From assembly GCA_037501455.1 (NCBI GenBank), contig CM074863.1, positions 58,199,501 through 58,263,500 on the forward strand: DNA of 64,000 bases. Direction: 5' to 3'. This DNA is from Lantana camara. Its lineage: Eukaryota; Streptophyta; Magnoliopsida; Lamiales; Verbenaceae. Below are positions 1-64,000 of this stretch, in pieces. Position numbers and translations under genes: made by a program. The notes below the pieces were generated by a model. It ran no database searches. It was not told the DNA's origin and was given only the letters and a program-made list of their open reading frames with translations. The first letter of the stretch is position 1. Each line of letters begins with the position of its first letter.

Positions 1-838
1 AACCTGCCAATCCTAAGAAACTCCTAATCTCAGAAGCATTCCTAGGTTTCTCCCACTTCAAAACCGACTCAATCTTGGAAGAATCGACTTCCAAACCGTT
101 GCCCGAAATCACGTGACCCAAGAATGACACCCTGTCAATCCAGAACTCACACTTGCTGAATTTGGCAAACAACTGATGTTCCTTCAAAGTCTTTAATACC
201 AACTGAAGGTGTCTTGCATGCTCCTCGGCAGACTTCGAGAAAACCAGAATATCATCAATAAAAATGACCACAAACTTATCCAGAAAAGGCCTGAAGATCC
301 TGTGCATCATATCCATAAAAGCTGCTGGGGCATTAGTCAAACCAAACGGCATCACAACAAACTCATAATGCCCGTACCGAGTGTTAAATCCTGTCTTAGG
401 AATATCCCCTGCTCGGATACGCAGCTGGTAGTAACCTTGTCTCAAATCCAATTTCGAGTAGACTTTCGATCCCTGAAGTATGTCAAACAACTCCTCAATG
501 TGTGGAAGAGGATATTTGTTCTTGATCGTCATCCGGTTCAACTCTCTATAGTCTATGCACATTCTCAAGGTTCCGTCCTTTTTCTTTACAAACAAAACCG
601 GTGCACCCCAAGGAGAAGAACTCGGTCTAATGTACCCAATCTCCAACAACGCATCAAGTTGAGTCTTCAACTCTTTCAACTCGGCCAGAGCCATACGATA
701 CGGAGTCTTAGAGTACAGCTCTGCGTTAGGGTACAAGTCGATCACAAACTCAATTTCCCGTTCTGGAGGTAAAGAATCCAATTCCTCAGGAAAGACCTCG
801 GGAAATTCCTTCACTACTTCTGTTTCTTCCAGCTTACT
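1..838 (-). pseudogene. Element A pol, reverse transcriptase part (out of translation after the stop at 839)
   Basis: This continues in the same frame beyond the TAG at 839-841. It holds the protease-RT connector, the RT fingers and palm with the [20 protein letters not shown] block, [22 protein letters not shown] and the catalytic FIDD, and the start of the thumb/connection region, ending at the window edge. The parts I translated stay in frame. Apart from the single stop the enzyme looks well preserved, so element A is only mildly decayed. It would be expressed only by readthrough or supplied in trans by intact relatives. Confidence 0.85.
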
Positions 839-2503
839 CTAATCCTTAGGTTTGTTGAGAATATAAGCAATGAAACCCGTGGCTCCCTCTCGAACCAACT
901 TATGAGCTTCAGAAAAAGAAAGTAGTGGTACAGTCTTGGAACTCCAACCTACTACCAAATCTGATCCCAACTGAACCTTCTTCGCTCTACAATCAACTGT
1001 GGCAGAATGTCTGTACAACCAATCCATGCCCAGAATAGATCCATAGCAAGTCATCGGCAGTTCAATGAAGTCTGACAAGAAGACTCGACCCTCGATGCTC
1101 ACCGGAACCTCTCTAAACACCCGATCAGATTCTAAACTACCACCAAAAGGAGTACTAACCACATAACATGCAGAAGAGCGAGTAACAGGCAAAGACAGAG
1201 AAACAGATATAGCACTCGAACGAAAGGAGTGAGTAGCTCCTGGATCAAACAAGGTATGAATGTTCGTGCCATGTATGCAAATGGTACCTTCAACTACCGC
1301 GGCTGGATCAATATCAGCATCTGGCTGCTCTCCGTCCAAAGCATAAGCCCGAGCCCTAATCAGTGGTCTCGGTGCCCCCGGTGGTGGTATCCTGCAATCT
1401 GGACAGCCATCTACCATGTGCTCATCACTCCCACAAAGTAGGCATAAACCCAAACGCCTCCTGCAGTTATCATAGATGTGTGTCCTCTGTCCACAGAAGG
1501 TACAATAAGGTCTCTCGGGTGGTGGTGGCAAAGCTGGAGCAACTGGAGCAATTGGAGCTCTAATCACTGGTCCTGCAGGTCGGGGCTTTTTCCCTGGGCC
1601 CTGTGGAGCTGGTGGTGGAGAAGAATAAACCATCGGCCTCTTGCCTGAAGCAGAACCCAAGCCAGAACCCTTATACCCTGATCCGGCACCTCTGAAACCC
1701 GATCCAGAACCCCTGAATCCCGATCCTGACCCTGAGCCCGATCCTGAACCTGAACGGTAGGTAGATCGCCTCGCATTCACTGAATCCTCAACCAATAGAG
1801 CCTTCTTGGTAGCCTTCACCCAGGTGCTCGTGTTGACCGCCTCAATTGCTGCCTGAATGTCCGGTCTAAGGCCCTGAACAAACTGCATTGCCTTATGGAA
1901 ATCATAACTCGCTATATTAGGAGCATAGCGGGACAATCTCTCATACTCAGCGATATACTCTGAAACTGACCGGCTTCCCTGCTTGAGCTCTGTAAATTCC
2001 TTCAATCTTCTAGTGCGAGAAGATGGAGGAATGAACTTGTTTCTGAATTCTCTGACAAACACTTCCCAAGTCACTTCCTCACCTGCTGCCTCTAACACTA
2101 TCCGAGCACTCTCCCACCAGGAATAGGCCTCACCCTGAATCAAAGAAAGCGTACAACGGGCCTTCTCCTGGGGTCCACACGGGATAAGCTCCCAAACCCT
2201 CTCGATCTCCCTGAGCCACTGCTCGGCCTGAATATCATTACCTTTGTAAAACTTGGGAGGATGCTGGTTCTGGAACTCCCTAAAGACAGCTGAAATTTGT
2301 GCCCCTGGCTGTGGTGGTGGAACTGGTGGTGCTGGGGGAACATGATCCCGGACTCTCTGATCAATAAGACCCACCACTGCATTCATGAAGTCCTGTGGCT
2401 GAGCCTGAGGAGGTGGAGGAGGAGGTGGTGATCTCTCCCTGCGATGATGACGATGATGTCGATGTCTAGGAGAACGATCACGATGATGTCTATCGCGAGC
2501 CAT
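839..2503 (-). CDS. Gag-protease part of element A polyprotein, ending at a premature stop
   Basis: This is a 554-residue frame. The start is rich in His, Arg and Asp (repeated RHH/RDR), followed by a proline run and a Retrotrans_gag-type domain with the PPKFYKG and YSWWES signatures. A long Ser-Gly-rich linker follows (about residues 245-285). Two CCHC zinc knuckles begin near C334, for RNA binding in the particle. The aspartic protease has the active site D-P-G-A at about D420 followed by THSF. The frame ends with a TAG where the homologous frame of element B has CAG (the D-Q pair after NKPKD), so the stop is most simply a C-to-T nonsense change and not a natural gag/pol boundary. The ATG follows the splice-acceptor-like TTTCAG-G. 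The product would give capsid and nucleocapsid functions and protease, but no RT. Confidence 0.88.
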   Translation of the reverse strand: MARDRHHRDRSPRHRHHRHHRRERSPPPPPPPQAQPQDFMNAVVGLIDQRVRDHVPPAPPVPPPQPGAQISAVFREFQNQHPPKFYKGNDIQAEQWLREIERVWELIPCGPQEKARCTLSLIQGEAYSWWESARIVLEAAGEEVTWEVFVREFRNKFIPPSSRTRRLKEFTELKQGSRSVSEYIAEYERLSRYAPNIASYDFHKAMQFVQGLRPDIQAAIEAVNTSTWVKATKKALLVEDSVNARRSTYRSGSGSGSGSGSGFRGSGSGFRGAGSGYKGSGLGSASGKRPMVYSSPPPAPQGPGKKPRPAGPVIRAPIAPVAPALPPPPERPYCTFCGQRTHIYDNCRRRLGLCLLCGSDEHMVDGCPDCRIPPPGAPRPLIRARAYALDGEQPDADIDPAAVVEGTICIHGTNIHTLFDPGATHSFRSSAISVSLSLPVTRSSACYVVSTPFGGSLESDRVFREVPVSIEGRVFLSDFIELPMTCYGSILGMDWLYRHSATVDCRAKKVQLGSDLVVGWSSKTVPLLSFSEAHKLVREGATGFIAYILNKPKD

Positions 2504-2741
2504 CCTGAAATCAAGTCACTATTGTGCATGTTCGATTAGTAATGCCAATGTGTGCAAATAAGTCAAGATTGCTCATAAATTCAAAACTCAACAATTCACC
2601 CCAAATTCAAGCAGATTCAAAGAGTTCAAAGAGGTTCAAGTATCAAATAACAATGCAAGACTCTCAATTTGACAATTACTTCCTATTCCGTGCGACCTAG
2701 ACTCACAAGACACGACACTAGAGACCCGGTTTTGCAACCGG

Positions 2742-2753
2742 GCTCTGATACCA
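2742..2753 (-). promoter_or_regulatory. Primer-binding site of element A (initiator-Met tRNA)
   Basis: On the minus strand this reads TGGTATCAGAGC, complementary to the 3' end of plant initiator-Met tRNA, 8 nt inside the LTR end. It primes minus-strand cDNA synthesis. It is followed by about 240 nt of leader (2504-2741), in which I see no ORF. Confidence 0.92.
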
Positions 2754-2761
2754 CCGTAGGA

Positions 2762-5335
2762 TGTAGCACCCGGAACGCCAGGCGCCACATCCCCTACACT
2801 ATAGCCCCAATCCACCTATGAAATGGACAATCCATACATGAATCAAAGCTATAGCGAACGGGAGACAATAAAATGACTCAAGGCTAGGCGGGTACCCTCA
2901 ATTTAAAACCAATTAACAAGTAAGACAGACTATTAAAAAGCGGAAGCAATAACATTCATTAGATATATATAGGTACCATATTTATTTATTTACTTATAGA
3001 TACCAACATTTACACTATCAATACATTATCATCTCCCAACAATATAGATAACAAGGCGATATACAAAATATCCCAAGCTAACTGTACATGAACAAAATGT
3101 GGAATGAAGTGTGCTAGACCCAAATTTAAAACCCTCTAGACTCTAAATTCCCGCCTAGCATGCCCTGCAAAACAACTGAAAAGTTGAGGTGTCAGTCCAA
3201 CTCGGACTGAGCGAGGGGTATAACAAATATAAGGGCACATACATGCAAGTTATAACCTCGGGTAATAATTTTGGAAAACAATACAATCTAATAGGTTAAA
3301 AGAGATACTATCGCCCGAGATTACAACTATTCCAATTTCAATTCAATCAATTCAATACAATCAATTTGTGGCCCGGCGAGTGGGGCAATTCTCCAACCTT
3401 ACACCGACTGTGTACAATCAATCAATCAATTATTAGGTGATTAGGTGATCAGGCAATTCATTAATGTGCACAATTAGCAGTTTCAATAACGCCTTCTTCC
3501 TCCGGGTGATGGTGGGATTGCAAGGCCCCACCATCCAATCAATCTGGGCAGAGGGTACATGAATCCCTAAGCCCGGAACTCCTTCCTCCTCTAATCTCCT
3601 AGAGGGTTCAGGGGTCATCCCAATTTGGTGAGGATAGCTCTCGAGTTACCCGTCAGCCCGTGCTTTCCCGGTTGGCTCGAGTCACTACCCTCGGGCCCAC
3701 AGTGCAATACAATACTCGCCAAATCAATCCATCAATCAATCAATTTCTTTCCAAAAGTTTAGTAAAACATTTGAAAACCAATTCATTTGAAAACTATAAG
3801 TATATAAATAGGTTTTGGCTTAAAACATCACATAGGGTTGTACGGGTCCTATGTATCTAAAATTAAACCTCACCTGAACGACCCAAAATAATCCAAGGAA
3901 ACAGCTCACGGGGCCTGCTCCTCGTCACCAGGAAGCTGGTCTGTGCAAGAAAGACAATTGTCCGTGAAACACGACTCAAAATGTACCAAATATGACGAAC
4001 GGCGGAAATGCAACGAGACGACGGGAAAAATACAATGCACCATAAAAATATCACGTTTCAACATGTATGCGATCATATAACATCAATTAGGGGTCAAAGA
4101 AATGATTGGAGGATGATGATGAAAAATTAATTTTATGCAGTAGCTTTTGCTCTGCAGTCGCCGTGGGAACGGCCGTTCCGGCCTTCCTTTGAAAATGGGA
4201 AGGGCCGTTCCCATGGCTCTCAGAAACGCGCCAGCATTTTTTTAAATTCAAAACGCGTTTTGGGCTGGGAAGGGCCGTTCCGGCTCACAGGCCAAAGTGG
4301 GAACGGCCGTTCCCAGTCTCGCTGGCCTAATGTCTCAGCATCATGGGAACGGCCGTTCCAGTTTTGAACTGGGGTTGGGAATGGCCGTTCCCAAAATACG
4401 TGAGCTGAAGAAGAAGAAGAGCAGAACAGAGCAGCAACAAAACCACAACAACAATCAACCAAAATGGATCCAACTCAAGATAAAATGCACATTTTTGATG
4501 CAATACACATGCTAACATGCATATGGATCAACAATAACTCATAAAAACATATAATCCCACGTTAGATCATCAATATTCAATCATTTGAAACCCACACACT
4601 CATGTATGATCCAAGTTCATAAAACTCAAGATGTATGCACCAAACTCAAGCTTAATGACCACAAACATATTTCCAACAACCAATACACAATTCATTCAAG
4701 CCAATACCAAGCCCTATATTTCACACATTTTCAATAAAATCATTCAATCTCCATAATTACCTCAAAAGAAAGAAATGGAAGAAGAAATGATGAAATGATG
4801 TTGATGATGCTTGTATGGTCACAAATCCCACAAGAATTGATGCTTGGATGATGAAATCTCCCTCCTAACTAGCTAGGGTTGATCACGGTTGAGCAATGGA
4901 AAATGAACAAGGGATGAAATGTTTTTGTATGAAAAAAGAAGCAAATGGTACGTGATGCTGCTCAAGAAGGAAGAAGAGAGAGCCAATTTGCAATTAAATC
5001 CTCCAATTTAGTAAGTTATGCACTCAAGTTCAATCTCATAATTAAATGATCAAACGAGTCCAATGCAATTAGATCCATAGTTCATGAAAATGAGCAATGA
5101 AGGCCATAAAGGAAATAAATCACATTCGGGAAAATAATTCACGTAGCAATCACGTTCAAAATATCCAATAAATATGATATGATATGAATTTTCAATAAAA
5201 TACGAAGAATATAAATTTTTATAAAATTATGTCATGATAGGAAAATGAATTAAATGGTCAATTAATAATTAAATTACAACTCTCAAACGCACACGTGTCG
5301 TTCATACCTGAATTGCCGAAAGCTGGGGCGTTACA
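2762..5335 (-). repeat. 5' LTR of element A
   Basis: This is about 2574 bp, bounded by TG...CA (TGTAACGCCCC at 5335, GGGTGCTACA at 2762). It carries six copies of a GGGAACGGCCGTTCCC-like palindrome (4165-4392) and the paired CTAGGCGG boxes near 2885 and 3155. It also has splice-like signals on the minus strand: donor GAG|GTAATT at 4760, acceptor TTGCACAG at 3941, donor CAG|GTGAGG at 3873 and acceptor TTTTGCAG at 3165. No coding region is credible; short frames here are incidental. Confidence 0.92.
4165..4392. repeat. Cluster of six GC-rich palindromes in LTR A
   Basis: The copies are at 4165-4179, 4197-4212, 4267-4281, 4299-4314, 4345-4359 and 4377-4392. The best is the perfect 16-mer GGGAACGGCCGTTCCC. 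Others differ by one or two bases in the centre (GGGAAGGGCCGTTCCC, GGGAATGGCCGTTCCC) but keep the GGGAA/TTCCC arms. Spacing is irregular (about 30-70 bp), so this is not a simple tandem repeat. The surrounding LTR is AT-rich. Confidence 0.95.
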
Positions 5336-5725
5336 TTCACTGTGTGAACAGTGCTGATCGCTGGAGAAGACGCTGAAGGCTGAGATCTGATCTTTTGCAC
5401 GCAAAACGAGGAAATCCGAGTATATATCTCGGGTCCTCGTACGCAAAAACGATCAAACGAACGAGCTAACGACATCCGAATTGGGCAAACTTAGAGTCTA
5501 CGGACTCGTTTCACCGCCCTGGACGCGTTGAAGGGGTCAAAGAGGTCAAAATCTCGACCGAACGAGAAGTGACCGGAAAACCCCTAAAAGAGAAAATTGC
5601 AAACAAGCCCCTAAACTCTTAAAGAGTTCAAAATAGGGCCACGAAAAATATAAAATCACATAATTAAACACATTAAAAGGTTGAAACGTGGCGTACCTCA
5701 TAAATCGAACGAGCGGGATGTTACA
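5336..5725 (-). repeat. 3' LTR fragment of element C (start of the LTR), cut by element A
   Basis: From 5725 leftwards the minus strand starts TGTAACATCCCGCTCG. Positions about 5373-5725 match 21817-22168 (the start of C's 5' LTR) with roughly nine differences in 353 bp by eye. Homology is less clear in 5336-5372, next to the insertion of A. The rest of this LTR should lie left of the window beyond A. Confidence 0.85.
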
Positions 5726-6045
5726 AACTTCCCTCCTTCAAAAGGACCTGTCCTCAGGTCCTAAGGTCGGATCTTGAACGACGCTGAAACGAATTCTATT
5801 TCAAGCTTCCGCTGCGCAACTCTGGTCTAGGCGAACTGCAATTTCTGCAGGATACTTCTCCCTTAGCTGGCATCAACTCTATTCATGGTGACCAATTGTC
5901 ACTGAAGTTCCACTGAGCACTTGACCGTTGGTCACTTTAACTCATTCGATCACCACTAGGCCACTGCACCCGAAGCTCGATACCGTCGCACCCTCATCGC
6001 TTACTAGCTGCTGTCTGGCCACCTGAACTAAGCCGCAACAAACAA

Positions 6046-6416
6046 GAGAGAATCCCATCTCTCAGCACGCAAGAGAGAGAACCCCGTCTCCCAGCACATC
6101 AAAAGAGAGAACCCCGTCCCTCAGGCACAGAATTGAGAGAACCCTGTCTCTCCACCACGTAATCGAGAGAGCCCCGTCTCTCAACCTAAGTCTGGCAGAC
6201 TTCCACATCTTCCAAACATTCTAGTTTGAGAAAATCCAGCATTTCTCAAACCCTTAAATTCGAGAGAATCCAGCATCTCCCAAATATCTAACACCAAGAG
6301 AATCCAGCATCTCTTGCTCACATAATTAGAAAGAATCCAACATCTTTCTATCACATAAATAGGGAAAATCCCACATCTCCCTAACACATAAATAGAGAGA
6401 TTTCAACAACTCTCTA
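6046..6416 (-). repeat. Array of about 12 small inverted repeats (hairpins) in element C
   Basis: Units have a 6-10 bp stem and a 6- or 8-nt loop. Plus-strand examples are GAGAGA-(ATCCCA)-TCTCTC at 6046-6063, GTTTGAGAAA-(ATCCAGCA)-TTTCTCAAAC at 6224-6251, CAAGAGA-(ATCCAGCA)-TCTCTTG at 6295-6316 and TAGAAAGA-(ATCCAACA)-TCTTTCTA at 6327-6350. Near-perfect ones are at 6360-6383 (TAGGG.../...CCCTA) and 6393-6416 (TAGAGAG/CTCTCTA). Further units start near 6074, 6105, 6135, 6164, 6193 (one mismatch in 7) and 6262. The right half has a period near 33 bp. Stems differ between units but both arms change together, while the loops stay similar. The array lies 0.3-0.7 kb before the PPT in element orientation. 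It is not coding. Confidence 0.88.
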
Positions 6417-8297
6417 GCATACAAGTCCACTTACTCAGCATTCAAACTTACACACGTCAAAATAACACTGGATGCAAAACATGGGATGCATGTATAGTGT
6501 ACCTTTACACGACTGATATCGGTATCCCTAGAGTATAGACTCATCATCCATGCTCAACTCAAGGGGGATATCGCGATGGGATCACTGTAAGAAAAAATTA
6601 TAATATGCATGTAGTTGCATGTAGGGTTAGTGAGCCATTAAGGAAATTTTATAAACACTGAAGCACGAACAATCCACGCAAGCATGTAATCCATTCAGTT
6701 TACAAGAATTCACAACAACAATAAATCTCAAGTTATGGAAATTAAATCAATTAGTCACGTTATTACAATCAAGGCAGCATCACGTAATACACGTCGTCGC
6801 GCACGTCAAGCAAAATTAAATATAATTACTTATGAAATGCATGTGTGCAAATGCCATGAATGCTCAATGTACCGTTCACCGTAGTAGTGGAGTCGAGGTG
6901 GAAAAAAAATTTCTTTAACTTGAAAGGGTAGTCAACTCCTTAACTGCCCGTAGTTCCAACTTCCCGTTCAAATTTTGCATTCTTTAGTACTCCCTCAGAT
7001 TCTCGGGTACCCTAAATGGTCTTGAACCGTCTCACTTGATTCTCAAAGTATAGTGATCCGTGGAGTCCCTTGAAATCCCAATAAAATCCTCGGTAATCGG
7101 AAATTACCATTTCATTCACGGTAAAATCTCTCAGGACAATCGTGGAGAGGTAAATGAAGAATCTTTAAACATTCTTGCTTAGTACAGCGTCGTTGTAAGT
7201 CATGCCCTTATCCTCAATATTTGGTGATGTTGATCTTCAATGACCTCGGCACATAATTCCATAGCTCGCACAATTTTCCCCTTTTCCTTTGTGTAAGTGT
7301 AACTACTCTGGTGGGTGTCTTTATAATAGAAATCCGATTTCCTGCTTGGAATTCTCTGAATGGTACAAGTGTCTTGATTTCTTCATTGTCACCTCACGCC
7401 ATCCAGAGTTAAAAATTCTGGCTTTCTTATAAAATTTGCTGCCCCCCCGAGTACCTCCAAGTAATTTAGTATATATATATATCCTGAAGGCACCTCATTA
7501 GATAAAAGGTCTCTTGTTTCCCCTGTATACAAACATCTTCTTGTATCCACCCAATATCCTGACTGTGTTAGCTTGATCACACATCTTCTGGTTAACCCCG
7601 GTTCGAATCTTAATGTTGCTTCGACCAAGACAGCACTTAGTGGATCAGGTAGGAGAACACCTGAATTACAACCACAAAGCTAATGCATGTGGGGTTAGGG
7701 ATGTAAATGGCATGCACACATATCTAGCAAAGAAGACAATCAATCACGTAAAGCAAATGTTCGAAATAATTATAATTTAATCCAATGCATGATGCACATG
7801 CTATGAATGCATGATACCTGTTTCCTTAATATTAGCATCTAACTATTGTCGAATTCTTTCAGAAGTCCATTTGTCCCTTATTCAATTAATTAGGGCATGG
7901 TAGTGTTGAATCTTCTGTCATCCATTTATAGAAGTGAGAAGTGTTGCCACGATCAATTATAATTTGATGTCGAAGTAACACCCTGCAATTCACAAATGGA
8001 ATAAACATCTATGCATGCGGGTTAGTACGTGGAGATGTCAAGTAACAAAAGCAATTAAGAGCACCTAATTAATGTAGATGCAACAAGTAATTTACTAAAA
8101 TTTTAAAGCATAAAAAAAAAATTGATAATTTTGCAAAAATCGTAATCATAGTGTGCAAATAATCACATAAGCTCAGACAAATTCAAACAGAAAAGTCAAA
8201 ATTTTCACGTCAGACAAATGCAATGCACAAGTATTCCTATGCCGTACGACCTAAACTGACACGACACGACTCCAGAGCACCGGTTCTGAACCTGGTA

Positions 8298-8309
8298 GCT
8301 CTGATACCA
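8298..8309 (-). promoter_or_regulatory. Primer-binding site of element C
   Basis: The minus strand reads TGGTATCAGAGC, 7 nt inside the LTR end at 8317. Its retention supports the idea that C can be reverse-transcribed with proteins from another element. Confidence 0.9.
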
Positions 8310-8316
8310 CTTAAGA

Positions 8317-8946
8317 TGTAGCACCCCAAGCGGTGGGGCACCACACCCCCGCACTATGACCTGACACGTGGTACGAAATGGAAAGTCCGCACACGCACCA
8401 AGTCACAGCGAACGGGTGACAAACGAAAAAAACCAACCTAAGCTAGGCGGTACCTAAACCCTGTACAAGTAAAATATGCAAAAACCCGAATGCGGAAGCG
8501 ATGCAAAGTATGAACTAACAAAAACTTTAATCACCGAACATAAATAAACGGGTTCAACTAATTCCACGAACCTGTCCTAACCTGTCCCGAATTCAAATAT
8601 ACAACAAAGACGGGTTCAACTACTCCATGCCCTGTCCTAACCAGTCCCGAAAATCCATATAATCAAAGCATAAACATCAACTTGTTACCGAACATACTAT
8701 ATACATAATTTTCATAAATAATTCGGAACAAAATACTTAACAAAAATCAAACGGACTGACACAGACTCGACAGACCCGACTCAAAGCCGCCTAGCTCGAA
8801 CTCCAACAACTTGCACTTGCAAACTAAAACATAGATGGGGCGAGGGTCAGTCCACTGACTGAGCGAGGGGGCTGAACTCACACACACTATACATAATAAG
8901 GAGCAAAGCACGTATCAAAAGAAAGATTATGAACCGGGAGTAGGGT
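8317..8946 (-). repeat. 5' LTR of element C, left piece (LTR 3' end)
   Basis: It begins TGTAGCACCCC (the complement of an LTR end in GGTGCTACA). It shares the 3'-terminal layout of the other LTRs here: an AGCGAACGGGTGAC-like block, the paired CTAGGCGG boxes near 8445 and 8785, and the GACTGAGCGAGGG block. It is broken at 8946 by element B and continues at 19098. The last 5 bp (AGGGT, 8942-8946) are the target-site duplication. Confidence 0.88.
8942..8946. repeat. Target-site duplication of element B, left copy (AGGGT)
   Basis: AGGGT lies immediately before the TG of the 5' LTR and recurs immediately after the CA of the 3' LTR (19093-19097). A 5-bp duplication is usual for Ty3/gypsy integrases. 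Confidence 0.93.
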
Positions 8947-11620
8947 TGTAACGCCCCGGTTTCCGGATGAACAGGTAAGCACGCCACGTGTGAGTTTGAG
9001 CGTAGGTTTTATTTTATTTCTTTAATTTATAATATATTCGTACGTGGCATTCACATTTTATAAAATTCATGAAACATTATTTATATCAATTCTTTAAATT
9101 CATATCATTGAAAATATTATTTCATGGCACGAAAAATATTTATTGCATGAAATCAATTACCGAGAGTGATAAAATTACCAAATTGTCCCTAGTTGAATAT
9201 TTCCTAAAACTCTAGGGACTCAATTGCATAAACTATTAGGGACTTGATTGAGCATATTTTAAATTGTTGCATACCTAATTGCATAACTTAAAGTCTTAAA
9301 GGATTTATTGGCAAAATTGAACTTTTCACCCAAACCAAGAATGGATGTATCGGTATAAGCTTCCTCAAGCTTCTTTGATCAATTTTATCCCAAAATTTGC
9401 TAAACACAATTGCTCTCTCTCTCGGTTCTTCAAGAAGAAAAAGGGAAGAAGATAATTTTTCATCAATCATCAAGATTTCAAGGAATTAACCAAGCTTTTG
9501 AGAGTTGATCATCATCTTCATCCATCTTCTTCATTTCTTAGCTTTCAAGGTTGGTTTGCATGGAAATGATGATTTTGATCATTCATGGGATAGCTAGGGT
9601 TTGAGTTTATTATGCTAGTTCAATTCTTAGTTGTGTTGAGCATGATTATAAGATGATAACATGAATTATGGCATGAATTCTAGCTTGGATATTTGAATAT
9701 TTGGCATGAATGATCAAGTTTGGTCATGAACTTGAAAGCATGGATTCTTGATGATATTTCATGGTTTTATGTGTTTAAGTGTTACCTTATCATTTATTGA
9801 ACATGTTTGCATCATATTTCCAGAAATTATGGCATTTGGGATCAAAATTAAAATTGTTGTTGCTTTGTTGAATCTTTCCCGAGAGCATACTCTGTTTTGC
9901 TCTGTTTTTTCATTTCCAGAACTTGGGAACGACCGTTCCCAGCCTCTAGGCTTTGTGGGAACGGGCGTTCCCACCTTTCAAATCAAATATGCGCGGCCGA
10001 CTATGGGAACGGCCGTTCCCATTTTGGCCTTGGAGCCGGAAGGGCCGTTCCCGGCTAAGGCGCGCTTTTAAAAATGGAAAACGTTGCCGCGTTTTCTGGG
10101 CAACGGGAACGACCGTTCCCAGTTACAAAGGAAACCTGGAACGGCCGTTCCCAAGGGGCTGACAGAACAAAATTCACTGCATAAAATTACGATTTTGACC
10201 CCTCGATCCAACGACTTCTTTGACCCCGAATTGCTATAATATGTGTTAATATGATGTGAAACGAAAAGTTATAATACCACATTGCATTTTTGTGATCGTC
10301 TCGACATGTTTTCGCCGTTCGTCCTATTTTGGTCATTTTAGGTCATTTCTCATGAATGTACGTCGTATTTGCACAGGTCACGAGGGCGTGGACGGGGAGC
10401 AAGCTCCTTAGAACGCTTCTTTATTATATTTTGCAAGAAAGGTGAGGTTTGGTTTTGGTAAAATAAACCCTACAACCCTTATGTGTGAGTTTTCGGCCAA
10501 AACCTATTGTATTTATAAACGTTTTTAAAGTAATGAACATTTCAAGCATGAAAGTATTAATTGTCATGGTTTTCAAGCAAGTTTGGCGAGTACATGATTG
10601 CACGTGGGCCCGAGGGTAATTCTTGAGCCAACCGGGAAAGCAAGGGCTGACGGGTAACTCCTGAATTATCCTCACATTGTTGGGATCACCCCGAAGCCAC
10701 TAGGAGATTAGTGGTGGAAGGAGTTCCGTGTCTAGAGGGTCATGTCCTCTACACACACCATGTCGTGGATAGTCGAGCCTTGCAAACTCGCTATCACCCG
10801 GAGGAAGAAGGAGACTGGGGATTAATCCGGCATGTCGGGTTATCCTCGGGTTATTGCATGTTTTCAAGTATGAAATTGTCTATGTGAGCACTAAAGTATA
10901 TTGCATGATCACTTATTTATCAAACAAGCAAGCATGACCACGTATTGTTCACGATTGGGAGTTCGGTTGGAGATTGCCCTTGCTCGCCGGGGCCACATGT
11001 TCATGATATTGACAAGCATGATTAATTAAACGGGTTAAAATGGATAGTTGTAATCTCGGGCAAAAGATAAGATTTCTTGAACTACATAATTATTGTTTTC
11101 TAACGTCTTTACCCGAGGCTACAACTTGCATGTGATGTGCGTTATATTTATTTATTGCCCCTCACTCAGTCTTCGGTAGACTGATACTTCACTTTTCAGG
11201 TACATTTTGAGCGTGGTCGTACTAGGCGGGAGTTGGTCGAGTCTTGCATCGTCACGAGCCTAGCTTGTACCTTTCATGTACATACTTTTGCTAGTTATCA
11301 TGTCATGTTATGATTAGTATATTTTGAATACTTAGATATGTATATAATTGAGAAATGATAATGTATTGATAGTAAGATTTGGTACCTATATGTATCTATG
11401 AAATAAATATGGTACCTATACGTATGATTGAATTTACTGCTTCCGCTTTTCTATTCATGTTGTTGTTGTTGTTTATGTTGGGGAGAGTGTCCCGCCTAGA
11501 GCGTCGTTTTTGTTGTCACCCGTTCGCTGTGGTCTTGGTTTATGTATGAACTGTCCATTTCATACGTGGATCGAGGCTATAGTGCGGGGGATGTGGCGCC
11601 TTGGGGTCTAGGGTGCTACA
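8947..11620 (+). repeat. 5' LTR of element B
   Basis: It runs TGTAACGCCCC...GGTGCTACA. It has six palindromes at 9925-10152, CTAGGCGG boxes near 11222 and (inverted) 11487, and AATAAA-like signals near 11402. Splice-like signals are donor AAG|GTTGG at 9550 (weak), acceptor TTTGCACAG at 10376, donor AAAG|GTGAGG at 10442 and acceptor TTTTCAG at 11199. Short frames inside it have no recognisable product. Confidence 0.97.
9925..10152. repeat. Cluster of six palindromes in 5' LTR of B
   Basis: The copies are at 9925-9940 (GGGAACGACCGTTCCC), 9957-9972 (GGGAACGGGCGTTCCC), 10005-10020 (GGGAACGGCCGTTCCC), 10037-10054 (a variant with extra CCGG/CCGG ends), 10105-10120 and 10138-10152. Arms are kept and most variation falls in the central two bases. 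The cluster spans 228 bp, the same as in LTR A. Confidence 0.96.
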
Positions 11621-11628
11621 TCTACAGG

Positions 11629-11640
11629 TGGTATCAGAGC
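11629..11640 (+). promoter_or_regulatory. Primer-binding site of element B
   Basis: TGGTATCAGAGC starts 8 nt after the LTR end and is complementary to the initiator-Met tRNA 3' end. The leader between it and gag (11641-11875) has no ORF I would support and ends in the splice-acceptor-like TTACAG-GATG. Confidence 0.94.
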
Positions 11641-11875
11641 CCGGTTGCAAAACCGAGGTTCTCGAGTCGTGTCGAGTCAGTCTAGGTCGCACGGCATAGG
11701 ATTATGTGGTATTTGGGAGTCTGCATTGGGTTGATTTACTTGAATTACTCCCTTATTCGCATTAATTGAATTAATTGATCTTCCTTGAATATGTGTTACT
11801 TGACATTATTGAAATTATATGCACACATTTGCATTTATTGATCAAGCCACGCATGTTTAGTGATTTAATTACAGG

Positions 11876-14800
11876 ATGGAGCCCGACAGACATTACAGTG
11901 ATCGATCCTCGAGGCACAGGCATCATCATCGCCGACATCATCGCCACGAGAGATCACCACCTCCTCCACCTGCCCAGGCACAGCCCCAGGATTTTATGAA
12001 CGCAGTAGTGGGGCTAATCGATCAAAGGTTACAGGAAAGGGTCACTCCACCACCTCCAGCACCAGTAGCACCTCCGGAGAACCCCATTTCTGCTATCTTG
12101 CGAGAGTTTCAGAATCAGCGTCCCCCGAAGTTCTATAAGGGAGACGACATCCAGGCAGAGATGTGGTTGAAGGAGATCGAGAGGATTTGGCAGCTTATCC
12201 CTTGTGACAGTCAGGAGAAGGCCCGCTGCACACTTACTCTTATTCAGGGCGAGGCCTACTCCTGGTGGGAGAGCACAGAGATCGTTCTGGAGGCAGCCGG
12301 GACCGAGATTAATTGGGAGGTTTTTGTACGGGAGTTCAGAAACAAGTATATTCCTCCAGCTTCCCGTACCCGCAGGTTGAGAGAGTTTACAGAGTTAAAG
12401 CAGGGAGGCCGATCCGTGGGTCAGTACATCGCCGAGTTCGAGAGGCTTTCTCGCTATGCACCCAATATAGCGAACGACGACTTTCACAAGGCGATGCAGT
12501 TTGTTCAGGGGTTGAGACCGGACAACCAGGATGCACTGAAAGCGGCTAATACGAGCACCTGGGCAAAGGCTACTGCAAAGGCCCTGAAGGTGGAAGATTC
12601 TGATATAGCTAGGAGGGCTACTCAGCGAGCAGGACAGGTTTCTGGCTCGAGATCAGGCCAGGGTTCGAGTTCAGGAAAAAGGCCGATGGTTTACTCTGCA
12701 CCTCCAGCTCAGAGGGATACTGGAAAGAAGCCTAAGTTCACCGGGCCAGCACAGAAGGGTCCAAGAGCTCCAGCACCACCCCAGCCACCTCAGAGACCGG
12801 GATGTAGATGGTGTGGAAATCCTACGCACACCTATGATAATTGCAGACGCCGGTTAGGTCTATGTTTGATTTGCGGGAGCAACGAGCACCGGGTCGATGG
12901 TTGTCCGGATCGTCAGGATCCACCACCTGCAGGACCGAGGCCACTGGTGAGAGCTCGAGCTTATGCACTTGCCGGAGAGGAGCAGGAGGCTGATGTTGAC
13001 CCCGCTGCAGTAGTTGAAGGTACTATTTGCATCCATGGCACGAACATCCATACATTATTTGATCCAGGAGCTACACACTCCTTTCTTGCGCACTCTATTG
13101 CTATCACTTTGTCTTTGCCTGCTATGTGTACTTCTGTGCGCTATATAGTTAGTACTCCTTTTGGTAGTAGGCGAGAGACGGATCAGGTTTTCAGGGATGT
13201 TCCAGTTGTGATTGAAGGTCGGGAGTTTCTGACAGATTTTATTGTTATGCCGATGGAGAGGTACGGGGCTATTTTGGGGATGGAATGGTTATACAGGCAT
13301 TGTGCTACTGTAGATTGCCGGGCTAAGAAGGTTCAGTTGGGTTCAGAAGTTACTACGGGCTGTACTTCGAAGACTGTACCCCTACTTTCATTCTCAGAGG
13401 CTCAGAGGTTAGTCAGGGACGGGGCTACAGGGTTCATTGCTTACATTCTGAACAAGCCCAAAGATCAGGTGAAATTGGAGGACACAGAAGTGGTAAAGGA
13501 ATATCCCGAGGTATTCCCAGAGAAATTGGATTCTTTGCCTCCCGAGCGAGAGATTGAATTTGTGGTTGATCTTTTCCCGAATGCTGAGCCGTATTCAAAG
13601 ACTCCTTATCGGATGGCTCCAGCTGAGTTGAAGGAATTAAAAGTGCAGCTTGAGGCTTTGTTGGAAGTTGGGTACATTCGGCCGAGTTCTTCGCCGTGGG
13701 GAGCACCGGTATTGTTTGTAAAGAAAAAGGACGGGACTCTAAGAATGTGCATCGATTACAGGGAGTTGAACAGGATGACTATTAAGAACAAGTATCCTCT
13801 CCCACATATCGAGGAGTTGTTCGATATACTCCAGGGTTCTAAGGTGTATTCGAAATTGGATTTAAGGCAGGGATACTATCAGCTGCGAATCCGAGCCGAG
13901 GACATTCCAAAGACGGGACTCAATACTCGGTACGGGCACTATGAGTTCGTGGTTATGCCGTTTGGATTAACTAACGCCCCTGCAGCTTTCATGGATATGA
14001 TGCACCGGATACTCAGGCCTTTCCTCGACAAGTTCGTGGTGATATTTATCGATGACATTTTGGTCTTCTCAAAATCAGCCGAGGAGCACGCGAGACATCT
14101 CAGGCTCGTTCTTCAGACCCTAAAAGAGCATCAGTTATTTGCTAAGTTCAGTAAATGTGAATTTTGGATAGATCGGGTTTCTTTCTTGGGGCATGTGATT
14201 TCAGGAAAAGGATTGGAAGCCGATCCCTCGAAAATTGAGGCCGTGCTTAAGTGGGAGAAACCAAAGAACGCCTCGGAGATTAGAAGCTTCTTGGGGTTGG
14301 CCGGTTACTACAGAAGATTTGTTCAGGACTTCTCTAAGATTGCTGCACCCTTAACCCGGTTGACAAAGAAGGATGTTAAATTTGTCTGGGACGAAAAGTG
14401 TGATCAAAGCTCTAATTTTCTGAAAGAAAAATTAGTCTCAGCTCCGGTATTAACCTTACCCGAAGGTTCAGAAGAGTATGCAGTGTATACAGATGCTTCT
14501 AAAGAAGGCTTAGGTTGTGTTTTGACTCAGAAAGGAAAAGTGATCGCCTATGCTTCTCGAAAGCTAAAGGAATATGAAAGGAATTATCCGACACACGACC
14601 TAGAGCTTGCATCCGTGATCTTTGCGTTAGGGAAATGGAGACATTATCTTTACGGGACTTCTTTCGAGATTTTTACCGACCACAAGAGCCTCCAGTATTT
14701 ATTCACGCAGAAGGACTTGAATATGAGGCAACGGCGTTGGATGGAAAAGTTGGAAGATTATGATTGTACAATTAAATACCATCCCGGGAAAGCCAATGTG

Positions 14801-16381
14801 GTTGCCGATGCACTTAGCAGGAAGGCGAGTGTATCGAGTTTAGAAATAAAGGAAAGTAAGGAAGTTGTCCCGATTGTGTTAAAGGCTCGGGTTTCTAATA
14901 TCACAGTTCAGCCGGAATTGAAGTATCGGTTATTCGAGGCTCAGAATCAGGATTCGGAGGTACAGAAGCTTGCCGGTAAAGCTAAGGATGACCCGGAAAG
15001 TCCGTTTGGGTTTGATGAGACCGGGTTGCTTCGGTTTAAAAACAGAGTGGTAGTACCTGAAGAATTGAGACGGGTCCTACTCGAAGAAGCTCACAAGTCA
15101 GCCTACTCGATCCACCCCGGAGGAAACAAAATGTATAAGGATTTGAAGCAGTACTATTGGTGGAACGGGATGAAAAGAGACGTGGCAGAGTATGTGAAAC
15201 ATTGCCTGACTTGTCAGAAAGTGAAAGCTGAGCATCAAAAACCCGCGGGACTTCTACAGCCGTTACCTATTCCCGAGTGGAAGTGGGAACAAGTAACGAT
15301 GGACTTTGTTTCTGGATTACCGAAGGTTAAAGGCGGGTTTGATGGAATTTGGGTAATCGTGGATAGGTTTACCAAGTCTGCTCACTTTCTACCGATCCGG
15401 ATGTCCTATAAGATCCCGAAGTTGGCTGAAATCTATAACCGGGAGATCATTCGACTTCATGGTATTCCGGTGAGTATAGTTTCAGATCGAGACCCGAGGT
15501 TTACTTCTAAGTTGTGGCAGGAATTACAGGCTGTCTTGGGTACGAAACTTAAGTTTAGTACAGCTTTTCACCCTCAAACAGATGGTCAGACGGAAAGGTT
15601 AATCAGGTATTTGGAAGATCTTCTTCGGGCTTGCGCGATGGATTTTCAGAACTCGTGGTCAGAACAGCTTCCCTTGATAGAGTTTGCTTATAATAACAGC
15701 TTTCAGGCTTCGATCGGGATGGCTCCTTACGAGTTACTTTATGGAATAAAGTGCCGATCTCCGTTGTTCTTCGACTTGGAAGAGTGGAAGTGGTCGAAAC
15801 AGGAAGGGGTAAAGAAAGGTGAAAGATTCAAGAGGCCTTCCAGAGTCGTTCAGGCTATGATTGAAAAGGTTCAAACGATTCAACAACGGATGAAAGCCGC
15901 GCAAGATAGACAGAAGAGCTATGCTGATAAGCGCCGAAGGGATCTAGAGTTCGAAGTGGGTGACCGGGTATTCTTGAAGGTGGCACCAAGGAAAGGTTTC
16001 ACCCGGATCGGGAAAGGAGGAAAGCTGAATCCTCGCTATTTAGGTCCGTTCGAGATTCTTGAAAGAATAGGCGAGGTAGCCTATCGACTGGACCTACCAC
16101 CGAGTCTCACGGGAATTCACAACGTGTTCCACGTATCTCAGCTGAGGAAATATTACACCGATGAGACTACGATTCTCCCCGTGGAAGAAGTTGAGCTGGA
16201 ACCGAATTTGTCATTTATTCAGAGACCGGTTAAGATTATGGATCGGAAATTTCAGGAATTGAGAAACCGGAGGATTCCCATGGTTAAAGTATTGTGGAGA
16301 AGCGATAAAACCGAGGAAGCCACTTGGGAAACCGAGGATAAGATGAAACGGTTCCACCCGGAATTATTTGAGCAAGATTAG
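11876..16381 (+). CDS. gag-pol: Gag-pol polyprotein of element B (intact, 1501 aa)
   Basis: This single frame encodes all proteins needed for transposition. The order is a His/Arg/Ser-rich N-terminus and proline run; Retrotrans_gag domain (about residues 70-240, PPKFYKG, SWWES); two CCHC knuckles (from C310 and C330; CX2CX4HX4C); protease with D396-P-G-A-T-H-S-F; RT with LDLRQGYYQ (D662) and FIDD (D726, D727); RNase H with TDASKEGLG (D873); integrase with an HHCC zinc site (from about H1073) and a DD35E triad D1143, D1204, E1240; then a GPF/GPY-like module ([18 protein letters not shown]) and a chromodomain-like tail (about 1446-1501, WETEDKM). The chromodomain would direct integration to modified chromatin. 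The ATG at 11876 is the first in frame and aligns with gag starts of A and M. The stop TAG at 16379 precedes the PPT by about 25 nt. I see no break. Confidence 0.97.
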
Positions 16382-16405
16382 AGAATCTGGGGACCAGATT
16401 CTTCT

Positions 16406-16418
16406 AAGGGGGGGAGAG
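16406..16418 (+). promoter_or_regulatory. Polypurine tract of element B
   Basis: A purine run AAGGGGGGGAGAG lies directly before the 3' LTR. It primes plus-strand synthesis. An equivalent tract precedes each other 3' LTR in the window. Confidence 0.92.
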
Positions 16419-16419
16419 T

Positions 16420-19092
16420 TGTAACGCCCCGGTTTCCGGATGAACAGGTAAGCACGCCACGTGTGAGTTTGAGCGTAGGTTTTATTTTATTTCTTTAATT
16501 TATAATATATTCGTACGTGGCATTCACATTTTATAAAATTCATGAAACATTATTTATATCAATTCTTTAAATTCATATCATTGAAAATATTATTTCATGG
16601 CACGAAAAATATTTATTACATGAAATCAATTACCGAGAGTGATAAAATTACCAAATTGTCCCTAGTTGAATATTTCCTAAAACTCTAGGGACTCAATTGC
16701 ATAAACTATTAGGGACTTGATTGAGCATATTTTAAATTGTTGCATACCTAATTGCATAACTTAAAGTCTTAAAGGATTTATTGGCAAAATTGAACTTTTC
16801 ACCCAAACCAAGAATGGATGTATCGGTATAAGCTTCCTCAAGCTTCTTTGATCAATTTTATCCCAAAATTTGCTAAACACAATTGCTCTCTCTCTCGGTT
16901 CTTCAAGAAGAAAAAGGGAAGAAGATAATTTTTCATCAATCATCAAGATTTCAAGGAATTAACCAAGCTTTTGAGAGTTGATCATCATCTTCATCCATCT
17001 TCTTCATTTCTTAGCTTTCAAGGTTGGTTTGCATGGAAATGATGATTTTGATCATTCATGGGATAGCTAGGGTTTGAGTTTATTATGCTAGTTCAATTCT
17101 TAGTTGTGTTGAGCATGATTATAAGATGATAACATGAATTATGGCATGAATTCTAGCTTGGATATTTGAATATTTGGCATGAATGATCAAGTTTGGTCAT
17201 GAACTTGAAAGCATGGATTCTTGATGATATTTCATGGTTTTATGTGTTTAAGTGTTACCTTATCATTTATTGAACATGTTTGCATCATATTTCCAGAAAT
17301 TATGGCATTTGGGATCAAAATTAAAATTGTTGTTGCTTTGTTGAATCTTTCCCGAGAGCATACTCTGTTTTGCTCTGTTTTTTCATTTCCAGAACTTGGG
17401 AACGACCGTTCCCAGCCTCTAGGCTTTGTGGGAACGGGCGTTCCCACCTTTCAAATCAAATATGCGCGGCCGACTATGGGAACGGCCGTTCCCATTTTGG
17501 CCTTGGAGCCGGAAGGGCCGTTCCCGGCTAAGGCGCGCTTTTAAAAATGGAAAACGTTGCCGCGTTTTCTGGGCAACGGGAACGACCGTTCCCAGTTACA
17601 AAGGAAACCTGGAACGGCCGTTCCCAAGGGGCTGACAGAACAAAATTCACTGCATAAAATTACGATTTTGACCCCTCGATCCAACGACTTCTTTGACCCC
17701 GAATTGCTATAATATGTGTTAATATGATGTGAAACGAAAAGTTATAATACCACATTGCATTTTCGTGATCGTCTCGACATGTTTTCGCCGTTCGTCCTAT
17801 TTTGGTCATTTTAGGTCATTTCTCATGAATGTACGTCGTATTTGCACAGGTCACGAGGGCGTGGACGGGGAGCAAGCTCCTTAGAACGCTTCTTTATTAT
17901 ATTTTGCAAGAAAGGTGAGGTTTGGTTTTGGTAAAATAAACCCTACAACCCTTATGTGTGAGTTTTCGGCCAAAACCTATTGTATTTATAAACGTTTTTA
18001 AAGTAATGAACATTTCAAGCATGAAAGTATTAATTGTCATGGTTTTCAAGCAAGTTTGGCGAGTACATGATTGCACGTGGGCCCGAGGGTAATTCTTGAG
18101 CCAACCGGGAAAGCAAGGGCTGACGGGTAACTCCTGAATTATCCTCACATTGTTGGGATCACCCCGAAGCCACTAGGAGATTAGTGGTGGAAGGAGTTCC
18201 GTGTCTAGAGGGTCATGTCCTCTACACACACCATGTCGTGGATAGTCGAGCCTTGCAAACTCGCTATCACCCGGAGGAAGAAGGAGACTGGGGATTAATC
18301 CGGCATGTCGGGTTATCCTCGGGTTATTGCATGTTTTCAAGTATGAATTGTCTATGTGAGCACTAAAGTATATTGCATGATCACTTATTTATCAAACAAG
18401 CAAGCATGACCACGTATTGTTCACGATTGGGAGTTCGGTTGGAGATTGCCCTTGCTCGCCGGGGCCACATGTTCATGATATTGACAAGCATGATTAATTA
18501 AACGGGTTAAAATGGATAGTTGTAATCTCGGGCAAAAGATAAGATTTCTTGAACTACATAATTATTGTTTTCTAACGTCTTTACCCGAGGCTACAACTTG
18601 CATGTGATGTGCGTTATATTTATTTATTGCCCCTCACTCAGTCTTCGGTAGACTGATACTTCACTTTTCAGGTACATTTTGAGCGTGGTCGTACTAGGCG
18701 GGAGTTGGTCGAGTCTTGCATCGTCACGAGCCTAGCTTGTACCTTTCATGTACATACTTTTGCTAGTTATCATGTCATGTTATGATTAGTATATTTTGAA
18801 TACTTAGATATGTATATAATTGAGAAATGATAATGTATTGATAGTAAGATTTGGTACCTATATGTATCTATGAAATAAATATGGTACCTATACGTATGAT
18901 TGAATTTACTGCTTCCGCTTTTCTATTCATGTTGTTGTTGTTGTTTATGTTGGGGAGAGTGTCCCGCCTAGAGCGTCGTTTTTGTTGTCACCCGTTCGCT
19001 GTGGTCTTGGTTTATGTATGAACTGTCCATTTCATACGTGGATCGAGGCTATAGTGCGGGGGATGTGGCGCCTTGGGGTCTAGGGTGCTACA
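16420..19092 (+). repeat. 3' LTR of element B
   Basis: It matches 8947-11620 except, by eye, for G/A at about 9145 vs 16618, T/C at 10291 vs 17764, and one A missing near 18345. The palindrome cluster recurs at 17398-17625. It is flanked on the right by AGGGT. Confidence 0.97.
17398..17625. repeat. Cluster of six palindromes in 3' LTR of B
   Basis: This is an exact copy of the 9925-10152 cluster at an offset of 7473 bp, as expected for paired LTRs. Confidence 0.95.
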
Positions 19093-19097
19093 AGGGT
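19093..19097. repeat. Target-site duplication of element B, right copy (AGGGT)
   Basis: AGGGT follows the CA end of the 3' LTR and matches 8942-8946. Confidence 0.93.
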
Positions 19098-22000
19098 TTT
19101 GCATACCAAAAACCATTTTCAAATCGAACTTATACATATCTTATCAAATCAAACTTATATGTATCTTATCTTATTCAAACTTATACATATCTTATCTTAT
19201 TCATAACTTAACAAACTGAGCAAACTCATATTTTATTAGAAGAGAAAACTCCTATCCCGTTTCATAATCAACATAACATATCATAATCATATACCCGGCG
19301 AGTACGGGTCTCCCACCTTACTTCCATATCGAATCATACGTATCAAATCAGAAAACAAACAAATATCATAAACAATCCAACCCCAACACCATGTAGTTCG
19401 GGGAGCAAACCCTCACTACTCATACAGATACAAACACACACGGGGTAGCGAACCCACACTGTGCCTTCCCCGGTTATCCACCGAGGGCTCAAGATACCAT
19501 GCCTTGCCAACCTCCATAGGTCGCACGTGAATATCTCAAATGAGAACGTACACAGGGGTCATAACCGGCGACCCCATGGTAGTCCCGGGTCCCCCTTACC
19601 CACGTCTCGGGGCCCAACACACCAGAACATAGCATATCAGAACAGATCATAACTCGCTACATACCAAACTTATCATATCGAATCCAAATCAATACTTACG
19701 TACCTTATCGGAGCATACCTTACCTTGCAACTTAGCATATGCTATAAACGTACCTCTCCGTGTCATCCTAATCCGCAGCTGGTATGAAGACACACGGTTT
19801 GGAGCATAGCCTCGTTGCAAAACATTTCAATCTTACGTATGCTCGTACATATACAGTTCGAAAACCTTTAATCGTATGACAAATCATAAACGTATCGTAT
19901 AAACACATATCTATTATATAAATATAATAGAATAATCGCATGCAGGCTTGAAAACGAGCACAGAAGGTTATACGTCGCTTTAACTAAACAAAAACCCTAA
20001 AACCTCACCTTACACCGACGAAACGGAAAAAATCTGAGCCAAGAAGTCCCACTGGAACCCAAACAGCTGACAGACACTCTCTGGAAAACCCCCTGAACAA
20101 CTGAACACACATAGAACACAAGACTAAGACTCCAAACACAACCACAACAACGCACGGCCATGCTCACGAATACAAATGATGCAACATATAATTCATATTC
20201 ATTCAGAGCATATTATAATTCATATTACATATACAGAGATACATAGCTTAAAAATTCATAACATTTATTACATAAAATAAATCAAGACATCATAAATTTA
20301 ATTATTATCAAGTACTAGGTCTCTAGACAAATAAACACGAATTGCATATCCATCCTATACATAAATCCATAATTGCAATACCCTTAAACTCACCTCACAA
20401 CTAGGCATATATTCGAATGGAGCAATTAAATCAAACAAGGGTCAATCTTAATTAATTACATAAAACAAATTAGGATATTAGGAATTTCATTCATATCACG
20501 CATCAAGTCTTGTGGGAATAAAACATAAATTTCATAATCAATTAGTTTCTAAAATTACACTAACATCCCCTTAAATAATAATTATTCTCAAGTAGATAGG
20601 CGTAAAACGAGGCAAATAAATTCCATAAATCACGAATCAAGCTTACATACATCATAACATATTTTCAAGTATCATACAACTCATAATTTCAATTTATAGC
20701 ACATACAGGATCGAATTGCACAATTAAAACAATTAACGAAAATAAATACAATAACTTCAAAAATTCATATAAAATCAACCAGACATCCGATTGACGAACG
20801 GAAAGTGGCGATGGACTCACCACGACGAAAGGAGCTTGCTGTCCGAAGGGCGTCGGAATGCCGCCACCGTAGCCGGCCGAACAGCCACCGGCCGCCACCG
20901 GAACGCCACCTCCGGTGGTCGGAAAAATCCCCGGAAGGACAGAAACGTACGCCTCGGCCTGCTTGACAAAAGCCCTCAACCAATTTTAGAAAATAGCAAA
21001 CACGCCGGACTTCGTTGACGAAAAACAGAACCAAATCCCGACGAAAATTGAAATTAAACACAAACCGTAAAACGAAAATGAAATCCGAACATACCGTTGG
21101 AAAGCTCGTAACGAGCCCTTCAAAAGCCCCTAGCCAAAACATTGGAAAAACCGCCGGAAAAAGCCCGCCTGTTTACAGCCGGTTCACCACCGGTTCGCCG
21201 CCAACGGCCGGTTCTCGAGTCGGGGCCAACACTACCAGCTACGTCGCAACATTCCAAGCAACTTTCGTGAAGGAGCAACCACCAAAAACCCACCGGAAAA
21301 GCTTCAAACCGTCGCCCAAAAACCCACCGCCGCGCCACTCGCCGGTTTAGCCATCTCCGGCCACCGTTTGCTCAAATTGACCCCGGAATCGGACTCAGGA
21401 GGCCAAAATACGTTGGAAACCACCAAAGGCCGGTCACGAATCTCGCCGGAACGCGGCGGAACGAGGTGCTACAGTGCACGCGCCACCGCCGCCGGTCTTC
21501 AATCGGCGCGTGCGCCGCCGTCCGGCCACCGTTGGCCATGCCGTTTGAACTGGAATTGCGCCGGGACCTCCTCTAACAAATGGGGTGGCGCGTGTCGTCG
21601 GAATGTCGCCGAAAACCGCCGTAAGAAGGCGGCGAAGTGACGGGTGTTCGTTTCGCCGCCGCTGTTGTGCCGTAGCCCCACCACCGCTGAGTTTCGGGTC
21701 TCGATTCTTGTATCATCGTGACGGGCTCGTCGAGTTGATGAATTTCGACTAATGGTTCGTCAAATTCCCTCAAGAAACGAGGGAGAACGGGCATGTGTGT
21801 GAAATCGCACCTTCACTGAAGGCTGAGATCTGATCTTTTGTACACAAAACGAGGAAATCCGAGTATATATCTCGGGTCCTCGTACGCAAAAACGATCAAA
21901 CGAATGAGCTAACGACATCCGAATTGGGCAAACTTAGAGTCTACGGACTCGTTTCGCCATCCCGGACGCGTTGAAGGGGTCAAAGAGGTCAAAATCTCGA

Positions 22001-22168
22001 CCGAACGTGAAGTGACCGGAAAACCCCTAAAAGAGAAAATTGCAAACAAGCCCCTAAACTCTTCAAGAGTTCAAAATAGGGCCACGAAAAATATAAAATC
22101 ACATAATTAAACACATTAAAAGGTTGAAACGTGGCGTACCTCATAAATCGAACGAGCGGGATGTTACA
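19098..22168 (-). repeat. 5' LTR of element C, right piece (LTR start)
   Basis: This is the continuation of the LTR piece 8317-8946 after removing element B; the two pieces together are about 3.7 kb. The minus strand starts TGTAACATCCCGCTCG at 22168. Near 19295 it has the CCCGGCGAG block, and near 19460 the CCTTCCCCGGTT block, both seen at the same place in other LTRs. It contains an unusually GC-rich stretch (20790-21720). I found no clear palindrome cluster of the kind seen in the other LTRs; a short CGGCGC-GT-GCGCCG inverted repeat near 21505 is the closest. The right flank ACAAG (22169-22173) should be the target-site duplication, with its partner off-window. Confidence 0.85.
20790..21720. 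other. GC-rich CCGG/CGCCG block within LTR of element C
   Basis: This block is rich in CCGG, GCCGCC and CCACCGG motifs, unlike the AT-rich LTR around it. Open frames exist on both strands (for example 21015-21350 plus and 21120-21338 minus), but their composition follows the GC bias. I recognise no domain. It could be a captured host fragment or a CpG-rich regulatory stretch. Confidence 0.5.
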
Positions 22169-22566
22169 ACAAGTATAAATTTCAAGCTAAAAGCACTTAT
22201 GGAGAAGCTATAAGCAAATAAGCATGCATTCCCAATTAAGGCAATCAAAATTGTCATTTAAGAAAATGAAATCTTTCAATAGGAGTCAATTAACAGGTAA
22301 GCAACAATTCCGGAAGTCTAAAGCATTTACATAATTAATTCAATTGTACCTAGCATGATTCAATCTAAGCAAAAGCATAAGCGCAAGTGTATTAAAAGAT
22401 GCGAACATGTAATCAAGTAATTCAGAAAATTCATGCCAACTAATCAAAATTGCCAAGTCAAGTAAATGCAATGCACAAATATTCCTATGCCGTACGACCT
22501 AGACCGACACAAGACGACTCAAGAGCCCGGTTTTGAACCTTAAGCTCTGATACCACACAAATAGGG
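22169..22566 (-). mobile_element. Leader fragment of element D (PBS and 5' untranslated part), cut by element C
   Basis: Read on the minus strand this is what follows the LTR end at 22567. It has a PBS at 22544-22555 (TGGTATCAGAGC) and then about 375 bp of non-coding leader up to the insertion point of C. The rest of D's internal region would lie beyond C, outside the window. Confidence 0.8.
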
Positions 22567-25500
22567 TGTAACACCCCGGCGGAGGGCAATCACATCCTAC
22601 CCCGCGCTAAGGTTCTAGCTCGTATATGAAACTGACATCCATATATGCGCCGTTCCCAAAGCAAGCGGTGACGGACAAACAACCTGGCTAGGCGGTACCT
22701 AAACAACTCGACTCAACGCGCCGTAAAGAAGCAACAGACATGCGAAAGCGAGCATAAATTTTTTCAACAAACGTGTAGCATGCAATCGGAATCAATTCAT
22801 TAACGTCAATTAACAAGATCAATCACGCATCACACAGTTCAACGGGTTCAAGAGCATGCAACCTGTCCCGACAAGGAATAATATAAATACGGGTTCCACT
22901 CCCTAGGCACCTGTCTCGAAACAAAATCATAAATACGGGTTCAACTACCTAAGCACCTGTCCCGACAGGATAATATATCCAAATATCATTGGATCATCAC
23001 GATCACAACCTGTACAATTTTCATAAACGGAATTCATACAAGAATGTAACATTTCTAACTATATCATAATGTCCACCAAGGCTAATGAAAGCATTAAACC
23101 ATAACAACATACATAACACCAACTTTAAGTAAATGCAGACTCGACACAACTTGTACGAGCCAAGACTCTACGACACACCGCCTAGCAAGACTCCTGAAGA
23201 CCTACAGACAATACAAAGGTTGAAGAGTCAGTTCAAAATGAACCGGTGAGGATGTACTCTAAGGAATATAATAAAAAGGGGGTACAATGCATGCGATATT
23301 AAAGGTGTTTATGATCCGTTTAACTTTCCAAAATCAATGCAAAGGGGTTTTCAAAACAACGGATCACAAACTAGAAACATAACCGGCTCGGCGAGAATGA
23401 GCCCTCCAACCTTACTTCCCAAACCAAAGAAATCAAACCAATCCATCCATCACACCATTGATGTCGAGGGTGTGCACCCCCGATCATCCATAACATAGAG
23501 AATTTGGTCCATGAAACCTAGCTCTCTCCAAGAAGACTTCAACCCCGAAACCTCCTCGGAGTCTTAGTAATCTTATCCACAGTGGGAACTTTGGATAAGG
23601 ACATCCGTCGGCCCTTGCCTTCCCGGAATATCACTCACCTCCATCCCCGAGCTCAAGTTCGATTTCCCCAAGCAAGCGTCGCTGCAAGGTACATCAATCC
23701 CCATACCACTTTCGTAGCATGGTCCAAAACATCTCGCCACATACGTACATATATATCCTTTTCAAAACCAAAACATTTCGGGTACCTATCCCGTATAACA
23801 AGATTCATACTATAGTTGCAAACCGTTTTCAATAAGCAACGATATAAGTATAATGATCCAAGCTCCCAAAATCCGGCATACTATGCCTATACATATAGTT
23901 TTCAAAACGGGAATTTGAGAACCAAATCATGAAGGCTATACGGTATTGTCCACAGTTTGAAAACATTTTAATAATATAACTCATCACCTTTACCAAGAAC
24001 CTCAAAGGTCGACCACGAGCAACGGACTACTCGGTCGGAGACTCACCACCTAATAAGACAAACGTACTAACAAAGGTGAGACTCGACACAAACCAAGTAA
24101 ACGACGCACGACTTAAGTAACAAGTCACTTATGAGAGTTATGAATGCTTAAGGAGTCATATCATGCACTTAATGAAATGTGAGGATCAATCATGAGCATG
24201 TATAGCATGTCAAGGTCACACATAGCGTAGGAAGTCATACAAGTTCAACTAAATGCATAACTTAGCAAAATGTAACAACTTAAACTTGATCAAGGCAATA
24301 ATATCATATCAAGTGATATGCAAGAAGTTCCACCACATATAATACGGCCACAACTCATTAAAGGTATTATAGAAACAAGAAAAGGACATACAAGAGTCAA
24401 AACAAGCGAAACAAGTCAAGAAAACAAGGCTGGGGAAAATCCACCCCCAAGGATTTTCCTTCACAAAAAATCCACCCTCGCGGATTGTCCAGAAGCTACT
24501 GCCTCAAATCCACCCCCATGGATTTTTACACAGCAAAAATCCACCCTAGTGGATTCTGCCCAGAACTTAAAAAAAACGTGACAGCCACTTCGAACTTGAC
24601 GGGAATGAGTTCTAAACACCCCCAAAACATGAAATTAAGATTCCAAAACCTCAATTAAGCTCATAAAACATTCATACATCATATAAGAACATAATATAAG
24701 CATAAAATCCAAGAATTAAATCATTTAAGCAAGAATTACATATATGCATAAAAGCTTTATAGTTCAAGCATGTTCTTCAATGGTGAATCTCTAATCCTAG
24801 CATGAATTCAACTAAAATTGATTCCAAACCTCATAAAAACTCAAGCATAATCATTCTACAACACCAAGATTGCAAGAAATCAAGTAAATCTTAGACATAC
24901 AAGAATTTCTCAAGAAAGCTTCAAAGGTCATCAATGGTGGATTCTTCAAACAAGCATGAAATCAAGAAATACTTACATCAAATTGTTCCTAACACCATAA
25001 GAATCACATTTCCAACAAGAAATTCAAATTCAATCCAACATACAAGAACCCTAGTTCAAATTCAAGTCAAGAAGCTCAAGAACATAAAACCATGGAAGTA
25101 GCACACAAAGCTTGCCTTGAGAGCTGAAAATAGAAGAGAATAACTTGGTCTTGAGTCTCGAATTCCCAGCTTCAATCTCCACTCTTGCCTCTTGAAGATG
25201 CTTGGAGGTGTTCTTGGTGTTCTTGGAGAAGATGAATAGGCTAGAGAGAGTTTGTGTTTAAATCTTTGTGAAATAACGTAAAATGGCTTGTGGGTGTTAA
25301 AATCTGATTTAGGGATTTGGGTCAGCTATTAGGGTCACGAACCGGGTCAATTAGAGCGGGTCATAAGTGAAATTGGGTCTCAAATTAGGCCAAATTCGGA
25401 ATGGGGTCATAAGTCTTATAAAAAGGTTGACTTTTCGTAAAATGGCCATAACTTCTTCGTCCGAACTCCAAATCGAGTGATTCAAAAACCCACAAACTCG

Positions 25501-25831
25501 TAATCAAATTATCTACTCAATTTTATTAAGTTCTGTCTAGTTCCAAGCTTAGAAAATAAATTTATCATTTAGTCCCTAAATTATACTTTAATGTCCAAAT
25601 AAGCACACAGTTTTGATTAAACACGAAGCATGCCATCGAAGCCAAATGAAAACAATATGAACACATAATTACCATATCAAATAGTCACATAACTCATCTA
25701 AAGTATATATTTCACATAAGTTCAAGCATAACGGTCAATTAAGGCATATTATTCACATAATTCATGCAAAGAAAAGTAAATCATTCACTCTCGTACCAAA
25801 GCATACCTTGATCGAGAAACGGGGCGTCACA
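22567..25831 (-). repeat. LTR D/E, flanked by a pol 3' end on one side and a PBS on the other
   Basis: About 3265 bp, on the minus strand TGTGACGCCCCG...GGGGTGTTACA. On its right is a PPT and the end of pol (3' LTR behaviour). On its left is a PBS and leader (5' LTR behaviour). It has paired CTAGGCGG boxes near 22684 and 23170 and four small inverted repeats at 24435-24555. Splice-like signals on the minus strand include donor GAT|GTAAGT near 24974 and acceptor CTTATTAG near 24050. Confidence 0.88.
24435..24555. repeat. Four small inverted repeats in LTR D/E
   Basis: These are GAAAATCC-(8)-GGATTTTC at 24435-24458; AATCC-(8)-GGATT at 24469-24486; AAATCCA-(CCCCCA)-TGGATTT at 24506-24525; and AATCCA-(CCCTAG)-TGGATT at 24538-24555. 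The ATCC/GGAT core and pyrimidine-rich loop are kept and the outer arm length varies. Confidence 0.92.
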
Positions 25832-28313
25832 ACCTCCCCTCCTTAAAGAAATCTGGTCCCCAGATTTACCATCGAAAAACAACTCAGGATGATATCTTCG
25901 CATCTTCTCTTCCGTCTCCCATGTTGCTTCTACGGACTTAAGATCTTTCCAAAGTACCTTAACCAATGGAATTTGTCGATTCCTTAACTCTTGAACCTTC
26001 CTATCCAAGATCTTTACCGGTTGTTGTTTAAATGTCAAATCTGATTCCAATTGTACCTCTTCAACCTGCATAGTTTCCATCTCATCCCGGAAATACCTTC
26101 TCAATTGTGACACATGAAACACATTATGGATTCCCGTGAGATTCGGAGGCAAATCCAAGCGATAAGCAACTTCCCCGATACGTTCCACAATCTCAAACGG
26201 ACCAATGAATCTCGGATTCAACTTACCACCCTTTCCAATACGTGAGAAACCCTTTCTCGGTGTTGCCTTCAAGAAAACTCGGTCACCCACTTCAAATTTC
26301 AAATCTTTCCTTCTCCGGTCGGCATAACTCTTTTGCCGATCTTGTGTCGCTTTCATGTGTTGCTTAATCCTTTCCTCTTTTTCAAGTGCTCCCTTAATCA
26401 AATCAGGCTCGGTTCCTCGCTCTAAACCATTTTCCTCGGTCCATTTCCATTCCTCAAGATCCCAATAAAGAGGAGACCTACACTTACGACCATACAAAGC
26501 TTCATATGGTGCCATCTTGATCGAAGATTGGTAACTATTATTGTAGGCGAATTCGATCAAAGTCAATTGTTTATCCCACTCAACCAAAAAATCCATTACA
26601 CAAGCCCTTAATAAATCCTCAAGAAACTTAATCACCCGTTCGGATTGTCCATCGGTTTGCGGATGAAATGCGGTACTAAAACTTAACTTCGTACCCCATA
26701 ATCTGTTAAGAACCTTCCACAACTTAGAAGTGAAACGAGGATCTCTATCCGAAATAATGCTAGCGGGTATCCCATGTAGTCTCATAATTTCTTGGTGATG
26801 CAACCCCGCTAATTTCTCCACTTTATCGGTCGATCGAATCGGTAGAAAGTGTGCAGATTTTGTAAAGCGATCTACAATGATCCAAATTCCATCAAATCCC
26901 TTCTTCACTCTCGGAAGCCCGGTCACAAAGTCCATAGTGACTTGTTCCCATTTCCACTCGGGAATCGGTATCGGTTGCAACTTTCCCGCCGGTAATTGAT
27001 GTTCGGCCTTAACTTGTTGACAAACTCGACATCTCTTAACAAAATTAGCCACATCCTTTTTCATTCCATGCCACCAAAAGTACTTCTTGATATCCCGGTA
27101 CATCTTGTTGCCACCCGGATGCATCGTATAGACGGTCCTATGTGCTTCTTCAAGCACTAACCTTTGCAATCCATCCGGTATACATACTCGGCCCTTGTAC
27201 CTAAAGATCCCCAAATCATCAAATCCAAACTTAGACTTCGGATTAGCCTTTGCTCGAATCACTTGTCTTTGAATCCATTCATCCGTTGATTGTGTATCTA
27301 GAATCCTTTGCCTCAAATTCGGCCTTATAGTGATGTTAGCCAACCTTGATTGCGAAACAAGGATCTCGGTTTCACTCTTACCGAAATCAACCTCAAGATT
27401 AGCAATCTTTGCTTTCCGACTCAAGGCATCCGCAACTACATTGGCCTTCCCCGGATGATATTGTATGACACAATCGTAATCTTCCAAGAATTCCATCCAC
27501 CGTCGTTGTCTCATGTTTAATTCCTTCTGTGTGAACAAGTAACGGAGACTCTTGTGGTCGGTAAATACCTCAAACTTAATTCCATAGAGGTAGTGTCGCC
27601 ATTTCCCTAAGGCAAATATCACCGCTGCCAACTCAAGATCATGTGTTGGGTAATTCTGCTCGTGCTCCTTCAATTTCCTCGAAGCATAAGCAATCACCCG
27701 ACCATTTTGCATAAGCACGCATCCCAACCCTTCCTTGGATGCATCGGTGTAAACTGAAAACCCATCCGAACCTTCCGGTAGAGTTAACACCGAAGCCGTT
27801 GTCAATTTCTCCTTAAGCACACGGAAGCTCTCTTCATAAGCTTCATCCCACACAAACTTTGTTTCCTTCTTAGTTAATCGTGTGAGAGGTGCGGCAATCT
27901 TAGAAAAATCCTTGACGAATCGGCGGTAATAACTTGCTAAGCAAAGAAAACTCCTTACTTCCGACACATTCTTCGGTTGGTCCCAAAGAGAAACTGTTTC
28001 TATCTTAGAAGGATCCACTGAAATCCCATCACCGGAAATAATATGTCCCAAAAATGATACCCGATCCATCCAAAATCACATTTGCTAAACTTAGCATACA
28101 ATTTGTGTTTACGTAGCTTCTCAAGTACCAAACGAAGATGTAGAGCATGTTCCTCAACCGACTTAGAGAAAACCAAGATGTCATCAATGAAAATAACAAC
28201 GAACTTGTCCAAGAACTCCTTGAAAACACGGTGCATTAAATCCATAAAAGCTGCGGGTGCGTTGGTAAGTCCGAAGGGCATCACAACGAACTCAAAGTGT
28301 TCGTATCTCGTGT
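25781..28313 (-). pseudogene. Element E pol 3' half: RT (part), RNase H, integrase, chromodomain; one frameshift
   Basis: The reading starts inside RT (NTRY then [13 protein letters not shown] and FIDD), runs to FSKCDF, then shifts frame by one base near 28075 where a run of T has lost one T. After the shift it is open for 762 codons (28069-25781): thumb, RNase H (TDASKEGLG), integrase HHCC and DD35E (TMDF, SDRDPRF, DGQSE), the [18 protein letters not shown] module and a chromodomain-like tail (ATWETEEKM). Unusually, the stop lies about 50 bp inside the LTR, so the last residues are encoded by PPT and LTR sequence. Everything upstream of RT is missing: homology stops at about 28313, where leader sequence of element F begins. 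Confidence 0.88.
25832..25844 (-). promoter_or_regulatory. Polypurine tract of element E
   Basis: The minus strand reads AAGGAGGGGAGGT next to the LTR start TGTGACGCC. It overlaps the 3' end of the pol frame. Confidence 0.85.
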
Positions 28314-28531
28314 TTATTTAGTGTTTGGATGATTGATCCCTTCTCGAGCATCGTGTCATCAGTGTGAGGGAATCTCGACATCTTCTAAAACCACCTGCTT
28401 CCGATCGTAGCCAAAGTAAACCGAACACAAAGCACAACAACGAGTAGAGAACCCCGTCTCCAAACAAACAATTGAGCAATCTAGGTTAAGTCTCTTCTTA
28501 CTTAACCCGATGCTCTGATACCACCTCAGGC
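28314..28531 (-). mobile_element. Leader fragment of element F with PBS
   Basis: The right part (about 28472-28531) matches G's leader next to its LTR (43180-43238), including the PBS at 28512-28523. The left part has no match I recognise, apart from a GAGA-ACCCCG-TCTC hairpin near 28448 like those in element C. It is abruptly joined to E's RT at about 28313, so F's gag-pol and E's 5' half are missing. Confidence 0.75.
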
Positions 28532-29392
28532 TGTAACGCCCCCACCCGTACTGGAACAAGAGGAGAGCGGCGTCTCAACCCCCCGCACTGAAGCACCTCT
28601 CAAGTAATGGTGTGAGCCATCACTCAAGAAATACTCTAGCGAACGGTTGTCTATCTCAGAACTATACATGTATAACGATGTGGCTATGCAGCGGAAAATC
28701 AGAGTATTTTAAAACTTTTCAAAAGTATGTGCGTGATGGCATGTAACAAGCAAGAACATATCGATCGTGTAAGAGAGACTCGACATATCAGAACATGTAA
28801 CATATTCACATATAAATACCGATACAACAGAGTTCAAAATATCGGTAACAGAGTAGCAGAAAGAGTATAACAAAGATAATCAAGTATTCAGAAACATGAA
28901 GTGATGCAGCCATAAAATATATGCAGGACACAAAAGAAAGTAATACTAAGTCCTGACTGAAACAAAAATGACAATCTAGAGCTTCAAGATACCTCTAGAC
29001 TGCGGCTGTAAGACCTGAAACCACGAGGCAAGAAAACGGGAGAGGTATTATTCAAAAGGACTAAGTGAGGGAATACTTAAAAGAAAGTACTGAGTGATAA
29101 AGAATTTGAAGTAAAGTTCATAACTGTTAAATGCAAGGCTTTAAAGCAGAACTTGAAACAAGTTCGATTGATAAAACTCTTTGAATGTGATGCTGTAAAA
29201 GAATGCACGTTTTAAAACATTTTCATGAATGCTATCACACGCGCACACATATGCTGTTGATGGTTCATAGTTCTTTCATAAAACGGGATAAGGGTAAAGT
29301 GAACTTTTCTAGATATGAACCATCCTTTATGAAACAGAATTTTGCCCGCAAGCTAGGCTCCTCCATCCTTACTCCAGAAAAACATGATTTGA

Positions 29393-29547
29393 TAGAGCAT
29401 CAGACCAGGATCAACAATAATTCCACGTATAGTAGAGTATCGGACCAAGATCAACAATAACCCCACATATAGTAGAGCATCGGACTAAGGTCAATAACAA
29501 CTCCACACACAGTAGACTATCGGACCAAGGTCAACAACAACTCTTAC
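29393..29547. repeat. About 44-bp tandem repeat in LTR F
   Basis: About 3.5 units of a degenerate motif containing ATCGGACCAAGGTCAACAA and CACACAGTAGA. The same array is in LTR G at 44121-44270. Confidence 0.85.
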
Positions 29548-30592
29548 CAACGCATACAAACATGCACCATCCTACACCGGTTGTCACTTCGGGTAGCTAG
29601 CCCTAGGCGACCTGTAAACATGTAATGGGAATAGATTTGATGTCCGTTCCCAGACAGATTGTCCTGACTTAACAAACCTCCTATTAAAAGTCGGTGTCAA
29701 TTGTCTAAGTGTGGCGGCCGGTATTGGTGATGTCGTTGGCGTACACCTCCCGAACATCACCTCCACACATAACCGCCGGACCCAAACTGTAAACTGTATG
29801 CTTGCATTTAAGAGTAGCAGTGACCAGAGTACCACTCCAGTATGCTAACTATAACATGTGAAACTGTAACTGTAACATATGATGCTGTCTGTAAAACATA
29901 TGATTCTGTCTGTAAAACATATGAAACTGTACTTTGAAAACATATGCAGATCATGTAACTGTCTTTGAACAAGAATGCAAAACTTTGGAAAACATGTGCT
30001 GTAGATCAAGGTATACTATTAAATTATGAATGATCCTTTCAAAAGAATGTCCCGATAAAAGGGTTAGTTCAAAACGAGGTTTAGCTTTGAATTTCAAAAC
30101 ATATGATACGATAGTATAATCGTGGTTCCAGTTGGAAAACATTTATAACTTCACCTCACCTATAGTAACAAAAGGTAGGTAGACAGATTATGCGGTGCCC
30201 TGGGGATCCCAGTGCTCAACTTTAACTCCTGTAGGTGGTGTACTAGAGTGAGCTTAAGAACTAAGACCCACTACTAACCAAGATGCATATGAAATGCATG
30301 AAACAATGAACAAGGAACATATAAAGAACATGTAACACAAGGGAGTAATACCATTTAAGGTATTCAAGAAAGGTAACACACAAAGGAATACGTTAAAGTG
30401 AGTTACTCACAACGTGAGACTATGATCTTACTATAACCGAGTAAGCTTTAGTCAAATTATGAATCCTATCGTAAACCTTAGGTTAAGAAACAAGTCCACG
30501 AAAGAAAACTCATTTTGAAAACACATTTTAGACCCTGGATATGGAAACCCTAGGTGCAAATGTCTATTAAGAAAGCACAAGTTTTATTTCAC

Positions 30593-30773
30593 TTTTACTA
30601 TTCAAAAGTACTATTCAAGATTACTATTCCGGATTACTATTCATGATTACTATTCATAGGTTACTATTCACATGTCGGGTCAAAGGGTCGGGTCAAACCC
30701 TTACTATACACACACCCACCCACACCCACACCCACACACACACATACACGCACGACATGCACACACACACACA
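30593..30773. repeat. TACTATTC short tandem repeats followed by CA-rich microsatellite in LTR F
   Basis: At least six copies of an ATTACTATTCA-like motif occur at 30593-30672, then the paired GGGTCAAAGGGTCGGGTCAA motif, then a CACACCCACACA run. The equivalent in LTR G is 45342-45520, with a slightly different copy number. Confidence 0.85.
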
Positions 30774-31611
30774 CCCTAATTAAATTATGATCTTGATTAT
30801 AACCTATAGTTTCAAGTTTATGTTAATAATCAAGTGTGATCTAGGTTAAAGGTATAACCTATGCTTAAGAGATCCAATTAAGGCATAAGATCAAGTTATG
30901 AAACACTATTCTATCTTAGGTTATAACATGTGACACTATTAAAGTGTATAACATATGATCAAGGCACTAATCCATTAATCCATATCATTCCATAAGCTCA
31001 ATTTATAATTCAAGACTCATATAACAATGTGACAACATGTCACAACATATATCATATCATATCATATACCTTTAGGCATGTAACATGTAACAATTTAATT
31101 CAATATCAACATGTAACAAGTTGTGACATAATAAATTGTACATCACTATTCCGTTAGCTAGTATGCATGAACATAATTCAAATTCCATAATCATGCATCA
31201 ATTCTCATAATATAACAATCATATCACATGATCATAGCATATACTAGGGCAATTCATAACATATTCAAGCATATACTAAACAAATAAAACATATAAACAA
31301 CTATTCAAACATATCATGAAAACTATATAATAAATGCATAAAATAAAATCCTATATGGCTTAGGGAAGACCCTAAGACCCAACCTAAACATAATATAAAC
31401 ATACCATAACATAAAAACATAAACTAACTAAACATAACATAAAAATAAAGCAACTAACCTAGCAAAGGGGAGGGGAGGCCGACGGCCAAGGGGGAAAGGA
31501 GGTAGAGAGGAGTGCTTGTCAACACAAGACTTTGAGCAAGGATTCTAATGGCATGAGAGCGGTATTTATAGTTGTGAAGAAGCCCCTCACCTTGCAAAGA
31601 AAGATGGCTTA

Positions 31612-34600
31612 TGTAACACCCGAGCGTAAGGTGTCACATCCCCCGCACCGAGACCCGACCCGAATATGAAATGAACGATCCATACCCGAGCTAAATCACG
31701 GCGAACGGGGACAAACACACACTCTATGCTAGGCGGGACTAACCCTTGAACCATAAAATCAGAATTAAACATTTAAAGCGGAAGCAATAAACGAACAAAG
31801 CATATCATATATATACCATGAGCATCCAAGCTCCAAAATATAATTCATATACATCAATGCAAGCCATCACGGCCCAAAGCATGTGTACGCTCCAATATAA
31901 TATCCATATACAATAATGAAAAGTGTGAGATGCAAGTGTAAGACCAAAATACAGAGCTAGAGACGAATGTAAGACCTAGGACTCGTATTCCCGCCTAGCT
32001 CTCTCGACACCTGCACCAAACAGTTGAAAACCAAACGGGTTCAGTCCAAAAGGGACTGGTGGGTATAAAACATTGGCGTAAATATAATATATAACTGAAT
32101 TTAACAATCACATGCAGATTATAATCCCAAGCGAGGTTTTAGAAATGGTTCCCAAGTAGGAAAAATAGAGGAATCATCGGAAGGGATTATAATGATCAAT
32201 TTTACAATAGGTCATTAGTGGCCCGGCGAGTGGGCGTGCATCAACTCCAACCAACACCATGTGTGATTCAACAATCATTCATTCATTAAGTCTTTCATGC
32301 ATATCGTTCTTTTGTGCACAATCAATCGATTCTATTCAATCGGTCATATACACCTTCTTCCTCCGGGTTGGTGGGCGGGCTTGCAAGACCCCGCCACCCA
32401 ATCATTGGCCAAAAGGGGTTACATGACTCCCCAGATGGCACTCAGCTCCCTTTCCCCGCCAATCTTCTAAAGAGGTCCGGTACCGCCGTTCATTAGTGCT
32501 AACTAGTGTGAGGGATCACCGTCAGCCCATGCTTCCTCGGATAGCCACTCACACCAAGAACTCCAGGCCCCAATCAGTGCAATCAATCAATCAATACTCG
32601 CCAAAATATTTGGTAGGGTTCAAGAAATAAGGGTTTTACGTTTGCAATCATTTACTCGATAAAAGACTCAATATATATATATATCGTATCACTTTGGCTT
32701 AAAGCTTTTCACATAGGGAGATATATCGGGTCGTTTTATCTAAGTAGAAGAGAAACCCACCTTGTACTGACAAAATAAGATACGAAAGCCTCAAGGATTG
32801 GCCTCGTCTCCCACGGGATCAAAATCTGTGCAAGAAAGGTAAAGTGAGACTCAAAATGATCAATTAAGACGCTCGGCAATGAAATGATTATGACATGAGC
32901 GTATAAAAGATAAAATTATGTTATGAAATGTTCATGTGCACGATTAAGAAATTTAATTCATATAATCAAGTCATTCCATCATTCATTCACGTTCGTTCAA
33001 ATCATAATTCACATTTTCAATCAACTTAATTCAAGAATTTCAATTAAATCTTAGCACAAAGTAAATCACATATAAAATTAGGAATTCGATAATTACATAC
33101 ATTCAATCACATTTATAATTAGAAAATAAACAAGTAAATACATTCAATTAAATTTAGGAAATTAAATAAAACATGAATTAGATAACAATTAAATTCTAAA
33201 ATTTAAACAAATTAAACTATAATTAATATATATATATATACAATTATTTAAACATAATATTAATATATATATAGATATATACATATATATATACACGTAT
33301 GCATGAATATCATGCATGCAAATTATTAAAATGAGAATTCACAACTTATGCATGCATGTATTAAAATGGAAATTTACAATTGATGCATGCATGCATTCCA
33401 TCAATTAAAATTATATTTCATGCATGAAATGTTATATCTATACATATATATATATATACACGTCCCACTCCATGCATGCAAGTAAAGAAAGGAAACAAAG
33501 TTACAGTTCAAACATTACACAGCAAGTCGAAGACTGGAATTTTTCCAGAAAAACAGGGGTCGCGGCCGCGACCCATTTTCTTCATGAAATGGTAGCGGCC
33601 GCTACCCTTAATTTCCAGCATTTTTCTCCAATTTTCAGAATACGAGGGCAGCGAACTGTACAGTCGCGGGCGCGACCCAATTTACAGGCAACCAAGGTCG
33701 CGGGCGCGACCTGCGCGACAACAACAAAAAAAAGCAGCAGCTATGGCGAAACAGAGCAAAACCAAATCCAATTTTCTCCCAACAAGATCAGTTCAATAAG
33801 GACATGAAATAGACAATAAAACTCAGCAAAAACAAGCCTCAAACACCTCTCAAGCGCAGCCACAAAACTGACGCAGGTAGCTTAGCCGAAAACAGAGCAA
33901 CACAACAACCTTGAATATCTCATTAATGATAGCTCATGAATGCTTCAACTACCAGCTAAAACATTACCATAAATTCCAAGAAGAGATCAAGACAATCATT
34001 TTCATGCTTGGAATCATCCAAAAAGCTCAAGGATTGAAAGAGATCAACTAAACTCAAACGTAAATCTATATATATCCATTTCTGCCCAAAAGCTCACGAA
34101 ATCATGCTCAAATTTAGGGATGAATGAATGAAAATGACTCATAATGGATGTACATAACATAACCAAGCTTACCTTGTGGATTAATGGAGGTTTGGAAGAG
34201 ATTTGAGCTTGAATCTCAAGAGGTTTGCTTGAGCTACGGGATTTCTGGAAAACAGAGGAAAGAGGGCTGAATTTCTCTAAGTAAGAGAGACTATTTTGGT
34301 TGGGGAGGATAATGATCAGCTAGATGGTTGAGTTAGGGTCCCATAGGTTCAAACCATGGTTAATTTGGTCAAGTATGGTAAGAGATATGACTATTTTGGT
34401 GAAATGTGGCAGTTTTGGCGCCGTGTAGGTTTTTCGGTTAGATTTCGGAGGTTCAAATGGGTTGGGGAAAATATGTGGCTAAGTTTACTAAACTCGAATT
34501 TTTGTTGCGAGTTCAGCGAAGTTGACGAAACTCGAATCCGAGTTTCCTAGCTCAAGATATTAAATTCGGAACCAAGGGTGCGCTAAGTGCTCGTTAGCCC

Positions 34601-34926
34601 CCGGCTTGGTTCCACGATTCAAATTTAATTCGTTAACATGTCAAATGAATTCGAAAACATAAACCGAGAATATAAGCATGTGCATAACACACATATTTAC
34701 GCCATATTACAATTGCACGCTATTTCGAGATCATTTCATATAAGAACGATGCACATTTTCAACGAATTACATGAATTAATCAAATAAATGCAATTAAATA
34801 CGAACATATATATCAAAGTCAACCATTAAATTTGAATAAATTAATTAATATGATTAAACATGATTAATTAATATAATACTTAATTAACATTAATCATTAA
34901 ATTAATCAACAATTAACGAATTAGAA

Positions 34927-34965
<39 letters not shown>

Positions 34966-35132
34966 AAATACAAATTATTTTAAAATAATATTGAATTAAA
35001 ATAAATTATAATAAAATAAAATAATAACAATTTACAATAAAATTTAATATAAAACACGTAAAGACAATTATTTTGCGCAATTTTGTAAACACATACGTCA
35101 TACCTTTACGTCTGAAAAGTCGGGGCGTCACA
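31612..35132 (-). repeat. 3' LTR of element H
   Basis: About 3521 bp, minus strand TGTGACGCCCCG...GGTGTTACA. It has paired CTAGGCGG boxes near 31725 and 31990, four GC palindromes (33557-33711), AT-rich microsatellites near 33225-33300 and 34935-34961, and the conserved U3 block near 34480-34605. Splice-like signals on the minus strand are donor AAG|GTAAGC at 34172, acceptor TTGCACAG at 32826, donor AAG|GTGGG at 32760 and acceptor GGTGCAG at 32011. The left flank GCTTA (31607-31611) should be one target-site copy. Confidence 0.9.
33557..33711. repeat. Four GC palindromes in LTR H
   Basis: 33557-33574 is a perfect 18-mer GGGTCGCGGCCGCGACCC. 33591-33606 is a perfect 16-mer GGTAGCGGCCGCTACC. 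33663-33676 and 33696-33711 (GGTCGCGGGCGCGACC) have one central mismatch. The first two differ at two pairs of positions that change together on both arms. Confidence 0.96.
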
Positions 35133-35146
35133 ACCTCTCCCCCTTA
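35133..35146 (-). promoter_or_regulatory. Polypurine tract of element H
   Basis: The minus strand reads AAGGGGGAGAGGTTG, running straight into the LTR start TGTGACGCCCC. Confidence 0.87.
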
Positions 35147-35165
35147 AAAGAATCCGTCCTCGGAT

Positions 35166-37657
35166 TCACTGATCGCCCGGAAATAATTCGGGATGAAACT
35201 TCCTCGTTTTATCCTCCGTCTCCCACGTAGCCTCTTCTGTCTTATCACTTCTCCATAACAGTTTAACTAGTGGGATTTGTCGGTTTCTTAATTCTTGAAA
35301 TTTCCGATCCAAAATCTTAACCGGTTTCTGAACGAAGGTGAGATTAGGCTCAATTTCTACCTCTTCCTCGGGTAGGATTTCGGACTCATCCGGATAATAC
35401 TTGCGAAGCTGGGAGACATGAAATACGTTGTGGATTCCCGTCAAACTCGGAGGTAGGTTCAAGCGATAAGCAGTATCTCCAACTTTCTCCAGAATCTCAT
35501 ACGGACCCAGATAACGAGGATTCAACTTACCTCCTTTTCCAATCCTCGAAAATCCTTTTCGCGGCGAAGCTTTCAAGAATACCCTATCACCAACTTCGAA
35601 CTGAAGATCCTTTCTCCGTCGGTCCGCATAGCTTTTCTGTCTATCTTGAGCCGCTTTCATTCTTTGTTGAATGATTTGAACCTTATCAATTGCAGCTTGT
35701 ATGGCTTTAGAAGGCTTCTCCTTCAGTTCTCCTCATTTCACTCCCTCTTGTTTCGTCCAATTCCATTCTTCAAGGTCGAAAAATAAGGGGGATCTACATT
35801 TCCGTCCGTAAAGGGCTTCATAAGGTGTCATTCCTATCGAAGCCTGAAAACTGTTATTATAGGCGAACTCAATCAGGGATAACTGCTCATTCCACGAACT
35901 CGAGAAATCCAATGCACAAGCCCTCAACATATCCTCCAAATATTTGATTAATCTTTCCGATTGGCCATCTGTCTGAGGATGGAAAGCTGTGCTGAATTGG
36001 AGCCTTGTTCCCAGATTTCTTTGCAGTTCTTGCCAAAACCTAGAAGTGAACCTCGGATCCCGATCTGATACAATACTGGTAGGCACACCATGAAGTTGAA
36101 CAATTTCATCAACATACTTCTTAGCTAACTTAGGTACCTTATCGACATCCGAACCGCCAGAAAATGTGCCGATTTTGTTAGTCTATCCACGATCACCCAG
36201 ATCCCATCAAGACCACCCTTCACTCTAGGAAGACCCGAAACGAAATCCATCGCCACCTGTTGCCATTTCCATTCTGGGATAGGTAGCGGTTGAAGTAGCC
36301 CCGATGGCTTCTGATGCTCGGCTTTCACGGTTTGACAAGTCAGACAATGTCTCACGAATTTAATTACATCCCTTTTAAGTCTATTCCACCAATAGAACTG
36401 TTTCAAATCCTTGTACATCTTATTACCTCCGGGATGTATCGAATACCTTGATCTGTGAGCTCCTTCCAAAATAATCCTCTTCAGTTCATCCGGAACCACA
36501 ATCCTGTTCTTAAACCTTAAGAGTCCTGTGTCATCGAACCCAAATGGACATTCGGGATCATCTCTAGCTTTCTGGGCTAATTTCTGCACTTCGGGATCTC
36601 TTCTCTGAGTTTCAAATAATCTTGGTTGAAGATCCGGTTGTACTGTAATATTCCGAATACTTGCTCTTAACTTGAAAGACTCGGATTCATATCCCACTTC
36701 CACTTTCACACTAGACACACTAGCCTTCCTGCTAAGTGCGTCCGTGACCACATTAGCTTTTCTGGGATGGTATCGGATTGTACACTCGTAATCCGCTAAA
36801 GTCTCCATCCATCGCCTTTGTCTCTTATTTAACTCCTTCTGAGAAAACAAGTATTGAAGACTTTTGTGGTCAGAAAAGATCTCGAAAGAAATTCCATATT
36901 AGTAGTGTCTCCACTTCCCCAAAGCAAAGATCACTGCCGCTAGCTAGAGATCGTGAGTGGGATAATTCTATTCATGATCCTTCAGTTTCCTCGAGGCGTA
37001 GGCTATCACCCTACCCTTCTGCATCAAAACACATCCCAGTCCCTCTTTCGAGGCATCCGTATAAACCATGTATCCTTCAGTTCCTTCGGGGAGTGCTAAT
37101 ATTGGTGCAGTGGTCAACTTCTCCTTTAAAACTTGGAAACTTGCCTCACATGCCTCATCCCAAGCAAACTTGACTTCCTTCTTTGTCAAACGAGTCAAAG
37201 GAGCTGCAATCTTAGAGAAGTCCTTAACAAATCTCCGATAATACCCAGCCAAACCCAAGAAACTTCTGATCTCCGAAGCATTTTTCGGACTCTGCCACTG
37301 AATAACTGTCTCGATCTTTGAAGGATCTACCTCCAAACCCTTACTTGAGACAATATGACCTAGAAAAGCAACCCGGTCGATCCAAAACTCACACTTACTA
37401 AACTTCGCATACAACCGGTGCTCTCTCAATGTCTCCAATTCCAATTCGAGATGCTTAGCATGATCTTCCGGAGTCTTGGAATACACGAGATTGTCATCAA
37501 TGAAGATTACGACGAATTTATCCAAATACGGTCGAAAAATCCGATGCATCATATCCATAAATGCTGCAGGGGCATTTGTCAAACCAAAGGGCATCACTAC
37601 AAACTCATAATGCCCATACCAGGTATTAAATCCTGTCTTAGGTATATCCTCTTCCCG
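35166..37657 (-). pseudogene. Element H pol 3' part: RT (part), RNase H, integrase, chromodomain; several breaks
   Basis: It begins abruptly in RT at REEDIPKTG (37657), with [13 protein letters not shown] and an altered FIDDN after the catalytic FIDD. RNase H (TDASKEGLG) follows, then three in-frame stops between 36967 and 36890. Integrase follows ([14 protein letters not shown]), a one-base loss near 36140, then SDRDPRF and DGQSE, a TGA near 35733, the YLGPYEILEKVGDTAYRL module and a chromodomain-like tail ending at 35166. Gag, protease and the first part of RT are absent, replaced in frame by integrase of element G. It cannot make a working product. Confidence 0.88.
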
Positions 37658-40500
37658 TTTAATAGAAGCTTGATAATTATTGTTGTATGCAAACTCCACA
37701 AGAGGTAAACACTCTTTCCAACTTTCCTGGAAGTCCAAAGCGCAAGCTCTTAGCATATCTTCCAAGTACTTAATCATCCTTTCTGATTGTCCATCCGTCT
37801 GAGGATGCGCTGCAGTACTGAAGTTCAACTTCGTTCCCATCAAAGTCTGAATTTCTTTCCACAAATGCGACGTGAATTTCGGATCTCTATCCGAGACTAT
37901 ACTGTTCGGAACTCCATGTAATCTGACAATCTCTTATTGGTACAGCTTTGCCAACGTGCTGACCTTATCCGTCGTCTTAACTGGCAAAAAGTACGCTGAC
38001 TTTGTCAATCGATCAATGATCACCCAGATACTATCTTGTCCTCCTCTGACTTTGGGTAATCCAGTGAGAAAATCCATCGTGATTTGCTCCCACTTCCAAG
38101 TCGGAATGGCTAATGGTTGCAACTTCCCACTCGGCTTCTGGTGCTCAACTTTAACTTTCTGACAAGTTAAGCACTTCTTGACATAGTTAGCTATGTCTCT
38201 CTTCATTCTGTTCCACCAGAAATGCGTCTTAACATCTTGATACATCTTAGTGCCTCCGGGATGTATCGTGTACTTAGTCTTGTGCGCTTCGTCGAGAATC
38301 TCTTTCCTCAAAACAGTTGGTACGCATACTCGACCTTTGTACCTCAATATTCCATGTTCATCAACCTTGAACTTAGTCTCATCATCTCTCTCCTTAGATT
38401 CGAGACATTTCTTGATCCACTCGTCGTTCTTCTGTGCTTCCAGCACTTGCTCTTTCAACGGTGATATCATCACAACGTTCGCGACTCGAGCTTTAGTTAT
38501 CACCTCCATTCTTTCTCTTTGATCAACCTCGGGGTTGGTAAAAATCTGTGCCAAATGAACTTTCCTGCTTAGGGCATTGGCTACCACATTCGCCTTTCCT
38601 GGATGGTACTGAATAATGCAATCGTAGTCCTCCAGAAATTCCATCCATCTCCTCTGTCGTATATTCAACTCCTTCTGAGTGAATACATACCGCAGGCTCT
38701 TATGATCAGTAAAGATCTCAAACGTAACTCCATACAGGTAATGTCTTCACTTTCCAAGAGCAAAAATTATCGCGGCTAACTCCAAATCATGTGTCGGGTA
38801 GTTGACTTCATGCGTTTTGAGTTTCCTTGATGCATACGCAATCACCTTTCCATTCTGTATCAAAACTCCTCCTAGTCCTTCTTTCGAAGCATCGGTGTAG
38901 ACTATATAACCTTCTTTTCCTTCTGGTACTGCTAACACGGGCGCAGTTGTTAGCATCTCCTTCAATCTTTGAAAACTTTGCTCACACTTCTCAGTCCATT
39001 CAAACTTCCCTTCTTTCTTTGTTAACTTAGTGAGAGGTGTAGCTATCTTCGAGAAATCTTTGACAAACCTCCGGTAGCAGCCAGCTAATCCCAGAAAACT
39101 TCTCACTTCTAAAGGATTCTTCGGTGACTTCCAATCCATAATCGTTTCGATCTTCGAGGGATCTACTTCGATTCCAGATCCTGATATGATGTGTCCGAGA
39201 AATGTAACTCTCTCAAGCCAGAACTTACATTTACTGAACTTTGCATATAGCTTGTGATCCAGCAAAGTACGTAACACGATTTGAAGATGTTCAGCATGTT
39301 CCTCCGGTGTCTTCGAAAATACCAAAATATCGTCGATGAAGATTACTACAAACTTGTCGAGAAACGGCTTGAATATACGGTGCATCATATCCATGAATGC
39401 AGCTGGTGCGTTCGTCAAACCAAACGGTATTACTACAAACTCATAATGTCCGTATCGGCTACTGAAAGCAGTCTTCGGAATATCTGCTTCCCTAATCTTC
39501 AATTGATAATATCCTTGTCTTAGATCTAACTTAGAGTAGACCTTCGATCCTTGAAGTATACCGAACAACTCTTCGATATGAGGAGAGGATACTTATTCTT
39601 GATTGTCATCCTGTTCAGCTCCCGATAGTCAATGCATAAACGCAATGATCCATCCTTCTTCTTAACGAAAAGCACAGGCGCTCCCCACGGAGACGTGCTC
39701 GGTCGAACATATCCAGACTCAATCAGTTCATCCAATTGCTTCCTCAGTTCTTCCAATTCAGCTGGTGCCATTCTATAAGGTGTCTTTGAGTACGGCTCAG
39801 CTCCTGATATCGTCTCGATCGTAAACTCCAACTCTCGGTCAGGAGGTAACGAATCCAAATGCTCAGGAAACACATCTAAGAACTCGTTCACCACTTCCAC
39901 TTCTTCGATCTTAAGTTGATCTTTCGGTCTATTCAAAAGATACGCAACAAATCCGCTAGCTCCTTTCTGAATCAACTTCTTAGCTTCCATCGAAGAAATC
40001 ACTGATAACTTCTCAACTTTCCCTTCTGATGTCCCACTTTCATCTTCTTCCAAGATAATCTCTTTCTTGTAACAATCCAACTTAGCTCGGTACTTAGACA
40101 ACCAATCCATACCAAGTATAACGTCGTATCTTGTCATCGGCAACTCAATAAGATCCGTCGGGTAACAATGGGTACCAATACATATAGGGCAGCGTTTATA
40201 TACTTGATCCGTAATAAGGCAAGTTCCCAAAGGAGAACTCATTTCAAATTTATATGGCAGGTATTCAAGTGGAAACTGTAAATGCGCACATAATTTAGAT
40301 GCAACAAATGAATGCGTAGCACCAGGGTCATACAAGACCTTAACTGGCGTATTAAGAATGTGCACAATACCTTCCACAACAGATGAAGAATCAACCTCCT
40401 CCTTACCATCCAAAGCATAAGCTCTGCCTTTGACAACCGGTTTGTTCGTCGTACCCACCACCCCTTTTTCCTTTATCTTGGACACCAAATCTCCTGATCT
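37658..40500 (-). pseudogene. Element G pol: protease, RT, RNase H and part of integrase, with frameshifts and stops
   Basis: This follows G's gag in a shifted frame (shift near 40495). Protease has [12 protein letters not shown] has CIDYREL, then a one-base loss near 39590, then LDLRQGYYQ and FIDD. RNase H has [10 protein letters not shown] and ends in a stop at 38747 where a TGG codon is expected (W to stop). Integrase follows with HHCC, then a TAA near 37934 where CAA is expected, then the HPQTDGQSE catalytic Glu. The frame then passes at 37658/37657 straight into RT of element H, losing the integrase C-terminus and chromodomain. The sequence is clearly older than A, B and M. Confidence 0.88.
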
Positions 40501-41548
40501 TGTGCGGGCAACTATCCATCTGGTGCTCAGGGGAACCACACGCGAAACACTGTCCAGCTTTCTTGCGACAGTTCTCCTCAGTGTGTCCCGTTCGGCGACA
40601 ATATCGACAAACAATTTCCTCTGGACCTGGCTGAGGTGCTCTCTGCTGTTGTGGCGCCCTCTGGTACTGCTGTGGTGCTTTCTGCTTCTGTGCTTGCTGT
40701 TTCGGTGGAGCGTTCTGCTGCTGACGCTGTGGTGTTACCATTGGCCTCTTTCCAGTTCCTTGGGGAAAAGATCCGGAAGGTCGCTTATTACCTTGATAAG
40801 GCTTAGGGTTAGAAGGTCCTTGACATGCAGTAGTTATCTTGATCTCCTTGTGTGCAGCCTCAACCCTTAGCGCTCTATCAACAGCCCGGTTGTAGGTCTC
40901 AATGTCCAAAGAAGCAAGTGCCAACCGAAGTTCGGGCTTCAGTCCATCAATAAACCTCTTTGTCTTGCGACGCTCATCATTCAGAATATGAGGCGCATAC
41001 TTGATCAGCCTCACAAACCTAGCCTCATACTCCATCACGTTCATAGTTCCCTGAACCAAACTCATAAACTCAGCCTCTCGTGCATCACGAGTCACTTGAG
41101 GCGTATGCTTCTGCTGAAACTCTCTGATAAACTCATCCCAACTTCCCTCAACGTTATTCTCAATCCACATATGCTGAACGTGCTTCCACCAATTGTATGC
41201 AGCTCCTTCCATAAGAAAAGTAGCATACTGAACTCGTTCACGATCCTCTGGGTAGATGTCCATAGCCTCGAAAATCTTCTCAAGACTAGTAATCCAATTC
41301 TCAGCCTTTAGGTCGTTCGGTTCTCCATAGAACTTAGGTGGATTCATCCTCAGAAATTTTTCCAGTGACCTTTCATTATAAGGATTATCTCTCGGTGCAC
41401 AAGCCCTCATAAATTGTCGTAGCACATCCCTTAACTCTGGAGTTCCCTCCCGTTCGGGGGGTGGCGTGACATCTCATTGGGGTGGCGTGACATCTCTTTG
41501 GGGTGGCAGTGGTGGTACACGATCCCGGGGTGCTCTTCTTGGTGGCAT
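40403..41548 (-). pseudogene. Element G gag with premature stop
   Basis: The likely start ATG is at 41548 (MPPRRAPRDR). An in-frame TGA at 41474-41476 lies in a 21-bp tandem duplication. Beyond it the frame is open from 41473: gag domain with PPKFYGEPN, YNWWKHVQ and FIREFQQKH signatures, a long Gln/Pro-rich linker, and two zinc knuckles ([28 protein letters not shown]). It differs clearly from gag of A, B and M, so G belongs to another family. The last residues before 40403 are out of frame relative to protease. Confidence 0.85.
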
Positions 41549-42370
41549 GTTGTTACTGAATTCATAAGCATTCAGATACATATATTCGGTGCATGATATA
41601 TAATGATTCATAGAATCCGTAACCACGTATTCACATTCCCACGTAGTCACATATAAGTATGAGAACAACACATTCCCATAACAACATATCAGCAAAGATT
41701 CAAGATCTCCACACATATCATGTAATCAGAAACAACTGTCAGACAACGTATAAACGGGAACAGAAGCTCGGGTAACATATCAACATATCAGAAACATGTA
41801 TAACATATCCCAAAACATGATCAACATGTAAACGGGAACAGAACGTGTACTGTCGTATCAACCAGAACTGTAACATGAATAGCATGATCAGAAGCATGAT
41901 CAATCCAACAACAAGAATATCAGCATACTAACAATAAAGGAAATGACATGATCCTATCAACGGTCCTAATGGTATCTTGAAGCAACTCTAAGACTCATGC
42001 AATGACAGTTATGGAAAGCAGTAAACAAATATCCAACATAAAGCCTGAAAGTGTTATTACTGTGCAAGGTTTGGTAAAATTTTACTACAGGCCACATGTT
42101 AACAGCATTAATTCAAAACGGGGAGGACCCGATACTATCTAGTTGACTCCCTTACAGGCCTTACCAATACGTCCAACCCTGCTGAAAATAACCTAGTAGG
42201 TACCAAGTCGTCTGAATCGTCATCCGTGGTGCCAAAAGTCGGGGATCATCTACCATAGCTATACATCCCCTCATCCAAAAGTCAGTCCTGAACTGTCCCG
42301 GCTATACGTCCGCCATCCATAGATAGATATATATGCTTCAGTACTATATACAGAAAACTCCCATCAGCGA
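41549..42370 (-). other. Non-coding spacer between gag and ORF0 of element G
   Basis: About 0.8 kb of AT-rich sequence with repeated AACATGTAAACGGGAACAGAA and CAACATATCAG motifs. I see no coding region and no clear RNA gene. Confidence 0.55.
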
Positions 42371-43051
42371 TCAACCCTGATAACTGTGGTCCAAAGAACC
42401 CCTGGTGGTGTCATCAGAAACAGCAACGATCTCACCCTGTCCGTGTCCTGCTCGCTCGTCTCCGCCATCATCATCATCATCAGATCCTCCATCGCCTCCA
42501 TCTGACTGATCGTGCATAGGCTCGGGCTCCTGAGAGGCCTGACTGACATCCTGACCCTCGACCTCCTCAACTACCTGCTCATCGGATAAGTGATAGGTAT
42601 CATACAGGAAAGCTCTCACACGTGCACGGTAGTGCTGGTGACGCTCCATAGAGGTGTCGCGATCGATAGTCATCTGCATAAGATCTGCCTCCAGCTCAGC
42701 AATACGAGCAGCCCTCTGATCAGCAATATGAGTCATCTCTGCAGCATGCTCACGAGTGATGTCCCTATCAATCTGGTACTGTAGTGACTGATCCTGATGG
42801 CCCATAGACTCCAACCTGACCTCACGGGTCCTCTGATACTCCTGAAAGTAACCATCTCTCTCAGACTCGAGATAGTGCACAACTCTGTTAGGATAGGAAT
42901 ACCCAGGCCTGCCACTGTTCCTAGACCTACGCTAGGTGTAGAAACGAGTGCGTCCACGGCGAGAAACTGCCACAGTACGCAGGGCCTCAAACTGCTCAAA
43001 GAAAGCCTCATCCATCTGCTGATTAGGATCCTGGTGCGGCTGAACTGCCAT
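42371..43051 (-). pseudogene. ORF0: extra reading frame between PBS and gag of element G (coiled coil, acidic tail)
   Basis: This is a 226-codon frame on the element's coding strand, starting MAVQPHQDPNQQMDEAFFEQ and interrupted once by TAG at codon 40 (42932-42934). The body is rich in Glu, Arg, Gln and His with the heptad-like spacing of a coiled coil (AEMTHIADQRAARIAELEADL). The C-terminus is a run of Asp and Gly with Glu (DGGDGGSDDDDDGGDERAGH), highly acidic. I recognise no domain and no protease, nuclease or zinc motif. It is separate from gag (start 41548). Possible roles (a silencing or transport accessory, or structural) are guesses. It could also be a host fragment captured by the element. 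Confidence 0.6.
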
Positions 43052-43218
43052 AGCTATACAGAAGATACCACAGATATGAAATCCAAATAACAGAACCATG
43101 CAATCCCCAAATATCCTGTCTCGATGCAATATGAGAATGATCCTGGATGCAATGCATGAACAACCCATGATGCAACATGAGAGCAATCTAGGTTAAGTCT
43201 CTTCTTACTTAACCCGAT

Positions 43219-43230
43219 GCTCTGATACCA
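43219..43230 (-). promoter_or_regulatory. Primer-binding site of element G
   Basis: The minus strand reads TGGTATCAGAGC, 8 nt from the LTR end (43239), followed by a TTAAGTAAGAAGAGACTTAA inverted repeat that is also in F's leader. Confidence 0.9.
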
Positions 43231-44120
43231 CCTCAGGCTGTAACGCCCCCACCCGTACTGGAACAAGAGGAGAGCGGCATCTCAACCCCCGCACTGAAGC
43301 ACCTCTCAAGTAATGGTGTGAGCCATCACTCAAGAAATACTCCAGCGAATGGCTATCTATCTCAGAACTATACATGTACAACGATGTGGCTATGCAGCGG
43401 AAAATCAGAGTATTTTAAAACTTTTCAAAAGCATGTGCGTGATGGCATGTAACAAGCAAGAACATATCGATCGTGTAAGAGAGACTCGGCATATCAGAAC
43501 ATGTAACATATTCGCATATAAATACCGATATAGCAGAGTTCAAAATATCGGTAACAGAGTAGCAGAAAGACTATAACAAAGATACTCAAGTATTCAGAAA
43601 CATGAAGTGATGCAGCCATAAAACATATACAGGACACAAAAGAACATATGCAGGACACAAAAGAAAGTAATACTAAGTCCTGACTGAAACAAAAATGACA
43701 ATCTAGAGCTTCAAGATAACTCTAGACTGCGGCTGCAAGACCTGAAACCACGAGGCAAGAAAACGGGAGAGGTATTAGTCAAAAGGACTGAGTGAGGGAA
43801 TTCTTAAAAGAAAGTACTGAGTGATAAAGAATTTGAAGTAAAGTTCAGAACTGTTAAATGCAAGGCTTTAAAGCAGAACTTGAAACAAGTTCGGTTGATA
43901 AAACTCTTTGAATGTGATGCTGTAAAAGAATGCACGTTTTAAAACATTTTCATGAATGCTAGCACACGCGCACAGATATGGTGTTGATGGTTCATAGTTC
44001 TTTCATAAAACGGGATAAGGGTAAAGTGAACTTTTCCAGGTATGAACCATCCTTTATGAAACAGAATTTTGCCCGCAAGCTAGGCTCCTCCATCCTTACT
44101 CCAGAAAAACATGACTTGGT

Positions 44121-44270
44121 AGAGCATCGGACCAGGATCAACAATAATTCCACGTATAGTAGAGTATCGGACCAAGATCAACAATAACCCCACATATAGT
44201 AGAGCATCGGACCAAGGTCAACAACAACTCCGCACACAGTAGACTATCGGACCAAGGTCAACAACAACTC
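44121..44270. repeat. About 44-bp tandem repeat in LTR G
   Basis: This is the same minisatellite as 29393-29547 in LTR F, with small differences between units. Confidence 0.85.
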
Positions 44271-44604
44271 TTACCAACGTATACAAACATGCACCATCCA
44301 CCACCGGTTGTCACTTCGGGTAGCTAGCCCTAGGCGACCTGTAAACATGTAATGGGAACAGATTTGCTGTCCGTTCCCAGACAGATTGTCCTGACTTAAC
44401 AAACCTCCTGTTAAAAGTCGGTGTCAATTGTCTAAGTGTGGCGGCCGGTATTAGTGATGTCGTTGGCGCACACCTCCCGAACATCACCTCCACACATAAC
44501 CGCCGGGCCCAAACTGTAAACTGTATGCTTGCATTTAAGAGTAGCAGTGACCAGAGTACCACTCCAGTACGCTAACTATAACATGTGAAACTGTAACTGT
44601 AACA

Positions 44605-44675
44605 TATGATGTTGTCTGTAAAACATATGATTCTGTCTGTAAAACATATGATTCTGTCTGTAAAACATATGAAAC
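44605..44675. repeat. 22-bp tandem repeats in LTR G
   Basis: At least three units of TCTGTCTGTAAAACATATGA are present. LTR F has one unit fewer (29885-29935), indicating slippage or unequal exchange between otherwise similar LTRs. Confidence 0.88.
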
Positions 44676-47394
44676 TGTACTTTGAAAACATATGCAGATC
44701 ATGTAACTGTCTTTGAACAAGAATGCAAAACTTTGGAAAACATGTGCTGTAGATCAAGGTATACTATTAAAGTATGAATGATCCTTTCAAAAGAATGTCC
44801 CGATAAAAGGGATAGTTCAAAACGAGGTTTAGCTTTGAATTTCAAAACATATGATACGATAGTATAATCGTGGTTCCAGTTGGAAAACATTTATAACTTC
44901 ACCTCACCTATAGTAACAAAAGGTAGGTAAACAGATTATGCGGTGCCCTGGGGATCCCAATGCTCAACTTTAACTCCTGTAGGTGGTGTACTAGAGTGAG
45001 CTTAAGAACTAAGACCCACTACAAACCAAGATGCATATGAAATGAATGAAACAATGAACAAGTAACATATAAAGAACATGTAACACAAGAGAGTAATACC
45101 ATTTAAGGTATTCAAGAAAGGTAACACACAAAGGAATACGTTAAAGTGAGTTACTCACAACGTGATACTATGATCTTACTATAACCGAGTAAGCTTTAGT
45201 CAAATTATGAATCCTATCGTAAACCTTAGGTTAAGAAACAAGTCCACGAAAGAAAACTCATTTTGAAAACACATTTTAGACCCTGGATATGGAAACCCTA
45301 GGTGCAAATATCTATTAAGAAAGCACAAGTTTTATTTCACTTTTACTATTCAAAAGCACTATTCAAAAGTACTATTCAAGATTACTATTCCAGATTACTA
45401 TTCATGATTACTATTCACATGTCGGGTCAAAGGGTCGGGTCAAACCCTTACTATACACACACCCACACACACCATGCACGAACACAGACACACGCACGAC
45501 ATGCACACACACACACACCCTAATTAAATTATGATCTTGATTATAACCTATAGTTTCAAGTTTATGTTAATAATCAAGTGTGATCTAGGTTAAAGGTATA
45601 ACCTATGGTTAAGAGATCCAATTAAGGCATAAGATCAAGTTATGAAACACTATTCTATCTTAGGTTATAACATGTGACACTATTAAAGTGTATAACATAT
45701 GATCAAGGCACTAATCCATTAATCCATATCATACCATAAGCTCAATTTATAATTCAAGAATCATATAACAATGTGACAACATGTCACAACATATATCATA
45801 TCATATCATATACCTTTAGGCATGTAACATGTAACAATTTAATATATCAACATGTAACAAGTTGTGACATAATAAATTGTACTTCACTATTCCATTAACT
45901 AGTATGCATGAACATAATTCAAATTCCATAATCATGCATCAATTCTCATAATATAACAATCATAGCACATGATCATAGCATATACTAGGGCAATTCATAA
46001 CATATTCAAGCATATACTAAACAAATAAAACATATAAACAACTATTCAAACATATCATGAAAACTATATAATAAATGCATAAAATAAAATCCTATATGGC
46101 TTAGGGAAGACCCTAAGACCCAACCTAAACATAATATAAACATACCATAACATAAAAACATAAACTAACTAAACATAACATAAAAATAAAGCAACTAACC
46201 TAGCAAAGGGGAGGGGAGGCCGACGGCCAAGGGGGAAAGGAGGGAGAGAGGAGTGCTTGTCAACACAAGACTTTGAGCAAGGATTCTAATGGCATGAGAG
46301 GGTTATTTATAGTTGTGAAGAAGCCCCTCACCTTGCAAAGAAAGATGGCTTAAGGGTAGGGGAGCAAAACAAGAGTTCATCCACTTGCAACTTCTAGAAG
46401 CTTTAGGCATTATGAAGGTAAAAATGGGACTGTTGGGGGGTATTTCTATAATTTTGTGGCCAAGACTCGAGGATAAGTGGCTGGAAGTGTAACCGTTCCG
46501 TCCGGGCAAAAATTAGCTTTTAAATGCATATTCATTCGTCGAAATCGGATTTACCGTTTGAAAGATACATTAGTTTTAGTGAATAAAAGTTTTGAGCTCG
46601 AAAGTAAACACGAGTGAAAAACGACTTCCTGGAATGATTTTCAAGTCCGGATTGTTCCCAAAATTCAAGAAATAAATCGAGAAGTGTTTTGAGTCCAAAA
46701 TCGACTATAAAACGTTTTACCGTTAAAAAGTTGAAAACGTAGAGTGAATAGTGAATTCTTACGTACGAACGTACGCTTCAAAATTTCAAGCTAGGGTTTG
46801 AATCAAGAGTTCTAAAACATCTCAAAAATCTTGAATTAGCTCAAGTAGTGCAAATCCGAAGAGAAAACATTTTCCGAATGAAAACCGTTCGTAGAAGAAA
46901 TAGTGAACTAGGGTTTTCGAAAACATTTTCAGTAAAACAAAGTTCCAGAATAGATTTCCAAGCCAAGAATGATTTCAAAAGACTCGTCTCGACTCAAGGA
47001 TCGATTCGACTGTAAACTTGGGTAGGAAAGGTATCAGAGTCAAAAGCTCATTTTTGGATGAATAGTAACTTTGATCGGTAAGTTCCAAAAATACCCTTAT
47101 GGTTCAAGAAAGACTCTCTGAGCTCGGGAAACAAGTTCAAACGATAGAGAAACATGTGTGATGAACCTCTAGGGTTCGAGTAGCAATATGAACAAGGTAG
47201 GCTCGGGATATGAATAGTAAACTGTATCAAAGGTCAAGAATTCCCCCTTAAAACATGTCAGATCATATACGAGCACAAAGTTCATGTAAGAATGCAATGC
47301 ATGATGATTAAAAAACTTGGATCACGGTCTATAAATGCTTTACCAATGCCCTTAACTTACTGTTTTCATCCAGGCCCTGTTTTGGGCTGTTACA

Positions 47395-48935
47395 TTTCAA
47401 GTATGGAAACAGGTTCTAGTAAACGGAGTTCGGTATTTATGGTTTCAGAGGCTCGTTTGGCAAATATTTCAGTACAACCAGATTTGAAATAGAGATTGTT
47501 TGAAGCTCAATCTAATGATTTGGAAATTCAGAGATTAATGGCTAAGGCAAGAATTGATCCGGAGATAAAATTTGGGTTTCATGATTTGGGATTATTTCGG
47601 TTTAAGGCTCGGGTTTGTGTTCCGGAAGAACTTAAGCAATTGGTGTTAGATGAGGCACATAAGTTAGCCTGTACAGTACAACCCGATACTACCAAGATGT
47701 ATACAGATTTAAGGGCTTTGTATTGGTGGAACGACATGAAAAGAGATGTTGCCAATTTTGTAAGAACGAGTCAGACATGCCAAGTGGTGAAAGCCGAACA
47801 CCAGAAACCGGGAGGAACTCTCCAACCACTTTCAATTCCCGAATGGAAGTGGGAGCAAGTGACGATGGACTTCGTGTCTGGCTAGCCAAGGACCAAAGGT
47901 GGTTTCGATGGAATTTGGGTCATAATTGATCGGTTTTCGAAGTCGGCTCATTTGCTTAAGGTCCGGATGTCCGATAAAGTGCCTAAGTTAGCCAAGTTGT
48001 ACCGAAAAGAAATTGTGAGATTATATGGGGCACCGGTCAGTATTGTTTTAGATAGGGATCCAAGGTTTATAACGAGTTTCTGGCAGGAATTACAGAAATG
48101 TATGGGAACGAAGCTTCAATTTAGTACCACATCTCACCCACAAACGGATGGTAAATCCGAGAGGTTAATAAAGTATCTTGTGGACATGCTTCGTGCTTGT
48201 GCCTTAGATTATCAAGACTCGTGGGATGAGCATTTGGACTTGGTCGAGTTCGCTTATAATAACAACTTTCAGACATCGATTGGTATGGCTCCATATGAGG
48301 CATTATATGGAAGGAAGTGTTGATCACCTTATTTTGGGATATTGATGAATGGAGATGGACTAAGGATGGTAAGCTCGACAGAGCCAAGAAACCAGTGGAG
48401 ATTCAGAGTACCATCGAGAAAGTAAAAGTGATTCAGCAAAGGTTAAAAGCGGCTCAGGACCGACAGAAAAGTTATGCGGACAAGAGAAGACGACCCTTGG
48501 AGTTTGAGGTGGGAGATAAGGTTTTCTAAAAGCATCTCCTAGGAAAGGGTTTGCTCGGATTGGTAAAGGCGGGAAGCTTAACCCGCACTACTTAGGCCCC
48601 TTTGTAATTCTTGAACAAGTTGGGGAAGTAGCCTACCGACTTGACTTACCACCGAGTTTGACCGGGATACACAATGTTTTTCATGTTTCTCAGCTTCGGA
48701 AACATTATCCCAATAAGTCTTCTATAATTCTAGTCAAAGAGGTGCAACTAGATTTGACAATTAAGAGGTACCCGGTTAAAGTCTTAGACCGGAAGATGCA
48801 AGAATTAAGAAACTGGCAAATTCCCTTGGTAAAAGTCTTGTGGCATGATCAGAAATCTGAAGAAGCCACTTGGGAAACCGAGGAGAAAATGAGACAATCG
48901 TACCCGGAGCTTTTCAAGACCTCGCTTCGGACCTA
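47395..48935 (+). pseudogene. Element K pol remnant: integrase and chromodomain, degenerate
   Basis: It starts at the RNase H-integrase linker, right after G's insertion. It holds a damaged integrase zinc site (the second His and first Cys of HHCC are replaced in VQPDT and TSQTC), the catalytic core (MDFVSG, LDRDPRF, TDGKSE), a GPF-like module and a chromodomain-like tail (ATWETEEKM). Breaks are TAG at 47490, TAG at 47883, TGA at 48321, a one-base loss near 48332 and another near 48525. The 5' part of K (gag to RNase H) is not in the window. It is the most degraded pol here, consistent with being the oldest plus-strand layer. Confidence 0.9.
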
Positions 48936-48950
48936 AGGACAGGTCCTTTT

Positions 48951-48962
48951 GAAGGAGGGAGG
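48951..48962 (+). promoter_or_regulatory. Polypurine tract of element K
   Basis: GAAGGAGGGAGG lies just before TGTAACATCCCG. Nearly the same PPT and flank occur in element C (minus strand at 5726), linking the two families. Confidence 0.85.
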
Positions 48963-48964
48963 TC

Positions 48965-50297
48965 TGTAACATCCCGACCGATCGGACTTTCAGGTATCAG
49001 GTGATTACCTGATATTTATTAACTGCTTCCTGAATATTTGAATTATTTCTTTAAGTATGAACTTGAGATTTTATTTTAACGTTTAAGTTTTATACTTTGT
49101 ATATTTGCTCTATTTGCGTCCGAATTTAATTCTGTTTCTTGCGAATTTTTGATATATGTGAATTATGTGCGTTATGAACCTGATTTCATGCTCGTTTTAT
49201 GATTTGGAATTTGTTTGGCTTGTCTTTTGTTTTTATTTTGGAGACGGGACCTAAAGGAGGCTAAAGAGCATTTAGCGTGCCTTGGGTTCCGACAAGCATA
49301 ACTTGAGCTCGGGAATTCGGATTCGAATTCTGACACCACCGTTGAACTCGTATCGACGATTCAGGTTCAATAAGCTAGGCTTATATTTTTCTAAGCCTTT
49401 TTGGATCCTCGAATTTTGACCGAAATAAGCCTCGTGTGCCATTTTAGAACTTTGCTCACTCTTTTATCCATAACTTTTGATATAATTGACTAAATAATGC
49501 ATGGCTTGGTCCCATATACCCCTAACATAATCCTCTTTCAGTCATAAGCCCCTAATGTCGTTCCACACTTGAAGAAAAGAGAGAAATAGCTGCCAAAAAT
49601 CGAGATACAAGGAGAAGCCAATTTTTACTATTCACCTTTCACCCATTTGAGCTCAAATTCGCACCAAATCGCACCAAATTCGAAAGGTAAGCTTGGAATT
49701 TGTTTCTCCATCTTCTCTTATTTTTTTAGACTCCAATTTTACTGAATTTGGTGGTGATATGAGCATGTTATGGAGAATGTAGTGAATAGTAAGGGTTTAA
49801 CATGTTTTGGATGAGTTTAGGTGATCTCTTGGGGATTTATTGGATTTTATGCAACCTATTAGATCTTAATGCATCATATAGTATTTGTATGGAAGGATTT
49901 TGCATGAAAATCAAGGGATCATTAGCTTTCATTTTGGATTTTTGAAGTTTTGGTATGAATATGTATATATGAACATCTCTTGCCTTTGATCTTGGGTAGC
50001 TTCATGTTTAGGTTTGGATATTGCATGAATTTGATGACTTCTTGATGTATTTTCATCCTATTATGTGTTAACTTGGATTTGGCATGAATTCATGTGAGTT
50101 TTGGTGGTGTTTTTGGCTTGAAACTCTGTTTTCCCGCAGCTGTCGTAGGGGGTCGCGGCCGCGATCGATTTTAGTTCATTTTGGGTAGTGGCCGCGACCC
50201 GTTTTTGGCCTTGTTTCGAGTTGTGCAGCTGTGCAGGCTTCAGGTCGCGACCGCGACCTCCCCTACGTTGTTTTGGAGTAGCGGCCGCGACCGTTTT
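48965..50297 (+). repeat. 3' LTR of element K, truncated by element L
   Basis: It starts TGTAACATCCCGACCG. It contains the conserved U3 block (49249-49375), a donor-like AAAG|GTAAGC at 49687 and four GC palindromes (50151-50292). Element L's LTR begins at 50298, five bases after the last palindrome. The rest of LTR K is not seen. Confidence 0.87.
50151..50292. repeat. Four GC palindromes in LTR K
   Basis: The copies are 50151-50166 (GGTCGCGGCCGCGATC), 50183-50200 (GGGTAGTGGCCGCGACCC), 50243-50258 (GGTCGCGACCGCGACC) and 50278-50292 (GTAGCGGCCGCGACC). They use the same GGTCGCGGCC/GGTAGCGGCC vocabulary as LTR H, but several are imperfect and mix arms of the two H variants, as expected of a decayed copy. 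Confidence 0.92.
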
Positions 50298-51854
50298 TGT
50301 AACGCCCTAGTTTTTCAGTCGTATAGCATGACGTATATGTTTATCAATTTGTGCGAATTAATTGTTTATAAGTGTTTTATATATTTTAATTTTAAATGTT
50401 AAAATGTTAATTAATCATATCTTAAGTTAATTAATATTAAGTTTATGTTAATTCGTTGAAATTTACATTTTAAGTTTATTAATATTGAATGTAAATTTAA
50501 TTCACGTATTTTGATTTAGTGTATATTTAATTCACGCACCTTGGTTTACATTTAAAAATGAGTTTAAATTTTGTTCTTTATTATGGAATATTATGGATTT
50601 ATAAATGCATGGCTCATGAGTGTTATAAACGCGCTTTGTTTTTATATGATTTGATATCGAAATTTCCTGAAAATTTAATATGTCGGAGATATACGTGTCA
50701 TGAATATGAATATATGCTCATGTCATGTTTTCGGGTTCATTTGTATTAGTTTAGATTTTATTTTGTTCTTGGAATCCAAATCGGGGGCTAACGAGCAATT
50801 AGCGCACCCTTAGTTTCGTATGTGATATCTTGAGCTCGGGAACTCGGAATCGAGTTCCATAAACTTCGTTGAACTCGTAACGAAAATTCAAGTTTAATGA
50901 ACTTAGCCCCATATTTTTCCAAGATTATTTGAACCTCCGAAATTCAACCGAAATGTGCTACGTTCGTCAAAATTGCCACATCTCACTAAAATGGCCATAA
51001 CTTTCACAAACCTTGACCAAATTTACCATGGTTTGATTCCTTGGAACCCTAACTTAACCCTCTAACAGCCCTTAATCATCCCGAACCGAACCAACCCTCC
51101 ACACATAGAGAAAATTCAGAAAAAATCCTCTGCTCTCCAGTTTTCCCATAACCATTTCCATACTTGGAGATTCATGGCTCAAATCTCTTCCAAACTTCAT
51201 TCAATCCACAAGGTAAGCTTAGAGTTATAATATACATTCATTTATGATAATTTTGAACCATACATCCCTAATTTTGAGCTTGAATCCATGGAGATTTGAA
51301 GGCATGAGTGAATAGTTAGGTTTTAACATAAATTCTTGATCTCATGGAATACTTGATGCTTTTATTGATTTTAAAGCTTTAAAGTGATGATCTTAACTTC
51401 CATATTTCATTTATGAGTTTGTATTTTGTGGTAATTAAGAATCAAGTGTGATGCCATTGATGGAACTTGAAAGAATTGGGTGAAACTTGATTTCTTTTCC
51501 TCCCTCACGACATGAATTGCTGCTGCTGCATTTTAGGATTGAAATTGTTGTCAATTGCTGCTCCTTTTCGCCTTGTTTGCTGGATATAAATACCTGATCT
51601 TGTTGCGTGAGAAATGGAATGGTTGTTGCCCCGTTTTCCTTCTGTTTGTTCCCTGTTTCTGCTGTGAATTGTTGTTGTCAGCTGCTACTTATTTCGTTGC
51701 TCAGTTGCTGTTAATTTTCAGTGAATTGTGGGAGTTTTTGGCGTAGTTTGCTGCTGCGTCTTTTGGTTTAAATTTCTGCTACCTGCTGCCGTGTGTTCAT
51801 GCAATTTAAACAGGGGAGAGCTTCGTTTTCACTGCTACTTTGCGCTTGGAATGG

Positions 51855-51874
51855 ATCTCCCCGAGCGGGGAGAT
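51855..51874. repeat. Single palindrome in LTR L
   Basis: ATCTCCCC-GAGC-GGGGAGAT has 8-bp perfect arms. It matches the type in LTR M (TCTCCCC/GGGGAGA). Confidence 0.93.
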
Positions 51875-52235
51875 TTTGGCCATGAAAAGGCCCTGCCGGG
51901 TAGCCTCTGTGCAGAAGCTGCCTCTTCTTGTCTTCCTTCTTTGTGTCTGAGTTTTGTGCATGGTTTCTTTGGTCTTTTGCATGCAATTGAAGTGTGTTTA
52001 TTATATATATATGCATACATGCAGAGTATGTGTTTGTGTTATACATATATGCATGCATATGATTTATTGATTGTGCATGATTATATTGTGTATTAGTGCC
52101 TGTGTGTGCATGTATACAGTAGGTGTATTTATATATATATTTAAGTATGCATGCATGTTTAAATTGTTACCTAATTACATGCATGTAATTTAGTTGATTT
52201 ATTTAATTGTTGTTAATGCATGCATGATAATGTAC

Positions 52236-52236
<1 letters not shown>

Positions 52237-52271
<35 letters not shown>
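52237..52271. repeat. (TA)n microsatellite
   Basis: About 35 bp of uninterrupted TA in LTR L, in the same AT-rich zone after the palindrome as in LTRs H and M. Confidence 0.95.
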
Positions 52272-52279
<8 letters not shown>

Positions 52280-52780
52280 GTTTATTATATATTAAGTATA
52301 ATTACCTATTCCATGTTCTCATCTAAATTCTGATCTTGATGTGAATGTATTTATTTGTCTATTCATTAATTGTAAACGTGATATAGTACGTGCTATGATC
52401 GTTATGTGAAATTCTTGAAATGATTTGGTATGAAATGTGAAAGTTATGAACATAATGAATATGAACACTTCCTTGAACGAATGAATGACTTGTCTATATG
52501 CTCTAGATGCATTAATCGTGCACATGAACATGTTCATGACATAACATCATCTCTTATACATTCATATCATGTTCATTGCATGTCGTGCGTCATATATGGT
52601 TCATTTGGAGTCTTGAGTCTCACGAACACATTACATTGTCCTTTGTACAATTTTTTCCAGGGCGGAGACTTGCCGGGTTCATAGGACATTTTCGAGTCCC
52701 CCTTTTCTTCATGGTATTGTTCGGTAAGAGGTGTACAGGTGGGTTTCTCTACTACTTAGTTAAATAACCCTATATATGAT

Positions 52781-53026
52781 GTGAATCATGATGAACCGTG
52801 GCCATATCTTGTCCCAAATAAAGAACTGGACCGATCCACAGCTCAAGAAGATAGCAAACAAAAGGAACAAAGTTATGGTGGTCCAATTACAAGAGCTCGG
52901 GCCAAAATTATCCAAGAGGAAGTTGAAAATCTCTTAAACCAATTTGCTCAAACTGGACTCCAACCTTCAAGATGGGCTGCTGAACCAAATTCAGAATACT
53001 TCAATGTTTTTATGTCCAATTCCTAA
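52781..53026 (+). pseudogene. C-terminal tail of a different Ty3/gypsy-type polyprotein (element N)
   Basis: An 81-codon frame whose middle, GGPITRARAKIIQEEVENLL, resembles the GP-[ILM]-TR-[AS]-RAK motif often found at the C-terminus of plant Ty3/gypsy polyproteins downstream of integrase. It ends with a stop at 53024, about 10 bp before a candidate LTR. The rest of the polyprotein is missing; the left junction with LTR L at about 52780 is abrupt. The motif is from family knowledge and I cannot place the lineage firmly. Confidence 0.5.
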
Positions 53027-53035
53027 AGCGAAAAG

Positions 53036-53530
53036 TGTGGAAATGATGTAATTCGGCCCTAAGCCTATTATAGTATTATTTGGGCCTTTATTTTATCATT
53101 ATTTAGCTGCATATTAGTTTATTTAAGCCCACTTTTGTAAGCCTTCATGGCAAGTGGCGGGAATAGCTTGTGTCCTTTAGTATTCTAGTGTCTCTTAGGA
53201 TTCCATGCATGCATCTTTATATTCAGCATTGTAACTTGTTTTTCTTTCAATCAAGAAGTAAAATTATTGAATTTTCATTCAAGTGAGATTTTCTCTCAAG
53301 TTCTTTGCTGAACGACATTAGGGTTTCAAACCCTTTTCCCGGATAACGTTATTTCTCGACTCCTTATAGTCGACGGGGTGCGTTACTTACAATCTGATAG
53401 TGTTGGTTCTCTGCTCATTATAGCAAACGGGTCATACTCCTCTTATTTTCAACCTTGAATTGGAGGATCAGATTCAAGAACTCCAAGTATTGATATAGGG
53501 TTTCACGGCAAGTACGTGGAGTTCGTATCA
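53036..53530 (+). repeat. Candidate short LTR of element N
   Basis: About 495 bp from TGTGGAAATG to CGTATCA, preceded by a purine-rich AAAGCGAAAAG and followed by a PBS-like sequence. It is much shorter than the other LTRs and unrelated to them by eye. The boundaries are inferred from TG...CA plus flanking signals because no second copy is present. Confidence 0.6.
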
Positions 53531-53864
53531 TTTGGTATCTAGAGCTTAGGTTTCCATCCAAGGTTACGTATTCGTATCTTTTATCTTTTGTATAATTTCT
53601 TTTCATTATTGTTATATTGTTGCAAAAAAATCGATAAAGGCAAAAAAAAAAAAAAAAAAGAAAGAGCAGCATTTTTTCAGTCATTTTCTTTGTAATCTCA
53701 AATCATAAGTCATGTGGATTTGTTTGTTTGTATCTTTTTAATTGTAACAGTTCGTTTGTGATATTTTTAGCGCCCTTATTGATTCATTCATCTTAAGGGA
53801 TTATTTGGTGGGGGGATCTGAAATTTCTTGTGTCTTTCTTCAAGAATTGAGAGAAAAGAGTGGT
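53531..53864 (+). mobile_element. Leader of element N with PBS-like site, cut by element M
   Basis: TGGTATCTAGAGC at 53533-53545 differs from the usual PBS by an inserted T. An A-rich leader with a 17-bp poly(A) run (about 53643-53659) follows. No ORF is seen. Element M starts at 53865; GTGGT (53860-53864) should be its target-site copy. Confidence 0.55.
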
Positions 53865-56800
53865 TGTGACACCCCGACTCCGCGACCGTACGGGTATGAC
53901 GTATGTGCGCAATTTAATTTATTTTAATTTCATTTTTAATTGTTGCATTTAATTGATTTATATTTTATTATTTGAAATTCTTATATGAATTATTTGAATT
54001 ATATGTCGAAATTTGCCTCAAGTGATTATGATATGAATTTTATGAATTTATGATATGTGAATTTAATTCCCGAACAAGCTAATTTCGTGAATTATGTGAT
54101 TTATATGAATTAAGGACTTAATTGTGCAATTTTAATTATTTTTGGACTTAATCGAAAAGTTGATTTGGACTTATTTGATACTTTTTCAAAGTTTTGGACT
54201 TAATTGCAAAATGACCTTTTATTTAAAATTTTATTTGTTTAATTCATATAAATTAATATTTTATTTTATTTTATTTGTTTTATTTGAATTTATTTATTGA
54301 ATTGATATGCCTATTTGATGAAATGAGATGCGTTTGTGTTCGAATTGAGATCGAAATTTCGTGCCGATTTAATATGTTGGAGTTTTATGAGTCGTGTACT
54401 TGAATATGTGCTCGTTACATGTTTTCGGGTTTATTTGTTGGTTTTTCGGGACTCGTTTTGTTGGGGTAACCTAAAGGAGGCTAACATGTACTTAGCGCAC
54501 CTTGGGTTCCGGGTAGTGTAACTTGAGCTCGGGAATTCGAATTCGAATTCCGTCACCTCCGTTGAACTCGTTTCGACGATTCGAGTGCAATGGATCAGGC
54601 CATGTAATTTTTCGACCTCATTTGATACACCGAAATCAGCCCGTAACTTCGTCTCGCGCTCATATGACCACCTTTCACCATTTTGCACATAAGTCCCTCA
54701 TTTCTTGGCCAATTGCCCTCAAACCTGGACCCACACTCCACCAACTCAGTCCTTTATTACTTTTTGCTGCCTTAATATCGTTCTATACACCAGAGAAAAG
54801 AGGGAAAAATCAGTTTTTGAGCAGCAGCTGTCCCAAACCCGTAACTGTTCACCCAAGGGTGATTTTGAGCTCCAATCTCCATTTTCTTCCATCTTCTTCA
54901 AAGGGTAAGCTTGTATTTGATATGTACTTAATTAAGTGGTCATTTTAATCTAAGAAATTCTGATTTTCATCCATGTTTGATATAGTTTTGATTCAAGACA
55001 TGAATAGTTAGGTTTTATTGCCATTTTTGAATTTCATCTCATTCCTTGGTGTTTTGCTTGAATTGGAGCTGGATTATTGATCATTTGTGCTTCATTTATT
55101 GTTGATTATAGCTGACTTGGGTGGTAGTTGTGATATGGGTGAGATACCTTTAATATACTTGAGTTTTTGTTGAGTTATAAGCATGAGTTGGTGCCATTTC
55201 CTTTCCCCAACTGTTGCTGTTCGTTTTCAGCTGGTATGATGATGTTTTTGTGCTGATATGCTGCCATATTTGCTGCCTTTTCATGCCTTGTTGTTGTGGT
55301 TGAGATCTGGTATGAGAAGCAGGGCATAACAGGGCTGAAATTACCTCTTTTCTGCGTCTGAACTGTCTCCCCTGGGCGGGGAGATGAATCTGCAGCCGAC
55401 ATGTTTTAATTGTTTTCTTATACTTTGCATGGTAATTATGTGATGAATGCATGGATTTTTAATTGTTGTGCATGCCTTCTTGCATGGAGTACGTGAGGTG
55501 TGTTTTGATTTTATATATGTAATTAGTGCGAGTGTTATGCATGCATATGTGTATTGTAATATATATATGTTCATGCAGAAGTGTATATATGCATAATATA
55601 TTTCGTATACATATATGTAGGTAATATATATTATATATGTTATATATTTAATGAATTTAAGTGCTACTGGAGTGTATATATATATGCATGTAATATATGA
55701 TTATATATAAATACATATATATATTATATTATATGTTTAATTAAATGAAATTTATGTGCTTTAATTTGTTATTTTAATCTAAATTTGAGGTTTTAAATTA
55801 AATATGGCCCTATGATTTGATATGAATTCTTATATATGAAATTCGATTTTATGATTTAAATTATTTGTTATATTTTAGGAACTATGTTTATGAATTTATT
55901 TGATATGGTTTGTACGTGTTTTGAATTTAAATGATCTAAATGATGCATTCTTGCATTTCATATGCATTCATTTCATACATATGCATTTCCGAGCGTCTAA
56001 GTGGTACATATTTGAGTCTAAGTCTCGGGTCTTGCGTTCTTTTGTTTCAGAGCCTCTTCAAGAAGTTAAAGAGCCCGAGGTTTAGGTGTCCGGTTGCTTC
56101 TTTTGTCCGATTTTCACTCCGCTTCCACTTCAAGGTGAGGGTTAGGATCTTTTCTTTTAGATAAGTGACCTATGGCCTTTATGTTATTGATTTCCTATCC
56201 CGCATGTGGCTATATATGTATTATATGGTTAAATACGAATGCTTATGATACGTTTATGATTTTATGAATCCCCTTTACGAATTTATGAAAACGGTATATG
56301 TATGGGCATATATGAGCTTATGATTTTGAATCCTTTGTACGTTTCCTTTATGATTTAGCGAGTTGTGCCCTGAAAGATGGGTTATTGGCATGTTTCTTTT
56401 GAATCCGGGCCCAGGGATTGTGGGTAAGGACCCCCGGTACGGCAAGGGCCGTCGGGTTAAGCCTGTACACATCCCATTTGAGGTGGTGGCGTGCGACTCT
56501 TGGAGGTTGAGAAGACGCTATTACCTTGAGCCCTTGGTGAATAACCGGGGAAGGCATATCGTGGGTTAGCTACCCCGTATGTATATAGAATCCAAATAGG
56601 TGGAGAGGGTTTGATTCCCGATCACCAAGGCGTTGAGGAGTTATGAATTTATGAATTCTTATGTATTTATGATTTGTATGAGGAGTTGAGGAGGTTCGTA
56701 CTCGCCGGACGTTTATGTTTCTTTTATGCTTTGGTGGTTGTGAAACGAGTTAGGATTTCCTTGGTATTATATGTATGTTTTAAAAATGATTTGGTATGAA

Positions 56801-57353
56801 AAACCCCAGCTCGGTTCATGATCGACCCCTTTTGATTATTTGCTATGCTCTATACGTATTTATGGTGTGGGTGTGCGTTAGCCCCCCTCACTCAGTCGAG
56901 TTTTGACTGACCCCTTTCTGTTAACACTTTAGTTGCAGGGTTCTCGAGCTAGGCGGGGAAGTGCGTCGGTCGTGTCGTACTTTCGAGTTTAGGTCGAGTC
57001 GGCATATTTACCTGCTGCATTTTGATTACTTTTATGAATTGTATCTGAATTCTTATTATGTCTTACGGAGATTATGAACTTTTGATGTATATACTTGACC
57101 TATTTTTGGGCCGTCAGGCCGTTGTATATGATGTATATGTTCGTATAGAGCTCCTTTTCGATCCTTATGTTGCTGCTTCCGCATTCTTATTGTTTGTTTG
57201 CGCGCTCTGTTTGAGTTGTAGCCCCGCTTAGCCTAGCGCGTGAGTGTAGGTTCCCGTTCGCTTAGACTTGGGCTCATGTATGGAAATTCATTTCATATGT
57301 GGGTTCGGGTTTAGGTGCGGGGGATGTGGTGGCCCACCGTTCCGGGCGCTACA
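53865..57353 (+). repeat. 5' LTR of element M
   Basis: About 3489 bp, TGTGACACCCCG...GGGCGCTACA. It contains the U3 block (54467-54590), one palindrome (55366-55384), an AT-rich zone (55560-55740), paired CTAGGCGG/CCTAG boxes near 56948 and 57222, and splice-like signals: donor AAGG|GTAAGC at 54905, acceptor TTGTTTCAG at 56050, donor CAAG|GTGAGG at 56135 and acceptor AGTTGCAG at 56938. Confidence 0.95.
55366..55384. repeat. Palindrome in 5' LTR of M
   Basis: TCTCCCCTGGGCGGGGAGA has 7-bp perfect arms with a 5-nt centre. It is repeated in the 3' LTR at 63542-63560. Confidence 0.93.
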
Positions 57354-57361
57354 TCTTAAAG

Positions 57362-57373
57362 TGGTATCAGAGC
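57362..57373 (+). promoter_or_regulatory. Primer-binding site of element M
   Basis: TGGTATCAGAGC lies 8 nt after the LTR end. The leader to the gag ATG (57374-57548) ends in the acceptor-like TTTTGTAG-GATG. Confidence 0.94.
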
Positions 57374-57548
57374 TCTCGGTTGCAAAACCGAAGCTCTAGA
57401 GTTGTGTTGGGTTTGTCTAGGTCGTTCGGATTAGGACAATGTGGTTATGTGCATTTATGTGTCTCATTTACTTGAATTTCTATGAATTGTGCACATGATC
57501 ATGAACTAACCGCACGCATGTATATTGGAATTCTTTGAATTTTGTAGG

Positions 57549-59489
57549 ATGCCTCCGAGAAGAGATCATCATCGTGACAGGTCTCCGGGCCATAGACATC
57601 ACCGGGATCGTTCCCCACAAGCCGAGAACAACATGGAACCTGAGGGATTTATGGCAAGGTTATGTGCATATTTGGATACTCGGTATCGCCAGAATACACC
57701 TCCGGTTGTCAATCAAGAAGGAGGACAAGTCACTCACATTCTACGGGAGTTCAGGAATCAGAACCCCCCCAAGTTTGAAGGTGGGAACGATATTCAAGCC
57801 GAGGAGTGGCTAATTCAAATAGAGAGAATTTGGGAATTGATACCGTGTGAATCGGTTGAGAAGGCAAGGTGTACCCTCACAATGGTGCAAGGTCAGGCTT
57901 ATAGTTGGTGGACTAGCATCCGAGCCCGTTTGGATGCCTCAGGTGATGAGATTAATTGGGAAACATTCACTCGAGAGTTTCGCAACAAGTACATCCCAAT
58001 CGCCGCTCGGGACCGAAGACTCCAAGAGTTCATGGACTTGAAACAAGGTGAGAAGACGGTCACCGAATATATTGATGAGTTCGACCGTTTGTCAAGATAT
58101 GCTCCCAACATTGCCAATGATGACCGCCACAAGGCTTTGAAGTTTCTTCGAGGTTTAAGAGAAGATATGAAGGATGCACTCGAAGCGGTTGATACCGACA
58201 CTTGGGCGTTAGTCACCGAGAAGGCTTTGAAAGTGGAGGATCGAGTGGTTGCTAGGAGGAGAAGGACTTTTCAGGCCATACAGGGTTCTAGCTCGGGAGG
58301 TCAGAACAAATATGGAAAGAGGCCAGCTTACCAAGCTTTTGCACCGGCAAAGCCTCAAAATAAGCAATTCAAGCCAACAGGACAAAAGACTCAACCTCTA
58401 GCATTACCGGCACCGCCTCTAGTCCAATGCAAATATTGCAAGGGTAATCATCACGTTGAAAATTGCTTTAAACTTCACAAGAGGTGCTACGGTTGTGGCT
58501 CGCCGGATCACATGCTTAATCAATGCCCGAACAAAAGGCCAGGACAGGCAGCGGGGAACAATCAGAGGCCCGCAATTCAGGCTAGAGCTTATGCACTCGG
58601 GGCCGAGGAAGAGGAAGCTGCAGATCTTGATCCTAATGCCGTGATTGAAGGTACCGTAAGCATTCATGGCACTACATTTCATGCATTATTTGATCCCGGG
58701 GCATCTCATTCCTTTATTTCTCGGGATCTTGCTTCTTCGTTGTGCTTGCCTGTTACCCTCTGTGTGCATGATTATGTGGTTAGTTCGCCTCTTGGCGGTA
58801 GTCTTGTTACTTGCAGGATTTATCGGGGTTGTCCAGTGAGTTTTGAAGATAGGGTTTTCCTCGCCGATTTGATTGAGATGCCGATAAAGAGGTATGACGT
58901 AATCCTAGGAATGGATTGGTTGTCTGAACATGGGGCTCAGATGGATTGTCGAGAGAAGAAGGTTTCTTTTGGTTCAGTGGTGTTTAAGGGCGAGAAGGTG
59001 AAGTCAAGCCCACTTATTTCTTTTGTTGAGGCGAGTAAACTGGTCCGGGACGGTGCGACAGGGTTCGTGGCCTATCTTTTGAATAGACCGAAGGATCAGG
59101 CTAAACTTGAGGAGACGGAGGTCGTGCGGGAGTATGCCGATGTATTCCCTGAGATATTGGGTTCTTTGCCACCCGATAGGGACATCGAATTCGTAATCGA
59201 CCTTTATCCCGGAGCAGAGCCTTTTTCAAAGACGCCCTACAGAATGGCTCCCGCAGAGTTAAAGGAGTTAAAGACGCAGCTTGATGAGCTACTAGCTTGC
59301 GGTTACATTCGTCCGAGCATTTCTCCGTGGGGTGCTCCCGTTCTATTTGTAAAGAAGAAGGATGGAATGCTACGAATGTGTATAGACTACCGTGAGTTGA
59401 ATAGGATGACCGTGAAGAACAAATACCCTTTGCCTCACATCGAGGAGTTATTTGATATTCTGCAAGGCTCGAAAATCTACTCCAAGTAA
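57549..59489 (+). CDS. gag-pol: Element M gag, protease and start of RT, ending at a premature TAA
   Basis: The start at 57549 ([13 protein letters not shown]) is preferred over an in-frame ATG 24 bp upstream, because it follows the GTAG-GATG context shared with other gag starts here. It encodes an Arg/His/Asp-rich N-terminus, a gag domain (PPKFEGG, YSWWTS), two zinc knuckles (from C294 and C313; the first is a CX2CX3HX4C variant), protease with D382-P-G-A-S-H-S-F, the connector and RT fingers ([10 protein letters not shown]), and ends at SKIYSK followed by TAA at 59487-59489 (codon 647). In element B the same codon is Leu, just before the first catalytic Asp. Product: a Gag-PR protein without active RT unless the stop is read through. 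Confidence 0.92.
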
Positions 59490-62012
59490 GATTTGAGGCA
59501 AGGTTATTATCAGCTGCGGATTAGGGAGGAAGATATTCCGAAGACTGGTTTTAACACAAGATATGGGCACTTTGAATTCGTTGTCATGCCATTTGGATTA
59601 ACCAACGCTCCAGCCGTTTTTATGGACATGATGCACCGAGTGTTCAGGCCTTTTCTTGACAAGTTCGTGGTGATCTTTATAGACGACATTCTGGTGTATT
59701 CACGGTCGGCTGAAGAACATGCCCAACATCTACGGATCGTCTTGGAAACTTTGAGGGAACATAAGTTGTATGCAAAGTTCAGCAAGTGCGAATTCTGGAT
59801 CGACCGAGTTATGTTTTTGGGACATATAATTTCAGGTGATGGGATTGAAGTTGACCCATCTAAGGTTGAGTCCGTGCTTCGTTGGGAGAGACCGAGAAAT
59901 GTCCCAGAGATCCGAAGTTTTCTTGGGTTGGCCGGTTACTACCGTAGGTTTGTTAAGGATTTTTCAAAAATCGCCGCCCCGTTGACTCATCTGACTAAGA
60001 AGGAAGTGAAATTTGAATGGGATGATAAGTGTGAGGCGAGTTTTCAAACGTTGAAGGTGAAATTGACTTCGGCACCAGTTCTTACCCTACCCGAGGGTAC
60101 CGAGTGTTATGCAGTTTATACAGATGCTTCGAAAGAGGGTCTTGGTTGTGTTTTGATGCAACACGGTAGAGTGGTAGCTTATGCTTCGAGGAAATTGAAG
60201 GAGCATGAGAAGAATTACCCTACCCACGATCTTGAATTAGCTGCCGTTGTGTTTGCTTTGATGAAGTGGCGACACCATCTCTACGGTGCCACGTTCGAGG
60301 TGTTTACGGATCACCAAAGCCTCAAGTATCTCTTTTCTCAGAAAGATTTGAATGTAAGACAAAGGCGTTGGATGGAGTTATTAGAGGACTACGATTGCAC
60401 CATTCAGTACCATCCGGGTAAAGCAAACGTGGTTGCCGATGCCTTGAGTAGAAAGGCGAGTGTGGCTAGTTTGGAAGCAGGTTCTTCAAGTTTGGGTTCA
60501 GAGATCTTGGTTTCGGGAACTTGGTTGGCTAATCTTACAGTAATACCGGATTTGAAACAGCAGTTGTTAGAAGCTCAGGCTACGGATGCCGTGATTCAGA
60601 AGTTGGTAGCTCGTTCTAAAGATGATCCGAATTCTAAGTTTGGATTTGATGATTCCGGGTTGTTAAGGTTTGAAGCAAGAATATGTGTTCCAGAAGAGCT
60701 CAAGAAGATTATACTTGAGGAGGCACATCGCTCGAGGTACTCGATTCATCCGGGAGGTACTAAGATGTATCGGGACCTGAAAGAGAAATTCTGGTGGAAT
60801 GGCATGAAAAGGGATGTCGCGAACTTCGTGAAGCGGTGTCTAACTTGTCAAAAGGTGAAGGCAGAGCACCAGAAGCCGGGAGGAACTCTCCAACCACTTC
60901 CTATTCCCGAGTGGAAGTGGGAGCAAGTGACGATGGACTTCGTGTCCGGCTTGCCTAGAGTTAAAGGAGGGTTTGATGGAATATGGGTAATTGTCGACAG
61001 ATTAACTAAGTCTGCCCATTTCCTCAAGGTTCGGATGTCTGAGAAAGTTCCTAAGCTAGCCGAATTGTACGTTCGGGAGATTGTAAGGTTACATGGAGTT
61101 CCGGCTAGTATTGTTTCGGATCGGGATCCACGGTTTACTTCGATCTTTTGGCAGAATCTTCAGAAGTGTTTGGGCACTAAGCTCAAGTTTAGTACAGCTT
61201 CGCATCCTCAGACAGACGGCCAATCTGAAAGACTAATTCAGTACTTAAAGGATATGCTCAGAGCGTGTGCTTTGGACTTCCAAGATAAGTGGGATGAGCA
61301 CCTACCTTTGGTTGAGTTTGCTTATAACAACAGCTTTCAGGGTTCGATTAAGATGGCTCCGTATGAGGCACTTTATGGAAGAAAGTGCAGGTCTCCTCTA
61401 TTTTGGGACATTGAGGATTGGAGGTGGACCGAAGAGAATAAGCTCGAGAGAGCCGAGTCTAAGGAAAAGATTGCCGATACTATTGAGAAAGTTCATAAGA
61501 TTCGACAAAGGATGAGAGCAGCTCAGGCCCGTCAAAAGAGTTACGCCGATAAGAGAAGAAGGCCCTTAGAGTTCGAAGTCGGAGATAGAGTCTTTTTGAA
61601 GGCGTCTCCTAGAAAAGGCTTCACTCGTATAGGTAAAGGTGGAAAGCTTAGTCCTCGTTATCTTGGGCCGTTTGAGATTTTGGAAAGAATCGGAGAAACG
61701 GCGTACAGATTGGATTTACCGCCGAGTATGACCGGGATACATAATGTTTTTCATATCTCTCAACTCCGAAAGTATTATCCCGATGAGTCAACTATCCTTC
61801 CAGTTGAAGAGGTTCAGTTAGAGCCGGATTTAACAATAGAAAAGCATCCGGTTTCAATTCAGGATCGGAAGATGCAAGATTTGAGAAACCGGCAGATTCC
61901 TTTGGTCAGGGTACTTTGGAGGGATCAGAAATCCGAGGAATCGACTTGGGAAACCGAGGAGAAAATGAGAAGGTTTTATCCGGAGTTGTTTGAGGACTCG
62001 AGTCGGACTTGA
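59490..62012 (+). pseudogene. Element M pol remainder: RT, RNase H, integrase, chromodomain (open but downstream of the stop)
   Basis: It is in frame with gag and otherwise uninterrupted for 840 codons. RT has [17 protein letters not shown] and FIDD (D712, D713 counting through the stop). RNase H has TDASKEGLG. Integrase has HHCC and the triad D1130, D1191, E1227 (35 residues between the last two). The module [18 protein letters not shown] and a chromodomain-like tail (STWETEEKM) follow, ending at SRT then TGA at 62010. All catalytic residues are present, so the single TAA is the only visible defect. It has no good ATG of its own before the RT core, so separate expression is unlikely. Confidence 0.92.
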
Positions 62013-62027
62013 GGGCAAGTCCTTTTT

Positions 62028-62040
62028 AAGGGGGGAGGAT
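62028..62040 (+). promoter_or_regulatory. Polypurine tract of element M
   Basis: AAGGGGGGAGGAT lies directly before the 3' LTR (TGTGACACC at 62041). Confidence 0.9.
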
Positions 62041-64000
62041 TGTGACACCCCGACTCCGCGACCGTACGGGTATGACGTATGTGCGCAATTTAATTTATTT
62101 TAATTTCATTTTTAATTGTTGCATTTAATTGATTTATATTTTATTATTTGAAATTCTTATATGAATTATTTGAATTATATGTCGAAATTTGCCTCAAGTG
62201 ATTATGATATGAATTTTATGAATTTATGATATGTGAATTTAATTCCCGAACAAGCTAATTTCGTGAATTATGTGATTTATATGAATTAAGGACTTAATTG
62301 TGCAATTTTAATTATTTTTGGACTTAATCGAAAAGTTGATTTGGACTTATTTGATACTTTTTCAAAGTTTTGGACTTAATTGCAAAATGACCTTTTATTT
62401 AAAATTTTATTTGTTTAATTCGTATAAATTAATATTTTATTTTATTTTATTTGTTTTATTTGAATTTATTTATTGAATTGATATGCCTATTTGATGAAAT
62501 GAGATGCGTTTGTGTTCGAATTGAGATCGAAATTTCGTGCCGATTTAATATGTTGGAGTTTTATGAGTCGTGTACTTGAATATGTGCTCGTTACATGTTT
62601 TCGGGTTTATTTGTTGGTTTTTCGGGACTCGTTTTGTTGGGGTAACCTAAAGGAGGCTAACATGTACTTAGCGCACCTTGGGTTCCGGGTAGTGTAACTT
62701 GAGCTCGGGAATTCGAATTCGAATTCCGTCACCTCCGTTGAACTCGTTTCGACGATTCGAGTGCAATGGATCAGGCCATGTAATTTTTCGACCTCATTTG
62801 ATACACCGAAATCAGCCCGTAACTTCGTCTCGCGCTCATATGACCACCTTTCACCATTTTGCACATAAGTCCCTCATTTCTTGGCCAATTGCCCTCAAAC
62901 CTGGACCCACACTCCACCAACTCAGTCCTTTATTACTTTTTGCTGCCTTAATATCGTTCTATACACCAGAGAAAAGAGGGAAAAATCAGTTTTTGAGCAG
63001 CAGCTGTCCCAAACCCGTAACTGTTCACCCAAGGGTGATTTTGAGCTCCAATCTCCATTTTCTTCCATCTTCTTCAAAGGGTAAGCTTGTATTTGATATG
63101 TACTTAATTAAGTGGTCATTTTAATCTAAGAAATTCTGATTTTCATCCATGTTTGATATAGTTTTGATTCAAGACATGAATAGTTAGGTTTTATTGCCAT
63201 TTTTGAATTTCATCTCATTCCTTGGTGTTTTGCTTGAATTGGAGCTGGATTATTGATCATTTGTGCTTCATTTATTGTTGATTATAGCTGACTTGGGTGG
63301 TAGTTGTGATATGGGTGAGATACCTTTAATATACTTGAGTTTTTGTTGAGTTATAAGCATGAGTTGGTGCCATTTCCTTTCCCCAACTGTTGCTGTTCGT
63401 TTTCAGCTGGTATGATGATGTTTTTGTGCTGATATGCTGCCATATTTGCTGCCTTTTCATGCCTTGTTGTTGTGGTTGAGATCTGGTATGAGAAGCAGGG
63501 CATAACAAGGCTGAAATTACCTCTTTTCTGCGTCTGAACTGTCTCCCCTGGGCGGGGAGATGAATCTGCAGCCGACATGTTTTAATTGTTTTCTTATACT
63601 TTGCATGGTAATTATGTGATGAATGCATGGATTTTTAATTGTTGTGCATGCCTTCTTGCATGGAGTACGTGAGGTGTGTTTTGATTTTATATATGTAATT
63701 AGTGCGAGTGTTATGCATGCATATGTGTATTGTAATATATATATGTTCATGCAGAAGTGTATATATGCATAATATATTTCGTATACATATATGTAGGTAA
63801 TATATATTATATATGTTATATATTTAATGAATTTAAGTGCTACTGGAGTGTATATATATATGCATGTAATATATGATTATATATAAATACATATATATAT
63901 TATATTATATGTTTAATTAAATGAAATTTATGTGCTTTAATTTGTTATTTTAATCTAAATTTGAGGTTTTAAATTAAATATGGCCCTATGATTTGATATG
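62041..64000 (+). repeat. 3' LTR of element M, truncated by the window end
   Basis: It matches the first 1960 bp of the 5' LTR at an offset of 8176 bp with two differences seen. The palindrome is at 63542-63560 and the donor-like GTAAGC near 63081. The right target-site copy is off-window. Confidence 0.95.

Follow-up and report, generated by a model that had tools for sequence, protein, structure and literature searches.

Tandem hairpins with covarying stems in a non-coding LTR retrotransposon of Lantana camara and their possible role as a cis-acting RNA element

Results

Element C and its surroundings

The window, i.e., the whole 64-kb stretch of Lantana camara DNA that was analysed, is a nested stack of plant LTR retrotransposons in which element C lies on the minus strand. 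The non-coding interior of element C occupies approximately 2.6 kb (5726..8315, minus strand; borders read from the sequence) and includes a primer binding site (PBS; 8298..8309, minus strand), which reads TGGTATCAGAGC on the sense strand and which we take to be of the initiator-methionine tRNA type, and a polypurine tract (PPT; 5728..5738, minus strand). The alignable part of the 3' LTR (5373..5725, minus strand) shared 97.5% identity with the start of the 5' LTR, as measured over 354 bp with one flanking base included and with the 3' LTR only partly visible. The 5' LTR is present as an end piece (8316..8946, minus strand) and a start piece (19098..22168, minus strand), which together give an LTR length of about 3.7 kb. 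The two pieces are separated by a plus-strand element (8947-19092) that is flanked by the target duplication AGGGT and whose own LTRs are 99.8% identical. The alignment of the 3' and 5' LTRs of C (5337-5372 against 21779-21815) ends after 354 bp, short of the next insertion, and this break may reflect a chimeric LTR or a rearrangement.

The initial annotation of this DNA had described element C as devoid of coding capacity, which was borne out by the analysis. The longest sense stop-to-stop frame in the interior has 96 aa, and a tblastn search with the window's own proteins found no recognisable coding sequence in it, the best match having an E value of only 0.01. Across 32 interiors (the window and 31 copies picked by their array), the longest sense frames ranged from 64 to 117 aa. 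Element C looks non-autonomous. A candidate helper family is represented in the window by a coding element that ends at 48963, whose 3' end, PPT and LTR start match those of C; 52 nt at the 3' end of C are 86.5% identical to positions 48913-48963. This element codes close up to its PPT and has an integrase C-terminal domain together with a Chromo match (E 2.9e-5) of 24.3 bits, just below the Pfam cut-off of 25.1. A search of it with the model R1 found no array.

Composition of the hairpin array

The 3' half of the C interior carries an array of 12 inverted-repeat units (6046..6416, minus strand). About 12 consecutive inverted repeats had been proposed here, and they proved to be real: all 12 were located, and under a strict rule for perfect hairpins (arm of at least 6, loop of 4-12) the array contains eight, whereas 500 dinucleotide shuffles gave 0.52 on average and four at most. 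The array had also been placed just upstream of the PPT, which was loosely put, since about 300 nt lie between the PPT and the end of the array. Units U1 to U5 (6046..6182, minus strand; U1 6046-6063, U2 6075-6092, U3 6105-6122, U4 6135-6152, U5 6165-6182) have 6-bp stems and 6-nt loops of the ACCCCG type, with near-invariant arms and diverged spacers. Units U6 to U12 (6193..6416, minus strand; U6 6193-6214, U7 6224-6251, U8 6261-6282, U9 6295-6316, U10 6327-6350, U11 6360-6383, U12 6393-6416) have stems of 7-10 bp and 8-nt loops of the ATCCAGCA type, and their arms covary between units. Neighbouring units in the left half are spaced by 29-30 nt and those in the right half by 33-34 nt. The two loop types are as given in the initial annotation. 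On the sense strand, the loops contain GG in 11 of the 12 units.

The two halves also differ in how their units resemble each other. The mean pairwise identity in U1-U5 was 1.00 and 0.87 for the two arms, 0.73 for the loops and 0.37 for the spacers, and in U7-U12 it was 0.68 and 0.63 for the arms, 0.80 for the loops and 0.64 for the spacers; adjacent units have spacers in common. A coding (peptide) repeat, which had been prompted by the 30- and 33-nt periods, was rejected, as spacings of 29 and 34 nt also occur and none of the six frames is free of stops across the array, where the longest open stretch is a sense frame of 73 aa in the right half. Rfam at the gathering score gave no match in the whole window, and the array pattern had no match in viral contigs. 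Two bacterial loci that came from the genome-contig pattern search were unrelated, being short repeats in which the model matches never extend to full stems, and two matches of the model R1 in the window, at 54022 and 62198 (E 2.8), were taken as chance.

A hairpin scan of the 64 kb found equal density at two other sites, at approximately 9.7-10.2 and 17.2-17.7 kb, which correspond to a palindrome cluster in both LTR copies of another element. Palindrome clusters of the GGGAACGGCCGTTCCC type are present in the LTRs of two element families (4166-4394, 9924-10151 and 17397-17624). Furthermore, four short inverted repeats whose 8-nt loops end in GGGT on the sense strand, one of them a perfect 9-bp hairpin, were found at 24434-24560 (minus strand), in the LTR of an element with a PPT near 25840.

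Paired changes between units

The initial annotation had described inverted repeats throughout the array; not all of their arms are perfect. In the inner eight pairs of the 12 units (96 cells, sense strand), 79 cells were Watson-Crick, seven G.U and none A.C, and the remaining ten were neither Watson-Crick nor G.U. Pairing between units was assessed by re-dealing one arm among the units. With an arm of 8 in U6-U12, 49 of the 56 cells were Watson-Crick against a permutation mean of 37.1, a value that was reached by one of the 5040 permutations, the true assignment itself; with G.U counted, the figures were 53 of 56 and 45.1. These units are sisters, and the permutation tests overstate their independence. 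A covariation count gave 94.6% of the 56 cells paired against 80.9% when shuffled (0/500), with five of the eight pairs changed on both sides, and the covariation score was 0.571 against 0.291 (0/500). All of the covariation measures dropped when the partner arm was slid, and RNAalifold recovered the same eight pairs. An alignment that spanned both loop classes misaligned them and was not used.

In U1-U5, there was no excess of pairing over arm permutations; one arm is identical over six bases in all five units, and the other arm has two changes, neither of which is matched on the opposite side. The compensatory stem changes that had been claimed for the array are thus found in U6-U12 and not in U1-U5, whose arms hardly vary. 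The outcome that had been named as contrary to the claim, arms that diverge with no pairing excess over shuffles, was looked for and not found.

Which strand pairs

Each of the 12 units, when isolated, is more stable on the sense than on the antisense strand, and the seven sense G.U pairs are A.C mismatches on the opposite strand. In arm shuffles, G.U made up 63% of such cells, which gives seven of seven a chance of about 0.04 after composition; no shuffle in 20000 reached zero A.C, and a G.U minus A.C difference of at least seven was reached in 2619 of 20000. The folding z-score of the array was -6.9 for the antisense and -4.6 for the sense strand. When pairs in the interior were limited to 40 nt, the sense values were 0.20 for U1, 0.01 for U2, 0.03 for U3 and at least 0.96 for U4-U12, and the antisense values were 0.99, 0.04 and 0.77 for U1-U3 and at least 0.69 for all units except U2. 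Without a limit on pair span, sense values ranged from 0.02 (U3) to 0.99 (U10). Five of the 14 sequences printed from the genome loop-pattern search carry a form of U8 whose antisense G.U pair is an A.C on the sense strand. Overall, we consider the sense RNA the probable paired molecule; our confidence was lowered because the z-score is stronger on the antisense strand and U1-U3 form poorly on the sense strand. A role at the DNA level or pairing in an antisense RNA is less favoured.

Copies across the genome and diversity by site

In the host genome (1.27 Gb, 378 contigs), a query with positions 6000-6500 gave 4358 first-look candidates, and the best 40 of these that were scored comprised the window and 39 others at 95-97%. 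A loops-only pattern, which is silent on most stem letters and counts overlapping matches in one array twice, had 2076 matches genome-wide (973 forward, 1103 reverse) against none for the reversed control. Such candidate numbers are lower bounds or first-look counts. The initial annotation had recommended collecting other copies of C and held that an array unique to this copy would speak against its reading; the very many copies contradict such uniqueness. Among the array-selected copies (best 40), all 12 units were present in 37 and 11 units in three, a unit being counted when at most one of its inner six pairs was unpaired. In this sample, which was chosen by the array and is therefore biased in its favour, diversity was lowest in stems (0.019), followed by loops (0.025), spacers (0.039) and flanks (0.067). 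One row, L014_5000, a partial second copy, was left out of the diversity, unit and variant counts of this sample. Across the 31 interiors and the window, identity was 0.972-0.984 over 6026-6385, 0.78-0.96 over 5906-6025 and 6386-8125 and 0.93-0.98 in the leader (8126-8315); the 3'-most part (5726-5905; 0.93-0.99) is present in few of the 31 copies.

A control sample was picked by the mid-interior (7000-7500; 929 candidates, best 40 scored), and 37 of its 39 non-self matches were used, the other two being already in the array-selected sample. The array was present in 32 of the 37, in some only partly. Pairwise alignments, in which positions near gaps were masked, were used because the multiple alignment misplaces units where copies gained or lost one; the raw multiple alignment gave diversities of 0.084 for stems, 0.112 for loops, 0.123 for spacers, 0.102 for the right flank and 0.224 for the left flank. 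In the pairwise alignments (n = 32), the corresponding values were 0.048, 0.080, 0.079, 0.100 and 0.233. Mann-Whitney tests that treated sites as independent separated the stems from the spacers (p 0.013) and likewise from the right flank (p 0.010). Stems were also the lowest class when sites were split by base: their diversity was 0.059 at C/G sites, where the other classes had 0.109-0.214, and 0.040 at A/T sites, where the others had 0.044-0.258. Loops and spacers of the control sample did not differ (p 0.62), nor did stems and spacers when U1-U5 were taken alone (p 0.27). Unit number differs by about one between copies, L061 being longer and L074, L078 and L083 shorter.

Copies L011-L048 fall into two subfamilies, one that matches the full 5726-6500 and one that matches from approximately 5918 only and has a different stretch ahead of its 3' LTR. 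In L031, 1.2 kb separates two arrays, and an LTR piece lies between them; these represent tandem or recombined C elements.

Shared and private stem variants

Stem variants were compared among 72 copies (39 array-selected, 32 control and the window), in which 808 of the 864 units were usable and 56 with gaps were dropped. Variants found in at least three copies kept pairing in eight cases and broke it in three, whereas among singletons 16 kept and 42 broke it (Fisher p 0.0065); with variants in at least two copies, the numbers were 16 and 13 (p 0.012). Singleton transitions gave 16 G.U and 17 A.C, and shared ones gave six and two, a difference that is not significant (p 0.17). The shared variants that break pairing are at U3 pair 6 (A.C, three copies), U11 pair 3 (A.C, eight copies) and U8 pair 10 (five copies); some of those that keep it also sit at stem ends. 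A change in a single copy would mostly be decay after insertion, and one in several copies would have passed through transposition. The G.U version of U7 pair 5 had 68 genome-wide matches and the G-C version had none. Among the copies that were compared, no unit had both arms changed together between copies; the covariation is seen between the units of one array and not within one unit across copies.

Hairpins at the polypurine tracts

A single hairpin with an AGGA loop adjoins the PPT of C (5743..5762, minus strand), and PPT-adjacent hairpins were found at five other 3' ends in the window (16382-16402, 48929-48946 and 62005-62022, plus strand; 25849-25867 and 35150-35167, minus strand). In these six element 3' ends, the loops are AGGA, AGGG or GGA, and there are five different stems as judged by the outer six pairs. 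All 36 of the outer pairs are Watson-Crick against a mean of 25.0 with the arms re-dealt, and this count was reached by two of the 720 permutations because two elements have an identical stem. The figure of 36 is the gap-free count; the aligned count of 73.7% paired was lowered by a gap that the aligner placed within the stem. A window-wide scan for a GG-loop hairpin ahead of a purine run found 12 distinct places, six of which are the examined 3' ends, and the hairpin is present in 34 of 39 C-family 3' ends. The PPT hairpin is possibly a general cis element of these chromoviruses. An exact 14-nt copy of the U2 core (GAGAACCCCGTCTC) lies at 28447-28460 in the 5' leader of another minus-strand element, about 50 nt from its PBS (28512-28523). 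These hairpin observations are post hoc and suggest no more than that the RNAs concerned have GG-loop hairpins as a recurring motif.

Discussion

By its anatomy, element C is LARD-like. As in LARDs, such as Sukkula of grasses, long LTRs with a PBS and a PPT enclose a gene-less interior that is present in many copies and whose mobilisation in trans is assumed. The LTR of C is of multi-kb length (about 3.7 kb), the interior is non-coding across the family (32 interiors, of which the 31 non-window copies were chosen by the array) and the array provides a conserved RNA secondary structure, a feature that has been stated for LARDs and TRIMs in the parts of the literature that we consulted (PMC7215508). 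A tandem array of covarying hairpins is not mentioned in the portions of the LARD descriptions that were compared, and the ends of C match a putative chromovirus of the same window; the likeness is one of description. TRIMs have short LTRs and hardly any interior, unlike C with its LTR of about 3.7 kb and interior of 2.6 kb, and the hammerhead ribozyme that retrozymes carry in their LTRs was not found, as there were zero Rfam matches in the window.

Tandem repeats in the non-coding part ahead of the 3' LTR are shared with Retand and related Ty3/gypsy elements, for which, in the sections consulted, family-specific repeats between pol and the 3' LTR are described (PMC11963269). These elements differ from C in being protein-coding non-chromoviruses, according to the same sections, and the words hairpin, secondary structure and inverted repeat are absent from the main text of that paper. 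The packaging signals of retroviruses and of BARE resemble the array in being short stem-loops with purine-rich loops, and for the former recognition by Gag is known, as stated in the excerpt available to us (PMC8096270). The retroviral stem-loops SL1-SL4 are an example, as far as the passages seen describe them (PMC3902901). Those signals are few and near the 5' leader, whereas the array of C has 12 units and lies in the 3' half; the likeness is of kind and not of sequence. Stem-loops upstream of or around the PPT of retroelements, for which a systematic search has been called for in the part of that work consulted (PMC3601003), resemble the single PPT hairpin of C, and the array is separate from it, about 300 nt off. 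Among the matches listed from the open full-text literature, seen in part and with subscription papers mostly outside it, there was no covarying tandem hairpin array in an LTR retrotransposon. LARD anatomy and 3' tandem repeats were thus known already; relative to the literature covered, in so far as it was seen, an array of hairpins with covarying stems is new.

We hold with fair confidence that the pairing of the stems is under selection and has not only been copied by hairpin correction. Such selection, acting in active lineages, explains most simply why stem diversity is low and the U1-U5 stems are constant amid drifting spacers, why the changes in U6-U12 are paired and why the shared variants tend to keep pairing. 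That the pattern points to a base-paired feature, as the initial annotation suggested, agrees with how the array behaves in lineages that have transposed. As a whole, our preferred reading, at somewhat less than even strength, is that the array is a selected cis RNA element of a LARD-like transcript, probably a multimerised docking site for a chromovirus Gag. The genomic transcript would fold into a row of short hairpins, in which the pairing of the stems and not their letters would be maintained and the loops would expose unpaired G; the array would dock the Gag (nucleocapsid part) of an autonomous chromovirus, and the RNA would then be packaged and reverse-transcribed in trans. The packaging and trans-mobilisation of C are inferred. 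Given the rest, naming Gag as the partner and packaging as the step is a tentative assignment. A Gag docking array is our best guess because the loops carry GG, Gag recognises exposed purines and BARE2 is packaged by a relative: retroviral Gag is described, in the excerpt consulted, as recognising structured RNA with exposed purines (PMC8096270), and the Gag-less BARE2 is, according to the portion seen, packaged by BARE1 and has retained its packaging and dimerisation signals (PMC3735527). A more specific version, in which twelve-fold docking by many weak hairpins would let C compete with its helper and would use the same GG-loop hairpin type as the chromovirus PPTs and one leader behind its PBS, is speculative and we think it unlikely. 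Dimerisation had also been proposed; a kissing-loop form of it is not favoured, since loops such as UGCUGGAU and CGGGGU are not self-complementary on inspection. On the sense strand of C as contained in the window, three of the 8-nt loops have no exact complement, and complements of some 6-nt loops do occur there.

The main rival, which we regard as somewhat unlikely, is self-templated correction of palindromes. Slippage or unequal exchange would have multiplied a single quasi-palindromic unit, and within each hairpin one arm would have been copied onto the other through a template switch in the course of reverse transcription or replication, giving paired changes with no selection on RNA. It would agree with a unit number that varies by about one between copies, with the common spacers of neighbouring units, with the other palindrome clusters in LTRs of the window and with covariation that appears between units rather than within a unit across copies. 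This rival gives no reason to expect lower variability in stems than in spacers and flanks, more frequent retention of pairing among shared variants than among singletons, or constant U1-U5 stems next to drifting spacers.

An RNA structure that serves another purpose appears quite unlikely; it might assist plus-strand priming or the transfer of strands in the PPT region, the export of the RNA or the stability of the transcript. The position of the array in the 3' half of the interior would suit it, as would the covarying GG-loop hairpin that six elements carry right beside the PPT and that 34 of 39 C-family 3' ends have, and the stem-loops mentioned around the PPT of other retroelements in the part of the source consulted (PMC3601003). 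The array itself is about 300 nt from the PPT, however, and is not needed for reverse transcription as such, because the candidate helper that ends at 48963 has a PPT hairpin without an array. Dyad sites at the DNA level, either double-stranded binding sites or cruciforms, are improbable; inverted repeats do exist in DNA, the antisense strand pairs well too and one U8 form pairs better on the plus strand, but one would expect a sequence-specific site to be conserved in sequence, and the arms of U6-U12 vary while still pairing; moreover, the seven sense G.U pairs are mismatches on the other strand. The small-RNA source that the initial annotation had also offered, in which small RNAs would be cut from the hairpins, was not supported and is highly improbable, as arms of 6-10 bp are much shorter than known plant Dicer-like substrates and Rfam gave no match in the window at the gathering score. 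In its favour, the part of a maize study that was available to us describes a correlation of small RNAs with short secondary structures of transposable elements (PMC10760457).

How gene-less LTR elements are selected for packaging from among all other RNAs is a largely open question in plants. The array of element C is discrete, countable and present in high copy, and its short fragments suit structure probing and Gag-binding tests. Its copies form a natural mutational record in which shared and singleton variants separate the changes that transposition tolerated from later decay. If the array is indeed a packaging signal, this signal would be multivalent and far from the 5' leader.
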